Shown piece after piece: positions 1-64,000 of a stretch of 64,000 nucleotides of DNA (within the stretch, counting starts at the first letter, position 1; every line of letters starts with the position of its first letter). The notes beneath the pieces are model-generated. The model was not told where the DNA came from and searched no databases. It worked only from the letters and a program-made list of their open reading frames with translations. A program made the position numbers and the translations under genes. The DNA comes from Sneathiella sp. HT1-7. Lineage in GTDB: Bacteria; Pseudomonadota; Alphaproteobacteria; Sneathiellales; Sneathiellaceae. The stretch is taken from assembly GCF_020731145.1 (NCBI RefSeq), contig NZ_JAJFZN010000002.1, forward strand, positions 1-64,000. Direction: 5' to 3'.

Positions 1-43
1 TAACCGGAAGGACATCAAACCCCTTCCAGAAAAACAAAATTAC

Positions 44-120
<77 letters not shown>

Positions 121-124
121 AATT

Positions 125-156
125 AAAAAGGGTCCCTTCAGGGACCCTTTTTTGTT
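125..156 (+). terminator. rho-independent terminator after tRNA-fMet
   Basis: AAAGGGTCCC and GGGACCCTTT form a perfect stem around the loop TTCA, followed by a run of T. It begins five bases after the tRNA CCA end and so ends the tRNA transcript. Confidence 0.93.
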
Positions 157-221
157 CGGTGGCTGGGATAACCGCTACAAAGAAGCTTAAGTAAGGGCCA
201 GAAAAACTTACGAAAATTAGG

Positions 222-533
222 CTATACCTTAGAGCTCACTTTACGTGCTAAACCGCCCTGCTTCGTCGGCGGAGTATGGTCGACATCATAATCTGCTTTC
301 AGTCCATTGAGTGCGGTAAGTACTCTTGCTAATATGTTTTCTTCCCCGTCGGTCATTCCTTCTTCTTCAGCCACGGCTAGTTCGCTTGCATCATATTCCC
401 ATCTGAGAAGGACCTCTATCATCTGCTCTCTTGTCAGGTCCGGATGTGCGACGACGTCTTCGGGGGAGGCGAACACAGAACTCGGGTCCAACTTTGCCTT
501 CTCTAAGTCTATTGTATGTTTCGTCATATCCAC
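222..533 (-). CDS. small conserved hypothetical protein (103 aa)
   Basis: An acidic soluble protein with no signal peptide or membrane segment. Its core (DPSSVFASPEDVVAHPDL, then REQMIEVLLRWEYDASEL and VAEEEGM) resembles a small alphaproteobacterial family of unknown function, as far as I can recall from its 'SPE-V' and 'RWEYDA' motifs. The drawn start is GTG (533); an ATG two codons later is an equally good choice. It sits nine bases after the stop of the upstream family X membrane protein on the same strand, so it is probably co-transcribed with it. No catalytic residues are obvious and no function is proposed. Confidence 0.75.
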   Translation of the reverse strand: MDMTKHTIDLEKAKLDPSSVFASPEDVVAHPDLTREQMIEVLLRWEYDASELAVAEEEGMTDGEENILARVLTALNGLKADYDVDHTPPTKQGGLARKVSSKV

Positions 534-542
534 TTACTTTCC

Positions 543-2273
543 CTATTCCATTTCATCAATGACAATGCACCAGTATATCCCGCCGTTCAGATATCCCGCC
601 ATATCGCAATCAGACTGATCCCGTTCACGGCTGATTTCCGTTTTGACGCCCCTGTCAGCCAAAAGTTGCGTCCATACAGAAAGACCATCTTGGGTCGAAG
701 TTGACTGAAAATCCTGATAAGCTGGAGGGTCATAGAACATGAGGAGCTTTACCTCAGGAAACATCGATAATTCATTAATTAAGTCGGTTTTTGCGTAAAG
801 CAACCTGCTTTCGCGAAAGGCACCTAAACCGCTTGCGATAATACACCCGATAAAAGAGAGTAGAGCGATACACATAAATAGGCGGGGGATGAACATTCTC
901 TTCCCGCAGCCGCTTAGTTTCATAGACGCTGCAAAGAAGAAAAGGGCGCTTAACCAAGTGAAGGGTACATATCTGGCCCACCAGGATTCAGGGAAAAACA
1001 TAGAGGCCCCAAACATTACGGCACCAAATAGAGCTATGCCATCCGCTTCCTGGACCACACTCGTATTTTTAATTCTTCTGTTAGTGTAGCGCCTGGCGGC
1101 AAAAGCCGCAATTGTAGCGAGAAGGGCCAGGCTGAAGAAAGGCCCGAAGCCGCCACGGCGGGTATCAAACCTGAGATACTTGAATTCAGATAGTTGAAAG
1201 GTCCCGGGAATTTTAAGCTCTATCGGCGCGTCAATGGGCCATTCGCTATGGTCAGTTCGTGCAAAAATACCATAGATAAATTTCATGGGTGCGGACAATG
1301 GGATCACATTCGCCGGTTCATTCCCCGTCATAATTTTTTCCACTGAAGGATAAAGGAGTTGCCCGTGATCCAGCACATTTGTGACATAAGGCTTATATCC
1401 GACAACAGTGACACCGATAATAAATGTGAATGCGTATATGAGGCCTCTATTGCGTATCCAGAAAAATGCTCGGCTCAAGAAAGCTTCGTTCGTCCTCTGA
1501 AATACCAGTTCGGCAAGGAAGCCAGCAGCAACAATTAAAGGAGCATAGTAAAGCGCCGCCGTTTTCGTGTTCACCATGAGAATGATACAACACAGAGCGC
1601 TTACGCGGGCAAGTGCGCTTTTCTGGTACATGTCTGTTAGCAAAAAGAGAGCAAGCGCCGCGCCAAACAAATAAAGGGGCGCGTCAACGTAATGCGTTAG
1701 AAGCTGACCGATTACGACAGGGTTTGCGACCAGAATACCGGTGAGAAGGAGCGCGGTCACCTCGCGAAGACGAGGCAAATTATTTGTGCAATTATTCAGG
1801 AAAAACCCATAGGATAACAAGGCCACTATTGCCATCAGGCCTGGGATAAGTGCCTGCCCGGACATCAGCATGCCTGTCAGACTGACAATGTATGACTGTA
1901 AGACCCAATAACCGTTGGGGTATGAATCCACCCAAATATTGTTATGGGGGGATAAGAAGGGATTCCAGCCGTCTCCAATATCCCATATAGCACTCAAATG
2001 GTACGCATATCCGTCGAAGCCCGGATCATAGAAAGGTTGGGTCGCAATGGCCCAAACTAGAATAATGACCAAAAATGCGACAATTGTGAGAAGAGCTAGC
2101 CCGGCGTTTTTCCGGCCTTCCATTTTCACGATAATGCCGAGTGTAATAATAATCGCTGTGACAAAGAAAATAACCGGGGAATGAAATGCTTCCGATGTGA
2201 ACCGGCTAATGATGAGCAAAATAGCCAGAAAAATAACAACCGCCGATGCACCGATACTCGCAAATCTTATCAT
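543..2273 (-). CDS. family X polytopic membrane protein, GT-C-like (copy X1)
   Basis: A 576-aa protein with about 11 hydrophobic helices and a soluble tail. After the third helix comes an acidic loop motif, DGYAYH at residues 87-92, then NIWVDSYPNGYW (112-123). This layout recalls GT-C glycosyltransferases, whose catalytic Asp lies in an early periplasmic loop. Further motifs shared with three paralogues in this window are VNTKTA, YKPYVTN, FDTRRGGFGPFFSLAL and FPESWWARYVPFTWL. The C-terminal tail holds two Cys separated by 12 residues. ATG start with AAGGA about 10 bases upstream. It follows X2 by 63 bases and precedes the small protein by 9, so the three probably form one operon. A glycosyltransferase role is inferred from topology and motif position only. 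Confidence 0.85.
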   Translation of the reverse strand: MIRFASIGASAVVIFLAILLIISRFTSEAFHSPVIFFVTAIIITLGIIVKMEGRKNAGLALLTIVAFLVIILVWAIATQPFYDPGFDGYAYHLSAIWDIGDGWNPFLSPHNNIWVDSYPNGYWVLQSYIVSLTGMLMSGQALIPGLMAIVALLSYGFFLNNCTNNLPRLREVTALLLTGILVANPVVIGQLLTHYVDAPLYLFGAALALFLLTDMYQKSALARVSALCCIILMVNTKTAALYYAPLIVAAGFLAELVFQRTNEAFLSRAFFWIRNRGLIYAFTFIIGVTVVGYKPYVTNVLDHGQLLYPSVEKIMTGNEPANVIPLSAPMKFIYGIFARTDHSEWPIDAPIELKIPGTFQLSEFKYLRFDTRRGGFGPFFSLALLATIAAFAARRYTNRRIKNTSVVQEADGIALFGAVMFGASMFFPESWWARYVPFTWLSALFFFAASMKLSGCGKRMFIPRLFMCIALLSFIGCIIASGLGAFRESRLLYAKTDLINELSMFPEVKLLMFYDPPAYQDFQSTSTQDGLSVWTQLLADRGVKTEISRERDQSDCDMAGYLNGGIYWCIVIDEME

Positions 2274-2336
2274 AGGCGGGTTTCCTTAATGTCACGCATT
2301 TTTACACATATTACATTTGGTGATCTGATACAGATT

Positions 2337-4073
2337 TCACTTGCTGGGACGATTTTTAGCACACCATATGATATTGCCATCAAAGAAACCTGAAATCTCG
2401 CAATCTTCTTTGTGAAACTCGGATGTTATCTTTGTTTCAATTCCGCGTTCGCGTAGAAGAGTCGTCCAAGTTTTATCGGAGTAGGTAATTGCGGTGGATT
2501 GATGATCTTTGATGATGCGGGGATCATGAATAAGAGTAAGCTCGATGATCGGATAATCCTTCATATCTTCAATGACGGCAGTTCTTTGGTAGGTATGCCA
2601 GCTTTGCCGGATTGAACCGAGTATGGCGGATGCGATGTTGCCAAGGAAACAAAGAACAATAACTGTGACCAAAAATCTTGCAAACATTGGCCGATTGCTC
2701 TTGTCTTCCAAAAAAAGAGTGGAAATTGTTATCAGTAAAACTGCAAGCCAGGTAAACGGAACATACCGCGCCCACCAGGATTCTGGAAACAGCGCCGAAG
2801 CGACCAGAAGAATGAATGCAAATAGAGCCAGAGCATCCCCCTTGTGGCGTTGTGGAGCGTAATTTCTGCGCGCACTGGTAAGTCTCGTGAATGTAAACAC
2901 AACGATTGAGAGGATAAGTGCAAGGCTGAAGAAGGGGCCAAAACCACCCCGTCGTGTATCAAAATCTAGGTCCTTGAACTCAGATATCTGAAAGGTTCCC
3001 GGAATTTTTAAATGGACAGGCGCTGTTACCAAGACAGGCCAGACGCTGTCTTCGGTTCTTGAAAAAATTCCATATAGAAACTTTACGGGTACCGGCAATG
3101 CTTCCAGATTGTCTGGAATGTTGGTTGCCATGATTTTATCAACGGAAGGGTAGAGCAGCTGCCCGTGATCTACGATATTGGTGACATAGGGCTTATACCC
3201 GATGGCAGTGATACCGATAAGAAACGCGAGCCCGAGAAGAATACCTCTGCTTTTGATCCAGTTCATAATAAACTGAAAATGGGAAAGCTCGATATTTTTC
3301 ATTACCCAGCCGGCCATTAAGCTGGCGAAAACGATTATCGGAACATAGTAAAGCGACGCCGTTTTGGTGTTCACCATCAAAATAATACATCCGACAGCAC
3401 TCCATCTGGCGAGTCGATTATCAGAAAACGTGTCAGACAGAAGGAAGAGAGCCAATGCACTTCCTAAAAGATAGAGCGATCCGTCGATATAGTGGGTCAT
3501 TATCTGGGTTACAGTGACCGGGTTCGCGACAATGAAAAGTGCAAACACGAATGCCCATAGGCTCCTGAACCGAGCGAACTGAGCAGCCACATGATCCGCA
3601 AAAAAACCGTAAGAAAGCAAGCCTACTGCAGCCATTAGGCCAATGAGGAGAGATTTTCCCGAGAGCAGCAACCCCGTCATTGAAACCAGATATGATTGCA
3701 ATACCCAATAGCCACTAGGATAGGAATCAACCCAGATATTGTCATGAGACGACAGGAAAGGGCTCCAGCCCTGCGCCAAATCCCATATTGCCGTCAGATG
3801 ATAAGAGTGTCCGTCATGTCCCACATCATAGAGAAACTGTGTTGAGAAAGCCCATAACAGGATAATTATCGCAAACCCGACAATCGCCACCAATGCTGTT
3901 AGTGCCGCCCTATATCCACTAACCAGCCAAAAGCCGAGAACTGTTATCAGAGTAGAGCCTGACAGGAACACCGCCGGATGTACTATATCTATGATCGGCA
4001 CTCTGCTAACTATTAACAGGACGGAAAGAAACAGAAAGATCGCGGAAGATCCAGCATTTGCAAATCGCGTCAT
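2337..4073 (-). CDS. family X polytopic membrane protein, GT-C-like (copy X2)
   Basis: Clear paralogue of the 543-2273 protein along its full length (578 aa). The same landmarks occur: GHDGHSYHLTAIWD in the first large loop, NIWVDSYPSGYW, VNTKTASLYYVP, YKPYVTN, DTRRGGFGPFFSLAL and FPESWWARYVPFTWL, then a soluble tail ending in C-x12-C. I start it at ATG 4073 (MTRFANAG), preceded by AGAGGA about 10 bases away; two in-frame TTG codons lie just upstream. It is the first gene of the leftward operon and is divergent from the GT87 genes across a 341-base gap. The substrate is unknown; the closest functional guess is a polyprenyl-phosphate-sugar-dependent transferase. Confidence 0.85.
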   Translation of the reverse strand: MTRFANAGSSAIFLFLSVLLIVSRVPIIDIVHPAVFLSGSTLITVLGFWLVSGYRAALTALVAIVGFAIIILLWAFSTQFLYDVGHDGHSYHLTAIWDLAQGWSPFLSSHDNIWVDSYPSGYWVLQSYLVSMTGLLLSGKSLLIGLMAAVGLLSYGFFADHVAAQFARFRSLWAFVFALFIVANPVTVTQIMTHYIDGSLYLLGSALALFLLSDTFSDNRLARWSAVGCIILMVNTKTASLYYVPIIVFASLMAGWVMKNIELSHFQFIMNWIKSRGILLGLAFLIGITAIGYKPYVTNIVDHGQLLYPSVDKIMATNIPDNLEALPVPVKFLYGIFSRTEDSVWPVLVTAPVHLKIPGTFQISEFKDLDFDTRRGGFGPFFSLALILSIVVFTFTRLTSARRNYAPQRHKGDALALFAFILLVASALFPESWWARYVPFTWLAVLLITISTLFLEDKSNRPMFARFLVTVIVLCFLGNIASAILGSIRQSWHTYQRTAVIEDMKDYPIIELTLIHDPRIIKDHQSTAITYSDKTWTTLLRERGIETKITSEFHKEDCEISGFFDGNIIWCAKNRPSK

Positions 4074-4414
4074 CAACAAATAGTCCTCTTGTCCTAATTA
4101 GCCCAGCGATCCGTCGATACCATAAACAAACTAATAAACCATTGCCAGCATTGACGAAGGCGGAAACAAATGGCATGCATAATTTTCTTATGCACGCTAT
4201 TGCACATCAATGCCATGAAAGTATTAGAAATGATGCTCGAACGACGTGGGTGCTCGAAATCAATAGATTGCTGTCAATAAAAATTTCATTTCTTAAAGCT
4301 AATGTTTGAGAGCTTGACCCATGTCTGCCAAACATTAGTATGGGGCCGCCAAGCTCGACGGGGACTATTAGACGTTCGCCTATTTTAGACGATTGAAGAA
4401 AGTCAGAATTGTAT
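4074..4414. promoter_or_regulatory. divergent promoter region between X2 and the GT87 genes
   Basis: A 341-base AT-rich spacer with no convincing ORF. It must hold the promoters for both directions. On the plus strand a weak candidate is TTGACC (4314-4319), 16 bases, then TAGTAT (4336-4341). No strong palindrome or recognisable operator was seen. Confidence 0.4.
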
Positions 4415-5776
4415 ATGTCAGAGCCGAGTTCCCAACCACGTATGAGTAAGTCCGCCCTAATTTTTATTTGTCTGGCCGGAGGACTTATTGCCTTTGGCGT
4501 TATTTATGATGCATTTGACTATTTTTGGGGATATGGGTGGGCAGTAGATGAACTGCGCACAATCTTGCAGCTTATAATCGTGGATGATGACTCCTGGTGG
4601 CCAATGTATAATGCCGCAAATGTACGGCTTTATGGGGATGGTATATACCAAACAGTATTCTTTGAGGATGGGATGAAATTTCAATATCCGCCCTTGAGTA
4701 TTTTGCCATTTGTGATTTTCATCAAGATAGGAATGGGGTGGGAGACAATTCGGGAGTTCATGAACTTTATCTCGTTTGTCTCAATACTCTCTATCATCGG
4801 TTCGGTTTATTACCTGATAATCTCGGTATTTAAGAAGTTCACCAGTATTGAAAATTTTGACTGGAAGTACAAAATTTCGTTTATATTGATTGCGATTGTA
4901 GGAACGTTTGGATTTGATGCAATCGTTAAGGCCCAGTATTTAGGGCAGATTCAAGTCATACTGGATTTATGCATCTGCCTGGCATTCTTGCTGTTTCTAA
5001 CTAATAAAAAATATTTAGCTGGCGCGTGCCTGGCTCTGGCTGCGTTGGTTAAGCCCCAGATTACATTACTGCTTGTTTGGGCGATAATCCGAAAAGAAAA
5101 GGAAGTAATTGTGGGAATGATCGCTATTTTCGTTCCTGCGGGCGTGATTTCTCTATATGGCTTCGGGTTTCTAGAGCATGTCCACTATCTTGAATCCCTT
5201 TCCCAAATGGGCAAGCACGGCGAAGCATACTGGCCAAACCAGAGTATTAATGGCCTGCTACATCGCTTGATAAGCGATGTTGATCCTCTTAAATTCCCGG
5301 TGAATTCCTACGCACCATATAATCCGATCGTATATGGTTTTACGATTGTGACAACTGTGATGCTGATATTGCTGGGCTTATTTTGCCGACCAGAATCCGG
5401 GCATACTAAGGCTCAGGGCAAAACGCCTATCAGCTCATCCTTCGATATGGCGACAATGCTTTTGCTGGTGACAATGGCCTCCCCAATTGCGTGGTATCAC
5501 CACTACGGCATCCTTTGGCCCATTTTCATCGCTGCATTTGTCGTTATCGCTTGGCAGCTTTACCAAAGGCGGGATCTATTGACAGTTGCAACGGCCATAT
5601 TATTCAGCTTGAGCTTTCTACTGTTATCAAACAGGTTCCCGGTGCTGACGAAAGAACAGTTCGCTTCCTCACCCATAAACCTTGTCCAATCCTATTATCT
5701 TTTTGGCGCATTTTTGATGTTGGCTGCCTTGTTCATGCTCCGGCGTAATTTGGTTGTTAAATCCGATGTTGATTGA
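4415..5776 (+). CDS. GT87/DUF2029-type glycosyltransferase (copy G1)
   Basis: A 453-aa membrane protein with about 10-11 helices and the hallmark short motifs of GT87 (DUF2029), a GT-C family that takes sugars from polyprenyl-phosphate donors. Visible are DDSWWPMYNA in the first periplasmic loop (candidate catalytic acid), FQYPPLSILP, QIQVILDL, ALAALVKPQ, IRKEKE, YWPNQSINGLL and SPIAWYHHYG. I start it at ATG 4415; TTG 4409 and a later ATG at 4442 are possible. It is the first of three tandem paralogues read away from X1/X2, 79 bases before the next. The sugar and acceptor cannot be told from sequence. Confidence 0.85.
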   Translation: MSEPSSQPRMSKSALIFICLAGGLIAFGVIYDAFDYFWGYGWAVDELRTILQLIIVDDDSWWPMYNAANVRLYGDGIYQTVFFEDGMKFQYPPLSILPFVIFIKIGMGWETIREFMNFISFVSILSIIGSVYYLIISVFKKFTSIENFDWKYKISFILIAIVGTFGFDAIVKAQYLGQIQVILDLCICLAFLLFLTNKKYLAGACLALAALVKPQITLLLVWAIIRKEKEVIVGMIAIFVPAGVISLYGFGFLEHVHYLESLSQMGKHGEAYWPNQSINGLLHRLISDVDPLKFPVNSYAPYNPIVYGFTIVTTVMLILLGLFCRPESGHTKAQGKTPISSSFDMATMLLLVTMASPIAWYHHYGILWPIFIAAFVVIAWQLYQRRDLLTVATAILFSLSFLLLSNRFPVLTKEQFASSPINLVQSYYLFGAFLMLAALFMLRRNLVVKSDVD

Positions 5777-5855
5777 ATTAACACCCCTCGATAAGACAGA
5801 TCTAGATCGCCGTATTTTGGCTTTCCAACGGATAGTCCGAAAATAACCTGAAGCA

Positions 5856-7220
5856 ATGGGCCCAGAGAGTATGTTTCGAAAAATAAATAGAGATCCGGCA
5901 AGCCTATATATGCTGACGCTTGGCGTATTGATCTCGCTATTCGTTATAAACGGACTGCTGGATTACTTCTGGGGGTACGGAAACACATACGCAGAGTTAA
6001 GGGCTGTGTTGCTGCAGGCTATGGAACAGGATGATTCATGGCTGCCGATGTATGAAGCGGCATATGCAAGGCGGGAATTTCCGGACAAAGGAATCTATGA
6101 GGTTGTTTTTTTCGAGAACGGAATAAAGTTTCAATATCCTCCAATAAGCTTATTGCCATATATCGGCCTGATAAAGTTTGGGTTTGATCTGCCTGCCATT
6201 ATCAAAATATCCTACGCGGTGTCTTTTGTTGCGATGCTTGCAATCGCTTTTTGCGGATACAAAATAGCGGTTGTTCTCCTAGATAAATATGGTTGCAAAG
6301 GGTTGCTATCAACGCGCGGGCGGCTGGGTATTTTTATCTTGTCATTACTCGCTATCTTCACATTTCACCCAATTTATATCGCGCAGTACCTGGGACAGGT
6401 ACAGGTAATTATTGATCTGCTCGTCTGCCTCGCATTCCTTGCCTGGCTGAGCGAGCGAAAGCATCTTTCTGGAATAATGATTGCCACTGCGGCTTTGATA
6501 AAACCGACGTTGATACTGGTCTTTCTTTGGGCAATGATACGAAAAGAAAAAGCATGTTTTGTTGGGATGGTCGTCGTCTTCATTCCAGCGGGCATTCTTT
6601 CTCTTGCCGTTTTTGGATTTGAGGAACATCTGGATTATCTCAGGGTGTTGTCTTACATTGGCACCCATGGAGAGGCGTTTTGGCCAAACCAAAGCATGAA
6701 TGGATTGCTTAATCGGTTGCTGGGGGGCGATAATCCGGGCAGCTTTGATGCAAATTCCTATTCCGGTTACAATTTATATGTTTATGCGGGCACCATGATC
6801 TCGACGGTATGCTTTATCCTGTTTGGCCTGTTTTATAACAGGCCGAAATCCTCGAACAATGTCGCGTCCGCGCTTGATTTGGCGACGATGGTATTGCTCT
6901 CTGTGATGGCAACTCCGACTGCATGGACGCATCATTATGGGGTCTTATGGCCAATCCTGGTGATGGCCATCATGGTTTCGATACTCCTTATGCTTAAAGG
7001 AAAAAATCAATATGCTGTGACTGGGTTTACTTTGCTTTGCATCGGTTATTTTTTCATATCCAATTACTTTAGCTTTACAGATAACCCCGCATATTATGCA
7101 CCTCCTGTTAATTTGATTTTGTCACATTTTCTTTACGGCGGATTCATTACCCTCTTTGCGCTATTGCTATTAAGACGCGCGGCATCTGGTGGTCTGGCCG
7201 GTGATGTGTCCCGCAGTTAG
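5856..7220 (+). CDS. GT87/DUF2029-type glycosyltransferase (copy G2)
   Basis: Second tandem paralogue, 454 aa and colinear with G1 and G3. Shared landmarks are DDSWLPMYEAAYARREF, FQYPPISLLP, QVQVIIDL, ATAALIKPT, IRKEKA, EHLDYLRVLS, FWPNQSMNGLLNRL and TPTAWTHHYGVLWP. These match the YPP, KP, NQS and HH landmarks of GT87. It is predicted to act in the inner membrane with its active site on the periplasmic face. ATG 5856 is used; ATG 5871 would shorten it by five residues, and neither has a strong ribosome binding site. It lies 129 bases before G3, and no promoter stands out between them. Confidence 0.85.
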   Translation: MGPESMFRKINRDPASLYMLTLGVLISLFVINGLLDYFWGYGNTYAELRAVLLQAMEQDDSWLPMYEAAYARREFPDKGIYEVVFFENGIKFQYPPISLLPYIGLIKFGFDLPAIIKISYAVSFVAMLAIAFCGYKIAVVLLDKYGCKGLLSTRGRLGIFILSLLAIFTFHPIYIAQYLGQVQVIIDLLVCLAFLAWLSERKHLSGIMIATAALIKPTLILVFLWAMIRKEKACFVGMVVVFIPAGILSLAVFGFEEHLDYLRVLSYIGTHGEAFWPNQSMNGLLNRLLGGDNPGSFDANSYSGYNLYVYAGTMISTVCFILFGLFYNRPKSSNNVASALDLATMVLLSVMATPTAWTHHYGVLWPILVMAIMVSILLMLKGKNQYAVTGFTLLCIGYFFISNYFSFTDNPAYYAPPVNLILSHFLYGGFITLFALLLLRRAASGGLAGDVSRS

Positions 7221-7349
7221 TGCAATTTTGCGGGAAATTAGAATAACTTGACCGTATTTACTCAGGCAGTAGTATTCGATCAACGTCTGTAGAAAATGTA
7301 AGCAAACTTGGTCAGCCCGCGCCGTAATCAACCCGGATAGTCCTTCTTA

Positions 7350-8723
7350 ATGCCTCAACGTCCCAATAAACTGTCCAACCCCACGTTCCTCTTTATTTTT
7401 ATCGTGGGAGGGATCGTGTCTCTGGGGATCGCAAAGAACATAGTAGACTATGCTTTGGGCGATACCTATATCACAACGCTTACTAAAACGGTTTTGTCAC
7501 TGGATTTGATTTATTTTGATTCATGGTGGCCAATGACGGAGGCTGCCGTCGCTAAGCTCAAATTCCCGGACCAGGGTATTTATGAGAATGTTTTCTTTGA
7601 AAGGCATATCAAGTTCCAGTATCCACCGATAAGTATTCTGCCATTTTGGGCGGTTTACAAATTTGATATGAGCTGGGAGCGGGCAACCGAAATTGCAAAT
7701 TTCGTATCCTATCTATCTTTGTTTGGGATCGTCATTTGCGGCTATAAAACGGTAACTGTAATTGCAAAGAAATATTATTCGGAATTTCAGGTATCTTTCG
7801 CCTTTCGCGTGGCCATCTTTTTGCTCGTTCTCGTCGCCACCTTCAGTTTTTATCCCCTCATGTGGGGGCAGTTTATCGGCCAGATTCAGGTTATTATAGA
7901 TTTGCTGATCAGTATTGCTTTCTTGAGCTGGTTGATGGGGCGAAAATATTTCTCAGGCATGATGATCGCGCTTGCCGCTTTGATCAAACCGCAGTTTGCA
8001 TTGTTTCTGCTTTGGGCGTTGTTGCGAAAAGAGAAGCAGTTCCTGATGGGCTTACTGATTGTCTTCATCCCGGCTGGTGTCATCTCTCTCGCAATTTTCG
8101 GCTTTCAGGAGCATCTGGATTATTTACGTGCACTATCGCATATGGGACGCCACGGGGAGGTATACTGGCCAAACCAGAGCATCAACGGAATACTGAACAG
8201 GTTATTGGTTGATGCGACGTCTCTGATGTGGACTTTGGAATCCTTCGCCCCTTATAACCGGCTTGTTCATATTGGGACAATTACGTCGACGGTTCTTCTC
8301 ATTCTATTGGGTCTTTTTTATCGGCATAAGATGGTCATCGGGGAGAATGGGGAGCCGAGTATCGGGTCGGCTTTGGACTTGGCGGCAATGCTTCTGATTT
8401 GCACGATTGCGTCGCCAGTCGCATGGATTCATCACTATGGGATTTTATTACCTGTATTTCTCGCGGCCTTTCTGGTGGCGATCCATTCTTTTTCGACAGC
8501 CGCAAAAATATCATCCTTGGTCAATATCCTGCTTCTGTGCGTAAGTTATTTTCTTTTGGCTAACTATTTTACGCTGGCGGAAAAAGAAGTGTTTAGCGAA
8601 CCACCATTAAATTTACTTCAATCCTTACATTTTTATGGCGCGGTTTTGCTGTTGATCGCATTGTTCTCTCTACGAATTGACTTGGGGGGAAAAACGGTCG
8701 GCAACAGACTTCGCCCTAATTAG
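7350..8723 (+). CDS. GT87/DUF2029-type glycosyltransferase (copy G3)
   Basis: Third tandem paralogue, 457 aa. It carries DSWWPMTEAAVAKLKF, FQYPPISILP, QIQVIIDL, ALAALIKPQ, LRKEKQ, EHLDYLRALSHMG, YWPNQSINGILNRL and SPVAWIHHYGILLP. The ATG is clear although the ribosome binding site is weak. Its last codons overlap by eight bases the end of the convergent family X gene X3, so no room is left for a separate terminator. Family membership is well supported by motifs; function within the glycan pathway is inference. Confidence 0.85.
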   Translation: MPQRPNKLSNPTFLFIFIVGGIVSLGIAKNIVDYALGDTYITTLTKTVLSLDLIYFDSWWPMTEAAVAKLKFPDQGIYENVFFERHIKFQYPPISILPFWAVYKFDMSWERATEIANFVSYLSLFGIVICGYKTVTVIAKKYYSEFQVSFAFRVAIFLLVLVATFSFYPLMWGQFIGQIQVIIDLLISIAFLSWLMGRKYFSGMMIALAALIKPQFALFLLWALLRKEKQFLMGLLIVFIPAGVISLAIFGFQEHLDYLRALSHMGRHGEVYWPNQSINGILNRLLVDATSLMWTLESFAPYNRLVHIGTITSTVLLILLGLFYRHKMVIGENGEPSIGSALDLAAMLLICTIASPVAWIHHYGILLPVFLAAFLVAIHSFSTAAKISSLVNILLLCVSYFLLANYFTLAEKEVFSEPPLNLLQSLHFYGAVLLLIALFSLRIDLGGKTVGNRLRPN

Positions 8724-10542
8724 GATATTTAAAAGTCTTAGGCGCAGTTCTTTCGATGAATCGTTCCTCCCGCATTTTTGGATCTCTCGGGGCGCACCAC
8801 AGTACATGAGCCTCAAGCCAGCCTAGTTTTTCACAATAGGCGTTAACGTCATCCGGAAATCTTGTGCCAACAATTTGAACTTTTACTCCATTTCTTCCAA
8901 GAACGCGTGCCCAGACATTCGTTGCATCTGAGATTTGTTTGGACTGAAAATCTGGATTTATTCGAATATCTTTTTCGATATACATTTCAATTATCGGATA
9001 ATTTTTTGCGGCTTCGGCGGCGCGGGTGGTTATCCAAACCTGTTTGTTTTGCTTATACGCACCGCCTGCGCCAGCAAGAATACAAAGCATAAGTGACAGT
9101 ACGGCAACGCCTTGAAGGATTCGGATTAATATCAGGAACTTACCCTTGCCGACCAAATAGAGTGACGCAACGGCGAAAAGAACAACGCTGAGCCAGGTGA
9201 AGGGCACGTATCTGGCCCACCAGGATTCAGGGAAGAACATAGACATGAGTAGAAGCGCAAATGCGAAGGCTGCAAAGCTATCTCCCTTCCGTATGATCGA
9301 ATATGAGTTGCTTGAAAAGCTCGCAATTCTGCAGGCTGCATAAGCAAGTATGGAACTTATAAATGCCAGACTGAAAAAGGGCCCAAAACCGCCTCGACGC
9401 GTGTCAAAACGAAGAACTTTGAACTCATCAATTGAAAATGTGCCGGGGAACTTGAGATAAATCTGGGAATCGAAAGGATACGGCCAAAGCGTTTTGCCTG
9501 TTTCGGCAAATATTCCATAGAAAAACCCGACGGGCGCGGAAACGCCTTTTACGTTATTCGGGATATTATAGCTCATAATGTCCCTAACAGAAGGATAGAG
9601 CAGTGACAGATGGTCCTGAAGATTAGTTACATAGGGTTTGTAGCCGATAACAATAACCGCGAAAAAATACACAAGCATATATATCAATCCGCGGGACATG
9701 ATCCATTTGACGGCACGTGGAAGGCAATCCTTGAGACTGCCGTTCGCCACGAGGTGCATAAAAAATCCACCGATCACGATGAGAGGCGCATAATAAAGAT
9801 TCGCTGTTTTCGTGTTGATCAACAGGATGATACAGCTCATCACTCCCCATTTGGCGAGCTTGCTGGTGCCAAGCGCATCTATCATTAGAAAGAAAACAAG
9901 ACCGGAGCCAATCAGATAGAGAGGTGCATCCGTGTAATGTGTCATGACTTGCGTTAGAACAATGGGGCTCCCGATAACAAGGCCTGCCAGAAAAAGGGAT
10001 GTTAGCTTTTGGAATTTGGAAAGTTGCTCAGTGTAATGGTCCAGAAAAAAGCCATAGGATAGAACTGTAACAGTTGCCATTAGTCCGATTAGCAGGGACT
10101 GCCCCGATAGTATGAGGCCTGTAGTCGCGACGAGATAGGATTGTAGGGCCCAGTAACCGTTCGGGTAAGAATCAATCCATATATTGTTATGGGGAGTGGC
10201 GAGTGGGTTCCAACCCTCAGCCAGATCCCAAATAGCCGTTAAGTGATAGGCGTATTCATCATCTCCGGGAGAATAAAGCGGTGACGTCACGAAAGCCCAT
10301 AATGCCAGAAGAGCAATAAACCCAAGGATAGATATAAGCGCGGTTTTTGATGCGCGTGCGCCTTCTGCAAAATATGACAGGAGAACCGCTAATATCAAAG
10401 ATACTGCTATATCCACATATGGGGAGAGCATCGTTGTAATCGTAAGTCGATTGACAATCAGCAGAAGCGCTAAAAAAAAGAAAATTGATGAACCGCTGGC
10501 AATGGATATACGCGATTGCAAGCTATAACGATCATGTTGCAA
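8716..10542 (-). CDS. family X polytopic membrane protein, GT-C-like (copy X3)
   Basis: Third family X paralogue, with DDEYAYHLTAIWD, NIWIDSYPNGYW, INTKTANLYYAP, YKPYVTN, DTRRGGFGPFFSLAF, FPESWWARYVPFTWL and the C-terminal C-x12-C. No ATG precedes the conserved first helix except one at 10716, which would add 58 residues absent from the paralogues and overlap X4 by 67 bases. I prefer TTG 10542: GAGAGG lies nine bases upstream (10552-10557) and the resulting 608-aa protein aligns with its relatives from the N-terminus. The C-terminus carries about 20 extra basic residues beyond the C-x12-C pair. It follows X4 by 107 bases. Confidence 0.8.
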   Translation of the reverse strand: MQHDRYSLQSRISIASGSSIFFFLALLLIVNRLTITTMLSPYVDIAVSLILAVLLSYFAEGARASKTALISILGFIALLALWAFVTSPLYSPGDDEYAYHLTAIWDLAEGWNPLATPHNNIWIDSYPNGYWALQSYLVATTGLILSGQSLLIGLMATVTVLSYGFFLDHYTEQLSKFQKLTSLFLAGLVIGSPIVLTQVMTHYTDAPLYLIGSGLVFFLMIDALGTSKLAKWGVMSCIILLINTKTANLYYAPLIVIGGFFMHLVANGSLKDCLPRAVKWIMSRGLIYMLVYFFAVIVIGYKPYVTNLQDHLSLLYPSVRDIMSYNIPNNVKGVSAPVGFFYGIFAETGKTLWPYPFDSQIYLKFPGTFSIDEFKVLRFDTRRGGFGPFFSLAFISSILAYAACRIASFSSNSYSIIRKGDSFAAFAFALLLMSMFFPESWWARYVPFTWLSVVLFAVASLYLVGKGKFLILIRILQGVAVLSLMLCILAGAGGAYKQNKQVWITTRAAEAAKNYPIIEMYIEKDIRINPDFQSKQISDATNVWARVLGRNGVKVQIVGTRFPDDVNAYCEKLGWLEAHVLWCAPRDPKMREERFIERTAPKTFKYPN

Positions 10543-10649
10543 TTTCAGTGCCCTCTCGGTTGCAACTATTAAGGAATTTAGCGTTGAGAAAATTATCGTG
10601 ACTATCGTATTTTTGCAAATATGGTTAAGGATGTCATCATCGGGGATGC

Positions 10650-12389
10650 CTATTCTTCGTAATTTTTGGGAATACACCAGAGGACGGCACCGAAAAAGTA
10701 TCCGGCTTGGAGACATGTCTCTTCGTCAAATACCTTGGTAATCTTTGTGTTGATGCCTTCCCTTTCCAGTATTTCTGCGTAAACCGTCGCCGCATCAGAC
10801 TGCGATTTAGACTGATAATCAGAGAATTTACGCACCTCCTCTATGAGGGTCAGTTCAACAACAGGCGCCATCTTCATCTGGTCAAGCGGCGCAAATCTTT
10901 CATACGTTTGTTTATGCTGACGCGCGGCGCCCAAAGTTGCCGACAATATGCAGCCTAACAGGGAAATTACGGTAATTGTCACAGTAATCTGCGTAAAGAA
11001 CCTGCATTTCCCTTTCAATTCAATAACCATCGGAGTAATCGCAAGAAAGATTGGGGTGAGCCAAAGAAACGGTACATATCTGGCCCACCATGGCTCCGGA
11101 AAGAAGATAGACACTGCTAGCATTGCAAACCCAAGAAGCGCGATGCCTCCGCTCTGCAATTGCTGTAACGTCATCTCTTGTCGATACACCGCAATGCGAC
11201 TTGCGAAGAAGGCGAAGAAGGAGGCAATCAAGGCCAGACTGAATAAGGGGCCAAAGCCGCCCCGACGTGTATCAAAATCGGGCGCCTTAAATTCTGCTAG
11301 CGTGAAAGTGCCGGGAATTTTCAGGCTTATTGGAGCTTCAACCGGAATGCCGTATCGATTATGCTCTGTTCGTGCGAAGAGACCGATAAAAAACTTTTCA
11401 GGAGCTGACATCGGATCTTGTACATTCATGGGCGTATTTTTATTCATTATCTCCGCAGAGGGAGGATAGAATAAATCACCATGATCCAGAATATTGGTGA
11501 CATAGGGCTTATAGCCTATCACCAAAATCCCGAAGACCCCTGCCAAACCATAATAAATGCCTCTCTTTCCTATCCAATGGATGACGCGTTGTATTATTCC
11601 GTTAGGTCCTCGTTGGACAAACAAGTCCATAAGAAAGCCACTGAAAAGAATAAGCGGTGTGAAATAGAGGGCGCTGGTCTTTATATTTAGCAATAAAATG
11701 ACGCAGGCTATGGCGCCGATCCATGCCATTCGACCTCGCGAAACTACATCCGAGATAAGGAAGAGTACAAGTGAAGCGCCAACCGTATATAGTGGCGCAT
11801 CAACATAATGGGTTTGTATTTGCGTCAGGAGTATGGGGTTGGCGACAACGATGGCTGAAAACAGAATGGCTGGCCAAACCTTGAACCGTGACCACGTGCC
11901 TGAGAAATTTACATAGAAGAAGGTGAAAGCTTGTAATCCTAACACTGCCATCAACCCGATCAGCAGCGCTTGTCCCGCCATTGGCAATCCCGTTATGGAT
12001 ACGAGATACGATTGCAGCGCCCAATAGCCTGTTGGATAGGAATCAACCCAAATGTTGTTATTTGGTGTCAAAAAGGGATGCCATCCATTCGCCAAATCCC
12101 AAATGGCGGTGATGTGATAAACATATCCGTCATGACCTGCTGGGTAGAAGGGTTGGGTTCCATATGCCCACGCGGCCAGAATAATAAAAAAACTACCAAT
12201 TGCCAGAAGGGCGGAAAGCAGAGCTTTCCTGCCGCCGAGACCGATTACCGCTGGGCAAGTAATTCCTAAGGCAAGGCCAACCTGAATAAGATGTGGGATA
12301 ATACCGTAGATATCAGCCCTACTGATGGAGAGGAGAACAGCAAGAAAAATAAAAATTGAGGCAGCGGCCGAATTGACGTTTTTCATCAT
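10650..12389 (-). CDS. family X polytopic membrane protein, GT-C-like (copy X4)
   Basis: Fourth family X paralogue, 579 aa. Landmarks are GHDGYVYHITAIWD, NIWVDSYPTGYW, LNIKTSALYFTP (where the other copies have V/I-NTKTA), YKPYVTN, DTRRGGFGPLFSLAL, FPEPWWARYVPFLWL and the C-terminal C-x12-C. Two adjacent ATG codons offer starts at 12389 and 12386, with GGGAA upstream. It heads the second leftward pair (X4-X3). The 185 bases between it and the DMT transporter hold an imperfect hairpin TCCGGTTT/AAACCGGA (12431-12460) and nothing else I can identify. Confidence 0.85.
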   Translation of the reverse strand: MMKNVNSAAASIFIFLAVLLSISRADIYGIIPHLIQVGLALGITCPAVIGLGGRKALLSALLAIGSFFIILAAWAYGTQPFYPAGHDGYVYHITAIWDLANGWHPFLTPNNNIWVDSYPTGYWALQSYLVSITGLPMAGQALLIGLMAVLGLQAFTFFYVNFSGTWSRFKVWPAILFSAIVVANPILLTQIQTHYVDAPLYTVGASLVLFLISDVVSRGRMAWIGAIACVILLLNIKTSALYFTPLILFSGFLMDLFVQRGPNGIIQRVIHWIGKRGIYYGLAGVFGILVIGYKPYVTNILDHGDLFYPPSAEIMNKNTPMNVQDPMSAPEKFFIGLFARTEHNRYGIPVEAPISLKIPGTFTLAEFKAPDFDTRRGGFGPLFSLALIASFFAFFASRIAVYRQEMTLQQLQSGGIALLGFAMLAVSIFFPEPWWARYVPFLWLTPIFLAITPMVIELKGKCRFFTQITVTITVISLLGCILSATLGAARQHKQTYERFAPLDQMKMAPVVELTLIEEVRKFSDYQSKSQSDAATVYAEILEREGINTKITKVFDEETCLQAGYFFGAVLWCIPKNYEE

Positions 12390-12574
12390 TCGTGACGTTC
12401 CCGTTTTAATCAGTACTCAGACAGCATTTTTCCGGTTTGGCATCAGACCTATAAACCGGATCATGGCTGCCGAACTCAAACCGATCTATGCTGCGTAACA
12501 CAAATTCCGCCATAAACCAACTTTCACACAATTTCCGTTATAATAACAATATGCAGCATTTATTATAACAGACA

Positions 12575-13471
12575 TCAAGACTGAACATCGTTGCTTTCCT
12601 TGCGCCATAGGGAGACGACGAGACCGGCAATCACCAGGGCTGTTCCAATCAAATCCTGAACAGAGAGAGGCTGAGCAATAAACAGGGCGCCCAGGATCGC
12701 AGCGGTGATCGGACTGAGGCCTAGGAATACGGTCACGTTCGATGGCGGGATATGGGCCAACGCATAAAGCCAGCAGAAATAACCCACGGCGCTCGAGAAA
12801 CCGATAAACAACAGAACAAACCATATGGTCGTTGAAAAGCCAGAGACGGCTTCGATCATGCCCTCCATTAGGGCGAGGCCAAACAGAAATAGAACCGCAC
12901 ATCCCATTGCCATGGAGCTGATCTGCAATGTCGGGTAGCGCGGCATGTAGGCGCTATAGAGGACGGAGCAAAGCGCCCCTATGAATGCGCTTAAGAATGC
13001 GGCGCCGATGCCGAACCACTCCATCGTATCTAAATCATCTACGAAAGCGGTTGTACCAACAGCAAATCCAACACCGATTATAGTCAGTATAATTCCCGTG
13101 AGCTTGCGGTAGGTAAAACTCTCGCGCCCGAGGAGAATGGCAATGGCCATGGTGAGGAGAGGGAGGCTGGCAAATATTAGAACGGCTAGGCCGGCAGCAA
13201 TATAGATGACTGAGAAATTTAGCAGGATGATCAAAATGGCAAACTGAAAAATGCCAAAAAGAAGAATTGCCAGAAAATCGCGCGGCGCTACAGGGCTCCA
13301 ACGAATACGAAGTGCGAGCGGGAGTAACAACAAGACTCCGATCAGATATCGGATGAAGGCTATTGTAATCGGGCCGATCTCACCGACAATTGATCCTGTT
13401 GCCACAGTTGCGGCACCAACAACGACACCACTCGTAGCAGCAGCGAGCAGCGCCAAGTTTACACGATTCAT
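12575..13471 (-). CDS. EamA/DMT-family transporter
   Basis: A 298-aa protein with ten hydrophobic helices in two homologous halves, as in drug/metabolite transporters of the EamA type. The second half contains GFSSAVGYFCWLYALAHI and LSPITAAILGALFI, typical of this family. The ATG at 13471 overlaps the stop of the upstream MarR-GNAT gene in an ATGA junction, which supports translational coupling; a TTG five codons earlier is the alternative. Efflux of a small amphipathic metabolite or drug under control of the adjacent MarR protein is the likely role. The substrate cannot be predicted. Confidence 0.88.
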   Translation of the reverse strand: MNRVNLALLAAATSGVVVGAATVATGSIVGEIGPITIAFIRYLIGVLLLLPLALRIRWSPVAPRDFLAILLFGIFQFAILIILLNFSVIYIAAGLAVLIFASLPLLTMAIAILLGRESFTYRKLTGIILTIIGVGFAVGTTAFVDDLDTMEWFGIGAAFLSAFIGALCSVLYSAYMPRYPTLQISSMAMGCAVLFLFGLALMEGMIEAVSGFSTTIWFVLLFIGFSSAVGYFCWLYALAHIPPSNVTVFLGLSPITAAILGALFIAQPLSVQDLIGTALVIAGLVVSLWRKESNDVQS

Positions 13472-14391
13472 AACTTCAAATCCCAAACCTGACCCACAAG
13501 ATCCTGCCCGAAGCTATGGTGAGGCTCTTCTTCAACCATTTCAAATCCAGCCTCTTCATACAGATGTATAGCGGCATGAAGGGTGCTGTTAGTCCAAAGG
13601 GTCAGCTTTTCATAATGTTTGTGGTTGGCAAAGCGAATACATTCGTCAATTAGCTTACGCCCAACACCGAGGCCTCGTGCCGTCGGTTCGACATAGAGTA
13701 GGCGCAGCTGTGCTGTTGTAGTGGTTTTCTTTACAAGAAATACAGAACCCAGGACTTCATCATTTCTCTCTGCGATCCAGCAATGCTCAAATTGTGGGTC
13801 AAAATTTGTCAGGAATTCTCCGGCGACTTGGGCGACCAGAGCCTCGAAACTGGAATCGAAGCCATACTCTCGCGCGTAGAGAACGGCATGGCGGTGGATG
13901 ACCCAGCCAATATCGCCGGGACGATGACTGCGGATAATGACGGGGTCAGATTTGCCGTCCACCGGATCAAGTGTTGAGGCAATATAGTTCATCGCCGCAA
14001 GCAACCGGATTTGTGTGGCATCAGAGAGCGAGGAGAGGATTGTTTCCACTTCATCGCGGGACGCTTTGATGAAAGGTTTAAAAGCGCGCCTTCCTTGTTG
14101 AGTGAAGGTGAGAACCCGCTGCCGTCCATCTGTCTCACTTTTCTCTGTCTTGAGCAAGCCTTCTGACTTGAACTTCTTGAGGAGACGGCTGAGGTAGGCG
14201 GGGTCAAGCGACAGACTTTTTGAGAGGTCCCCCGCCGTCAGATTCTCGCCTGCGTATAGTTCATAGAGCACCCGCATCTCCGTAAGGGAAAACCGGCTGT
14301 TCAATAACCCTTCATTTAGAGCGCCGACATGCTTGGTGTAGAACCTGTTGAACTTTCTGACCGCGTCGATGTGCTTTACAGAGACAGACAT
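13468..14391 (-). CDS. MarR-type regulator fused to GNAT acetyltransferase
   Basis: A 307-aa fusion. Residues 1 to about 145 form a MarR winged helix (FSLTEMRVLYEL, LSLDPAYLSRLLKKFKSEGL, RQRVLTFTQQGRRAF). The remainder is a GNAT fold with the acetyl-CoA loop RGLGVGRKLID and the C-terminal helix LYEEAGFEMV. Such MarR-GNAT fusions are known in proteobacteria. It is coupled to the DMT transporter by a 4-base overlap, suggesting a resistance or detoxification pair in which the same protein senses and may acetylate a compound. A palindrome just upstream is a probable autoregulatory operator. Confidence 0.9.
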   Translation of the reverse strand: MSVSVKHIDAVRKFNRFYTKHVGALNEGLLNSRFSLTEMRVLYELYAGENLTAGDLSKSLSLDPAYLSRLLKKFKSEGLLKTEKSETDGRQRVLTFTQQGRRAFKPFIKASRDEVETILSSLSDATQIRLLAAMNYIASTLDPVDGKSDPVIIRSHRPGDIGWVIHRHAVLYAREYGFDSSFEALVAQVAGEFLTNFDPQFEHCWIAERNDEVLGSVFLVKKTTTTAQLRLLYVEPTARGLGVGRKLIDECIRFANHKHYEKLTLWTNSTLHAAIHLYEEAGFEMVEEEPHHSFGQDLVGQVWDLKL

Positions 14392-14404
14392 AAGAATCCT
14401 CCTA

Positions 14405-14428
14405 TTTTATTGTCATGTGACAACAAAA
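14405..14428. promoter_or_regulatory. palindromic operator upstream of MarR-GNAT gene
   Basis: TTGTCATGTGACAA (14410-14423) is a perfect 14-base palindrome, extended by TTTT/AAAA flanks into a near-palindrome of about 24 bases. It starts 14 bases before the MarR-GNAT start codon. MarR proteins bind palindromes of this size overlapping their own promoters, so autorepression is likely, but this is inference. Confidence 0.55.
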
Positions 14429-14462
14429 TAATGGACTTTGTCAACTAAATTGGTTGTGATTT

Positions 14463-15359
14463 TTAATCAGCTAGCACGAACGGTGTCAGGCTTTCACGAA
14501 ACTGTGCGATGAACTCCTGCATCAAAAGCGAGCGAGGATGATACTTCGGATAGAGTATATCGAGGCGGAATGGTAGTTGCGGCTCAAAGGGCCGGGTGAC
14601 CAGCCCACGCCCAACATATTCTGCGGCATCAATTGAGCTGACGATGGCGATCCCCACCTCCTGTTCTGCCAGTAAGCAGGCCGTCGCAAACTGGCGCACT
14701 TCGACGCGATGGTCCAAAACGGCGCCCGACGTATCAAATGCTGCTTTTACAGCATGATAAAAGCGATTTTGCCGATCCTGAATGATCATTGGAAGGCCGT
14801 CGAGGTCCTTAGCTGTTATGACTTGCTGACCGGCGAGAGGATGGCGACTTGAAAGTGCGCATACGGTCCGAATATTTACCGATTCATGATTGACGGCGCT
14901 ATGCCCCTCAAATTCATCAGCAATTCCGATATCATATTGCTGAGCCGCGATCCATTCACGAACTCTTGCAGAACTTCGTGTTTGAATTGACATCGTGACA
15001 TCCGGCCGATCGGCCAGAAATTCTGAGACAACTCGCGGCAATAGGGATGTTGCGAAACCGGGTAAGCAGGCAATTCGCAAATGTCCCGCCTTTTGATTGC
15101 GAATATCTGCTGCAAGCTGTGCAACATGATCTAGGTTGGCAATTGCCCGATCGACCTCGCTATATAAAAATTCGGCCTCTGATGTGGGATGAAGGCGCCC
15201 CTGACGCCGATCGAAAAGAGGAATTTTGAGAGATTTTTCAAGGCTGCTGATCAACCGGCTGACGGCCGGCTGAGAGACATTGAGAATACTGGCCGCGGGC
15301 GTTACGCCTCCGGCGATCATGACAGCTCTGAAGGCCTCCAATTGTCGTAACCGATTCAT
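14463..15359 (-). CDS. LysR-family transcriptional regulator
   Basis: A 298-aa LysR-type regulator. The N-terminal helix-turn-helix reads LEAFRAVMIAGGVTPAA, then SQPAVSRLISSLEKSL and LFDRRQGRLHPT; a periplasmic-binding-like effector domain follows. I start it at ATG 15359, which has GGAGG upstream and gives the usual family length. A longer version starting at 15428 would read through a perfect LysR-type palindrome (15388-15406). It is divergent from the ugp operon, so it could regulate ugp, itself or the downstream MarR/DMT pair; the sequence does not decide. Confidence 0.9.
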   Translation of the reverse strand: MNRLRQLEAFRAVMIAGGVTPAASILNVSQPAVSRLISSLEKSLKIPLFDRRQGRLHPTSEAEFLYSEVDRAIANLDHVAQLAADIRNQKAGHLRIACLPGFATSLLPRVVSEFLADRPDVTMSIQTRSSARVREWIAAQQYDIGIADEFEGHSAVNHESVNIRTVCALSSRHPLAGQQVITAKDLDGLPMIIQDRQNRFYHAVKAAFDTSGAVLDHRVEVRQFATACLLAEQEVGIAIVSSIDAAEYVGRGLVTRPFEPQLPFRLDILYPKYHPRSLLMQEFIAQFRESLTPFVLAD

Positions 15360-15387
15360 TCCGAAAGATGCCTCCCCAAGACCTATT

Positions 15388-15406
15388 CCATAACACAATG
15401 TTATGG
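15388..15406. promoter_or_regulatory. LysR-type palindromic operator
   Basis: CCATAACA-CAA-TGTTATGG is a perfect 8-bp inverted repeat. Its core ATAAC-N5-GTTAT fits the T-N11-A rule for LysR binding. It lies 28 bases upstream of the chosen LysR start codon, the usual place for autoregulation. Confidence 0.65.
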
Positions 15407-15468
15407 AGTTATTCGAATAGATTATCACTAACCCCGCAAAATGTGGAATCTCGAATTAGTTTGTTAGG

Positions 15469-15486
15469 CTGTCATTAAACCGTAAT
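15469..15486 (+). promoter_or_regulatory. candidate PHO box upstream of ugpB
   Basis: CTGTCAT-TAAA-CCGTAAT matches the two-repeat PhoB site (CTGTCAT, four bases, CTGTCAT) with 7/7 and 5/7 bases. A TATACT -10-like element follows at 15506-15511. It lies 120 bases before ugpB, and ugp operons are classic PhoB targets. Confidence 0.6.
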
Positions 15487-15605
15487 TGAAGGTCGGGCAA
15501 ATACCTATACTCTGTCAGGAGGGGACGGGTTGCCTCCGACAGAAAGAAATTAGATTCGGGCATCGCATACCGTGATGTTTTATAATCAACCTATAGGGAA
15601 ACATT

Positions 15606-16922
15606 ATGTCTATATTCAAAAAACTAGTTCTACCGGCGGCTTTGGCTGCCTTCATGAGCGGAACCGGCGTTGCGTCGGCGGTTACTGAAATTCAGTGGTG
15701 GCACGCGATGGGTGGCACCAACGGGGAGCGTGTCAATAAAATTGCGGAAGATTTCAACGCGACGCAGTCAGACTATAAAGTCGTTCCGACATTCAAGGGC
15801 AATTACACGGAAACAATGACGGCGGCAATCGCAGCATTCCGCGCGAAGAAGCAGCCTCATATTGTTCAGGTTTTCGAAGTTGGCACAGCGACGATGATGG
15901 CCGCCGAGGGCGCCGTTTATCCTGTTGAGCAGATGATGAAAGATGCGGGCGAACCGTTTGACAAGTCGGACTACCTGCCTGCCGTGATCAGCTATTATCA
16001 GACATCAGAGGGTGAACTGCTATCCATGCCGTTCAACAGCTCCACGCCTGTTCTGTGGTATAATAAAGACGCCCTTGATAAAGCAGGCGTATCCAAGGTT
16101 CCGGCAACTTGGCCGGAAATGAAAGAAGCTTCCGAAAAGTTGGTTGCCGCAGGATATAAATGTGGTTTTTCATTCGGATGGCAGTCATGGGTTATGGTTG
16201 AAAATTTTAGCGCCTGGCACAATATCCCGATGGGCACCGAAGAAAACGGCTTCAAGAGCACGAAAACGATTTTCGAATTTGACAACGATATTGTCAAAAC
16301 TCACATGAAAAATCTTCAGGATTGGCATAAATCCAATCTCTTCACATATGGTGGACGCCGCGGCGACAGCCTGCCGATGTTCACGAACGGTGAATGTGGC
16401 ATGTGGATGAATTCCTCTGCATATTACGGCTCTATGAAGAGCCAGGCAAAGTTTAACTTCGGTCAGTCCATGTTGCCATACTATCCGAATGTGATCGACA
16501 AGCCTCAGAACTCTATCATTGGCGGCGCCACTCTTTGGGTTCTGCGTGGTAAAGAAAATGACGACTATAAGGGGGTTTCAAAATTCATGACCTACCTGTC
16601 GTCTCCGGAAGTTCAGGCATGGTGGCATCAGGAAACGGGCTATGTTCCGATTACTACTGCTGCTTATGAACTCTCCAAGAAGCAGGGCTTTTACGAGTCT
16701 AACCCGGGTACGGATACGGCCATTAAGCAGCTAAGCCTGAATACGCCAACGCCGAATTCCCGTGGTATCCGCTTCGGTAACTTTGTGCAGATCCGTGACG
16801 TTATCAATGAAGAGATGGAAGCGATCTGGAACGGATCCAAAACTGCGGAACAGGGCATGGATGATGCTGCCAAGCGTGGCGACGTTCTCCTTCGTAAGTT
16901 CGAAGAAGCGAACGGGTCGTAA
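15606..16922 (+). CDS. ugpB: UgpB-like sn-glycerol-3-phosphate-binding periplasmic protein
   Basis: A 438-aa extracellular solute-binding protein with a Sec signal peptide (cleavage near VASA, residue 25). The mature start TEIQWWHAMGG and the segments QVFEVGTATMMAA, LLSMPFNSSTPVLWYNKDA, GECGMWMNSSAYYG and NSIIGGATLWV are characteristic of UgpB. AGGGAAA precedes the ATG. It is the first gene of the complete ugpBAEC cassette and delivers glycerol-3-phosphate or glycerophosphodiesters to the permease. Expression is expected to rise under phosphate limitation through the upstream PHO-like box. Confidence 0.94.
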   Translation: MSIFKKLVLPAALAAFMSGTGVASAVTEIQWWHAMGGTNGERVNKIAEDFNATQSDYKVVPTFKGNYTETMTAAIAAFRAKKQPHIVQVFEVGTATMMAAEGAVYPVEQMMKDAGEPFDKSDYLPAVISYYQTSEGELLSMPFNSSTPVLWYNKDALDKAGVSKVPATWPEMKEASEKLVAAGYKCGFSFGWQSWVMVENFSAWHNIPMGTEENGFKSTKTIFEFDNDIVKTHMKNLQDWHKSNLFTYGGRRGDSLPMFTNGECGMWMNSSAYYGSMKSQAKFNFGQSMLPYYPNVIDKPQNSIIGGATLWVLRGKENDDYKGVSKFMTYLSSPEVQAWWHQETGYVPITTAAYELSKKQGFYESNPGTDTAIKQLSLNTPTPNSRGIRFGNFVQIRDVINEEMEAIWNGSKTAEQGMDDAAKRGDVLLRKFEEANGS

Positions 16923-16994
16923 CGTTTGATTTTCTGATGTCGACCGCCGCAGCGCAGATGTGCTGCGGCGGCGCATTCAGAGAGGTTTTCGCTG

Positions 16995-17876
16995 ATGTTA
17001 AAGAATGTACATTTTGGGCCATCCGTGCTGCCCTTTCTACTGGTTCTGCCGCAGATTATCGTCACCCTTGTCTTTTTTATCTGGCCAGCTAGTCAGGCGC
17101 TCTATCAATCCTTGCTGTTGGAAGATGCGTTCGGACTGAAAACGGAATTTGTTTGGTTCAGGAATTTTGAGGATCTATTGAGCGATCCGCTCTACTGGGA
17201 TTCCTTTAAAATAACGATTGTTTTTTCCTTTCTTGTTGCCTTTCTTTCCATGTCCTTCGCGCTAATTCTCGCCCTTTTTGCAGATCGTGTCATAAAAGGC
17301 TCGGGCGCCTATAGAACACTTCTGATTTGGCCCTACGCCGTTGCGCCGGTAACTGCTGGCGCGTTGTGGGTCTTCATGTTTAATCCGACTTTGGGTATCG
17401 TAAGTTATGCCCTTTCGGCACTTGGCTATGAATGGAACCACCAGTTGAATGGCGGGGAGGCCATGGCGCTGGTGGTCATGGCGTCTGCATGGAAGCAGGT
17501 TGCTTATAATTTCCTTTTCTTCCTAGCAGGACTGCAATCAATACCAAAATCACTGATCGAAGCCGCCGCAATTGACGGCGCAGGCCCGATGCGCAGGACA
17601 ATCGATATTGTCTTGCCGCTGTTGTCGCCAACGACGTTCTTCTTGCTTGTCATCAATATTGTCTATGCTTTCTTTGAAACATTTGGCGTTATCCATGTCG
17701 TGACTGCTGGCGGACCAGCGGGCGCGACAAATATTTTGGTCTATAAGGTATTTAATGACGGTTTCGTGGGGCTTGACCTTGGTGGATCTGCTGCGCAGTC
17801 GGTTATTCTTATGATTATGGTAATTGCCCTGACGGTCGTTCAGTTCAAGTATGTTGAGAAACGGGTGGATTACTAA
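16995..17876 (+). CDS. ugpA: UgpA-like ABC permease
   Basis: A 293-aa inner-membrane permease of the MalF/UgpA type with six helices. The cytoplasmic EAA loop reads [22 protein letters not shown] and couples to the ATPase. GAGAGG lies nine bases before the ATG. The stop TAA overlaps the ugpE ATG by one base. With UgpE it forms the transmembrane channel of the glycerol-3-phosphate importer. Confidence 0.94.
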
Positions 17877-18724
17877 TGATTGAAAACAGGCCACTTCTGA
17901 CAATTTTTTCTCACATCATGTTGATCCTTGGTGTGGCGGTTATAGCGCTGCCCATCTGGATTATGTTTGTGGCCGCGAGCCATCCTGAAATCCGGATGAC
18001 ACAGGTCCCGCTACCGATGCTTCCCGGGGGGCATTTTTTCGAAAATCTCGACATCGCATTGAGCCGTGGAATGAGCGGAATGGATGGCAATGGGGTTGGA
18101 TATATGATGCTGAACAGCCTTGCCATGGCGATGATGATTGCTGTCGGAAAAATCGCGATTTCATTGCTATCGGCTTTTGCTATCGTATATTTTCGCTTTC
18201 CATTCAGGATGTTTTTCTTCTGGATGATTTTTATCACCTTGATGTTGCCGGTAGAGGTTCGGATATTGCCGACCTATGAAGTCGTGGCCAATCTGGGAAT
18301 GCTGGATACCTACTGGGGACTATCCATCCCGCTAATCGCGTCGGCTACGGCGACGTTTATGTTTCGACAGGTATTTCTTACGATCCCGGATGAATTGCTG
18401 GAAGCGGCGCGGATTGATGGCGCGGGTCCCATGCGTTTTTTCTGGGATATATTAATTCCTATGTCGCGGACTAACATCGCCGCGCTTTTTGTAATCTTGT
18501 TTATCTATGGATGGAACCAGTATCTCTGGCCACTCCTGATTACATCAGAGACAAGCATGTATACGATTGTGATGGGTATCAAGCAGATGTTGGAGGCGGC
18601 GGAACAAGTGCCGCAGTGGAATATCATCATGATGACGGCATTACTCGCTATGTTGCCGCCAGTTTGTGTTGTTATTTTCATGCAAAGTCTCTTCGTCAAG
18701 GGACTGACGGAAACCGAAAAATAA
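17876..18724 (+). CDS. ugpE: UgpE-like ABC permease
   Basis: A 282-aa permease of the MalG/UgpE type with six helices. The EAA motif reads [20 protein letters not shown]. Its C-terminal segment [15 protein letters not shown], followed by TIVMGIKQM, is typical of UgpE. Translationally coupled to ugpA through a TAATG junction, and followed after 17 bases by ugpC. Confidence 0.94.
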
Positions 18725-18741
18725 GGCGGGAAAATCAGACG

Positions 18742-19827
18742 ATGGCAAGGGTAGTTCTAGAGGGTATTCGCAAAACCTATCCAAATGGTTTCAAGGCGAT
18801 TCATGGCGTTGATGTTGAGATTGAGGAAGGGGAATTCCTTGTTCTTGTCGGCCCTTCAGGCTGCGGAAAATCGACTTTGCTTCGGATGATAGCAGGGCTT
18901 GAATCCATTACTGAAGGGCGGCTGAGCATTGGCGGTCGTGACGTCAATAATCTGGAACCGTCTGAGCGAGATATTGCGATGGTTTTCCAGAACTACGCCC
19001 TCTATCCGCATATGAGTGTTTACAAAAACATGGCCTACGGCCTTAAAATCATGGGGCTGCCCAAGGCCGAGATTGAGGAAAGGGTTAAGAAGGCCGCGGC
19101 AATTCTTGAACTTACCGATGAGCAGTTGACGCGCAAGCCCCGACAACTCAGCGGTGGACAGCGTCAGCGCGTCGCTATGGGGCGGGCAATCGTTCGTGAG
19201 CCCAGTGTTTTTCTCTTTGATGAGCCACTTTCCAATCTGGATGCAAAACTACGGGTCCAAATGCGTCTCGAGATCAAGACGCTTCAGGCAAATCTAGGTA
19301 TTACCAGTGTCTATGTAACCCACGATCAGGTGGAGGCCATGACACTTGGCCACCGTTTGATGGTGCTGAATGCAGGCAATGTGGAGCAGCTTGGTACGCC
19401 GATTGAGCTATACCAGCGCCCTGCCTCTCTTTTCGTCGCAGGATTTATCGGATCTCCGGCCATGAATTTTGCGGATGCTAAAATTGACGCAGAGGGCAAA
19501 AATATCACTATTTCGGGGCAGGAGGCACTACCGCTCGGTGATGGGGGAATGCCGGAACATGGCGGAAAAGATGTTATCTTAGGTATCCGGCCAGAGCATT
19601 TGGAATTAGTTGTTGAAGCGCCTGATGCTGTCCCCATGACGGTAACGATGGTGGAACAACTTGGCGCAGATACGCTCGTACATGGTCATTTCGGTGAAAG
19701 CAGATCTGATCTGACAGTTCGGCTGGATGGAATCCGTCATATCAAGGGAGGCGAAGTGTTGCCGATCCGCGTGGCACCTGACCACCTGCATGTGTTTGAC
19801 CCAAAAACTGAACGCCGACTCTCGTGA
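18742..19827 (+). CDS. ugpC: UgpC-like ABC transporter ATPase
   Basis: A 361-aa ATP-binding subunit of the MalK/UgpC class. Walker A is GPSGCGKST (residues 37-45), the signature is [15 protein letters not shown], Walker B is [11 protein letters not shown] and the switch is VTHDQ; a C-terminal TOBE region follows. The correct start is the ATG at 18742 ([15 protein letters not shown]), with GGCGGG upstream; the reading frame stays open into ugpE, but that extension is spurious. It powers uptake and may respond to cytosolic phosphate via the C-terminal domain, as described for Ugp/Mal ATPases. Confidence 0.95.
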
Positions 19828-19947
19828 TCTCAGATAGCTGAATTTTATCGTCGGGACAAATCGCAACGTCTTGGATATGCTGTTCACAGGGAAAGGAGCG
19901 ATGCCTTGGGGTCGTTCTTGTGCAATGGTCTAATCAAGGAAGAAAAA

Positions 19948-20739
19948 ATGGCAGGGATAGCTTCTAACGGTAATAATCTAGGTGCTCTCAGAGATATTAC
20001 AGGCAAGGTTGCCTGGGTCACAGGGGCTGGAACTGGCATAGGACAAGCGGGCGCGGTATCACTCGCGCGCGCTGGTATGGAGATCGTTCTTTCGGGCCGC
20101 CGCAAGGAAAAGCTCAAAGAGACCGAGGAGATGATCCGCGCTGTCGGAATTGAACCCGTCATCGAGGAGCTCGACGTGGCCGACGCAGATCAGGTTGCTG
20201 CGGTTGTCGATCGGATTGAAAAACGGTTTTCACGCCTTGACATCGCTGTGTTGAGCGCGGGCATAAATGTCAAGAAGCGTAGCTGGAGCGAGGTTGATAC
20301 GGACGGGTGGGATTCAGTCGTTGATATCGACCTGAATGGAGCTTTTTATTGTTGTAAGGCCGTTTTGCCGATCATGCGTCGTCAGAAAGAGGGGCTGATC
20401 GTTAATGTGTCGTCTTGGGCAGGTGTGCGCGTATCGAAAATGACAGGGCCCGCCTATACAGCCGCTAAACATGGTATGGTTGCCATGAGCGAGAGCATCA
20501 ATATGGAAGAGGCGATTAACGGCATCCGGGCCTGCGCGCTTTGCCCAGGCGAAGTGGCGACGCCGATCCTAGATAACCGGCCTGTCAAAGTCACGGATGA
20601 TGAAAAATCGGTCATGCTTCAAGGCGAGGATTTGGGGGAAACAATTCTGTTCTTGGCGCAACTTGATAAGCGGGTTTGTGTCAACCAGCTGGTAATCAGT
20701 CCGACGGCAAATCGAATGTATACAGCGGGAATAACCTAA
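19948..20739 (+). CDS. SDR-family oxidoreductase
   Basis: A 263-aa classical short-chain dehydrogenase. The nucleotide-binding motif TGAGTGIG lies at residues 25-32, the structural motif LSAGIN near 102, and the catalytic Ser-Tyr-Lys as SS (155-156), Y170 and K174 in AYTAAKHG. An Arg after the second strand (SGRRKEK) suggests NADP(H) preference. I start it at ATG 19948, preceded by AAGGAAG; an upstream ATG gives 14 extra residues with no family counterpart. It follows ugpC by 120 bases in the same direction and may be part of the operon. The substrate is unknown; oxidation of a polyol from the imported compound is a guess. Confidence 0.88.
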   Translation: MAGIASNGNNLGALRDITGKVAWVTGAGTGIGQAGAVSLARAGMEIVLSGRRKEKLKETEEMIRAVGIEPVIEELDVADADQVAAVVDRIEKRFSRLDIAVLSAGINVKKRSWSEVDTDGWDSVVDIDLNGAFYCCKAVLPIMRRQKEGLIVNVSSWAGVRVSKMTGPAYTAAKHGMVAMSESINMEEAINGIRACALCPGEVATPILDNRPVKVTDDEKSVMLQGEDLGETILFLAQLDKRVCVNQLVISPTANRMYTAGIT

Positions 20740-22193
20740 GAAGACTGTCTTGCCTTCATATCCGCATAGGCATCCAACGCGTCTTGGCGTGATGTTTTAA
20801 GATCTACAAGCGGTTCGGGGTAGGTCTCGCCGAGAGTTATCCCCGCCGCCTCTAATATCTCCTTCGGTGCTTCCCAGGGATTAAACAGCCACTTGTCGGG
20901 CAAGCCAGTGAGTTCGGGCACATATTTTCGTGTGTATTCTCCCTTTGGATCAAACCGGACGCCTTGAGTGGCGGGATTGAAGATACGGAAATAGGGGGCG
21001 GCATCGGCACCGCAGCCCGCAACCCATTGCCAGCTTGCGCTGTTGTTGGCGAGATCCGCATCAACAAGACAATCCCAGAACCAGCGCGCGCCTTCCCTCC
21101 AGTCGATCATTAGGTTTTTCACAAGGAAGGAGGCGGCGACCATGCGCACCCGGTTATGCATGAAACCGGTTTGCCAAAGCTCGCGCATTCCGGCGTCAAC
21201 AAGGGGGATGCCCGTCTGTCCACGTTGCCATGCCTCTAGCGCGGCCATATTCTTTCGCCAGGGAAAGGCGTCAAATTTCGTCTGCAGGTTTTTTTCGGGG
21301 AGGTCAGGTGTGTGATAAAGTAAGCTATATGAAAATTCCCGCCAGGCAAGTTCCATGCGGAATTGATCTGCATCTTCTTCATTTTTGATCATATGTTCTC
21401 GAAAGGCGAGCGCATACCATATCTGATGTGGTGATATTTCACCAAAGTGAAGATGCGGGGAAAGGTTGGAGCTGTTCTCAGTCGAAGGAAAGTTCCGACC
21501 TTTGTTATAGCCATCTATGCCGTCGTCCAGGAATTGGTGCAACCTGTCTTGCGCCCCTTTTTCACCCGGCGTCCAATCCGGGTCTCGCTTGATCTCCCAG
21601 TTCAACGCAAGAAGGTTTAGCTCGGAAATGGTATGGGAGCCATCGATAGTGCCGGTCTCGGCAAATGTTAAATTCTGATGTTTCCTCATGGGTTTTCTTG
21701 GCTCCGTACTATTCAGACAGCCTTTGCGATAGTACGGGGTGAAAACACGATATGGTGTTCTATCTGACTTGAGAACCTCCCATGGTTCCCAGAGCAGGGA
21801 GCCATTCATGGAGATTACATTTACGCCATTCTGTTTCAACTCCGCTGAAATATCTTTGTCCCGTTGGATGCGCCATGGCTCGTAGCAGCGATTCCATGAG
21901 ATAGTTTCTACCGCATTTTCCCGAGTTAGTTTCATAAGGACTTCAATCGGATCTCCGCGAAAAACATTGAGATTGCCATCAAGGCTTTTGTTGAGATCGG
22001 TCAGGGAATGATGAAGCCACCATCGGCTTGCGCCGCCAATACGATGGCTAGCCGCATTTTCATCGTCCAGAATATAAATGGGAAGTAGTTTGCCAGATTC
22101 TACCGCTGCCATGAGCGCAGGATTGTCAGAAAGCCGCAAGTCCTGCCGAAACCAGTGGATTGCGATTGCATTATTTGACGAGCTAAGTGTCAC
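20736..22193 (-). CDS. phrB: deoxyribodipyrimidine photolyase
   Basis: A cryptochrome/photolyase family enzyme that repairs UV pyrimidine dimers using blue light and FAD. The N-terminal antenna domain begins IHWFRQDLRLSDNPAL. The FAD-binding helical domain has FPSTENSSNLSPHLHFGEISP, WRRN-like FPWRKNMAALEAWQRGQTG, the triad region ELWQTGFMHNRVRMV and DADLANNSASWQWVAGCGAD. I place the start at GTG 22193 (485 aa), because the longer version from 22262 adds residues with no family match and would translate a strong palindrome at 22238-22256. No clear ribosome binding site supports either. Its stop overlaps the SDR stop by four bases. It lies downstream of plcP and the GT4 gene on the same strand. 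Confidence 0.92.
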   Translation of the reverse strand: MTLSSSNNAIAIHWFRQDLRLSDNPALMAAVESGKLLPIYILDDENAASHRIGGASRWWLHHSLTDLNKSLDGNLNVFRGDPIEVLMKLTRENAVETISWNRCYEPWRIQRDKDISAELKQNGVNVISMNGSLLWEPWEVLKSDRTPYRVFTPYYRKGCLNSTEPRKPMRKHQNLTFAETGTIDGSHTISELNLLALNWEIKRDPDWTPGEKGAQDRLHQFLDDGIDGYNKGRNFPSTENSSNLSPHLHFGEISPHQIWYALAFREHMIKNEEDADQFRMELAWREFSYSLLYHTPDLPEKNLQTKFDAFPWRKNMAALEAWQRGQTGIPLVDAGMRELWQTGFMHNRVRMVAASFLVKNLMIDWREGARWFWDCLVDADLANNSASWQWVAGCGADAAPYFRIFNPATQGVRFDPKGEYTRKYVPELTGLPDKWLFNPWEAPKEILEAAGITLGETYPEPLVDLKTSRQDALDAYADMKARQSS

Positions 22194-22237
22194 GATGGAG
22201 AAATCTTTGGTTAAAGCTATTCTATTCCATTCTGATA

Positions 22238-22256
22238 CGGTGCCGGGCCGGCACCG
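22238..22256. repeat. GC-rich perfect palindrome between GT4 and phrB
   Basis: CGGTGCCGG-G-CCGGCACCG is a 9-bp inverted repeat around one central base. There is no T-run after it on either strand, so it is not a standard terminator. It could be an mRNA-stabilising hairpin, an attenuator or an operator for phrB. Confidence 0.7.
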
Positions 22257-22293
22257 GATCACCAGAAATAGATTTCATCCGATCGAATGCAAA

Positions 22294-23349
22294 TTAGCCG
22301 ACTTCTTCCGTTTCCTTCAAAGATAGGGGGGCAGGAGCTATGTTTGTAGTATCCGTGAAAACTACCAAATTATTTTTGAACTGCATCGCGCTGGTCGCCC
22401 AAGAGTAACCCATGGCATATTCGCGGCATACGGTGGGGTCAATATCCAAAGCATTAATTGCGGCAGCCTTCAGATCTTCCTCGAGAACTCCTACAGGACT
22501 ATCCCCGATGACATCGAGAGGACCGGTGACGGGATAGGCGGCGACGGGTACTCCGCAGGCCAGCGCTTCCAAGAGGACAAGGCCAAACGTATCCGTCCGG
22601 CTCGGGAATACAAACACATCGGCGGCGGCGTATACTTTCGCGAGTTCCTCACCTTCTTTCAGTCCAAGAAAGATGACTTGCGGATACTTTTTCTCCAAAT
22701 CCTTGCGTTGCGGCCCATCACCAACCACTACCTTGGTGCCAGAGAGATCAAGCCGTAAAAATTCCTCAATATTTTTCTCAACGGCAACCCGGCCGACATA
22801 GAGAAAAATCGGCCGTTTATAGTTAAGTGCGGTTTTTTCTCTGGCATGAAAAAGCTCTGTATCTATACCGCGTGTCCAGCGTCTAATATGCTGAAACCCG
22901 CGGAGCCTTAAATCTTTCTCCAGACTTGGCGTAGCGACCATAATCGCGCGGGATGGTCGATGAAACCAACGTAAACTGGCATATCCCCATGTGATCGGGA
23001 GTCGGATGCGGGCATTTACATACTCAGCAAAGCGCGTATGGAATGCGGTAGTGAAGGGGATATTGTTCTTTATACAATAACGACGGGCAGCGAAACCGAG
23101 GGGGCCTTCCGTTGCAATATGGACGGCATCCGGCAGTGTTTCTGTAAAAATCTTGCGCATTCGTCGTGCCGGGAAAAGGGACAAACGAATTTCAGGATAG
23201 GTAGGGCAAGGAAGAGAGGTAAAAAGTTCCGGCGTTACCATGATGACTTCATCACCGAGCCCCGTTAGATAGTCCTTTAAGTTCGAGAGCGTCCGAACAA
23301 CCCCATTGACTTGAGGATGCCAGGCATCGGTAATGAGGATGAGTCGCAT
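22294..23349 (-). CDS. GT4 glycosyltransferase, Agt/MgtA-like (predicted diacylglycerol glycosyltransferase)
   Basis: A 351-aa GT-B enzyme of family GT4. The N-terminal acceptor domain starts MRLILITDAWHPQVNGV. Further landmarks are HIATEGPLG, FTTAFHTRFAEY, YVGRVAVEKN and the acidic D-x7-E donor motif in SRTDTFGLVLLEALACG (D253, E261). The TDTFGLV version is shared by mannosyl- and sulfoquinovosyl-diacylglycerol synthases. It lies downstream of, and overlaps by 73 bases, a PlcP-like gene; plcP-agt pairs in marine and rhizobial alphaproteobacteria convert phospholipids into glycolipids under phosphate limitation. Making a glycosyl-diacylglycerol at the inner membrane is therefore the best-supported role. 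Donor sugar not determined. Confidence 0.85.
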   Translation of the reverse strand: MRLILITDAWHPQVNGVVRTLSNLKDYLTGLGDEVIMVTPELFTSLPCPTYPEIRLSLFPARRMRKIFTETLPDAVHIATEGPLGFAARRYCIKNNIPFTTAFHTRFAEYVNARIRLPITWGYASLRWFHRPSRAIMVATPSLEKDLRLRGFQHIRRWTRGIDTELFHAREKTALNYKRPIFLYVGRVAVEKNIEEFLRLDLSGTKVVVGDGPQRKDLEKKYPQVIFLGLKEGEELAKVYAAADVFVFPSRTDTFGLVLLEALACGVPVAAYPVTGPLDVIGDSPVGVLEEDLKAAAINALDIDPTVCREYAMGYSWATSAMQFKNNLVVFTDTTNIAPAPLSLKETEEVG

Positions 23350-24134
23350 GATTTGTTTCCTTGTATGTCGGAGAGGGAAGCAACCGCACCCATCCAGTGA
23401 ATTAATTCCAGACGGCCGTCAAAATGTTCGACCAGGGCCGAGCAGCTTTCTACCCAGTCACCATCATTGCAGTAGGTGACGCCGTTGATTTCGCGAATTT
23501 CGGGGTGATGGATATGGCCGCAAATAACGCCGTTGACGCCCCGATCCTTGGCAACGTCGGCAAGCGCATTTTCAAAGTCTGCAATAAATTTAACGGCGTT
23601 TTTCACCTTCAGCTTCAAATAGGCGGAAAGCGACCAGTACGGATATCCAAGCCGTTGGCGAATGGCGTTGAGAGTATCGTTGAGCTTGAGGCAGAGCCCG
23701 TAACTCCAGTCGCCGAGGTAGGCAAGCCAGCGGGCGTATTTGACGACGACATCGAATTCATCGCCATGCAGAACCAGAAACTTCCGGCCATCTGCGGTGG
23801 TGTGGACGATTTCATGAACGACCTGAATGGAGCCAAAATCATGGTCGACATAGTTTCGAGCGAATTCATCATGGTTTCCCGGAATAAAGACAACCCGGGT
23901 CCCCTGCCGCGCCTTGCGCATGATCTTTTGCACCACGTCGTTGTGAGCCTGCGGCCAGTACCAGCCTTGCTGCAAGCTCCATCCGTCGATAATATCGCCA
24001 ACGAGGTAGAGGTTTTCGCTCTTGGTGCTTCGCAGAAAATCCAGCAGGAAGTTTGCCTTGCACCCGGGGGTGCCTAAATGTATATCCGATATCCAGATGG
24101 ACCGGTATTTATGGCTTATTGCACGGGCATCCAT
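23277..24134 (-). CDS. plcP: PlcP-like metallophosphoesterase (phospholipase C type)
   Basis: A 285-aa calcineurin-like phosphoesterase. The metal ligands are visible as SDIHLG (D17, H19), GDIIDGW (D47), GNHDE (N87, H88), H123 in LHGDEFD and GHIHHPE (H207, H209). This group is often annotated as UDP-2,3-diacylglucosamine diphosphatase. Sinorhizobium and marine homologues (PlcP) instead cut phosphatidylcholine and related lipids to diacylglycerol during phosphate starvation. The neighbouring GT4 gene and PHO-like boxes favour the PlcP role. The last 24 codons, past the conserved fold, overlap the GT4 start. Divergent from the lipid-kinase gene. An LpxH-like activity cannot be fully excluded. 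Confidence 0.85.
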   Translation of the reverse strand: MDARAISHKYRSIWISDIHLGTPGCKANFLLDFLRSTKSENLYLVGDIIDGWSLQQGWYWPQAHNDVVQKIMRKARQGTRVVFIPGNHDEFARNYVDHDFGSIQVVHEIVHTTADGRKFLVLHGDEFDVVVKYARWLAYLGDWSYGLCLKLNDTLNAIRQRLGYPYWSLSAYLKLKVKNAVKFIADFENALADVAKDRGVNGVICGHIHHPEIREINGVTYCNDGDWVESCSALVEHFDGRLELIHWMGAVASLSDIQGNKSCDSSSLPMPGILKSMGLFGRSRT

Positions 24135-24153
24135 TACGCATGACTCTTTTGGG

Positions 24154-24171
24154 TTGTCATCAAATGGTCAT
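24154..24171 (+). promoter_or_regulatory. candidate PHO box facing the lipid-kinase gene
   Basis: TTGTCAT-CAAA-TGGTCAT matches the CTGTCAT direct repeat with 6/7 and 5/7 bases and the correct four-base spacing. It lies in the 144-base divergent spacer between plcP and the diacylglycerol-kinase-like gene. Confidence 0.5.
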
Positions 24172-24223
24172 CAAAAGTTTTAAATGACGAAACAATCGTA
24201 TGGACAATGTCTACGGGTTGTAC

Positions 24224-24241
24224 GGGTCAGTTTAATGACCG
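24224..24241 (-). promoter_or_regulatory. candidate PHO box facing plcP
   Basis: Read on the minus strand the sequence is CGGTCAT-TAAA-CTGACCC, matching the repeat with 6/7 and 4/7 bases. It is about 90 bases upstream of plcP in the right orientation. The second half is weak, so this is tentative. Confidence 0.38.
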
Positions 24242-24278
24242 CTTGGTTATGTTTTTGTTGCGATAGAAGGTCAGTCCT

Positions 24279-25172
24279 ATGACTCCAGCGAACAGGCGCC
24301 TGGTCATCATTCATAATCCAACCTCCGGGATGCGTAACAAAAGCAGATTTTCAAAGGCGCTTTTACGGCTCGCCGAGACGGAGTGCGAGGTTGAAATCCT
24401 GAAAACCACCGGCCCCGGCCACGCAACGATGCTGACCCAAGAGCTTGTTGCCCGAAATGACCCCGATCTTGTTCTGGTAGCCGCTGGTGGAGATGGTACA
24501 ATATCTGAAATTTTGAACGGGCTTAAGGGGGGTGATCTTCCCTTGGGCGTTATTCCACTTGGTACCGCGAATGTACTCGCGCGTGAGCTTGGTGTCGGCG
24601 TTTCGATTGAAAAAGCTGTAGATACATTGGTGACTGCCTTGCCCGTGCCTGTGTATACAGCGCTCGCCAATGACAAGCGGTTTCTGCTGATGCTCGGGGC
24701 GGGTTACGACTCTCTTGCCGTGGCAGCCATGCGTTCGGATCAGAAAAAGAGATTTGGTGCTATTGCATATGTTTTAGCGGCAATGCGTGTAATCGCTGGT
24801 TTTCGAAATATGAAACTTGAAGTGACGGTAAATGGGGTGCGTCATAGTGCGGGCAGCGTCATCATCACAAAGGCAAAGTACTATGGAGGCCCGTTTGTGA
24901 TCGCTCCCGACGGGGGAATTGAAAAGCCGCAGCTTGATGTTCTTATATTCAGAGGTTCGGGTGCCGTGAACGCCATTCGATATGGGATGGCGTTGCTTTT
25001 AAACCGGATTAACCGTTTGCCTGATGTTGAAATGCTGGTTACAGACACAGCCATATCGCTGACCTCACCCGCTCCGTTTCCTTGCCAATGCGACGGTGAT
25101 GGCGGATTTGAAACACCGGTCAATATTTCACTTGATCCGCAGCCGCTGATGATACTACGTGCGGCGATTTAG
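24279..25172 (+). CDS. diacylglycerol kinase-like lipid kinase (YegS/BmrU/DagK family)
   Basis: A 297-aa DAGK-catalytic-domain protein. Motifs are NPTSG (13-17), the nucleotide-binding GGDGT (70-74) and PLGTANVLARELG (93-105), followed by the C-terminal beta-sandwich region with GAGYDS, PDGGIEKPQLDVLIF and CQCDGD. Members phosphorylate diacylglycerol or related lipids. Divergent from plcP across a short spacer with PHO-like boxes, it could return the diacylglycerol produced by PlcP to phosphatidic acid. ATG start; weak AGGTCAG upstream. Its stop overlaps that of the convergent GT39 gene by four bases. Sphingoid or other lipid substrates are possible. Confidence 0.88.
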   Translation: MTPANRRLVIIHNPTSGMRNKSRFSKALLRLAETECEVEILKTTGPGHATMLTQELVARNDPDLVLVAAGGDGTISEILNGLKGGDLPLGVIPLGTANVLARELGVGVSIEKAVDTLVTALPVPVYTALANDKRFLLMLGAGYDSLAVAAMRSDQKKRFGAIAYVLAAMRVIAGFRNMKLEVTVNGVRHSAGSVIITKAKYYGGPFVIAPDGGIEKPQLDVLIFRGSGAVNAIRYGMALLLNRINRLPDVEMLVTDTAISLTSPAPFPCQCDGDGGFETPVNISLDPQPLMILRAAI

Positions 25173-26761
25173 TTGCGGTCAAATCGCTCTATATAGATAT
25201 TGCCCCAGGCTTCTTCGCCCACTGAGGTGAAATGCTCGCTAAGGGTCTCTCTTGTAACGTCATCCGGATCGAAAAGATCATACTGTCGGGTGACCAGAAA
25301 GACGCGATCCTTGTCGACAATCAGGTCTCTGATGACTTGCGCATCTTCAGCACGAACTCCCGGAACAGCGGGGAAGCCATCGGGGTAAAAGTCAGAATAC
25401 TCCGTTGCTGGATATTCTGCAGGAAAACTTTTTATCCGGGCGGCTAATTCGGGATCGGAAACATAAAGGCTGGACGGAAGATAGAGGTCATTTGGCATCA
25501 TCAGGACTAAGTCATTTTTCTGGGTTTGCTCCGCAAGGCCCGCCATGATTTCATCCCATGGCTCCTTCTCTCCTGCTCGTAAAATTGCCGTAAGGCCGAG
25601 GGCAAGGACCACAACATAGAAGATCTTGATGGCATTTCGAAGAAACCGGCGTCCGATAAACTCAATTGCTATGGATAGAAGCATGAAATAAGGAATAAGG
25701 CCCGGCAGCAGTGTCCGCTCCAGAAAGATATTAGGCCCCATTATTGAGATAAGGAAAGAGACAACTGGTACTGAGAAGCAGCTTAACAAGAAGAAGCTGG
25801 CAAGGGAAATCGCCTTCAACTGGATGATCTTGTAAAGGCCGTGCAAGATAAGGGCAAATGACAGAATAGCCGTGGCCAGACCGAGAGCAAGTCGCCCTGT
25901 GTGAATAATTGCGGATGGTCCAAAGGCAGTATCGATGAGCTTGTCCGCATAGCCAAAGCCGAAAATCCGGCGCATGATCTGGATAAAGCTGGTGATTGTG
26001 GGCTCAGCGACCCAGTTTGAAGCTTCCCAATAGACCAGTTGTCTTACGATTTGAATGATAAGTGGGACGGAAAGGGCGAGCACTATGATAAAACAAAATA
26101 GTAGTCTGTAGAAAAAATCTTTCCTGAATTTTAGCTGAAGAGCCCAGTGCACAGTCAGGGACGAAAATAGCACTGCAGTAAAAATACCGCCCAGATGATG
26201 GGACCAATTTGTCAGGAGCACGCCTATGACAAATATCATCCACCCTTTTTTCGTTCCCCCATCGTTATTCAAGAGAATTGAAATTAGGCCGAAAATTGCC
26301 AATGAATAGGCGAAGAAAAGCAAGATATATGGCCGGGCTTCAATCGAATACCAGACAAGGACCGGACTAAAGCAGATAAGGATACTGTTGAAGAGGGCCG
26401 CGTTATCGCCCTCTCTGTTGAGATATGTTGCGGTAATCCTTGTCGAAAAATAGGACGAAACAACGAGCAGAAAACTAATAAAAATAGATAGAGACCGGTG
26501 CCATAGCCCTGTCTCATCCGCTTCGATCATGCCCCAAAGCTTGACCAAGCTATAGTAAAGTGGCGGATGCGCCTCAACTTCGGGGAGCCAGAACCAGATT
26601 TCATGAAATGATAGCTTTGCAAACCAAGCGGTGTAACCCTCGTCCAGCCAGTATGGAAGGGCGCCTTCATTGATGATTTTTATAGACAGCGAAATCACTA
26701 TTACGGCAGCTAAAAAGCCAAAATGCCAAATCCGTTTCGATCGATTCTCCTGATTATACAA
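25169..26761 (-). CDS. GT39/PMT-like (ArnT-type) membrane glycosyltransferase
   Basis: A 530-aa GT-C protein with about 11 helices. The catalytic acidic pair is WLDEGYTA (D40, E41) in the first periplasmic loop, followed by EAHPPLYYSLVKLWG and YSIEARPYILL, all typical of the PMT_2/GT39-type transferases that use polyprenyl-phosphate sugars. The only available start is TTG 26761 just after an in-frame stop, with GGGGA six to seven bases upstream. The C-terminal soluble stretch of about 120 residues is less conserved. It is convergent with the lipid kinase. Divergent to it lies the HAD-UbiA gene, a plausible donor-lipid synthase. Acceptor unknown. Confidence 0.87.
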   Translation of the reverse strand: MYNQENRSKRIWHFGFLAAVIVISLSIKIINEGALPYWLDEGYTAWFAKLSFHEIWFWLPEVEAHPPLYYSLVKLWGMIEADETGLWHRSLSIFISFLLVVSSYFSTRITATYLNREGDNAALFNSILICFSPVLVWYSIEARPYILLFFAYSLAIFGLISILLNNDGGTKKGWMIFVIGVLLTNWSHHLGGIFTAVLFSSLTVHWALQLKFRKDFFYRLLFCFIIVLALSVPLIIQIVRQLVYWEASNWVAEPTITSFIQIMRRIFGFGYADKLIDTAFGPSAIIHTGRLALGLATAILSFALILHGLYKIIQLKAISLASFFLLSCFSVPVVSFLISIMGPNIFLERTLLPGLIPYFMLLSIAIEFIGRRFLRNAIKIFYVVVLALGLTAILRAGEKEPWDEIMAGLAEQTQKNDLVLMMPNDLYLPSSLYVSDPELAARIKSFPAEYPATEYSDFYPDGFPAVPGVRAEDAQVIRDLIVDKDRVFLVTRQYDLFDPDDVTRETLSEHFTSVGEEAWGNIYIERFDRN

Positions 26762-27002
26762 ACACTTGTCCCCGGCTCATCATCAACGCAAAAATGTCAC
26801 GCTTACTAACATTAATTGACTATATTATGGTTAATACTGGTTCGTATCCTTGTTTTTTCTAGAATAGCGAAAAGAAATCTAAAATTAAGGTTTATTCGAT
26901 ACACACTGGGTTGCATTTGCGAATAATATCGTTGCTGGACCAGGGAGTTGTTAGGGTCACCCCTGCTGTTTACAGCAATCTGTATATGAGGGCGAGAATC
27001 CG

Positions 27003-28439
27003 TTGGTTGAGAACGTAAAATACGTAGTTGTAGATTTAGATGGTACATTGGTTCGGACGGATTTATTCGTGGAATCATTGCTGCGTTACCTGAAAGGTAA
27101 CCCATTCAAGATATTCCAATTGCTCTTTTGGTTGCTGAAGGGGCGTGCCTTTGCCAAGGAAAAGATTGCTCAGCATGTTGATATCGATGCTGAGTATCTT
27201 CCCTATGAAGAAGGGTTGATTGCCTATCTGAAACAGCTCAAGTCTCAGGGCAAAGAACTTATCCTCGCGACAGCAACCCATCGAAATTATGCCAATCAAG
27301 TGGCCGAACATCTGGGTATTTTTGATAAGGTTATGGCGACGGAGGGCGACTATAATCTTAAGGGAAAGAACAAGCTCGCCGCGATCAAGGACTTGATCGG
27401 CGATGAAGACTTTGCCTATGCCGGGGACAGTTCTGCTGATGCGCCCATCTGGCGGGCTGCGGCGGCAAACATTATGGTCAACGCGCCGGCCCAATATGTC
27501 GCGGAAGCTGAAAAGAACGGTAAATTGGTCTGGCAAGCAAAATCCGAGGCGTCTACCTTGAAAGCCTTTGTGAAGGAGATGCGCCCGCATCAATATGCCA
27601 AGAATGTCCTGATTTTCGTGCCATTGGTGACGTCGCATGAATATTCAGATTTTATGCATCTGATGACGGCCTTGTTGGCTTTTGTTTGTTTCAGCTTTTG
27701 TGCTTCTGGAGTTTATTTTCTGAATGATCTGCTTGATTTGCAAGAAGACCGTCGACATCGGAGCAAGAAATACCGGCCAATCGCATCAGGGGCGCTTCCT
27801 CTTCCTATCGGGATTGCCGGAGCTCTTGGATTTCCGATTTTGGCATTTGCCATATCGATTGTATTTTTGCCATTTGCATTTGTAGGCGTTCTCCTGGTTT
27901 ACTTTGCCATCACGAATGCTTATTCCTTCCTGCTTAAGCGGATCACGACGGTTGACGTCATGACGCTTGCGATCCTCTATACATTGAGAGTTGTTGCAGG
28001 GGCGGCGGCAACAGGCGTGGACCTTTCTTCCTGGCTGATCGCCTTTTCGGTCTTTATCTTTGTCAGCCTAGCTTTCATGAAGCGCTATATTGAGGTGGCG
28101 GCCTTAACTGAAAATGACAACAAGGTTCGTGGCCGGGGTTACTCTGCAGATGACCGGGAAACAATGTTTGGTCTTGGTATTACGAATTTTACCGCGGCAG
28201 TTGTTATTCTTGCCCTTTATATCAATAGTCCGTTTGTGCTGAGCTCATATTCCAGTCCAGAAGTTCTGTGGCTCCTGTGCTTGATTGTCCTGTTCTGGGG
28301 GAACCATATATGGGTATGTGCGCGACGGGGGGAAATCCCGGATGACCCGGTTGTTTTCGCAATCAAAGATCGGGCGAGCCAACTCGTTGGGGTTAGCTTT
28401 GTCGTAGTTCTGTTCCTTGCTAAATATTTAGTATTTTGA
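27003..28439 (+). CDS. HAD phosphatase - UbiA prenyltransferase fusion (DPPR-synthase-like)
   Basis: A 478-aa two-domain protein. Residues 1 to about 190 are a HAD-like hydrolase: DLDGTL (11-16), LATATHRN and GDSSADAPIW. The rest is a polytopic UbiA-family prenyltransferase, opening with MRPHQYAKNVLIF (193-205) and holding the metal-binding NDLLDLQEDRRH (241-252). The RPHQ..KN signature is that of decaprenyl-phosphate phosphoribosyltransferase. That enzyme joins PRPP to polyprenyl phosphate; the HAD domain could then remove the 5-phosphate. TTG start with GAGGGCGAG upstream. The small DMT protein follows 47 bases downstream. The exact prenyl acceptor is inferred. Confidence 0.87.
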   Translation: MVENVKYVVVDLDGTLVRTDLFVESLLRYLKGNPFKIFQLLFWLLKGRAFAKEKIAQHVDIDAEYLPYEEGLIAYLKQLKSQGKELILATATHRNYANQVAEHLGIFDKVMATEGDYNLKGKNKLAAIKDLIGDEDFAYAGDSSADAPIWRAAAANIMVNAPAQYVAEAEKNGKLVWQAKSEASTLKAFVKEMRPHQYAKNVLIFVPLVTSHEYSDFMHLMTALLAFVCFSFCASGVYFLNDLLDLQEDRRHRSKKYRPIASGALPLPIGIAGALGFPILAFAISIVFLPFAFVGVLLVYFAITNAYSFLLKRITTVDVMTLAILYTLRVVAGAAATGVDLSSWLIAFSVFIFVSLAFMKRYIEVAALTENDNKVRGRGYSADDRETMFGLGITNFTAAVVILALYINSPFVLSSYSSPEVLWLLCLIVLFWGNHIWVCARRGEIPDDPVVFAIKDRASQLVGVSFVVVLFLAKYLVF

Positions 28440-28486
28440 TTTTACCTGCCGCGTCGCGCGCGATGTGTAAATAGGAGACTTATAGA

Positions 28487-28861
28487 ATGTCATTCCTTGT
28501 TCTTGGCCTGATCCTGCTGACCGTATTTGCATCGGCATGCGCGCAGCTTGTCTTGAAGCTTGGCGTGGCGGACCAGAAGATGCAGGCAGCAATGCAGTCG
28601 GGTATTTATGAGTCTGCCTTGGCGGCTTTGTTCTCGCCATTTATCTGGTTTGGACTGATTATCTATGCACTGAGTGTGGTGCTTTGGCTTTGGGTTCTTT
28701 CTAAAGTAGATTTGAGCGTTGCCTACCCTTTCGTCGGGATTGGTTTCGTGGTGACAATGCTGTTCGGAATTTTGTTGTTAAATGAGAATGTCACGCCGAT
28801 GCGGATTATCGGCACAGTACTGATTGTTGGTGGCTGCGTTCTCGTTGGTAAGTCTGCTTAG
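28487..28861 (+). CDS. small DMT/SMR-family membrane protein, possible lipid-sugar flippase
   Basis: A 124-aa protein with four hydrophobic helices, resembling EmrE/ArnE-type small DMT proteins (FASACAQLVLKLG, YPFVGIGFVVTMLFGILLLNE, GTVLIVGGCVLVGKS). ATG with AGGAG ten bases upstream. It follows the HAD-UbiA gene in what looks like one operon. Small DMT proteins next to polyprenyl-phosphate-sugar genes usually help translocate the lipid-linked sugar across the inner membrane, so a flippase role is inferred. A conventional cation-drug exporter is the alternative. Confidence 0.82.
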   Translation: MSFLVLGLILLTVFASACAQLVLKLGVADQKMQAAMQSGIYESALAALFSPFIWFGLIIYALSVVLWLWVLSKVDLSVAYPFVGIGFVVTMLFGILLLNENVTPMRIIGTVLIVGGCVLVGKSA

Positions 28862-28885
28862 ATTGCCTTAAGTGCAAAATCCCAC

Positions 28886-28920
28886 TTCGTTGTCCGGTAA
28901 CATAATAACAGGACAACGAA
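28886..28920. repeat. inverted repeat between convergent genes
   Basis: TTCGTTGTCC and GGACAACGAA form a perfect 10-bp inverted repeat with a 15-base loop in the 89-base spacer between the convergent DMT and cysteine synthase genes. It lacks a T-run. It may serve as a two-way terminator or transcript-end stabiliser. Confidence 0.5.
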
Positions 28921-28950
28921 ATGAGTATTTGCAGTGTTTTAACGCGCGGG

Positions 28951-30045
28951 TCACTCCGTCGGCATGTGAAAGCCGGGCGTTGAGAGGGAAAGGGCGATTT
29001 CGTCGTCCGCCATGTCTTCCACGATATTTTCAAACAGCGGTGAAGAAAGGTAGCGTTCCCCAGTATCAGGCAGCATGCAGAGGATAACAGATCCTGGCGC
29101 CGCTTTCTCTGCAACCTTCATGGCGACTGCAAAAGTTGACCCGCCAGATATGCCGGTGAAAATCCCTTCATTCTGTGCAAGTTTCTGCGACCATTCAATT
29201 CCTTCTGGTCCTGCGATCGGAATAAGTTCGTCGTAGTATCCCTGATCAAGAGACTCCTGAAGAACGAGCGGGATAAAGTCCGGCGTCCAACCCTGGATCG
29301 GGTGGGGTTCGAAGGATTTATGACCCTCACTCGGGGAGCCGCTTGAATCGCGTTCTTGGGCAACGCCGCTACCGACAAGCTGAGCATTGGCGGGTTCGGT
29401 CAGAACTATCTTGGTTTCCGGACGCTCCTTCTTCAGGACACGGGATACACCGGTCATTGTGCCGCCTGTTCCATATCCGCTTACCCAGTAATCAAGCCGA
29501 TGCCCATCGAAATCAGCGAGGATTTCCCGCGCCGTTGTATTTTCATGGATCAGCGCGTTATCGGCGGTTTCAAACTGGCGTGCAAGGAACCAGCCGTTCG
29601 CCTCCGCCAGTTCTTTCGCCTTTTGATACATGCCAAAGCCCTTCGCCGCCCGGGGCGTGAGGACTACCTTTGCACCAAGAAAGCGCATAAGTTTCCGTCG
29701 CTCGATAGAAAAGCTGTCGGCCATAGTGACGACGAGGGGGTATCCCTTAGCCGCGCAGACCATGGCAAGGCCAATTCCCGTATTGCCGCTGGTCGCCTCG
29801 ACAACGGTTTGGCCAGGTCTTAAATCTCCGCGCTTCTCCGCCTGCTCAATAATCGAAATAGCGAGTCGATCCTTAACGGAAGCGGCCGGATTAAAAAATT
29901 CCGCCTTCACATATAGCTCGACACCTTCAGGTGCAAGGCGATTGACGCGGATGCAAGGTGTATTGCCAATAGTGTCTACGATAGAGGAATATAATTGCCC
30001 CAACCCTTCTGTTGTGCGCGTGCCTCCTTTTGTGTTCTGGTTCAT
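28951..30045 (-). CDS. cysK: cysteine synthase (O-acetylserine sulfhydrylase)
   Basis: A 364-aa fold-type II PLP enzyme making cysteine from O-acetylserine and sulfide. Lys58 in NPAASVKDR is the Schiff-base lysine. The TSGNTG loop, PLP-phosphate loop GYGTGGTMTG, QGWTPDFIP and GISGGSTFAVA are all present. It is longer than the usual 305-345 residues because of a polar N-terminal extension and a C-terminal tail after LPDTGERYLSS. No cysE or sulfate genes are adjacent. Cystathionine beta-synthase-type activity is less likely since there is no CBS or heme domain. Confidence 0.92.
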   Translation of the reverse strand: MNQNTKGGTRTTEGLGQLYSSIVDTIGNTPCIRVNRLAPEGVELYVKAEFFNPAASVKDRLAISIIEQAEKRGDLRPGQTVVEATSGNTGIGLAMVCAAKGYPLVVTMADSFSIERRKLMRFLGAKVVLTPRAAKGFGMYQKAKELAEANGWFLARQFETADNALIHENTTAREILADFDGHRLDYWVSGYGTGGTMTGVSRVLKKERPETKIVLTEPANAQLVGSGVAQERDSSGSPSEGHKSFEPHPIQGWTPDFIPLVLQESLDQGYYDELIPIAGPEGIEWSQKLAQNEGIFTGISGGSTFAVAMKVAEKAAPGSVILCMLPDTGERYLSSPLFENIVEDMADDEIALSLSTPGFHMPTE

Positions 30046-30540
30046 TTTTCACTCCCGATCTATTGGTGCCCGGCTTTGATTGCCCAGCGGTTAGAAAAAT
30101 TAAAATGTCTAAAAGGTGATTTGACGATAACCATGTTGGTGGAACAAATCCAACTCATTTCTTGGTTACAGTGGTATGGTAATTTCATCTCAGGTTGCAC
30201 GCGGCGCAACATGTGTGTTTTCTAATGTACCTTTGAGGGATGTATCGTAAGGGTGAGAATTGACGATTGTAGATGCAACATATTGTCATAAATTAAGTAA
30301 ATATATAGAATTTAAACAAGTAATTTGTAGTAAAAATGGGAAATTGTTTTCATTAATGTACTTATTGTTTATAAAAATAATTATACTGCAAATGCGAACA
30401 AAAAAAATACTAAGCTCGTTGAAAAGTTTTATTGACGCTGAACGAAACGCTTGCTTATACTTTTCAAATCACCGTATTCGTCCGCTTAAGTAATACGGCG
30501 TGAAAAAACTAAAAAAATCGGACAATAGTGGGAGGCTATC
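30046..30540. promoter_or_regulatory. 495-base AT-rich intergenic region with liv promoter
   Basis: No convincing gene is present; open frames here have AT-driven composition and no ribosome binding site. The stretch from about 30200 to 30430 is markedly AT-rich. A strong promoter stands at its 3' end (separate entry), leaving a leader of about 70 bases before livH. Confidence 0.6.
30432..30461 (+). promoter_or_regulatory. sigma-70-type promoter of the liv operon
   Basis: TTGACG (30432-30437), an 18-base spacer and TATACT (30456-30461) match the housekeeping consensus at 5/6 and 5/6. Predicted start of transcription is near 30468. The AT-rich DNA upstream may act as an UP element. Confidence 0.65.
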
Positions 30541-31434
30541 CTGTTTGAATTTTTTCAGTTAGTTATCGGGGGCGTGTCCATCGGGTGTATCTATGCCCTT
30601 GTCGCCCTCGGTTTCGTATTGATCTATAAGGCGACGGAAGTCGTCAACTTCGCGCAAGGCGAGTTGATGATGCTAGGTGCCTTTCTTGCATACACCTTTA
30701 TATCCATTCTTGGGTGGAACTATTGGGCCGGTGCTGCTGCGGCTATTTTCTGCATGTTCTTCGTTGGAAACTTTGTAGACCGGATATTTCTTCGTCCGGT
30801 GCTGGGTCAGCCGCAATTTTCCATTGTCATGGTAACCATTGGATTTGGGTATATGGCGCGGAGCGGGGCGGGTATGATTCCCGGCTGGGGAACAGAAACC
30901 TACGCGATTTCCACACCCTTTTCGAGCGAGGGGATGAGTCTGGTGCCGGAATCTGTTGGTTCTCTCGTCATATCTCAAACGGATCTATCTGTGATTATTG
31001 CGACTATTATCCTCTGTGCCGTCTTGTACGCCTTTTTCACCCACACGCGGCTTGGTATTGCGATGCAGGCATCCTCGCAGAACCAGCTGGCCGCCTATTA
31101 TATGGGTATTCCGGTTAAGGCCGTTTTCTCCATGATCTGGGGTATAAGTGCGGCGGTTGCGGCGGCGGCGGGTATACTTCTTGCGCCGACCACCCTGATT
31201 GATACCAGTATGGGCTTTATCGGGTTAAAGGCTTTTCCGGCCGCTGTGCTGGGCGGATTCGGTTCTATTCCAGGCGCAGTCGTCGGAGGCGTTATCATCG
31301 GAATTATTGAGACGCTCGCGGGGTTCTATCTGCCGCCCGGCTTTAAGAACGTGGCCGCATATGTGGTGCTACTCGTTGTTCTGGTTGTTCGGCCGCAGGG
31401 GCTGTTCGGTCAGAAGACCGGAAAGAGAGTGTAG
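30541..31434 (+). CDS. livH: LivH-like branched-chain amino acid-type ABC permease
   Basis: A 297-aa permease whose early region, SIGCIYALVALGFVLIYKATEVVNFAQGE, is diagnostic for LivH. An ATG is missing at the proper place. The family's N-terminal helix (LFEFFQLVIGGV) is encoded upstream of GTG 30574 in frame, and GGAGG lies five bases before CTG 30541, so CTG is the most likely start. The C-terminal half has AAAAGILLAPTTLID and LGGFGSIPGAVVGG. First gene of livHMGF-acs-livK. The substrate may be a branched-chain or aromatic acid rather than an amino acid, given the embedded acyl-CoA synthetase. Confidence 0.92.
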   Translation: MFEFFQLVIGGVSIGCIYALVALGFVLIYKATEVVNFAQGELMMLGAFLAYTFISILGWNYWAGAAAAIFCMFFVGNFVDRIFLRPVLGQPQFSIVMVTIGFGYMARSGAGMIPGWGTETYAISTPFSSEGMSLVPESVGSLVISQTDLSVIIATIILCAVLYAFFTHTRLGIAMQASSQNQLAAYYMGIPVKAVFSMIWGISAAVAAAAGILLAPTTLIDTSMGFIGLKAFPAAVLGGFGSIPGAVVGGVIIGIIETLAGFYLPPGFKNVAAYVVLLVVLVVRPQGLFGQKTGKRV

Positions 31435-31436
31435 TC

Positions 31437-32546
31437 ATGCGGTTTCTTTTTAAAACAGACTATAATCAGGATATCCGGATTGCGAAACACTCAGGTTACT
31501 ATTGGTCCTACGGACTATTATTGCTGATTGTCGTAGCGGCGCCTTACTTCCTGGAAGGCTACTATATAGGACAGATGACGCAGCTTTTCATCATCGCTAT
31601 GGCGGGTGTCGGTTTGATGCTCCTTGCGGGATATACGGGGCTGGTCAGTCTTGGGCATGCGGCGTTTTTCGGCATAGGTGCCTATACCGAGGCTGTGCTC
31701 ACAAGCAATGGGGTGCCACTGCCGTTTATGGAAGAACCGGTAATCTTCCCCTTCGTCATTTCCATGCCGCTTGCTGCAATTTTTGCGGCGCTGGCAGGGG
31801 TGGTAATTGGTATCCCGGTTCTGCGCTTGACTGGAATTTATCTGGCCATCGCAACATTTGCCTTTGCCTTGATAATTGAAGAGATCCTCTCTCGTTGGGA
31901 GAGTGTGACAAATGGCTATACGGGGCTTTTGGTGGAATCTCTCTATATCGGGGATACGGAACTTACGGACGGTGCGCCGTTTTACTTTCTGTGCCTCGGC
32001 TTGCTGGTCCTCGTTATTTTAATGTCGATCAATCTTCTGCGGTCGCCGACGGGACGCGCAATGATGGCTATCCGTGATTCAGAGGTATCCGCCCAAAGCA
32101 TGGGTGTTAATCTGGCACGTGTGAAAACCACAGCCTTTGCCCTTAGTGCCGGCATCACGGGGCTAGCTGGGGCCTTGTTCGCACACAAGCTGGGCTTCCT
32201 CTCGCCGGAAAGTTTTACGGTGTTCCAGTCTCTGGAACTGCTGGTGCTCGTTGTGGTTGGCGGCATTGGATCACTTCATGGCGCGATTTTCGGCGCAATG
32301 TTCGTGCTAGCGCTGCCGCAAGGGCTGGCCATTCTGAAGGATTATCTGCCGACGGCTATTGCGGAGACACCGGGGATGGAGCCTTTTATTTTCGGCTTTA
32401 TCCTGGTGCTGGTCATTATTTTTGAACCCTATGGTATTTACGGCCGCTGGTTGAAGATAAAGCATTATTTCCAGATGTTCCCTGTCTACAAGAAGGCCAC
32501 CTTCAAACGCCAAAAAGCCTATATGAAGTCGGAACGATTGAAATGA
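31437..32546 (+). CDS. livM: LivM-like ABC permease
   Basis: A 369-aa second permease of the liv system, with GVGLMLLAGYTGLVSLGHAAFFGIGAYT, the LivM hallmark, then GIPVLRLTGIYLAIATFAF and GGIGSLHGAIFGA. A basic C-terminal tail follows the last helix. Starts two bases after livH and ends with an ATGA overlap with livG. Confidence 0.93.
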   Translation: MRFLFKTDYNQDIRIAKHSGYYWSYGLLLLIVVAAPYFLEGYYIGQMTQLFIIAMAGVGLMLLAGYTGLVSLGHAAFFGIGAYTEAVLTSNGVPLPFMEEPVIFPFVISMPLAAIFAALAGVVIGIPVLRLTGIYLAIATFAFALIIEEILSRWESVTNGYTGLLVESLYIGDTELTDGAPFYFLCLGLLVLVILMSINLLRSPTGRAMMAIRDSEVSAQSMGVNLARVKTTAFALSAGITGLAGALFAHKLGFLSPESFTVFQSLELLVLVVVGGIGSLHGAIFGAMFVLALPQGLAILKDYLPTAIAETPGMEPFIFGFILVLVIIFEPYGIYGRWLKIKHYFQMFPVYKKATFKRQKAYMKSERLK

Positions 32547-33301
32547 GTTTTTTCAAAGCGGAAAATCTGGCGATTAACTTCGGCGGCGTTAAGGCGGTCG
32601 ATGGAGTTAATTTTGAGATCAAAAAGGGCGAGTGTTTTACCATTATCGGCCCGAACGGTGCGGGTAAGACGACGATTTTTAACCTGATTAGTCGGATTTA
32701 TGATTCGACCGAAGGTACGATGACGTTCGACGGTCAGGATATTACAAAAGTACCGCCGCATGCCATTGCCAGCCTTGGTATCGCCCGGACATTCCAGAAT
32801 ATCGAGCTGTTTGAGCATGCGTCCGTATTGCAGAATTTGCTGGTCGGGCGTCATTGTCATTCGAGAACGAATTTATTTTCTGAATTGGCATTCACGCCAT
32901 CAATGCGAAAAGCTGAAATAGCGCATCGCGAAAAGGTGGAAGAGGTCATCGACTTCCTTGATCTTCAACATTACCGGGAAAGCCTGATTACGAACTTGCC
33001 ATATGGGGTTCGTAAAGTGGTTGAGTTGGGCCGGGCATTATGCACAGAGCCCAAACTGATATTGCTCGATGAGCCGTCATCGGGACTCAATGTAGAAGAA
33101 ACCCAGGACATGTCTTTCTGGATCGATGATATCAAAAAGGATCTGGGTATCACTGTGCTGATGGTTGAGCATGACATGGGATTGGTATCGGAAGTGTCCG
33201 ATCAGGTACTGGTGCTGAACTACGGCAGGATGCTGGCATTCGGTTCTCCCCAGGATGTGCAGAACGATCCGGAAGTTATCAAGGCCTATCTGGGAGAGTA
33301 G
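32543..33301 (+). CDS. livG: LivG-like ABC ATPase
   Basis: A 252-aa ATPase. Walker A is GPNGAGKTT (residues 36-44), Walker B LILLDEPSSGLN, and the switch VEHDMG. The signature is the family's degenerate form LPYGVRKVVELGRAL rather than LSGGQ. Start overlaps livM by four bases; livF begins three bases after its stop. Cytoplasmic energiser of the liv-type importer. Confidence 0.93.
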   Translation: MSFFKAENLAINFGGVKAVDGVNFEIKKGECFTIIGPNGAGKTTIFNLISRIYDSTEGTMTFDGQDITKVPPHAIASLGIARTFQNIELFEHASVLQNLLVGRHCHSRTNLFSELAFTPSMRKAEIAHREKVEEVIDFLDLQHYRESLITNLPYGVRKVVELGRALCTEPKLILLDEPSSGLNVEETQDMSFWIDDIKKDLGITVLMVEHDMGLVSEVSDQVLVLNYGRMLAFGSPQDVQNDPEVIKAYLGE

Positions 33302-33304
33302 ATA

Positions 33305-34078
33305 ATGAGTGATGCGATCCTGAAAGTCCGAAATATTGAAACATACTACGGCCCGATTATGGCAATTCGCGGCATATCTATTGATGTGCGCGAAGGACAG
33401 ATTGCAACGGTTCTGGGCGCGAACGGTGCAGGTAAAACGACGATCCTGAAAACGATCAGCGGTATCATGGATCCGCAAAAGGGTGTTGTGGAATTTAATG
33501 GGCAAGAAATCCAGAAACACGACCCCGACTGGGTGATGCGCCAAGGGATCAGCCATGTCCCGGAAGGGCGGGAAGTTTTTCCGTTTCTATCAGTATATGA
33601 CAACCTGATGATGGGTGCCTACACCCGAAAAGATCGGGATGCAATTGCTCAGGATGTAGAACTTGTGCACAGCTATTTTCCGATCCTGAAAGAACGGGGG
33701 GATCAGCCTGCGGGACAGCTCTCAGGCGGGGAACAGCAAATGCTCTCAATCAGCCGAGCGCTTATGGCGCGGCCCAAGTTGATGCTGCTTGATGAGCCCA
33801 GCCTTGGTCTAAGTCCAAGATTGGTAAAGGAAATTTTCACGATCATCAAGCGATTGAATGTGGAGCAGGGCATGACGATGCTGTTGGTTGAGCAGAACGC
33901 GAACATTGCGCTGCATACGGCGGATTTCGGCTATGTCCTCGAAGTGGGACGCATCGTTATGGAAGATACAACTGAAAACCTTCTGCAAAAGCAGGATATC
34001 CGGGAATTTTATCTCGGCATTCAGGACCAAGGCGTTCGTGGTAAACGCCGTTGGAAAAAACGTAAGACCTGGCGATAG
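33305..34078 (+). CDS. livF: LivF-like ABC ATPase
   Basis: A 257-aa second ATPase with Walker A GANGAGKTT (residues 38-46), signature LSGGEQQMLSISRAL, Walker B LMLLDEPSLGLSPR and VEQNANIAL at the switch, all LivF-typical. A basic tail (GKRRWKKRKTWR) extends beyond the usual end. Followed by the acyl-CoA synthetase gene after 24 bases. Confidence 0.93.
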   Translation: MSDAILKVRNIETYYGPIMAIRGISIDVREGQIATVLGANGAGKTTILKTISGIMDPQKGVVEFNGQEIQKHDPDWVMRQGISHVPEGREVFPFLSVYDNLMMGAYTRKDRDAIAQDVELVHSYFPILKERGDQPAGQLSGGEQQMLSISRALMARPKLMLLDEPSLGLSPRLVKEIFTIIKRLNVEQGMTMLLVEQNANIALHTADFGYVLEVGRIVMEDTTENLLQKQDIREFYLGIQDQGVRGKRRWKKRKTWR

Positions 34079-34102
34079 GATAGGCTGAGGCTGGAGGGAA
34101 AT

Positions 34103-35935
34103 ATGAACGCAATGAATTACCCGCCAACGGTCATTGATGGCGCGACAACGACTTGTCAGCTCTTCTGGAGGCGTGTCAAAGAGCATGACAAGAAGATTGC
34201 GATGCGTGAAAAGGATTTCGGCATCTGGCAAACGGTCACATGGTCGGAGTATGGGGAAAAAGCGCGCGCCTGCGGACTGGGCTTGGTTGCGCTTGGCCTG
34301 AAACGCGGTGAAACTGTTTCGATCCTAAGTGAAAATAAGCCCGAATGGCTCTATCTTGATATGGGCATACTCTGTGTCGGAGGGGTCAGTAATGGTGTCT
34401 ATACGACGGATAGTGCGAAGCAGGTGGAATATTTGTGTCGGGATTCACGGACGCGAGTTTTCGTTGCAGAAAATGAAGAGCAACTCGACAAAATCCTGGA
34501 AGTGCGGGAGCGCCTGCCAGATCTTGTGAAAATTGTTGTTCTTGATATGGAAGGGCTGCGTGACTTTCAGGACGATATGGTCATTAGTATCGAGGAACTC
34601 TATCAACTTGGTGAAACATACCAAAAGGAGCATCCGGATTTCTGGGAAGAACAGATTGCGCTTTCCAAACCCGAAGACTTGGCAATCCTGATATACACTT
34701 CCGGTACAACAGGGCCGCCAAAGGGGGCGATGATCTCGCACCGGAACCTGATGTTTCAGATTTCAAATTTGACACCTATCATTGATTTCGGACCTGAGGA
34801 TGAGCAGCTTTCATTCCTGCCATTGTGCCATGTAGCAGAACGTTCTTTTAGCGTTTTTTTACCATTATTTGCCGGTTCTGTTGTCAATTTTGTCGAAGGC
34901 GCAGACACAGTGCCGGAAAATATCCGGGAAGTCTCGCCAACTGTTTTCTTCGCCGTCCCTCGTATCTGGGAGAAATTCTACTCGGCGATAACATTGCAGT
35001 TGAAAGAAGCGACGGGATTACAGCAGCTTGCCTATAAATTGGCAATTGGTGCGGGCTATAAGATTGCGGACAAAAAGCTGAACGGTGAAACGCCGAATAA
35101 ACTGGAAGAATTTAAATTCTGGCTGGCAGACCAACTGGTACTCAAAAATGTGAAGCGTCTTCTTGGGTTGGACCGCGCACATTATCTCGGCTCTGGCGCC
35201 GCACCAATATCACCGGACCTGATCAAATGGTATTGGGCACTCGGCCTTAGCATGTATGAAGTGTATGGGCAGACGGAAAATACTGGTGTCGCGACGACTA
35301 ACCTGCCGGATCGATACAAGCTCGGCACAGTTGGGGTCGCCGCACCGGAAACTGAGGTGCGTATTTCCGATGAGGGAGAAATACTTCTTAAGGGACCTCA
35401 TGTATTTCTTGGCTACCTTAATCAGCCGGAGAAGACCGCAGAAACTGTGACGGATGGATGGCTGCACACCGGGGACGTTGGGTATGTCGATAACAACGGG
35501 TTTGTGAAAATTACCGACCGGATGAAAGATATCATAATCACGGCCGGGGGTAAGAACATCACGCCCTCGGAAATAGAGAATCAATTGAAATTTAGTCCCT
35601 ATATTTCGGATGCCGTCGTGATTGGCGACAAGCGTAAATACCTCAGCTGTCTGATCATGATTGATCATGAGAACGTGGAGAAATACGCGCAAGATCGTGA
35701 CGTTCCTTTCACGAATTTTCAGAGCCTTTGCAAAACTAGCGAGGTGTTGGGCCTGATCCGCGAAGAAGTAGAAAAGGTGAACAAGAATTTTGCGCAGGTC
35801 GAGACGATAAAGGATTTCCGGTTGATTGAGGAAGTTCTCACTGCGGAGGATGATGAGTTGACACCGACCATGAAATTGAAGCGTTCATTCGTAAATCAGA
35901 AATACAAAGGGCTGATCGATACAATGTATGCGTGA
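34103..35935 (+). CDS. long-chain-type acyl-CoA synthetase (AMP-forming)
   Basis: A 610-aa AMP-forming ligase of the FAA1/FadD15 type. The nucleotide loop is YTSGTTGPPKG (residues 198-208). Other landmarks are LSFLPLCHVAERSFSVFLPLF, YEVYGQTENTG, the adenylate motif GWLHTGDVGYVDNNGFVKITDRMKDIIITAGGKNI region and the C-terminal LTPTMKLKR. GGAGGG precedes the ATG. It sits between livF and the binding protein gene, an arrangement common in proteobacteria, where the imported carboxylic acid is activated on entry. Chain length or aromaticity of the substrate cannot be deduced. Confidence 0.92.
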   Translation: MNAMNYPPTVIDGATTTCQLFWRRVKEHDKKIAMREKDFGIWQTVTWSEYGEKARACGLGLVALGLKRGETVSILSENKPEWLYLDMGILCVGGVSNGVYTTDSAKQVEYLCRDSRTRVFVAENEEQLDKILEVRERLPDLVKIVVLDMEGLRDFQDDMVISIEELYQLGETYQKEHPDFWEEQIALSKPEDLAILIYTSGTTGPPKGAMISHRNLMFQISNLTPIIDFGPEDEQLSFLPLCHVAERSFSVFLPLFAGSVVNFVEGADTVPENIREVSPTVFFAVPRIWEKFYSAITLQLKEATGLQQLAYKLAIGAGYKIADKKLNGETPNKLEEFKFWLADQLVLKNVKRLLGLDRAHYLGSGAAPISPDLIKWYWALGLSMYEVYGQTENTGVATTNLPDRYKLGTVGVAAPETEVRISDEGEILLKGPHVFLGYLNQPEKTAETVTDGWLHTGDVGYVDNNGFVKITDRMKDIIITAGGKNITPSEIENQLKFSPYISDAVVIGDKRKYLSCLIMIDHENVEKYAQDRDVPFTNFQSLCKTSEVLGLIREEVEKVNKNFAQVETIKDFRLIEEVLTAEDDELTPTMKLKRSFVNQKYKGLIDTMYA

Positions 35936-36005
35936 GCAGTAATTTCGGTAAATTAGAAAAATAGGGTATTATGTCGTTATCAGGGAATAATTTGGGAGAA
36001 TAACC

Positions 36006-37199
36006 ATGAAACGTAGAAGCTTTTTAAATATCTCGTTGGGGGCCGTTGCGACTATTGCCGCGGCGTTCATTGGATCGGCTGGAATAGCCTCGGCTGATCA
36101 GGGGATATATGACGATAAAATAGTTCTTGGATCGCATCAACCGCTTTCCGGACCTGTCGCTCTTTGGGGCGTTCCGGTCACGAACGGTATGCGGATGGCG
36201 GTTGAGGATGCCAATGCAAAAGGGGGCGTTAACGGCCGTATGATTGAACTGATCGTCGAAGATTCAGCTTATCAGCAGAACAAAGCAGCTCAGGCCGGAG
36301 ATAAACTTCTCAAGAAGGACAAGGTTTTCGCCATCGTCGGCGCGCTAGGGACACCAACGAACATGGTGACGATGCCGCGGGCTCTTAAAATGGGCGTCAT
36401 GAATATTTTTCCGGTTACAGCCGCGAATGAGATGTTCGAGCCCTACCATAAGCTTAAGTTCGGTGGTTTCACGCCTTACAGTGATCAAATGCAGGCCGCT
36501 GTGAAATACTTTGTCGATAACAAGGGCATCAAGAAAATCGGTGTTCTCTATCAGGATGACGACTTTGGTAAAAATGTACTTCATGGGTGCGAAGATCAGG
36601 CCAAGGATATGGGGCTTGCTGAGGTTGTTAAAACAAACTTTAAACGGGGATCAAAGGACTTTTCCTCTCAGATTGCCCAGCTCAAGTCTGAGGGTGTTGA
36701 ACTAGTCTGCCTTGGTACCATTATCGGTGAGACGATCGGCAGCATGGCAACGGCTAAGAAGATTGGTTACGATCCGATCTTTGTTGTGAGTTCTGCTGGT
36801 TATGTTCCTGAGAATGTAACTCTGGCGAAAGGCCTGACAGAAGGTTTATATGGAACAGGACAATCCCCAATCCCTTATTATGAAGATGCCACGCCAGAAG
36901 TGAAAGCGTGGATGGACGACTACAAGAAGCGCTTTGGTGATGACGCGGTGTTACAGTCAATTGCCGGTTATGACGCAATGCATGTTTTCGTCATGGCGCT
37001 TGAAAAAGCAGGACCAGATCTGACTGCTGAAAAAGTCGCGGAAGCCATTGAAAGCATTAAAGACTATCAGAATATATTCGGGGGCGCTCCATATAGCTTC
37101 TCTGCTGAAGATCATCTGGGTCCAGATGCACGTAATAGTGCAGGCCTTTACCAGGTTGTTGGAGACAAGTGGCAAAAAGTCAGCGCGATTAGCTATTAA
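36006..37199 (+). CDS. LivK-like periplasmic substrate-binding protein with Tat-like signal
   Basis: A 397-aa receptor of the Leu/Ile/Val-binding type (Peripla_BP_6). The N-terminus KRRSFLNIS followed by a hydrophobic stretch ending IASA looks like a Tat signal peptide. The mature region has KIVLGSHQPLSGPVALWG and GVNGRMIELIVEDSAYQ, typical of this class. It is the last gene of the liv operon, with GGGAGAATAACC before its ATG, and ends in a strong terminator. It sets the specificity of the importer. Confidence 0.92.
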   Translation: MKRRSFLNISLGAVATIAAAFIGSAGIASADQGIYDDKIVLGSHQPLSGPVALWGVPVTNGMRMAVEDANAKGGVNGRMIELIVEDSAYQQNKAAQAGDKLLKKDKVFAIVGALGTPTNMVTMPRALKMGVMNIFPVTAANEMFEPYHKLKFGGFTPYSDQMQAAVKYFVDNKGIKKIGVLYQDDDFGKNVLHGCEDQAKDMGLAEVVKTNFKRGSKDFSSQIAQLKSEGVELVCLGTIIGETIGSMATAKKIGYDPIFVVSSAGYVPENVTLAKGLTEGLYGTGQSPIPYYEDATPEVKAWMDDYKKRFGDDAVLQSIAGYDAMHVFVMALEKAGPDLTAEKVAEAIESIKDYQNIFGGAPYSFSAEDHLGPDARNSAGLYQVVGDKWQKVSAISY

Positions 37200-37218
37200 T
37201 TCTGCGTAGAGGGAGGCG

Positions 37219-37248
37219 AAAAACCCGGTTTTCCAGCCGGGTTTTTTT
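37219..37248 (+). terminator. rho-independent terminator of the liv operon
   Basis: AAACCCGG and CCGGGTTT pair around an 8-base loop and are followed by T residues. It begins 20 bases after the binding-protein stop codon and may also limit transcription from the convergent aminotransferase. Confidence 0.92.
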
Positions 37249-37258
37249 ATTGGCAAAA

Positions 37259-38185
37259 TTATGACTGCGTATTTTGAGCGACGAGTTCCCGGTAAAGGCC
37301 TTGAAGTCTGGCCGTCATGGGGCCGATGCCCTCATGCAACCCGATCTTTTTTCCATCAATCTGCGCGACAGGAGTTTGGGCGCCAAAAGTACCTGTTAGA
37401 AAGGCTTCATCTGCGCCATAAGCCTCCACAAGAGAATAGTTCTTCTCAAATACCGGTATATTGTTCGCCCGGCACAGGTCGATCACTTTCTGCCGGGTCA
37501 CACCATTCATGCAGTAGTCGCCAGTGGAGGTCCAAACCTCACTTTTTCGGACGATGAAGAAGTTGCAGGCGTTTGTCGTATTAACGAAGCCATGCGGGTC
37601 CAGCATCAACCCTTCATCCGCCCCGGCTTGCTCCGCCTGCAAGCAGGCGATCACACAGTTCAGTTTGGAATGCGAGTTATATTTTGCATCCTGCGACATA
37701 GGAAGTCCGCGGACTTGAGGAACGGTTGCGAGAGAAATACCTCTGTTTTGCAGATGCTCTGAAGGTTTAGAATGCTCCATAATAATGACAATTGTCGGTC
37801 CCGTTTTCGAAAGATTTGGATGCTGAAACGGCTTAGATTTGACACCGCGCGTAATCATCAGGCGGCAATGAACATCATGGGTCATTCCGTTGGCGGCGGC
37901 GGTCCGGGTAAGGGCGTCCAGAATACCATCTCGATCCATCCCAATATCTAATGAAATCGCTTTGCAACTGTCGAAAAGCCTGTCCATATGCTCATCAAAG
38001 AACGCCCATTTGCCACGGTAAAGGCGCATTCCTTCCCACATTCCGTCTCCCAGCATGAACCCGGAATCATAGACGGACACTTTGGCGTCTGACCGGTGAA
38101 CAATTTCGCCGTTCACATAAATCTTGATATCCTGGTTTCGAGCATCCTCCTCCGCATCATGTGTGGTTAGGTTGTTTTCATTCAT
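37259..38185 (-). CDS. class IV PLP aminotransferase (branched-chain / D-amino acid type)
   Basis: A 308-aa fold-type IV enzyme. Landmarks are VNGEIVHRSDAKVSVYDSGFMLGDGMWEG near the N-terminus, the probable Schiff-base lysine in SHSKLN (K174), and the PLP-phosphate-binding GFVNTTNACNFFIV and CMNGVTRQKVIDLC regions. Relatives include IlvE, D-alanine aminotransferase and aminodeoxychorismate lyase, which motifs alone do not separate. The 20-residue polar N-terminus before KIYVNGE is unusual. It is convergent with the liv operon and divergent from the acyl-CoA dehydrogenase operon across 277 bases, where no gene is seen. Confidence 0.88.
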   Translation of the reverse strand: MNENNLTTHDAEEDARNQDIKIYVNGEIVHRSDAKVSVYDSGFMLGDGMWEGMRLYRGKWAFFDEHMDRLFDSCKAISLDIGMDRDGILDALTRTAAANGMTHDVHCRLMITRGVKSKPFQHPNLSKTGPTIVIIMEHSKPSEHLQNRGISLATVPQVRGLPMSQDAKYNSHSKLNCVIACLQAEQAGADEGLMLDPHGFVNTTNACNFFIVRKSEVWTSTGDYCMNGVTRQKVIDLCRANNIPVFEKNYSLVEAYGADEAFLTGTFGAQTPVAQIDGKKIGLHEGIGPMTARLQGLYRELVAQNTQS

Positions 38186-38462
38186 AATTCATTACCTGTT
38201 CGTATCCTGAGATTGTGCGGAACTTTCGGCTATATCCTTTGCGTTTTCTATCAAAAAGTAAAGGTAGGGGCATTCCATTTTGTCTCTGTTCTTTCATCTT
38301 ACTCCATGTAAAAATAACATAATTAGTGAGAACAAATCCTCTTGCGGATTTCCCGTCAGCAACAGATTGATCTCCACTAAAAAACAGATGCGACTATTCT
38401 GTCGAAATTTCGGCGAAGAAGAAGCCCTATAAAACAAGGCGGGTAACCGCTGGGAGGAAAAA

Positions 38463-39629
38463 ATGAGTGTCGATCTTACGCCCGAGCAGCTTCAGATCAA
38501 GGATAGCATTACCCGTCTATGTCAAAAATTTGATGATAACTATTGGCTTGCGCGAGATAACGACGGTGAGTTTCCGGAAGAATTTTGCCGCGCCATTGCG
38601 GATGAAGGATGGATGGGGATTGCCATGCCCGAAAAATATGGCGGGAGTGGTCTCGGCATATCTGACGCTGCCGTCATGGTGCAAGCCATTACGGAATCTG
38701 GGGCCGCCAATGCTGGTTTCGCGGCTATTGCCATTGGGATATTCGGCCTGAACCCGGTCGTTGTTTTCGGTACAGAAGAACAGAAGCAACGATGGTTGCC
38801 TCCGATTATAAAGCGCGAGGATGTTGCCTGTTTTGCTGTAACAGAACCGAACACGGGGCTGGATACAACCCGTTTGAAGACCCGGGCCATCCGCGACGGA
38901 GATCGTTATATTATCAAGGGTGAGAAAATCTGGACTTCCACAGCCTTGCAATCGAATAAGATGCTTCTGATTGCCAGGACAAAAAGAGAGGACGAGACAG
39001 CACGACCAATCGATGGGCTTTCTTTGTTTTATACGGACCTGAACCGGGATCATGTCGAAATCAGGCCAATCGATAAAATGGGCCGTAAATGTGTTGATTC
39101 CAATCAGCTCTTTATTGATGATCTGCCTGTTCCGAAAGAAGACCTGATCGGTGAGGAAGGTAAGGGGTTCCGATATCTGCTTCATGGTCTGAACGCCGAA
39201 AGGATACTGATTTCTGCTTCGATGGTCGGGCTTGGCCGCTGTGCTCTCAAGCGCGCTTCAGATTATGCCCGGGATCGTGTCGTTTTTGATCGACCGATCG
39301 GTATGAATCAGTCTATCCAGCATCCTTTGGCGCAATCCTGGGCGGAGCTTGAGGCGGCCAACCTTATGGCATTTCGTGCAGCTCATTTATACGATTCAGG
39401 ACAGGAATGTGGACTGGAAGCAAACGGCGCGAAGTATCTCGCGGCGGAGGCGGCGTTCAAGTCCTGTACCAATGCAGTTATGACGCATGGCGGCATGGGA
39501 TATGCGAAGGAATTCCACGTGGAAAGATACCTGCGTGAATGCCTGATCCATCGGCTGGCGCCGATAAGCCCACAGCTAATTTTAAGCTACCTTGCGGAGC
39601 GGGCACTTGATTTGCCGAAATCTTACTAA
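38463..39629 (+). CDS. acyl-CoA dehydrogenase family protein
   Basis: A 388-aa flavoprotein of the acyl-CoA dehydrogenase fold. The segments MPEKYGGSGLG, CFAVTEPNTGLDTTRLKTRA, YIIKGEKIWTS, LIGEEGKGFRYLLHGLNAERI, RVVFDRPIGMNQSIQHPLA and THGGMGYAKEFHVERYLRE follow the family order. GGGAGGAAAAA precedes the ATG. First gene of a run ending in PhyH (FAD monooxygenase, MaoC, CitE, PhyH). Predicted to oxidise an acyl-CoA thioester with electrons passed to ETF. The substrate is likely a small branched or functionalised acyl-CoA. Confidence 0.92.
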   Translation: MSVDLTPEQLQIKDSITRLCQKFDDNYWLARDNDGEFPEEFCRAIADEGWMGIAMPEKYGGSGLGISDAAVMVQAITESGAANAGFAAIAIGIFGLNPVVVFGTEEQKQRWLPPIIKREDVACFAVTEPNTGLDTTRLKTRAIRDGDRYIIKGEKIWTSTALQSNKMLLIARTKREDETARPIDGLSLFYTDLNRDHVEIRPIDKMGRKCVDSNQLFIDDLPVPKEDLIGEEGKGFRYLLHGLNAERILISASMVGLGRCALKRASDYARDRVVFDRPIGMNQSIQHPLAQSWAELEAANLMAFRAAHLYDSGQECGLEANGAKYLAAEAAFKSCTNAVMTHGGMGYAKEFHVERYLRECLIHRLAPISPQLILSYLAERALDLPKSY

Positions 39630-39743
39630 AGAAAATTTAGTGGCCGATGATGGCTTTTTTCTTGTCGTTTGACCTTAAGTCTGCAACCCTTAAGACCATG
39701 CGTTTTCAAGAATAACACGGAGAGAATCCGGAAGGAGGAAAAC

Positions 39744-40961
39744 ATGCATGTTATATTAATAGGCTGCGGAATAGCGGGAGCCGCACTGTCACTGACCCTC
39801 AAAAGGGCGGGGATTTCCCATCTAGTGCTGGAACAAGCCTCTAAACTTTCCGAAGTGGGCGCGGGCCTTCAACAAAGCCCGAACAGCATTCGGGTTCTTG
39901 AATATCTGGGTCTAAAGGATGAGTTGGCGCGCATCGGGGTGCCGCCGGCAGCGCATCTGTTCAAGGATTATAAAACCGGGGAAGTTTATCTCAAAACACC
40001 GTTAATGCCGAAGGTGGAAGAATACTTCGGCGCCCCCTATTACCATGTCCATCGGGCGGATTTACTCGACATTATGGTTCGCGCGATGGATCCGAGTAAC
40101 GTCCGGCTGAACTGCAAGGTTGTCGATGTTAAGGAAAATAATGACGGGGTCGAAGTCCATTTAAGTGATGGCACAGTCGAAAAGGGCGATGTTCTGATCG
40201 GGTCGGACGGACTTCATTCCATGGTTCGCGAAAAGTTCTTTGCGCCCGAAAAGCCGCGCCCCTCGGGCTGTGTTGCCTGGCGGGGGCTGGTCCCGGTTGA
40301 CGTCGCCCGGAAACTTGGCTTTGAGCAGAACTCCTATGTCTGGATGGGGCCACATCGTTCGGCAGTTCTCTACTATGTCTGTGGTGGCGATCTTTTTAAC
40401 TGGGTCGGGATTGGCCCTTACAATGACAATGCGAAGGAATCCTGGTCGCAGACAGGCTCTCGCGATGCCGCTCTTAATGAGTATGATGGTTGGAATGAGC
40501 AGATACGCGAGTTAATTGCGGGCACGGAAAGTCTGTTTATGACCAATATGATAGATCGTGAGCCGCTTGACCGCTGGGTCACGGACCGGGTTGCTCTGAT
40601 GGGGGATGCCGCGCACGCGATGATGCCGTATCACGCGCAAGGCGCAGGGCAGAGTATTGAGGATGCTTGGGTGCTGGGCCGATCCCTTGAGATGGCGGAA
40701 GGTAATATTCCTGCGGCCCTTAAAAAATATGAGGGGCTTCGTCTCGACCGTGCAAACCGAGTGCTGTTGCAATCCCGCGCGGCAGAGAATCTCTTTCATA
40801 TGAGCGATCCGGAAGAAGTTTCGCGCAGGAATGCCCGTTTCGCACGTCATCAGCAAGAAGACCAGGATGGCTTTCCGGTCGGCCAACGCTGGCTCTATTC
40901 CTATGATGCGGAAAAGGCGGTAATGGGCACGGATGATGAGTGGCGAGAGCTTTCTTGGTAA
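39744..40961 (+). CDS. FAD-dependent aromatic-type monooxygenase (salicylate hydroxylase-like)
   Basis: A 405-aa class A flavoprotein hydroxylase. The Rossmann motif is GCGIAG (residues 7-12 region) in MHVILIGCGIAGAALS; the middle motif is DVLIGSDGLHS and the second FAD motif VALMGDAAHAMMPYHAQGAG. The start is ATG 39744, with AAGGAGG upstream; a longer frame from 39669 includes non-coding leader. Family members hydroxylate phenolic acids using NAD(P)H and O2. Placement between acyl-CoA dehydrogenase and MaoC genes suggests ring or side-chain oxidation before CoA-linked degradation. Confidence 0.9.
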   Translation: MHVILIGCGIAGAALSLTLKRAGISHLVLEQASKLSEVGAGLQQSPNSIRVLEYLGLKDELARIGVPPAAHLFKDYKTGEVYLKTPLMPKVEEYFGAPYYHVHRADLLDIMVRAMDPSNVRLNCKVVDVKENNDGVEVHLSDGTVEKGDVLIGSDGLHSMVREKFFAPEKPRPSGCVAWRGLVPVDVARKLGFEQNSYVWMGPHRSAVLYYVCGGDLFNWVGIGPYNDNAKESWSQTGSRDAALNEYDGWNEQIRELIAGTESLFMTNMIDREPLDRWVTDRVALMGDAAHAMMPYHAQGAGQSIEDAWVLGRSLEMAEGNIPAALKKYEGLRLDRANRVLLQSRAAENLFHMSDPEEVSRRNARFARHQQEDQDGFPVGQRWLYSYDAEKAVMGTDDEWRELSW

Positions 40962-41010
40962 GGCGCAACTCAAAAGGCAAAAAACAATAATAAAGAAAGG
41001 TTAGTTTCTG

Positions 41011-41460
41011 ATGTCAGGTTTGTATTACGAGGAATTCGAAGTGGGGATGGAATTTAATCATTCCCTTACCCGCACGGTGACGGAGATGGATAATGTCATG
41101 TTTTGTGCCATGACTCATAATCCTCAGCCGTTGCATTTGGACGAGGAATTTTCGAAGCAAACTGAGTATGGTCAGCGCATTGTAAATAGCCTGTTTACCC
41201 TCGGTCTCGTAATCGGTGTGACGGTGGCGGAAACAACGTTGGGCACCACGCTTGGAAACCTCGGAATGACAGATATCCGCTTCGTTAATCCGGTTTTCCA
41301 TGGAGATACAATTCGCGTGGTCACCCGGATCAAGGAAATGCGCGAGAGTAAATCACGCCCCACCGCAGGTTTGGTTGTATTTGAACATATCGGCTATAAC
41401 CAACGGGATCAGGAAGTTGCTTATTGTGTTCGTACAGGTCTGATGAGGAAGCGGCCATGA
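41011..41460 (+). CDS. MaoC-family hydratase
   Basis: A 149-aa hot-dog-fold protein with the (R)-hydratase motif region NPQPLHLDEEFSKQ (catalytic-type Asp/His around residues 37-47), GQRIVNSLFTLGL and NPVFHGDTIRV. It resembles the mesaconyl-CoA or itaconyl-CoA hydratase branch of MaoC proteins. Its stop overlaps the ATG of the CitE-type lyase in an ATGA junction, and hydratase-plus-lyase pairs of this kind cleave methyl-malyl or citramalyl thioesters. AAAGGTTAG lies before the ATG. Confidence 0.9.
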   Translation: MSGLYYEEFEVGMEFNHSLTRTVTEMDNVMFCAMTHNPQPLHLDEEFSKQTEYGQRIVNSLFTLGLVIGVTVAETTLGTTLGNLGMTDIRFVNPVFHGDTIRVVTRIKEMRESKSRPTAGLVVFEHIGYNQRDQEVAYCVRTGLMRKRP

Positions 41461-42344
41461 GGCTTTTGCGATCATGGTTGTTTGTGCCCGGTGATAGCGA
41501 ACGCAAAATGGAGAAGGCGCTTGGCAACGACGCGGATGCTCTATTGCTGGATCTGGAAGATTCTGTCGCGGATGACCGTCAGGATGTGGCACGGGAAATG
41601 GTCGCGGACTTTCTGGCCGCGAACCAGGATCGGTCGCAGCAACAGCTTTGGGTGAGGATTAATCCGCTTGATACGGATATGGCCCTGCCGGATTTGGCGG
41701 CTGTCATGTCTGGGGCGCCCGATGGCATCATTTTGCCAAAAGTATATTCGGCAGCTGAAGTAAACCGGCTTGCGGATTTTCTTTTGGCGCTTGAGGCGCG
41801 TGAAGGGCTTGAGCTCGGCTCGACAAAAATTTGCAGCGTTGCGACAGAAACGGCGGCTTCACTACTGACGTTTGATAGCTATCTGAAGGACATTTCTCCC
41901 AGACTGGTCGCGATGACCTGGGGAGGAGAGGATCTGGCGGCGGCACTCGGTGCGTCAACGAATAGGCATCCGACAACCGGAGAATATGACGATCCGTTTT
42001 TGCTGGCCCGCTCTCTCTGTCTTGCGACGGCGCGCGCCATTGATGTACAGGCAGTCGGCGTCGTCTATGTCGATTTTCGGGATAGCGCAGGGCTGGAGCA
42101 GGAATGCCTGCGGGATCGTCGGTCCGGATTCATTGGCAAGGTTGCCATCCATCCAGCGCAAGTTGAAGTGATCAACCGCGCATTTACGCCGACGGACGAG
42201 GAAATTGACTTTGCTCGAAGGGTGATTGATATTTTTGAGCAAAATCCCGGCATGGGGACAATCGGTTTAGACGGGAAAATGCTCGATATGCCGCATTTGA
42301 AGCAGGCAAAGAATGTGATCGCGCTAGTGGATCAGCTACGCTAA
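41457..42344 (+). CDS. HpcH/CitE-type CoA-ester lyase
   Basis: A 295-aa TIM-barrel lyase of the citrate lyase beta-subunit type. FVPGDSERKMEKAL, LLDLEDSVADD (Mg ligand Glu34/Asp35), MTWGGEDLAAALGA and KVAIHPAQVEVINRAF are all diagnostic. ATG 41457 overlaps the MaoC stop, giving translational coupling. Likely splits a malyl-, methylmalyl- or citramalyl-CoA produced by the MaoC hydratase into acetyl-/propionyl-CoA plus an oxo acid. Which of these cannot be told. Confidence 0.92.
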   Translation: MRLLRSWLFVPGDSERKMEKALGNDADALLLDLEDSVADDRQDVAREMVADFLAANQDRSQQQLWVRINPLDTDMALPDLAAVMSGAPDGIILPKVYSAAEVNRLADFLLALEAREGLELGSTKICSVATETAASLLTFDSYLKDISPRLVAMTWGGEDLAAALGASTNRHPTTGEYDDPFLLARSLCLATARAIDVQAVGVVYVDFRDSAGLEQECLRDRRSGFIGKVAIHPAQVEVINRAFTPTDEEIDFARRVIDIFEQNPGMGTIGLDGKMLDMPHLKQAKNVIALVDQLR

Positions 42345-42372
42345 CCCGATATAAATCAAGGAGGGCAAAAAA

Positions 42373-43536
42373 ATGAATAATACGCAATCCGTAACCCATA
42401 TCTCTGCCGCCGATCATGCGCTTTTGATGGAAAAATATATCCGGGAAGGAGAGGTGCGTGCCTATGCTCTTGAAAACCGGGGGCCAATCAAGTTGGGACC
42501 GGATGGCAAACTTGATAAAGAAATCCTGAATGCCTATCGGGAGCATGGATTTTACGTTTTTGAGAATGTCGTGGATGACACTGAATTGCGTGAGCTTCGG
42601 GAGGATGTCGAGCGTGTCCTTTCACGGGCACCGGTTGAGCCGGAGGCGGCTCTGGATGCGTCTGGTCGGCCAGCAATGGGGCCTGAATTCACACGCTACC
42701 CCTATCGGTTTGCAAAACCACTTAGCGATCCGCTTGGCGGCACCGCAAAGAACAAAGGGCGTCATCCGGTCAAGATGCTCAATCCGACACCGGGCGAAGA
42801 TGCGCCGAGTTGGACCATCGAACTTTTGACGGGCAATTTACACCTGATGGATTCCTGCCTTCGCCTCTACGGTCACCCGGGGTTGCTTGCCGTCGCGGAG
42901 GCTATTAACGGCCCTGATTTTGTTCCCTATAACGAAGTGGCTTTCATCAAGGAACCGGGCCTTGGGCCCTCTGTCGCTTGGCATCAGGATGGAACAACCC
43001 ATTGGGATGCGCCTGACTGGAACGAAGATGCGCATGGTTTTAACTTCATGACACAGCTCTACCCAAGCACGCCGGCCAACTGTGTCTGGGTTCTGCCAGG
43101 CAGCCATAAAAGCGGAAAAGCGAACATCCCCGCCCTGGTGAATGAAAGCGGGTCGGAACGGCTAGCTGAAGCGGTGCCGCTAGTCTGTGAGGCGGGGGAA
43201 GTTTTTGTCGTTAATCGGCAACTGGTGCATGGGTCTTTTGCTAATTCATCTCCGGATAGAAGAGTAACGATAAACGCTGGGTTTTTCCCGCGTGCGCGTG
43301 TTCTCGACGTTTCGACAAGTCAGCTTGATGATCGCATGGAAACATATAATGCGGAACGTATTCACGCCCGCAGTCGGATCATTGCGCTCGGTATTGATGC
43401 GCGTCAGCAGCGGTTTCCGGGTGAACCAAGATTTAATTATCAGCCGTTGGCTGGAGAGATAGAGGAAAATCGCTGGAACGAGGAGAACCGCGAGAAACTT
43501 CTTAAAAATTACAACCTGAATGATATCTACATTTGA
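42373..43536 (+). CDS. phytanoyl-CoA dioxygenase (PhyH) family protein
   Basis: A 387-aa Fe(II)/2-oxoglutarate-dependent oxygenase. The iron-binding facial triad begins with H204-x-D206 in AWHQDGTTHWD, and the distal His is probably in VNRQLVHGSF with a downstream Arg in SPDRRVTINAG. AAGGAGG precedes the ATG. Last gene of the acyl-CoA dehydrogenase/monooxygenase/MaoC/CitE run. PhyH proteins hydroxylate acyl-CoAs, ectoine, phosphonates and halogenated substrates, so its place in the pathway (hydroxylation next to a carboxyl or amine) is inference. Confidence 0.9.
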   Translation: MNNTQSVTHISAADHALLMEKYIREGEVRAYALENRGPIKLGPDGKLDKEILNAYREHGFYVFENVVDDTELRELREDVERVLSRAPVEPEAALDASGRPAMGPEFTRYPYRFAKPLSDPLGGTAKNKGRHPVKMLNPTPGEDAPSWTIELLTGNLHLMDSCLRLYGHPGLLAVAEAINGPDFVPYNEVAFIKEPGLGPSVAWHQDGTTHWDAPDWNEDAHGFNFMTQLYPSTPANCVWVLPGSHKSGKANIPALVNESGSERLAEAVPLVCEAGEVFVVNRQLVHGSFANSSPDRRVTINAGFFPRARVLDVSTSQLDDRMETYNAERIHARSRIIALGIDARQQRFPGEPRFNYQPLAGEIEENRWNEENREKLLKNYNLNDIYI

Positions 43537-43615
43537 CGTTAATGAATTAGGTCGTAAACTTGCGGCAGCGCGCAAATCCTTATATGCAATGCGCCTGCCG
43601 AGGGAGTAATGCGAC

Positions 43616-44182
43616 ATGATTACCTTATTGATTATCATCGGCCTGATCGCCGCCATCATTCTGTATGTCATTGTGACTTACAATGGATTTGTCACTCTGC
43701 GTGAGAAAACCAATGAGGCCTGGAGCGGAATCGAAGTTCAGATGAAGCTTCGATACAATCTTATTCCCAATCTGGTTGAGACGGTAAAAGGATATGCCAA
43801 GCATGAATCGAGCACGTTTGAGGCCGTGACACGGGCGAGAAATGAAGCCATGTCAAATCACGGATCCCCGGCCGAGCAGGCCCAAACGGAAAATATGTTG
43901 TCTGGAGTGTTAAAATCCCTGTTCGCCCTTGCGGAGGATTATCCAGAATTGAAAGCTAACGAGAGTTTCCAGAGTCTTCAGGATCAGTTGGCGGAAGTAG
44001 AGGACAAGATACAGGCGGCCCGCCGTTACTATAATGGCGTGGTACGGGATAATAATATCAAGATTGACCAATTCCCCAGTAATCTTGTTGCTAATGCTTT
44101 TAACTTCCTCAAAGCCGAGTTCTTCGAACTGGCCGAAGATGAAGAAGCCGCCCGTAAGCCAGTCGATGTTAAGTTCGACTAA
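43616..44182 (+). CDS. lemA: LemA family protein
   Basis: A 188-aa protein with one N-terminal membrane helix (residues 2-22) and a helical periplasmic-side domain. The core VTLREKTNEAWSGIEVQMKLRYNLIPNLVETVKGYAKHE and the ending RRYYNGVVRDNNIKIDQFPSN region are typical of LemA. GAGGGAG precedes the ATG. Followed after 19 bases by the DUF2207 gene, the usual partner. The function of the pair is not settled; envelope stress or surface-remodelling roles are proposed for homologues. Confidence 0.93.
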   Translation: MITLLIIIGLIAAIILYVIVTYNGFVTLREKTNEAWSGIEVQMKLRYNLIPNLVETVKGYAKHESSTFEAVTRARNEAMSNHGSPAEQAQTENMLSGVLKSLFALAEDYPELKANESFQSLQDQLAEVEDKIQAARRYYNGVVRDNNIKIDQFPSNLVANAFNFLKAEFFELAEDEEAARKPVDVKFD

Positions 44183-44201
44183 CCGGTACCCTCCTGATCC
44201 G

Positions 44202-46145
44202 ATGGTATTCTCAAGACAAAAGCCAGAGTTGCTGCGTTCTGTCCTGATTGGATTAGTCTTTCTGATTGGGTTGGTATTTCCGTCGTTACCTCACGCAGAA
44301 GAACTCATCAAGAACTTCGAAAGTGATCTCTGGGTCCACAGCGACGCAAGCCTGACAGTGCAAGAGCGGATCACGGTTATAAGCGAGGGGAAGCAAATAC
44401 GGCGCGGGATTTATCGTGATTTTCCGACGGACTATGAGGACTCCCAAGGCAATGAGTATCGTGTTGGCTTTGAAGTCGAGGAAGTCACCCGCGACGGACG
44501 CGCGGAACCCTTTCACACTGAGCGGCAATCCAACGGCGTGCGCGTCTATATCGGGGATAAAAATGTTTTTCTCCCTGATGGAAAGCATAGCTACACGATC
44601 ACCTATAAAACCACCCGCCAGATTGGAAATTTTGACGATATTGATGAGCTGTACTGGAATGTGACCGGAAATGGCTGGGCTTTTATCATCGAACAGGCGA
44701 GCGCTCGAGTGCATTTGCCGGATGGCGCCCGTATACAGGATTATATTGCTTACACCGGATATCAGGGCGATAGGGGCAAGTCCTATGGGGCCCGCGAATT
44801 TGCAGACGGAATGCAATTCTACACAACGAAATCGCTTCAACCTCGCGAAGGGTTGACCATTGCAGTTTCCTGGCCGAGCGGATTTGTCACGCGGCCCACG
44901 GATACGGAGAAGCTTGGCTATCTGCTGTCTGACAATAAAATCCTCTTTATTGGTATCATTGGCCTGCTGATTATCATTGCCTATTATCTTTTTGTCTGGT
45001 GGCGAGTGGGCCGTGACCCCGCCGCGGGAACAATCATTCCGCTTTTCGATCCCCCAGACGGCTATTCTCCTGCGGCGATGCGGTATATTCGGAATATGGG
45101 TTTCGATAACAAAGTTTTCTCTGCCGCAATATTGAGTATGGCGGTGAAGGGATATTTGACGATTGAGGAAGATAGTTCTGGAACTTATACCCTCAAGAGA
45201 ACCGGGAAAAAAGCACCGCTTTCCATGGGGGAAAGAGCTGTCGCAAACAGTTTTTTCAATTTCGAAGATGATGAACTTGAACTTAAACAGAAAAATCGGG
45301 CAATTATACAAAATGCCCGTAACAGTCTGAAAGAGTGGCTGCGGACCGAGTATGAAAGAACATATTTCAAGAACAACCGCCTGTATTTCCTCCCAGGGGC
45401 CGGGCTTTCCCTCCTCGTCATTATATTAATGATTATCTGGGCGAAGGATCCGGGCACAGCCGCTTTTATTTCTTTCTGGCTCGCAGGTTGGACCGCAGGT
45501 GTTTATTTCATCCTCCGTAAGGGTTATCGAGCATGGCTGGAATTTTTAAGTGGAAAGAACCCCTTTTCCGGTGTTGGCGCAATTGTCTTGTCTGCCATGG
45601 TCGTTCCCTTTCTCGGCGGTGAGGCGGCTGGGTTAATGTTTCTGGTTGAGGCAACGTCACCGGCCGCCGCGTTTCTTTTCCTGCTGATACAGCTTGTGAA
45701 CCTGCTTTTTTATCATTGGTTGAAGGCTCCGACATTGCTGGGTCGGAAAATGCTGGACAGGTTTGCGGGCTTTGCGGATTTCCTGAGTGTCACTGAAAAA
45801 GACCGCATGAACTTCTTTAATCCGCCGGATCGTACGCCGGAACTCTTTGAAAAATTTCTCCCCTTTGCTTTGGCGCTGGATGTAGAAAATGCTTGGGCTG
45901 AGCAATTCTCGAACAGCTTTGCCAATGCACATGAAGCTCCAGCTCAGATGACCGGCTACCGCCCGGCCTGGTATAACGGTAGGCATTTCAACCCGACAAA
46001 TCTGGCTGGATTCTCAACCTCTCTCGGGCGTGGTTTTACGAGCGCCATTTCTTCGGCCGCCACTGCGCCGGGCAGTTCAAGTGGTTCTTCCGGTGGCGGA
46101 TCATCGGGGGGTGGCGGTGGCGGTGGCGGAGGTGGCGGCTGGTAA
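44202..46145 (+). CDS. DUF2207 membrane protein (LemA partner)
   Basis: A 647-aa protein. A signal peptide (LLRSVLIGLVFLIGLVFPSLPHA) is followed by a large periplasmic DUF2207 domain (VQERITVISEGKQIRRGIYRDFPTDY, DELYWNVTGNGW), a membrane helix at about 250-270, a cytosolic region and further helices. The C-terminus is a Ser/Gly-rich tail with 11 consecutive Gly before the final Trp, common in this family. The ATG at 44202 gives the signal peptide at the very start; a longer frame from 44034 would overlap lemA and is unlikely. No good ribosome binding site is seen, consistent with coupling to lemA. Confidence 0.9.
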   Translation: MVFSRQKPELLRSVLIGLVFLIGLVFPSLPHAEELIKNFESDLWVHSDASLTVQERITVISEGKQIRRGIYRDFPTDYEDSQGNEYRVGFEVEEVTRDGRAEPFHTERQSNGVRVYIGDKNVFLPDGKHSYTITYKTTRQIGNFDDIDELYWNVTGNGWAFIIEQASARVHLPDGARIQDYIAYTGYQGDRGKSYGAREFADGMQFYTTKSLQPREGLTIAVSWPSGFVTRPTDTEKLGYLLSDNKILFIGIIGLLIIIAYYLFVWWRVGRDPAAGTIIPLFDPPDGYSPAAMRYIRNMGFDNKVFSAAILSMAVKGYLTIEEDSSGTYTLKRTGKKAPLSMGERAVANSFFNFEDDELELKQKNRAIIQNARNSLKEWLRTEYERTYFKNNRLYFLPGAGLSLLVIILMIIWAKDPGTAAFISFWLAGWTAGVYFILRKGYRAWLEFLSGKNPFSGVGAIVLSAMVVPFLGGEAAGLMFLVEATSPAAAFLFLLIQLVNLLFYHWLKAPTLLGRKMLDRFAGFADFLSVTEKDRMNFFNPPDRTPELFEKFLPFALALDVENAWAEQFSNSFANAHEAPAQMTGYRPAWYNGRHFNPTNLAGFSTSLGRGFTSAISSAATAPGSSSGSSGGGSSGGGGGGGGGGGW

Positions 46146-46223
46146 CGATCTTTGGTCTCTCACCGCTTGTCCCGTGATCCGTAGCATCGTAGGATCGGCT
46201 GTCCTTAACGAGGGAGCCGTCCT

Positions 46224-47090
46224 ATGAAGTACAGCCCGCAAAACCAAACTCCTGCCGATGCGGATGTCCGTCGCGCCATCAAGCCGGTGATTGTTTATCC
46301 TGTTGATACGCTACCGCTGCCAAACGCAAATATTTACGATGAGGCTCGCGCGAATTTGGAGCAGATCGATGAGGTCATTGTCGCGCCCCGCGACGCCGAA
46401 TGCTTCCATGTTCCTGCGGGTCATTTTTTCCGTATCGTCAGTATTGAGGGCCCTCAGGTGGGTGATCTTAATCTCTGGAATGTAGGCGATGTAAATGAAC
46501 GGTTTTTCAGCGGCAAAACCCGTGCATTACACGGCACTCATGTCAGCGTTGGCGACCGGCTCTGGAGTAATCTGCCCTATATGAGACCGATGGCAACACT
46601 TACCTATGATACGCTCGATTGGTATGGCTGGGATGATGACGGCGGGGGCGTACATGATGTTATCGGAACCCGTTGCGATCCCTATACCAATGTCATGCTG
46701 GGCGGCGATGAGTATCACTATTGCTGTCATTCCAATCTCATCCGAGCCTTTGCAAAGTCACAAAGCATTTCATATGACGCTGCTGAGCCCTTCGTGCATG
46801 ACGTTCTGAATGTTTTTATGTGCACCGGGTTCACCAAAGATACGCATCAGTATTTCATGAAGGCGAGCCCGGTTCGCCCCGGTGACTATCTGGAGGTATT
46901 CGCGGAAATAGATCTTTTAGGCGGGCTTTCGACCTGCCCTGGCGGCGATTGTAGCTCCGGGCATTCCAGCGATGATGCCGCCTGCTATCCACTCAAAGTC
47001 GAAATTTATAAGGCAACCAAGGGCCTTCCAGCAGACTGGCATCCTGCTGAGAGATCCGGCTATTCACGTCATCATGGTGCCAAAGAATAG
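46224..47090 (+). CDS. DUF1989 protein (urea carboxylase-associated type)
   Basis: A 288-aa soluble protein of the DUF1989 family. APRDAECFHVPAGHFFRIVSIEGPQVGDLNLWN opens the domain, RTLHGTHVSVGD-like RALHGTHVSVGDRLWS follows, and HYCCHSNL with CPGGDCSSGHSSDDAACYPLKVEIYK holds conserved Cys/His residues that may bind metal. Paralogues lie beside urea carboxylase or guanidine genes, but no such genes are near here. GAGGGAG precedes the ATG. Convergent, three bases from the next stop codon. No reaction is assigned. Confidence 0.88.
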   Translation: MKYSPQNQTPADADVRRAIKPVIVYPVDTLPLPNANIYDEARANLEQIDEVIVAPRDAECFHVPAGHFFRIVSIEGPQVGDLNLWNVGDVNERFFSGKTRALHGTHVSVGDRLWSNLPYMRPMATLTYDTLDWYGWDDDGGGVHDVIGTRCDPYTNVMLGGDEYHYCCHSNLIRAFAKSQSISYDAAEPFVHDVLNVFMCTGFTKDTHQYFMKASPVRPGDYLEVFAEIDLLGGLSTCPGGDCSSGHSSDDAACYPLKVEIYKATKGLPADWHPAERSGYSRHHGAKE

Positions 47091-47092
47091 CT

Positions 47093-48229
47093 CTAACGGC
47101 TGTCTGCCGAATAAAGGATTGCCATGCCGATTTTTGCAAGGCGGGCCGCATGGGCATTTTTAGCGATTGTGAGTGATTTTGAGATATCTCGGAACAAATA
47201 ATGGATATGGGGGCTGTCGATATCAGGACATTTTTCCATCACGGCACTGAAAGCCTCGGAACAGTTTTGGCATTGTTGGTGAAAACCGAGTTGCAACTCC
47301 AATATTGGTTGAAGATCATCTCCCGCAGCGTCCGCCATTGATGCTAGCTCTGCAGCAATGACATCCAGAGCTTGTAGTTTAGTCGCTATTGCCCCGAGTT
47401 GCACTGCAAGATCGTCGCTTGCCTCTGCTGCAATATCCGAAAGTAAGCGATACATTGATCCGACCTGACCCGCGGCTCCGGCGGCATCTTCGATTGCCCG
47501 CATTCGCATGGAGGTTCGGTCAAATGCATCCCCTTCTTCGCCAAGAAGATTTGCTGCTGGAACGCGACAGTTCTCAAGCACAATGCCGCCATGAGGGCAG
47601 GGGTGTAAGAAATCTATTTTGACGCCTTCTGTGCGGCGAAAACCGGAGCTGTCGGCAGGCACGAGTATAGCACTGAAGGCCTTTCTGCCGCCCGTTTCAT
47701 CTGTAATCGCGAGGACGATGAATTGGTCAGCAAGGGGACCGTTTGTCAGGAAGGCCTTCTCACCATTCAGAACAAATTCCGCACCCTCACGTCGTGCTGT
47801 TGTTTTCAGAAATTTTGGATGGGCCCCGGCACCGGGTTCGGAAATGGCAACGGAGAGTGTTGTTTTTCCGGCGGCGAGGAGCGGTAACAGCTGCTGTTGC
47901 ACGGGTGAGGGTGTGTCCGTCGCAATATGTAGCTTGGACATGAGCCAATGGGCCATGAAAACCATTGTTACGCCGGGAACTCCGCCCGTCCGGCTGATTA
48001 CGCGTCCGGCGGCGGAGAGAAGACTATAATTCGCCCCAAGGCCTTCGTGATCTTCGGGTAAGGAGAGGCCCGCGAGGCCGGAGGCGCCAAAGGTGTGCCA
48101 TAAATCTGGAGGAAAATCGTTAGCCTTGATTAACTTTCCGCGATTTGGTCGGATATGAGCTTCGGCAAAATCCCTGATTTTGTTTAGTAAGTCTGCCGAT
48201 TGGTTCTTTGCCGGATACACGTCACTCAT
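47093..48229 (-). CDS. acyl-CoA dehydrogenase family protein (second copy)
   Basis: A 378-aa member of the acyl-CoA dehydrogenase superfamily, distantly related to the 38.5-kb copy. Visible are LSLPEDHEGLGANYSLLSAAG, SVAISEPGAGAHPKFLKTTARREG, FVLNGEKAFLTNGP and LGEEGDAFDRTSM. The C-terminal domain lacks the usual HGG-G motif, reading CPDIDSPHIHYLFRDISKSLT instead, so the catalytic mechanism or partner may differ. Divergent from the TauD-type gene across 245 bases with no recognised features. Substrate unknown. Confidence 0.87.
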   Translation of the reverse strand: MSDVYPAKNQSADLLNKIRDFAEAHIRPNRGKLIKANDFPPDLWHTFGASGLAGLSLPEDHEGLGANYSLLSAAGRVISRTGGVPGVTMVFMAHWLMSKLHIATDTPSPVQQQLLPLLAAGKTTLSVAISEPGAGAHPKFLKTTARREGAEFVLNGEKAFLTNGPLADQFIVLAITDETGGRKAFSAILVPADSSGFRRTEGVKIDFLHPCPHGGIVLENCRVPAANLLGEEGDAFDRTSMRMRAIEDAAGAAGQVGSMYRLLSDIAAEASDDLAVQLGAIATKLQALDVIAAELASMADAAGDDLQPILELQLGFHQQCQNCSEAFSAVMEKCPDIDSPHIHYLFRDISKSLTIAKNAHAARLAKIGMAILYSADSR

Positions 48230-48474
48230 CCTTTAGTATGGGTCTGGTTTTTATTCTTCGCGAGGGCGCGGATACCATCATAGCATAAAGATAAAGGCAA
48301 TTCCGAATTCGCTACTCTCGAGATCTTGCTTGTCCGCATTTTGCATATTAGCTGCTATTCAATTTGTAGACGCTGACACCGGGAGCCTCTATGGTAATGC
48401 TATTGACGGTGGCGGAACCAAGCAAAAGTAATCAAAAATCACCGCCGCCTCTATTTTCAGGGAGGGTTACCACC

Positions 48475-49332
48475 ATGAATTTTAATGTGAAACCTGTTGA
48501 TGCAACGTTTGGTGCCGTTGTGACAGGCCTTGATCTGAAATCCTTGGGCGAGGCCGATTTTTCCGATCTTTATGCCAACTGGCTGCAATATTCTCTGCTG
48601 ATATTTCCTGCGCAGCATTTGACCACTAAACAACAAGTGGCGTTCGCCCGTCGTTTTGGGGATATGGAGTTTGATCTGGCGCCCATCAGTAATGTCGATG
48701 CTGACGGGAATCTGATTAAGTCGAATGAGAACGACATGGTCAAGATACTCAAGGGGAATATGGGGTGGCATCAGGACAGCACCTATATGCCGGTACAGGC
48801 CAAAGGGGCAGTGTTCAGTGCACATGTCGTCCCATCAGAAGGCGGGGAAACAGGCTGGGCCGATCTCACAGCGACTTATGAGGCTTTGGATCAGGCAACG
48901 CGCGATCTCATTCAAGATATGAAAGCCTATCATTCGCTCCATTATAGCCAGCAAAAAATGGGTTTCACCCAAAAGAAGAAAGATAGTGAATACAGCGGTT
49001 ATGGTCTTCACGATCTGGAACCGCCGCTTCGGCCTCTCGTCAAAACCCATCCGGAGACGGGTCGACCATGTCTGACCATCGGGCGTCACGCTTATGGCAT
49101 TCCCGGATTAAGCGAAGAGAAATCTGAAGCGCTTCTGGAAGAGCTGGTCGATTTTACCTGTCAGGCTCCCCGTATCTACCATCATCACTGGGAGCCAGGG
49201 GATGTGGTGATATGGGATAATCGTTGCCTGCTGCATCAAGCTACACCATGGGATATGAACCAGCCGCGTATTATGTATCATTCGCGTATTGCCGGGGATC
49301 CAAAAAGTGAATTGGCGCCGAGCCAGCCGTAG
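48475..49332 (+). CDS. TauD/TfdA-family 2-oxoglutarate dioxygenase
   Basis: A 285-aa Fe(II)/2-oxoglutarate oxygenase. The metal motif H-x-D is GWHQDSTY (H99, D101), the distal His lies in WDNRCLLHQATPWD and the 2-oxoglutarate Arg in QPRIMYHSRIAG. The start is ATG 48475 with GGAGGG eight bases upstream; an open frame from 48391 is leader. TauD/TfdA enzymes hydroxylate sulfonates, aryloxy-alkanoates or related acids. The downstream GST gene, 33 bases away, fits a detoxification or xenobiotic role. Confidence 0.92.
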   Translation: MNFNVKPVDATFGAVVTGLDLKSLGEADFSDLYANWLQYSLLIFPAQHLTTKQQVAFARRFGDMEFDLAPISNVDADGNLIKSNENDMVKILKGNMGWHQDSTYMPVQAKGAVFSAHVVPSEGGETGWADLTATYEALDQATRDLIQDMKAYHSLHYSQQKMGFTQKKKDSEYSGYGLHDLEPPLRPLVKTHPETGRPCLTIGRHAYGIPGLSEEKSEALLEELVDFTCQAPRIYHHHWEPGDVVIWDNRCLLHQATPWDMNQPRIMYHSRIAGDPKSELAPSQP

Positions 49333-49365
49333 TCATGTGGAATTAAACATATAGAGGAGAGTATT

Positions 49366-49974
49366 GTGAAACTATACGATCTGCCTGCATCGCCAAATGC
49401 CCGCCGTGTCCGGATTTTTATTGCAGAAAAAGGATTAGATATCCCTAAAGAGGAAATCGATCTTTCCTCAGGTTATCACAAAACGCCAGAGTATTTAGAG
49501 AAGAATATTCTTGGACGTATGCCAGTGCTTGAACTGGACGATGGAACGACAATCTCGGAAAGCCATGCGATCTGCCTCTATCTGGAGGAGATACATCCTG
49601 AACCTCCACTCATGGGGACAACGCCGTTGGAGCGGGCGCAAATTGAGATGTGGAACCGGCGTATAGAGCTGGAATTGCTGACCCCACTTGTAAGTGCCTT
49701 TTCTCATAGTCATCCCATGTGGAAAGGTATTCGCGAACAGGTCTCGGAATATGTGCCGGTTTGCCAAAAACAGGCAACAGCTAGTCTAGACTGGCTCGAG
49801 TCATCTTTGGAGGGGCGTGAGTATATCGCGGCGGATAGTTACAGTATCGCCGATATCACGGCGCAGTGCGCGATCCTGATGGGAAAAGCGGTTGGTGTCC
49901 GTCCAACTGAGGAGCAAGTGAATATAAATAGCTGGTGGGGCCGCGTAACCAGCCGCCCAAGCGCCCGAGCGTAA
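49366..49974 (+). CDS. glutathione S-transferase family protein
   Basis: A 202-aa soluble GST. The thioredoxin-like N-terminal domain reads MKLYDLPASPNARRVRIFIAEKG, with the cis-Pro loop GRMPVLELDDG and the glutathione-contact SESHAICLYLEE; a helical C-terminal domain has SYSIADITAQC (N-capping box). GTG start with AGAGGAGAG upstream. Second gene after the TauD-type dioxygenase and likely co-transcribed. Class assignment (beta/theta-like) is uncertain; the usual Cys10 of beta class is not present. Confidence 0.9.
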   Translation: MKLYDLPASPNARRVRIFIAEKGLDIPKEEIDLSSGYHKTPEYLEKNILGRMPVLELDDGTTISESHAICLYLEEIHPEPPLMGTTPLERAQIEMWNRRIELELLTPLVSAFSHSHPMWKGIREQVSEYVPVCQKQATASLDWLESSLEGREYIAADSYSIADITAQCAILMGKAVGVRPTEEQVNINSWWGRVTSRPSARA

Positions 49975-50088
49975 AGAACTATTGCTGTGAGAGACAGAAA
50001 TATGGCTTTCTCATCGCTTTAGTTATGCCTTAGGCTTGCCTTATTGGTATGTCCTTGTAACTGACATAAAGTCATTCAGGAAGGATAG

Positions 50089-52938
50089 ATGGCGGCAGGC
50101 GCAAAATCAGGCATTCTTCGAAAGCTCATTTGGGGCGGGGTTGTTCTGCTCGTTGCCCCGCTTGTCGTCCTAATCCTTTTTCGTTCAACGATTCTGGAAT
50201 ATGCGGGGAAGTTGGCGCTTGATTACTACGGGTTTGACGATGTCATATTGACTGTTGAGGCAGTTACCCTAGATCGCGTGACTATTGAAGAAGTATTGCT
50301 CTCTGATCAGATTATACTGCGTGATGTTGCAGTGCATTACACGCCTCTTGCTCTCTTGCGGGGAGAAATTGATAAGGCGGAAATCGACGAACTTTTTATC
50401 AATGTCTCCAACCCAAATGATGGCGCCATTAAGCAAATAGCCAGCCTTGTCAATGAAGAGGGTGGTAAGGAAGAAGCCGCGCAAACGTTCCAGATTCCGG
50501 AAATCTCCCTAAAAACCGGGAAGGTTATCTCGAAAGACGAACAACGGTCGTTGCATATGGATTTTTCGGGCACCGTGTCGACCGATCAGATACTGAAGGC
50601 TGAAGGCTTGGTAAAGGCTGAGATTAAAACTGCCTCCGGTCCGATCATTCTAGAGGATATGGTGCTTTCTCTGCACGCGGATATAGGCGGACAGTCGGCG
50701 GTGTTGGAGCTTAATGGCGGAACCATACGCCATGCTGGACCCAAGCCGGACTGGGCACCGCTCATGCTGGCCGGGCAAGGAGAACTGGCGGCGGGTGCCG
50801 CTGATATTCAAATAGCTTTAAGAACGGCGGAAGGTCAGCCCCTGATGGATCTGACTGGAAACTATGATACTGCCTCCGCAGAAGGTCGAGTTCAACTCTC
50901 GTTGGAAGCTTTATCATTCCGCCGTGATGGGCTGCAGCCTGTGGATTTGACGCGTTACGCGGAAGGGCTCCCACCCATCGACGCAACAATAAAGTTTGCG
51001 GCAATTGCTGAAATTGTCGGATCGGCCATCACCTATGATGGGAATCTTGTCGTTGAGAAAATGGCGGTGGCGCTCACCGATGGGCATCTTGCTTCGGGCA
51101 AGCTGCCTGTTAGATTTCAGGGACAGTATGATCTGGAAAACAATACTCAGAATGCCCGAATGACATTGCAGAGGTCTGAAGTGTCGGGTGAATTTTTTGA
51201 TGAGATGCTGATCATCAGTGATCTTTTCGCTGAGTTGGATATTCAAAATTTTACTGAAAAACTTGATCTTAATACACTCAGCGGAGTGATTAGCGATACT
51301 GGTTCAACGCCCGCTTTTTCTCCCTTTCACTTTCTGCTTGCTGGCGGGGTATCGTCATCGCAGGATCTATCGCTTCAGGGAAAAGTTGGTAATAGAGCGG
51401 AGAATTTCCAAGTTGATGTGTCTGTGGCGTATGGGATAGAGACTGGCGCAGGGAAGCTGTTCTTCCGGCTGCCCGAAACAAAATTCGGTAGGGATGGAGT
51501 GTCGCTTGCCGGGCTATCATCTCACCTAAAAGAAGTTGGAAATAGCCTCACCGGGACTGTGGTGGGCACAGGAGAAATAACCCGTGATTCAGCGGGTAAT
51601 ATCGCCTTTTCATCACTGGATGCTGAACTGAGGAATGGCCAATGGCAGGATAAGATGTTGGTCGCGGAGGGACTTAATTTCAAGGTAATAGGCGGCCAGA
51701 ATGAAGAGGATACCCTGTTCGAGGGGAGCATTACAGGGCGTACCGGAAACGCCCGGCTGGATGCCCAGAATATAGCTATTTCAGATATTAAGGCGCGTTT
51801 TGAAACATCCTTTGAGAATATTACCCTTGGAAAAAATGGACATTTTGGGCTTATTAATATGAAGGTAAGCCCGAAAAAAGGCGCACTTTTCAAGGAGGAT
51901 CAAATCGTCATTGGAGACGCGGTCTTAAAGGACGAAAGAATTGATTTCACTTTTGCGCTTACTTCAGATTTTCTTGGAAAATATCTTCGTATGGACGGTC
52001 GTCATTCTTTATCGGACGAGGCCGGATCAGCGCAAGTCGCTGTTAATCCGTTTTCTTTTTCAGAAGATGGGTTGCAGCTCTCAGATCTTATCGTCTTCGA
52101 CACAGAGATGAAAGTCGAAGGAGACGTTGTGGCAGGCGGCGAGATAAGCTGGTCCGCAAAGGGTATGAAGTCTTCCGCGGACGTCAGTCTTAACGATCTT
52201 TCGATCAAGACAGCGGGTAGTAGTATTTCGGGGCTCATGGGCCAGGTGCATATTAGTGAGTTGAATCCCATCACTGTTTCGTCTCCCCAGGAACTGAAAG
52301 CGCGCAGCGCTACTACGGGCATTTTATTGGAAAAGCCTTTTTTGCGCTTTCGCGTCGAGACGAAGAATGGCTCTCCGGTGTTATATCTTGATCTGCTAAC
52401 GGTTGGGCTGGTGGGTGGTACCGCCATCATTGAAGATGCGCGCGTTGATACGGGCGCGAAGGTCAACCGGATTGAGGTTCAACTGACCCGCCTTGATCTA
52501 GAGGAAGTTATGGCACTCAGCAATGTTGAGGAGCTTATTGCGACCGGTCGTGTCAGTGGAAAGATACCTCTCGTTTTTGGTGGAGCTCGTTTGCTTGTCG
52601 AAGATGGGTTGCTGGCCGCAGAGGGGCCGGGAGTGCTGAAAATGACGTCGGACGCGGCGCGTCAGGCCCTTGGAGGGGGCGGGGAACAGGCGGAGTTGCT
52701 TCTAGATATATTGGAGAATTTCCGTTATTCGGAGCTGTCGATTGAGATCGCAAAGACGGAAAACGGCGAAGACACGGTTAAACTGCATGCTGCGGGCAGT
52801 AATCCAGACGTTGAAAATAACCGCCCTGTGGTCCTCAATATCAATCTGACGACTAGTTTGGACAAGATATTTAACGCTCTTCTGGATGGCTATCTCTTGT
52901 CGGAAAAAGCGCTCCGTGCTACCGTGGATGGTCGGTAA
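50089..52938 (+). CDS. ydbH: YdbH-like AsmA-superfamily envelope protein
   Basis: A 949-aa protein with a single N-terminal membrane anchor (LIWGGVVLLVAPLVVLILF) and a long beta-rich periplasmic part rich in repeating 'GxxxLxGxxxA'-type strands, as in TamB/YdbH/YhdP bridge proteins that move phospholipids to the outer membrane. The C-terminal region has GKIPLVFGGARLLVEDGLLAAEGPG and is followed by NLTTSLDKIFNALL, typical of YdbH. AGGAAGGATAG precedes the ATG. Assignment is backed by the ynbE- and ydbL-like genes right behind it. Slightly longer than the E. coli protein (about 880 aa). Confidence 0.9.
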   Translation: MAAGAKSGILRKLIWGGVVLLVAPLVVLILFRSTILEYAGKLALDYYGFDDVILTVEAVTLDRVTIEEVLLSDQIILRDVAVHYTPLALLRGEIDKAEIDELFINVSNPNDGAIKQIASLVNEEGGKEEAAQTFQIPEISLKTGKVISKDEQRSLHMDFSGTVSTDQILKAEGLVKAEIKTASGPIILEDMVLSLHADIGGQSAVLELNGGTIRHAGPKPDWAPLMLAGQGELAAGAADIQIALRTAEGQPLMDLTGNYDTASAEGRVQLSLEALSFRRDGLQPVDLTRYAEGLPPIDATIKFAAIAEIVGSAITYDGNLVVEKMAVALTDGHLASGKLPVRFQGQYDLENNTQNARMTLQRSEVSGEFFDEMLIISDLFAELDIQNFTEKLDLNTLSGVISDTGSTPAFSPFHFLLAGGVSSSQDLSLQGKVGNRAENFQVDVSVAYGIETGAGKLFFRLPETKFGRDGVSLAGLSSHLKEVGNSLTGTVVGTGEITRDSAGNIAFSSLDAELRNGQWQDKMLVAEGLNFKVIGGQNEEDTLFEGSITGRTGNARLDAQNIAISDIKARFETSFENITLGKNGHFGLINMKVSPKKGALFKEDQIVIGDAVLKDERIDFTFALTSDFLGKYLRMDGRHSLSDEAGSAQVAVNPFSFSEDGLQLSDLIVFDTEMKVEGDVVAGGEISWSAKGMKSSADVSLNDLSIKTAGSSISGLMGQVHISELNPITVSSPQELKARSATTGILLEKPFLRFRVETKNGSPVLYLDLLTVGLVGGTAIIEDARVDTGAKVNRIEVQLTRLDLEEVMALSNVEELIATGRVSGKIPLVFGGARLLVEDGLLAAEGPGVLKMTSDAARQALGGGGEQAELLLDILENFRYSELSIEIAKTENGEDTVKLHAAGSNPDVENNRPVVLNINLTTSLDKIFNALLDGYLLSEKALRATVDGR

Positions 52939-52939
52939 A

Positions 52940-53158
52940 ATGAGTGAAGGAATATCTGTGGATAAGCATTCTCTTCTTGCGATGTCGATCGTGACAGTGG
53001 TTTTGTTCGCCTCAGTATCCTGTACCCCAACGGTAAAGGTTGAGGCGCCGGCGGAACCCATCACAATCAATTTGAATATTAAGTTGGATGCGGAAGTGCG
53101 CCTCAAGATAGAAGAGCAGGCCAAAGACGATATTAGTAATAACCCGGGAATTTTCTGA
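52940..53158 (+). CDS. ynbE: YnbE-like lipoprotein
   Basis: A 72-aa protein: short polar start, a hydrophobic signal and Cys in the segment LFASVSCTPTVKVEAP, a plausible if imperfect lipobox, then the family core PITINLNIKLDAEVRLKIEEQ. The ATG at 52940 follows the ydbH stop by one base; GTG 52958, with GAAGGA upstream, would give a tighter signal peptide and is equally likely. In E. coli YnbE partners YdbH at the outer membrane. One base separates its stop from ydbL. Confidence 0.9.
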   Translation: MSEGISVDKHSLLAMSIVTVVLFASVSCTPTVKVEAPAEPITINLNIKLDAEVRLKIEEQAKDDISNNPGIF

Positions 53159-53159
53159 T

Positions 53160-53531
53160 ATGCGATCTGTTAAGAACAATAGGAATATGAGCCGTAGGCA
53201 GATTTTTCGTAAAGCATTGTTGGCGCTTACTGTTATAGCGTGCCTACCGGTTTTCGCAGTGACACCGGCCTGGGCGGATCAACTGGATGATCTGCGACGT
53301 TCCGGCGCGGTTGGAGAAGCGTTTGATGGCTTTGTCCGGGCACGTGATGGGTCTGCGCAAGGGTTTGTTGCCACCCTGAATGAACAGAGACGAGCTATCT
53401 ATGTGAAACGAGCTAAAACTGAAAATGTTACAGTTGAACAGGTCGGGCGTGTCTATGCGGTAGAAATTTTCAAGAAGGCTCCAGCAGGTACCTGGTTTTT
53501 GAATGAAAACGGACAGTGGACACAAAAGTAG
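53160..53531 (+). CDS. ydbL: YdbL-like periplasmic protein (DUF1318)
   Basis: A 123-aa secreted protein. The signal has a twin-arginine-like start (SRRQIFRKALLAL) ending at AWA; the mature DUF1318 core includes LDDLRRSGAVGEAFDGFVRARDG, VNEQRRAIYVKRA-type sequence and the family ending GTWFLNENGQW. Third gene of ydbH-ynbE-ydbL. In enterobacteria YdbL is thought to modulate the YdbH-YnbE complex. Convergent with the following gene three bases away. Confidence 0.9.
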   Translation: MRSVKNNRNMSRRQIFRKALLALTVIACLPVFAVTPAWADQLDDLRRSGAVGEAFDGFVRARDGSAQGFVATLNEQRRAIYVKRAKTENVTVEQVGRVYAVEIFKKAPAGTWFLNENGQWTQK

Positions 53532-53534
53532 GCC

Positions 53535-53999
53535 TTATTTCTCTACTTTGCGAAAGCGAAAATCGCACATTCCATCGCCCTTCATACAGGTTTTTTCGCG
53601 TTTGAGTTCTAGGCCCAAGCCTTCCGCGAGTGCGTAGTCGCAATTACAGATGAGGAGGGGGCCGAGATCGCGTGCCTCCATTTCCTCCATCAATTTCGTA
53701 TAGGCGCATTTATGCACATCGACATGAAATTCTTCGTCGCTGCGTTTTAGTACATCAAATTCGAAGTCCACACCAATACCGAAGGAGGCAAATTCAGCCT
53801 CCAGCTTGGGAATAGTCATTGGCGTCTCACGCGATCGCATTTCGGATACTTGGCGGTTACGGCTGTCTAACGCCTCGCGTACGAGCTGATGCGCCGTTTC
53901 CCGGCCAAGCTCTTTTTCCATTGCCCGAACTAACGGTATTTGCGCTTCTACCGTAAGCTTGATGTGTTCAAAGGGGGTAATGTTGTTCTTGTCGGCCAT
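53535..53999 (-). CDS. ATC-hydrolase-like (L-2-amino-thiazoline-4-carboxylic acid hydrolase) family protein
   Basis: A 154-aa soluble protein. The C-terminal part carries the family's Cys-rich signature, HKCAYTKLMEEMEARDLGPLLICNCDYALAEGL and KTCMKGDGMCDFRFRK, which resembles the ATC hydrolase/XylR-N-like fold used to bind small ligands or metals. The start is ATG 53999 (MADKNNITPF) with GGGAA upstream; upstream in-frame residues are non-coding. Many family members are of unknown function, so the enzymatic name is provisional. It follows the GST gene by 70 bases on the same strand. Confidence 0.82.
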   Translation of the reverse strand: MADKNNITPFEHIKLTVEAQIPLVRAMEKELGRETAHQLVREALDSRNRQVSEMRSRETPMTIPKLEAEFASFGIGVDFEFDVLKRSDEEFHVDVHKCAYTKLMEEMEARDLGPLLICNCDYALAEGLGLELKREKTCMKGDGMCDFRFRKVEK

Positions 54000-54069
54000 C
54001 TTTTGAGTTCCCTTTGCAGAGGCTTTCCGTCCGATAAGGCCACCGAACGGAAAGATAGGGCGGCATATC

Positions 54070-54954
54070 CTAGTTCGTGGCGTTTGCTGCGTCGATTTTG
54101 TCTTGCGTCTTATTCTCGAAATCGCTGGCATCGTGCCGTTCACGGAGTTGTTCTTCTGGCGCTCCGTATGTCCGGTTGACCATGCGTCCGCGACGTACCG
54201 CATCCCGCGCACCTACTTCCTCCGTCCAGCGATTAACATGTTTGTAGGAGGCGGTATCGAGAAATTCAGAAGCCTCATACACCCGGTTCTGTACCAAGGC
54301 ACCATACCAGGGCCAGATGGCCATATCTGCAATGGTATATTCGTTGCCACAGATAAACTGATTGTCAGCTAGCTGACGGTCCATAACATCGAGTTGCCGC
54401 TTCACTTCCATGGCAAAACGGTTAATTGGGTATTCAAATTTCTCTGGTGCATAGGCATAAAAATGGCCAAATCCGCCACCAAGATAAGGGGCACTGCCAA
54501 CTTGCCAGAAAAGCCAGGAAAGACATTCCGCTCGTTCAGCGACATCAGTTGGGATAAATTCACCGAATTTTTCGGCTAGATGTAACAGAATGGCTCCGGA
54601 TTCAAATATCCGTATCGGCTTTGCGCCACTATGGTCCATCAATGCCGGAATTTTGGAGTTTGGATTGACTTCAACAAATCCGCTGCTGAACTGATCACCC
54701 TGTCCAATATTGATCAGCCATGCGTCGTATTCTGCGCCGGAAAAGCCCTTTGCCAGCAATTCTTCCAGCATGATAGTGACCTTGACGCCGTTGGGTGTCC
54801 CGAGAGAATAAAGCTGCATGGGATGCTTCCCGATGGGGCGCTCTTTTTCATGGGTTGCGCCAGCGATAGGGCGATTAATGCTGGCAAAGCGGCCGCCGCT
54901 TTCCATTTCCCATTTCCAGACCTTCGGGGGTACGTAGGCTGATGTTTCATTCAT
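54070..54954 (-). CDS. YghU-type glutathione-dependent disulfide-bond oxidoreductase
   Basis: A 294-aa GST-fold protein of the Nu class. AYVPPKVWKW at the N-terminus, RPIAGATHEKERPIGKHPMQLYSLGTPNGVKVTIMLEE, NPNSKIPALMDHSG and RIFESGAILLHLAEK are characteristic of YghU/YfcG. These enzymes bind two glutathiones and reduce disulfides. ATG 54954 is preferred over an ATG six codons upstream. A long acidic/basic tail (DASDFENKTQDKIDAANATN) follows the domain. The 167 bases up to the ATP-grasp gene hold no recognisable feature. Confidence 0.92.
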   Translation of the reverse strand: MNETSAYVPPKVWKWEMESGGRFASINRPIAGATHEKERPIGKHPMQLYSLGTPNGVKVTIMLEELLAKGFSGAEYDAWLINIGQGDQFSSGFVEVNPNSKIPALMDHSGAKPIRIFESGAILLHLAEKFGEFIPTDVAERAECLSWLFWQVGSAPYLGGGFGHFYAYAPEKFEYPINRFAMEVKRQLDVMDRQLADNQFICGNEYTIADMAIWPWYGALVQNRVYEASEFLDTASYKHVNRWTEEVGARDAVRRGRMVNRTYGAPEEQLRERHDASDFENKTQDKIDAANATN

Positions 54955-55121
54955 TTGCGAAACTCCGTTCACTTAATCGCGCGACGCGACAGGTGGTATT
55001 TTTCGATTATGCGCCCATGGCCATTCTGACCAAATTTGTTCAAAAGTCCACCGACAGATTTGAGGCAGGCCATGTTCGTCGCTATTTTTCTCATGTCAGA
55101 TCGCATCACTTTGACCCGTTG

Positions 55122-56330
55122 CTACAAGCCGTCTTTATTAGCAATTTCAATGATCGCATTTATATAGGCATGAAAGCTTCCGAGGCCTTCCTTATGTGCG
55201 TATTGCGGGTTTCCCCAAATATGGTTCGTTTCAAGGATAATGGGGCCATTATCAAGAATAAAAATGTCATGGCCGAGAGAAAAAATTTCCGGAAAGGCAT
55301 CATGTACAGCAATGGCGAGAGCTTGGGTTTCTTCGAAATACGGAACTTCATATCCTACAAGCGGCAGATTATCTGGGCCAAAAGTTTCTATGCTATCAGG
55401 AAGTATAGCGGTTACTTTCTGGCTTCCCCTTAGAAGTTTTCCGGTGAGTAGATCAATAGGAACACCAATGGCGGAGTAGGAGGCATCGACCAGACTGTCA
55501 TTAATGCCAAGGCGCATCCGGGCTAGGAGGGGGCGGACCTGGCCATTGTCACGAAAAGTAATGAAGCGAACGCTTTGAGTACTGTTAGGATTGAACTTTA
55601 ACAGGTTGCGATGGCTTTTAAGTAGAGGTTGGAATATCAACTCCTGTTTGATGTTTTTCATTAAAATTTTGAAGATTTCAGGCCACCTATTTTCGAAGCC
55701 GGCTCCATCTGCATAGGTTAGCGACCATATCCCGTTTTGGTCGCAAACTAGCCGTCCTGCGCCACGGCCTTGCAGCCCAAACCGGGGCTTGAAAAATACT
55801 CCTTCAGTCGTCGCAATTGGGCTTAGCTTGTTTTCGAGCTCCATCTCTGGTGTCGCTTTGAGATCAAGCCTAGCTATGATTGGCGCCGTTCGTAGTCCTT
55901 TTTCACTGCATAAATTTGTAAATCGTACTTTGTCCTCAGTCAAAATTGTCGTTCTCTTTTGATTGAGGAAGAAGTTTAGAAAGCTGTGCTGGCGGTAATC
56001 AATGAATTCTCCCGCTCGGGCATACCTTTCAGGTAAGAATAGCGCGCATATGTAGTATTCGCTCGGTTCCGTGCGAAACATAATCAGCAAGACAAGGCGC
56101 TCAATTACTTGCCTCAAGTATCCTTTGCCGGATAACTTTTGTGCGTTGGCAATATCCGATTTCGGTGGAAAGAAAACAGTGGGTAACCGCCGTAGAAAAA
56201 AGCTGATGGATAGAGCTTTCCGAAAAGGACTGTTGAATTTACCTGTTCGTTCTGCTTTTACGGCAATCCTTCGGATTGTTTTCATGCTGGCGGGATAGGC
56301 CTTGCCATATTCGGGCCAAAACTGTTTCAA
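55122..56330 (-). CDS. sugar-transfer-associated ATP-grasp protein
   Basis: A 402-aa protein whose second half is an ATP-grasp fold. FFKPRFGLQGRGAGRLV is the ATP-binding glycine-rich segment and HDIFILDNGPIILETNHIWGNPQY the C-terminal metal-binding strand (D..E.N). LLKFNPNSTQSVRFITF is typical of the sugar-transfer-associated subgroup (PF14397 type). The N-terminal 110 residues are unassigned. The gene follows the adenylation-carrier-thioesterase gene by 25 bases and is very probably in the same operon. It would form an amide or ester bond between a carboxylate and an amine or hydroxyl; substrates unknown. Confidence 0.85.
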   Translation of the reverse strand: MKQFWPEYGKAYPASMKTIRRIAVKAERTGKFNSPFRKALSISFFLRRLPTVFFPPKSDIANAQKLSGKGYLRQVIERLVLLIMFRTEPSEYYICALFLPERYARAGEFIDYRQHSFLNFFLNQKRTTILTEDKVRFTNLCSEKGLRTAPIIARLDLKATPEMELENKLSPIATTEGVFFKPRFGLQGRGAGRLVCDQNGIWSLTYADGAGFENRWPEIFKILMKNIKQELIFQPLLKSHRNLLKFNPNSTQSVRFITFRDNGQVRPLLARMRLGINDSLVDASYSAIGVPIDLLTGKLLRGSQKVTAILPDSIETFGPDNLPLVGYEVPYFEETQALAIAVHDAFPEIFSLGHDIFILDNGPIILETNHIWGNPQYAHKEGLGSFHAYINAIIEIANKDGL

Positions 56331-56355
56331 TGTTTCCCCGCTCCCTCTGGTCGGT

Positions 56356-58983
56356 TTAAACCGACAATTCTTCTTCCTGAGCCTTTGATAAGTAGTATGT
56401 AAGCTTACTGGCGAGATACTGCACGTTTGGCTCTTTCATTATTCCAACATGACCGCCTGAGATTTCACAAATATCCAATTTTCCCTTTATCAAGTTTTGC
56501 CATTCGTTATGGACATCGGGGTGAAGTGAAACGGGCAACTCTGTCCGAAAGAGTATAGCATTACCTGAATAAGCAGTCGGGTAAAATTTTCGAACATTTA
56601 ACGCGTTGATATCCTGATTGTTGACCATGCCTGCGGTAGATGCCTCAGATCCGGGAAGATTGCTATTGGGCGTCTCCATAAATTTCAATCTAATCAGCCG
56701 CATGACGCCCTTGGCTATGTTGCGAAACCTATCGAAGATATAGTTTGCCTTCTTCTGTAGCGGTAAGCGCGCCCATACCTTGTAATGCAGTGATATCCAG
56801 CTTAACGGCGAGACATATCTTTTTCGACTGGGAAGATAGGTATCCAGCAAGGCAAGAAACGCTGTTTTCTCACCGAAGGCATCAAGCTTTTGCGCAATCA
56901 AAAAGGCAATAAGGCCACCAAAGGAATGCCCACCGAGATAGTAGGGACCAGTTGGCTGCTGCTGACGAATTTTACCCAGATAGTAATCTGCCATTTCTTC
57001 AAGAGAGGAAAAACGAGGCATATTTGTGTCGGACTGAAATTGCTGAATTCCGTAAAATGGCTGATCTTTATCCAGATGTTGGGCTAAATCCCGATACCCA
57101 AGAACCTCCCCGCCGATCGGATGGATAAAGAAGAGTGGCGGACGGCTTCCCGTCGGCTGAATTGGGACAATACAGGAGGACGAAAGTTCCTCCTGTACGT
57201 GCCTTGCCATTTCGCGAATTGTTCCCGCCTCGAACAAGATGTCTCTCGGTAGGCGGCGCCCCATCAGTTTTTCAATCTGAAGAAACAGATCCACCGCCTG
57301 AAGAGAGTCTCCGCCAAGAGCAAAAAAATTTTCGTCCAGGCCAATTTTCTCCCGTCCGAGCACATCCTGCCAGATTTTCTGCATATTAAGCGTGTCTGCA
57401 GGGATTGCTCCGTCTGGGTCGCCGATCAGTTCTGCATCTTCTGATGACGAAACCTGTAGCTGATGATGAAGCTTCCGACGCTGTGCTTTACCTGTTGCGC
57501 CCTTTGGTATTTCATCGACGAAAATGATACGGGACGGAATCTTGTTTGGGATGAGATAGTCTTTCATAAAAGCTTTGAGTTCGGAATCTGAAATAGTCTT
57601 GTCCGCCTCCAGCACGATCGAAAGGACAAGGTCCTCACCTAGTGTTTTATGCGGCAATGGGAAGGAAACAGCCTCGCGGACGGCATCATGCTTCAGCGCG
57701 ACCTGATCTACTTCGGTCGGGATGATCTTTACGCCGCCGCGATTGATCATTTCCTTAATGCGGCCGGTAATGAACAGAAACCCGTCTTCGTCTAGATAGC
57801 CTTCATCTCCCGTATGATACCAATCCTTTGAGAAGGATTCCTGGTTTGCCGTGGGGTTGTTCTCATAACCATCGAAAGCGGTCTCTTTATTGACAACAAT
57901 TTCCCCTTTTTCCATTGTTGGAGTGAAGTCTCCCGCTGCATCAACAACAAAAATGCGATTTCTATCAGGCTGGCCGACACTTCCAACTTTACGAGGTGCG
58001 GGTGGGATTCCTGTGCAGGCCATGAAGCTTGTCTCTGCAGAGCCATAGGCTTCAATAACCGGCGTGTCAAAAACCTCTTCTAACCTCTCCGTAATTTTCT
58101 GATCTAGATGGCCCGTTCCAGTTCGAAGCATTCGTAAAGAAGGTTTCGCCGTTTCTATGGCATCCAAATGGTCATGCGCCTTTCTTTCAATAGAATGAAA
58201 GACGGTATATCCGGCGGCGATAACGGTAGGCTTTGCATCACCTAGACAATGGAATAGTTTGTCGACATCGTTATTCTTGATGGGGAAAAAATTTGCGCCG
58301 GAATAGAGTGTTGTGAGCAACCCAGCGGAAAATCCACTTGTATGAAACAGCGGCATGATATTCAGGATACGATCCTGATTGGTGAATTTCATCATTTGCA
58401 CCATGTTCGCAACACGCGGCATCACAATGCGATGGGAAAGGGGGACCGTTTTCCCATAGCTGGTGGTCCCCGATGTTGTAAAGACAACGGCGAGATCTTC
58501 TGCATCGACTGGCTCGGGGGTAAATCCTGTATGACTGCCGGCGGTGCCAATGAGCTGAACCTTGCCGGCTTTGGCCGGATCTATCTGCTTGATATCAAGA
58601 ATCGGTAGGCCAAGTTTCTCCGCTGCATTGCGTGCTTGAGAAGAGAGATCTTCTTCAATGGCGAGAGCCTTTATACTCTTGTCCTGAAAATGCAGGTAAA
58701 ACTCGCCGGTGGACATCGCCGGATTGAACGGCGCCACCGTTGCGTTGCAGAGGATACCAATTAGAGCGGACGCCATTTCTGCGCCGCCGGAGTGAACTAC
58801 CGCTATCCGGTCATTGCGACCAAACCCACATCTTGCTAATTCGCTCTGAAACTCATTAACCAGTTGATGAAGGCATTGATAATTCACGGGGGATTGGTCG
58901 GGGCCAAGAAGTGCAGGAGCATTCGGGGTTTCTCTTGCCCAGAATGAAATAATATCATTGTACGTTCGAAACGAATTCATCAA
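56356..58983 (-). CDS. tridomain NRPS-like protein: adenylation - carrier - thioesterase
   Basis: An 875-aa protein. Residues 1-510 are an acyl-CoA-ligase-type adenylation domain: FTTSGTTSYGKT (168-179), MPLFHTSGF (210-218), EAYGSAETS (311-319), WYHTGDEGYLDEDG (388-401), GRIKEMINRGG (407-417) and the catalytic Lys499 in PKGATGK. The A4 region has the PLFH form of acid-CoA ligases and no amino-acid-binding Asp, so a carboxylic acid rather than an amino acid is probably loaded. Residues 530-600 are a carrier with Ser560 in GGDS. Residues 610-875 are an alpha/beta thioesterase with Ser687 (GHSFGG), Asp714 and His845. ATG start. First gene of an operon with the ATP-grasp gene. Confidence 0.92.
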   Translation of the reverse strand: MMNSFRTYNDIISFWARETPNAPALLGPDQSPVNYQCLHQLVNEFQSELARCGFGRNDRIAVVHSGGAEMASALIGILCNATVAPFNPAMSTGEFYLHFQDKSIKALAIEEDLSSQARNAAEKLGLPILDIKQIDPAKAGKVQLIGTAGSHTGFTPEPVDAEDLAVVFTTSGTTSYGKTVPLSHRIVMPRVANMVQMMKFTNQDRILNIMPLFHTSGFSAGLLTTLYSGANFFPIKNNDVDKLFHCLGDAKPTVIAAGYTVFHSIERKAHDHLDAIETAKPSLRMLRTGTGHLDQKITERLEEVFDTPVIEAYGSAETSFMACTGIPPAPRKVGSVGQPDRNRIFVVDAAGDFTPTMEKGEIVVNKETAFDGYENNPTANQESFSKDWYHTGDEGYLDEDGFLFITGRIKEMINRGGVKIIPTEVDQVALKHDAVREAVSFPLPHKTLGEDLVLSIVLEADKTISDSELKAFMKDYLIPNKIPSRIIFVDEIPKGATGKAQRRKLHHQLQVSSSEDAELIGDPDGAIPADTLNMQKIWQDVLGREKIGLDENFFALGGDSLQAVDLFLQIEKLMGRRLPRDILFEAGTIREMARHVQEELSSSCIVPIQPTGSRPPLFFIHPIGGEVLGYRDLAQHLDKDQPFYGIQQFQSDTNMPRFSSLEEMADYYLGKIRQQQPTGPYYLGGHSFGGLIAFLIAQKLDAFGEKTAFLALLDTYLPSRKRYVSPLSWISLHYKVWARLPLQKKANYIFDRFRNIAKGVMRLIRLKFMETPNSNLPGSEASTAGMVNNQDINALNVRKFYPTAYSGNAILFRTELPVSLHPDVHNEWQNLIKGKLDICEISGGHVGIMKEPNVQYLASKLTYYLSKAQEEELSV

Positions 58984-59080
58984 AAAATGCTCGGCTAACA
59001 GTAAGGCCTTAGTAAAGTGAAAAGACTATAGTTTAGGTAAAATTGCCAGCCGTTAAACTCAAATGTCCAGATTGTGATAA

Positions 59081-59102
59081 TTATCCACACATATGTGGAT
59101 AA
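59081..59102. repeat. inverted pair of perfect DnaA-box 9-mers
   Basis: TTATCCACA (59081-59089), CATA, TGTGGATAA (59094-59102): each arm equals the strict DnaA-box consensus and they face each other across four bases. They lie in the 296-base spacer between the A-T-TE gene and the haloacid dehalogenase gene. No dnaA, dnaN, hemE or parAB gene is near, so an origin is not supported. A DnaA-responsive promoter or an unrelated regulator site is possible. Confidence 0.75.
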
Positions 59103-59279
59103 AGCACTAAAATTTACGCAATGGTGAGTTAGACTGCCGATATTGCGTAATTTTCAGAACTTTTCCGCGCATTGATTTATAAGATACAGACAGTTACACA
59201 TAAGTTGAATGGTACTGTTACTAAAATTCCGTCGTGCTTTTTATGGACGGATGATGAACGAAAGCAGAAAGGTCCGCTT

Positions 59280-60002
59280 GTGATCGCTTCAAATGTAAAA
59301 GTTTTGTGTTTTGATGTTTTTGGTACTGTCACGGACTGGTATTCCTCTGTAACACGGGAGGGGCAGAAATTTTCTGACAGGACTGGGATCACGGTTCCTT
59401 GGGGAGAGTTTGTCAACAAATGGCGCATTGAAGGCTACCTGAAAGCACTCGGTGATATTTCTTCGGGCGAGAGAGAGATCATTCCGACAGCAGAAATCCA
59501 TAAAGAAAAACTCCTTTCTCTGTTCGATGAGTATGGAGTACGCGGGATCGGTGATAGTGATATTGAAGATTTCAATCTTGCCTGGAACCGTCTGGATGTG
59601 TGGGATGACGTTGTGGAGGGACTCGCAAGGTTGAAAGAAGACTTTATGATACTGCCTTTTTCAAACGGCGACTTTCGATGTTTACTCGATATAAGCCGCC
59701 ACAATAACCTTCCGTGGAACGGAATTATTTCCGCTGATTTTTTCAAGAAGGTGAAGCCAGATCCCACAATTTATCACGATACCGCCGCGCTGCTTCAGCT
59801 ACCGCCAGAGCAGATCATGATGGTTGCCTGCCATGCCCGTGATCTTGAAGGGGCGAAAAATGCTGGCTTCAGGACAGCTTACGTTAATCGTACTCTCGAG
59901 TACGGTCCTGATGCAGTACCGGAAGAAAAGCCGGTTCCTTTCGATTATGACGTGAACAGTTTTATCGAGCTTGCAGAAGCTTTGCGAAACCCATCATCTT
60001 GA
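59280..60002 (+). CDS. haloacid dehalogenase type II
   Basis: A 240-aa HAD-superfamily enzyme of the L-2-haloacid dehalogenase type. The nucleophile Asp12 is in FDVFGTVTDW, the second motif is LPFSNGDF, and the Lys of motif III lies in FFKKVKPDP, followed by MMVACHARDLEGAKNAGFRTAYVNR. GTG 59280 (AAAGG upstream) is chosen because an extension from 59172 adds 36 residues without family counterpart. It hydrolyses short 2-halo-carboxylates or a related phosphate/halide. Convergent with the next gene seven bases away. Confidence 0.9.
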   Translation: MIASNVKVLCFDVFGTVTDWYSSVTREGQKFSDRTGITVPWGEFVNKWRIEGYLKALGDISSGEREIIPTAEIHKEKLLSLFDEYGVRGIGDSDIEDFNLAWNRLDVWDDVVEGLARLKEDFMILPFSNGDFRCLLDISRHNNLPWNGIISADFFKKVKPDPTIYHDTAALLQLPPEQIMMVACHARDLEGAKNAGFRTAYVNRTLEYGPDAVPEEKPVPFDYDVNSFIELAEALRNPSS

Positions 60003-60009
60003 TGCGCCT

Positions 60010-61659
60010 CTAATCTAGCTCAATGTTTTCTTCTGGAATCTCGCTCCCCTGGATTCTTCCTGTGATAATCCACTGATTGAGCGGAGTTCTCTCTGCACCG
60101 GAGGTGTAGTATTTCAGTGTTGTATAGAAGATATAGAACTTATCTTCCACAGGCTCGACGGTGGCCACCTGAAACTGATCCCATTCATAAAAATAGGTTG
60201 TTTCTGTTCCTGAGAGTGTGATGTTACCGGTTGAGCTGACATCGACCTTGTCGATTTCTGCGGTGCTGGTCTCCTTGGTGCGATGGGCTTTTTCAGTGTT
60301 AATAACGAGGCGCTTTATCTCCCCCACGTAATCATAGTCCGGACTCTTGAGTGTCTCCATCGCAATATCGGTCAGATCGGAATCCGTGATTGCCGCTTTC
60401 GGCATCCGCACCAACTCCCGCGCCTTTTTGTAGTTTTCTTCATATCTGTTCGCGACATCTTCAACGCGAGCAAGTAGCGTGACCCTTTCCTCATAATTGT
60501 CATGCTTTAGAAGGTTTGCATACTCGGCTGCTTCGTTGACCAGAAGGTGCTTTTTCGCTAGCTCCTGGCGGATTTCATCCGCCCGCCCTGCAAGCAAGAA
60601 CTGTTGCATTTGTTGCTGCGGGTCCTTGGGGTCGAAATTGTCATAAAATGACAGGTTTTCGGTTTCAAACTGAACTGTATGGGTTAGATTAGCAGTGAAG
60701 GTTTTGACGCCATTATCTATATTTCCGACAACTTCCCGCAGATACCGCTCAAACCTGTCGACATCCTGAAGGTCATAGGGTGCACCCTGTTCAACGGTAC
60801 CGACATTATTCGGCAAATAGGCGCGCTGTTTGATATCCGGAATAGGCTGAAAGATCGCAACCGCGGCTTTTCGTGTTTTGGCAAGATCGCGGAGCCATTG
60901 CGCCAACTGTCCCTTTTCGTATGGTTGCTGTGGCGTGGGTGGAACTTTCAGTTCCCGCAAATATCCATTAATTTCTTTCAGCCGTGCCTGCACGTCACCG
61001 AGAGCGGCAAGCTCCTTCGCAGCATGATCCTTGCCAAAGACAACCATGTTCTCCAGCGTCGCAAGAGAATTGCCGGCAGCTACCACATCCGGATCGTCCT
61101 TGAAATCTGTAAATTTGGCATATGTCCCCTGAAATCTGACAAGGGCATTATCAATTTTTTGAACGTAAGCCGGGTCTTGGAAGGGCTTGGGCCCGGCCTT
61201 GTCAACAGTATCGGTTGCGCTTTCAACATCTCGTTTCAGTTTTTTGATATGAACACGCTGCTGAGAGATCATCTGCTTGGGCGCAGTGTTTGATGAAGTC
61301 GTCGCGGTTGAGGCGGGAGCAGTGCTGCTTTTTGGCGCAGCGGTTGTGGTTGAGGTTGTGCCGCCTGATGGTTTCAGCATGCTATTAAGATGCGTCACCA
61401 GGGCATTGTATCGCTGGGCGGCTTCCTTCCACTCTGGCTGTGAATGATCTGGTGCGCCATCAAGGCGCTGGCGAGTAAGCTTAAGAAGCTTCAGATCACG
61501 ATTTATGTTGGTTTTAGAGGCGGACGCCTGCCCGGAATATTTTTGCTCATATTTTTCAATATCGGAGAGGGCCGCGGTCACATTTCTGTCAACATCAGCA
61601 AGGGCCATTCCTGTCAGAATAAAGAAAAACAGAACAACAGCAGAAGTTAGCTTTTTCAT
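60010..61659 (-). CDS. unrecognised periplasmic protein with coiled-coil region
   Basis: A 549-aa protein I do not recognise. It has a clear Sec signal peptide (KKLTSAVVLFFFILTGMALA, cleavage before D22). A helical region follows, then a Thr/Ala/Ser-rich linker (about residues 98-130), a second helical, charge-rich domain with probable coiled coil (about 130-260), and a C-terminal part of mixed strands ending with KYYTSGAERTPLNQWIITGRI. It contains no cysteine-rich or known catalytic motif that I can see. Separated by about 200 bases from the AgcS terminator. Likely a scaffold or sensor outside the inner membrane, but this is a guess. Confidence 0.75.
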   Translation of the reverse strand: MKKLTSAVVLFFFILTGMALADVDRNVTAALSDIEKYEQKYSGQASASKTNINRDLKLLKLTRQRLDGAPDHSQPEWKEAAQRYNALVTHLNSMLKPSGGTTSTTTAAPKSSTAPASTATTSSNTAPKQMISQQRVHIKKLKRDVESATDTVDKAGPKPFQDPAYVQKIDNALVRFQGTYAKFTDFKDDPDVVAAGNSLATLENMVVFGKDHAAKELAALGDVQARLKEINGYLRELKVPPTPQQPYEKGQLAQWLRDLAKTRKAAVAIFQPIPDIKQRAYLPNNVGTVEQGAPYDLQDVDRFERYLREVVGNIDNGVKTFTANLTHTVQFETENLSFYDNFDPKDPQQQMQQFLLAGRADEIRQELAKKHLLVNEAAEYANLLKHDNYEERVTLLARVEDVANRYEENYKKARELVRMPKAAITDSDLTDIAMETLKSPDYDYVGEIKRLVINTEKAHRTKETSTAEIDKVDVSSTGNITLSGTETTYFYEWDQFQVATVEPVEDKFYIFYTTLKYYTSGAERTPLNQWIITGRIQGSEIPEENIELD

Positions 61660-61821
61660 GATCGTTAAATCCGCCAGTTTATTGTGTGAAAGTTTTATTT
61701 ATGCGTGCTTACGGTCGTTGATACGAAACCGTAGCATAATTCCGCAGAGTAGACGAGACCTTCAATCCGGGGGGGGCGGCCTATAAATAAAATGTATCTG
61801 GAGTGATTGGAATTGCGTCAG

Positions 61822-61858
61822 AATAAAAGGAGGCGCCTGTTAAAAGCGCCTCCTTTTG
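61822..61858 (-). terminator. terminator downstream of AgcS gene
   Basis: AAAAGGAGGCGC and GCGCCTCCTTTT form a perfect 12-bp stem (61825-61836 and 61846-61857) with a 9-base loop, followed by T residues on the minus strand. It lies four bases beyond the AgcS stop codon. The T-flank on both sides means it could act in both directions. Confidence 0.9.
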
Positions 61859-61861
61859 TTG

Positions 61862-63409
61862 TTAGCCTTTGAATTTTTTGATTTCACCTGATTCAAGACG
61901 TTCGCGGTAAGACTGGAATTCCTGTTTCACCAGCTTCATCAGGAAGTAAAGCGCGAAAATATTGACCACGGCCATCGCGAAGATAGCTGCGTCAGAGAAG
62001 TCAATAACCGGGCCTAGGCTTGCCGCCGCACCAATGATCACGAAGGCGCAGAAGATCAGCTTGAAAATCAGCTCAGTCGTTTTTCCTTCACCGAACAGAT
62101 ACGTCCAGGCTTTCAGACCATAATAGGACCATGAAATCATCGTCGAGAACGCAAACAGGACCACGGCAATGGCCAGAACATAAGGGAACCAGCTAACAGC
62201 AGAACCAAAGGCCGCTGATGTCAAGGCAACTCCGGAGGTGCCGCCAACTGTTGCAATCATTGAACCATCCAGCATGTAGTTGCCGGATACCGGGTCAATG
62301 ATAAGCTGGCCTGTGATGATGATGACCAGCGCCGTCATTGTGCAGATTACTACCGTGTCGATGAAAGGCTCTAGCAGGGAGACTACTCCTTCCGTGATTG
62401 GCTCTTTCGTCCGTACGGCCGAATGGGCAATCGCAGCGGAGCCTACTCCGGCTTCGTTGGAAAAGGCCGCCCGCTTGAAGCCCTGGATCAACGCGCCGAC
62501 AAAACCACCGGCGACACCAAGGCCCGTAAAGGCACCTTCAAAAATCTGGCCGAAAGCCCAACCGATCTGGTCGAAATTGACCGCGAGAATAATAATCGCC
62601 GCAGCCACATACATGATGCCCATAAAGGGAACGACTTTTTCGGTTACGCGTGCAATTGACTTCATGCCGCCGACAATCACGGCAAACACGACAACAGCGA
62701 AGATGACGCCGGTAATCCAACCAGGATAGTCCCCGACAATGCCAGAAATCTGGGCATGTGCCTGGTTTGCCTGAAACATATTTCCGCCGCCGAGGGCGCC
62801 GAGAATACAGAAAATAGAGAAGAGAATAGCGAGAGCTTTGCCGCCCGGAATGCCGAGTTGCTTGAAACCTTTCGATATATAGTACATCGGTCCGCCTGAG
62901 ACCGTGCCATCTTCATATTCATTACGGTATTTCACGCCAAGCGTACATTCCGTAAATTTTGACGCCATGCCAAGAAGTCCGGCAAGGATCATCCAGAATG
63001 TTGCGCCTGGGCCACCAATACCGACGGCAACGGCCACACCGGCAATGTTACCAAGACCGACCGTGCCTGAGAGGGCCGTTGCAAGGGCTTGGAAATGGCT
63101 GACTTCACCCGCATCATTAGGATCCGAGTAATCGCCTTTAACCAAGCTAATCGCGTGACCAAAGAAGCGAAATTGGACGAAGCCGAAATAGATCGTAAAA
63201 ATAGAGGCAGCAACAACGAGCCACATAACAATCCAGGGAAAGCTGGTCCCTGGAATGGGCGCGAAAATAAAGCTGACAAACGGGCCTGTGACAGCGGCGA
63301 ACATCTGATTGACTTGCGCGTCAAGCGTCATTGACTCTTGGGCGAGTGCCGGGCCAATAACGGCGATTGCTGCGATTTGGACGAGCAGCGCGATAAATAT
63401 TTTTCTCAT
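61862..63409 (-). CDS. AgcS-family alanine/glycine:cation symporter
   Basis: A 515-aa sodium:amino acid symporter. An N-terminal signal-like segment ending at ALAQE precedes the first transport helix, unusual but known in some AgcS proteins. LSGTVGLGNIAGVAVAVGIGGPGATFWM, FKRAAFSNEAGVGSAAIAHSAV and TEPFIDTVVICTMTALVI-type sequence (LLEPFIDTVVICTMTAL) are family signatures. A GGGGGGAG stretch lies just upstream of the ATG. Follows the universal stress protein by 14 bases, so they form an operon. Transports alanine or glycine with Na+ at the inner membrane. Confidence 0.94.
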   Translation of the reverse strand: MRKIFIALLVQIAAIAVIGPALAQESMTLDAQVNQMFAAVTGPFVSFIFAPIPGTSFPWIVMWLVVAASIFTIYFGFVQFRFFGHAISLVKGDYSDPNDAGEVSHFQALATALSGTVGLGNIAGVAVAVGIGGPGATFWMILAGLLGMASKFTECTLGVKYRNEYEDGTVSGGPMYYISKGFKQLGIPGGKALAILFSIFCILGALGGGNMFQANQAHAQISGIVGDYPGWITGVIFAVVVFAVIVGGMKSIARVTEKVVPFMGIMYVAAAIIILAVNFDQIGWAFGQIFEGAFTGLGVAGGFVGALIQGFKRAAFSNEAGVGSAAIAHSAVRTKEPITEGVVSLLEPFIDTVVICTMTALVIIITGQLIIDPVSGNYMLDGSMIATVGGTSGVALTSAAFGSAVSWFPYVLAIAVVLFAFSTMISWSYYGLKAWTYLFGEGKTTELIFKLIFCAFVIIGAAASLGPVIDFSDAAIFAMAVVNIFALYFLMKLVKQEFQSYRERLESGEIKKFKG

Positions 63410-63423
63410 GATAACTCCCCCCT

Positions 63424-63861
63424 TTAGCCGATCACAGTTACAGGTACATGCGCACTCATCACCAGTGTAGATGTTGAGCTTCCAAACAAACGATCAACTA
63501 GACCCTGACTGGAGGCGCGACCGACAATTATTTGTTCTGCTTTCTCTTCCTTGGCGATGGCGTTCAGAATATCCGCGACATGGCCATGGCGAACGACGCC
63601 CCGACCCTTGACGCCAGATTCTTTGAGCTTTGCCAGTGCTGGATCGACAACTCGCGCCATTGCGAGGGAGATTTCTTCTTCACGACGTTTGTGGCGCTGC
63701 GCATTTTCCTCGGGTGTCTGGAATGAATACGGAGACCATTCAACGACATAGACGACCAGAAGTTCACAATCCCCGATCAGGCCCGCCATTCGCTTGCCAT
63801 AGTCAAGAACACGTTCCCCCGACTCATGGCCGTCAAGACCAATTACCAGTGTAGTAGTCAT
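63424..63861 (-). CDS. universal stress protein (UspA family)
   Basis: A 145-aa single-domain Usp. TLVIGLDGHESGERVLDYGKRMA opens the fold, VVRHGHVADILNAIAKEEKAEQIIVGRASSQGLVDRLFGSSTSTLVMSAHVPVTVIG closes it; the G-x2-G-x9-G-S/T ATP-binding pattern is present in the VGRASSQGLVDRLFGSSTS segment. The ATG at 63861 has AGGAGGGG upstream; an earlier in-frame start at 63903 would contain this ribosome binding site. Probably ATP-binding and induced under growth arrest; first gene of the Usp-AgcS operon. The last 97 bases of the window hold nothing recognisable. Confidence 0.93.
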   Translation of the reverse strand: MTTTLVIGLDGHESGERVLDYGKRMAGLIGDCELLVVYVVEWSPYSFQTPEENAQRHKRREEEISLAMARVVDPALAKLKESGVKGRGVVRHGHVADILNAIAKEEKAEQIIVGRASSQGLVDRLFGSSTSTLVMSAHVPVTVIG

Positions 63862-64000
63862 CTTTACTTCCCCTCCTGTAAAAGTACCGTTATTCGCGAA
63901 CATCAGCTAAGCGGATGTTATTGCGTCCAAATATCGGGAGGACAAATCCCCGAAACTAGAACATATGCGTGCCGATACAATTGTCCCCCAAACCTATAAT

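Follow-up and report, generated by a model that had tools for sequence, protein, structure and literature searches.

A Sneathiella block of GT-C-fold and GT87 membrane proteins contains a candidate pentofuranosyltransferase family linked to a predicted lipid-linked pentose donor module

Our window, the whole stretch of 64,000 nucleotides analysed here, is the start of one contig of a 3.83 Mb Sneathiella genome assembled in 11 contigs. Near its left end, four paralogues of an unnamed polytopic membrane protein family (X1 to X4) surround three tandem GT87-type genes (G1 to G3). What would a bacterium do with several copies of two membrane protein families kept side by side, and which sugar donor would they use? 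All seven open reading frames were found intact, and the arrangement X1-X2/G1-G3/X3-X4, the coordinates, the divergence of X2 and G1 (about 330 bp between them) and the 8-base overlap of G3 and X3 were as reported in the first-pass annotation of this DNA. The features of the block, with its left border, are:

44..120, plus strand: tRNA-Met(cat), left border of the block
543..2273, minus strand: X1, GT-C-fold membrane glycosyltransferase, candidate pentofuranosyltransferase of an undescribed family (ORF, AlphaFold model, fold matches, tree)
2337..4079, minus strand: X2, X1 paralogue (ORF, identity, tree, dN/dS)
4409..5776, plus strand: G1, GT87 (PimE-like), predicted polyprenyl-P-sugar-dependent glycosyltransferase (PF09594, active-site residues)
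5856..7220, plus strand: G2, GT87 (PF09594; AlphaFold model matching PimE with Z 25.1 over 354 residues)
7350..8723, plus strand: G3, GT87 (PF09594, active-site residues)
8716..10716, minus strand: X3, X1 paralogue (ORF, identity, tree; start uncertain, probably near 10515)
10650..12389, minus strand: X4, X1 paralogue (ORF, identity, tree, dN/dS)

The annotated start of X3 (10716) overlaps the end of X4, and a start near 10515 is a better fit to the family alignment. Identity is 46-48% among the X paralogues and 42-44% among the G paralogues, and the genome contains no X or GT87 genes other than these. Because all X genes lie on the minus strand and all G genes on the plus strand, the mirrored order described in the first-pass annotation holds by gene type but not as an inverted duplication. 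Nor is the order a product of chance, since an identical XXGGGXX arrangement recurs in S. sedimenti and S. litorea (L067 and L068). The contig begins 43 bases upstream of tRNA-Met(cat), probably at the end of an rRNA operon, and the same tRNA gene adjoins X1 in S. sedimenti, S. chungangensis and the Tobar MAG. Downstream of the block are, in order, genes for EamA, MarR-GNAT, LysR and a sugar-binding protein. We considered the EamA gene at 12575 as a member of the block and rejected it; as it also occupies the locus in genomes that lack X (L057 and L064), it is probably a mere neighbour.

The X proteins gave no match in Pfam or NCBIfam and no sequence match in the PDB, and comparison of an X profile with GT87 and with Escherichia coli ArnT revealed no usable sequence relation. 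An AlphaFold model of X1 was built on 27 Sneathiella-clade sequences (pLDDT 81.7, pTM 0.89). The best structural match of this model in VIA-align was ArnT, with a Z score of 16.8 over 387 residues, so that the nearest solved fold belongs to a protein whose sequence similarity to X went undetected by profile comparison. Further matches were Pmt1-Pmt2 (15.0), AftD (13.7), AftA (13.2), Emb (about 11) and also OST; judged by title, all 50 of the listed entries were GT-C enzymes or complexes containing one. Foldseek alone returned EmbB (8e-4) and Pmt4 (1e-3). The predicted structure thus has a GT-C core, which bears out the suggestion that X is GT-C-like, and according to the model X adopts a GT-C fold with a multi-TM core and a periplasmic EL1 domain after the first core TM helix. 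The fold by itself shows neither the donor nor the acceptor of X.

Residues invariant in 14 divergent X sequences, which span 18-48% identity to X1, were D87, Y91, H92, G102, Y118, P119, D197, K237, P295, F337, G375, R434 and P437. D87, an acidic residue of the EL1/juxtamembrane helix, was invariant in the 27 Sneathiella-clade sequences as well. In the X1 model it directly follows helix 54-77, in a loop whose low pLDDT makes its exact position uncertain; the catalytic Asp of GT-C enzymes sits after the corresponding helix (PMC12041525, PMC11127046).

For G1 to G3 the assignment to GT87 was confirmed by PF09594 matches of 3e-17 to 9e-23, above the cut-off, and by a model of G2 (pLDDT 86.9, pTM 0.90) whose match to PimE is given above. 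Residues D58, Y92, Q163, K195 and W319 are essential for PimE, with a contribution from H321 and H322 as well (PMC12041525). Equivalents of all of these residues were present in each of the 14 G proteins checked, those of D58 and Y92 being assigned by position and motif. Since the active-site equivalents are kept, the G proteins are expected from their sequences to be working polyprenyl-P-sugar transferases.

Searched with a profile of the four X proteins, 8 of 25 Sneathiella genomes carried the family, at 3-6 copies each, as did 9 of 385 alphaproteobacteria in a sample that included two of these positives from Sneathiella. With a wider profile, X was detected in 2 of the 398 genomes of a phylum sample, both of them alphaproteobacterial. 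In the G148 lineage the X copy is broken. X-bearing Sneathiella genomes carry 0-3 GT87 genes: S. chungangensis has the order XXX-G and a GT87 gene on a separate contig, IN21 combines six X with one G, and SAT66 (G016) carries three X but lacks G altogether. Where a Sneathiella genome has no X, other genes occupy the locus. A tree of X sequences gave one orthologous clade each for X1, X3 and X4, that of X1 containing all 7 Sneathiella genomes on the tree, which indicates that the duplications are older than the species. Between orthologues dN/dS was 0.06-0.14 for both X and G, rough values because dS was near saturation in many pairs. Decaying duplicates were thereby rejected, in agreement with the earlier view that no copy is decaying. 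Old, maintained paralogues would also be consistent with a different residue being added by each copy, as the first-pass annotation suggested.

The same comparisons bear on the possibility that the array is a hypervariable island for diversification of a surface glycan, in which interchangeable transferases are gained and lost by lineage with no fixed pathway logic. The varying copy numbers (3-6 X, 0-3 GT87), an order that differs between species, the absence of the block from 17 of 25 Sneathiella genomes and a dN/dS higher in the block than in the flanking LysR and SBP genes all point in this direction. However, the X1, X3 and X4 clades persist in several species under strong purifying selection, and we regard such an island as somewhat unlikely. 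It is also an evolutionary view compatible with the explanation that we prefer, rather than a different biochemistry.

The first-pass annotation placed the block in a lipid-linked sugar pathway whose donor would come from a HAD-UbiA gene at 27 kb. The genes in that region, about 15 kb from the block, are:

25169..26761, minus strand: polytopic protein with a GT-C-like N-terminal motif, possible further transferase (GT-C assignment by eye)
27003..28439, plus strand: HAD-UbiA fusion, predicted polyprenyl-phosphate phosphoribosyltransferase and 5'-phosphatase for donor synthesis (profile and structure-sequence matches)
28487..28861, plus strand: SMR/DMT-type membrane protein of 124 aa, ArnF/ArnE-like, predicted lipid-linked-sugar flippase (ArnF/ArnE match)

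The HAD-UbiA protein matched PRK08238 (2e-179) and DPPR synthase models (3e-46), and the only solved-structure match of its UbiA domain was the decaprenyl-phosphate phosphoribosyltransferase Rv3806c (8j8j, E 2.7e-22). The polytopic protein had no match in Pfam or NCBIfam; as a putative GT-C it usually adjoins the donor module. The HAD-UbiA and SMR genes (27003-28861) were kept together in all 8 X-bearing Sneathiella genomes. A lipid-linked sugar pathway with its donor made by the HAD-UbiA protein fits these results well. HAD-UbiA occurred in 8/8 of these genomes and in 2/17 of the other Sneathiella genomes (Fisher p 4e-5), a genus-level co-occurrence that reflects one clade and not independent events; outside Sneathiella, class-level co-occurrence of X and UbiA gave only p 0.02. 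The genome G020 has HAD-UbiA, with X undetected; it also lacks the LysR gene found at the border of the block, so that the assembly may not include its X region. G016 has an intact donor pair, and since both the adjacent putative GT-C (the homologue of the 25169 gene) and GT87 are gone, the three X proteins left are candidate users of its product.

In three other lineages, distant X homologues have UbiA and DprE1/DprE2 genes as neighbours. The G285 locus (L049) reads DprE2-DprE1-flippase-like-UbiA-X-GT2-GtrA; its UbiA exceeds the cut-off for decaprenyl-phosphate phosphoribosyltransferase, and its DprE1 scores 4e-123 with the NCBIfam DprE1 model, under that model's cut-off. X also lies beside UbiA, mostly together with DprE1/DprE2, in three genomes of a single family (L053, L054 and L055), with the order UbiA, DprE1, X in G291 (L054), and on Cereibacter plasmids (L098 and L099). 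In G196 and G072, UbiA is followed by X copies. The plasmids of C. azotoformans and C. sphaeroides carry a same-strand run of HAD-UbiA, GtrA, a hypothetical protein, a DprE1-type FAD oxidoreductase, an SDR and X. Among 72,556 plasmid records X was found on three, all from Cereibacter, and three HAD-UbiA matches were likewise on Cereibacter plasmids; full reading of two of the X plasmids showed operons, and on the third the positions of X and HAD-UbiA match. UbiA of the donor type was not detected in the X-bearing lineages G326, G213 and G148, so more than one donor may serve X.

The identity of the sugar can be narrowed by the epimerase. DprE1 was found in none of the 25 Sneathiella genomes, and with the same query dozens of other alphaproteobacteria gave matches at E<1e-50. 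On this absence arabinose was rejected as the Sneathiella sugar, and the donor is therefore predicted to be polyprenyl-P-ribofuranose. Xylofuranose, formed by way of an ORF13-type epimerase, may be the Sneathiella sugar instead. In G285, G291 and Cereibacter the donor would be the arabinofuranose form.

An alternative is that X is a GT-C enzyme that uses polyprenyl-P-hexose or aminosugar donors, in the manner of ArnT or Gtr, and that HAD-UbiA/SMR serves only the putative GT-C at 25169-26761. That gene adjoins the donor module in 7 of the 8 X genomes, in Sneathiella G021, which has no X, the module stands next to another large polytopic protein, and UbiA went undetected in some X lineages, as noted above. 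On the other hand, G016 retains the module and X without the 25169 gene, the Cereibacter DPA operon ends with X, and UbiA/DprE1 genes are next to X in G285 as well as in one further family. We judge this alternative unlikely.

The first-pass annotation had also raised the possibility that the copies work as X-G pairs. Linkage of X and GT87 does recur in six other Sneathiella genomes, all 7 Sneathiella genomes with GT87 also carry X (Fisher p 2e-5, which counts one clade), and the X block contains most of the GT87 copies. Matched pairs or a single enzyme complex are nevertheless very improbable, as G016 has X and no GT87, copy numbers vary independently (4 and 3; 6 and 1; 3 and 0), one S. chungangensis GT87 is on a different contig, and no X locus read outside Sneathiella had a GT87-like gene adjoining X. 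X and GT87 are neighbours in one clade rather than an obligate pair.

We consider it reasonably probable that X is an undescribed family of GT-C pentofuranosyltransferases, here probably for ribofuranose, in a multi-transferase version of the three-component pentofuranose pathway. The evidence computed from these genomes consists of gene content, folds, conserved active-site residues, linkage to the donor module and the absence of DprE1. As to donor, acceptor, direction and the division of labour between copies, we infer a scheme in which the block would be an array of periplasmic glycosyltransferases of the GT-C type that depend on lipid-linked sugars. HAD-UbiA would synthesize the donor, and the SMR protein would flip polyprenyl-P-ribofuranose to the periplasm; epimerization to arabinose would not be expected, since DprE1 is lacking. 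Each of X1 to X4 would then place the pentofuranose at its own position, or on its own acceptor, in a surface glycan or glycolipid. G1 to G3 might contribute other sugars; by analogy with PimE, these would probably be hexoses donated by polyprenyl-P-hexose.

The closest described system is that of Citrobacter youngae O1/O2, a three-component pentofuranose system in which one GT-C (ORF12, the founding member of GT136) works with a HAD-UbiA synthase and a MATE flippase (Kelly et al. 2024, PMC11127046). Both systems have a HAD(PRP)-UbiA(PPPRS) fusion, a membrane flippase and one or more GT-C transferases. Sneathiella has the UbiA with a phosphatase and a predicted flippase, and the modelled fold together with genomic linkage supports X as the GT-C pentofuranosyltransferase. 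In the ORF12 ribofuranosyltransferase, mutants showed that D31, E34, H106 and R349 are essential and that Y35 and Y350 are important (PMC11127046). D87-x3-Y91 and R434 (followed by Y435 in most X) are spaced as D31/Y35 and R349/Y350, a comparison made from the text of that paper and not from an alignment. The systems differ in that the Sneathiella flippase is SMR-type, that four X and three GT87 proteins stand in place of one GT-C, that these transferases are encoded about 15 kb from the donor genes, and that no C-terminal CBM is seen in X. The pathway had been characterized with a single GT-C in each system, and multi-GT-C systems, in Xanthomonas and Bacillus, were flagged as unexplained by Kelly et al. 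(PMC11127046).

Other known systems share parts of the proposed pathway. ArnT, the lipid A Ara4N transferase, has donor genes beside it that differ from those beside X. PimE acts on mycobacterial PIM acceptors, and its Y62 has no counterpart at the same spacing in the G proteins (P64 is found there), which in Sneathiella occur as three tandem copies. For the mycobacterial DPA pathway (Rv3806c, Rv3807c, DprE1/E2 and the GT-C arabinofuranosyltransferases Emb/Aft), the likeness lies in the UbiA domain, which matches only Rv3806c among solved structures, in X homologues elsewhere that sit with DprE1/DprE2, and in the X model, whose fold resembles AftD, AftA and Emb. In contrast, Sneathiella lacks DprE1, its phosphatase is a HAD domain and is fused, and X has no sequence similarity to Emb/Aft.

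More tentatively, X may represent a new GT-C pentofuranosyltransferase family at the CAZy level (or else a remote branch of GT136, with which the comparison was by motif spacing only), at least four members of which Sneathiella would use, all fed by one lipid-linked ribofuranose donor, to make a surface glycan bearing multiple ribofuranosyl groups. Because X sits in complete polyprenyl-P-pentose operons of unrelated alphaproteobacteria, there is now a testable donor for a GT-C family of which neither Pfam nor NCBIfam has a model, and because Sneathiella lacks the DprE1 epimerase, donor and product can be predicted. Sneathiella also offers a case of four anciently duplicated, conserved transferases together with a natural series of gene losses. 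Four X and three GT87 proteins would be an unusually large surface-decorating toolkit for these marine bacteria and, if the proposal is true, the system would be a Gram-negative, ribose-based analogue of the mycobacterial multi-transferase arabinan system.

On two Rhodobacter-type plasmids of Cereibacter, a gene of the X family (GT-C-fold membrane proteins, candidate pentofuranosyltransferases) shares a strand with predicted donor-synthesis genes.

L098 8592-15275, one strand: HAD-UbiA, GtrA, hypothetical protein, DprE1, DprE2, X-family gene
L099 8592-15275, one strand: the same genes in the same order

This arrangement constitutes a candidate polyprenyl-P-arabinofuranose glycosylation operon. 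Its X gene is annotated as a 'hypothetical protein'. A donor-type cluster was also found in G188, which is congeneric with G285, a genome carrying UbiA-X together with DprE1 and DprE2.

L090 1309-6878: UbiA-DprE1-DprE2 plus GT2-GtrA, without X

Adjoining this cluster are genes for two proteins, 630 and 708 aa long and moderately hydrophobic, which may be further transferases.

In G148 the X homologue (L052 4053-5816) is split by two stops into three ORFs, and no UbiA donor gene was detected in this genome. Function may have been lost after loss of the donor.

Sneathiella chungangensis carries an additional, isolated GT87 copy with 46% identity to G3, the third tandem GT87 gene of the block.

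L072 3432-4823, different contig: GT87 copy

A malic-enzyme-like gene flanks it on one side and unrelated genes on the other.

Further genes were noted in the window.

about 220-530, minus strand: a small protein, roughly 100 aa long, 3' of X1, between the tRNA and the block
55122-56330: sugar-phosphate/ATP-grasp-looking gene
56356-58983: adjoining single ORF that, read by eye, joins an AMP-dependent ligase to a carrier domain and has a thioesterase-like end

The last two look like a small gene pair for an amide or ester natural product, or a lipid.
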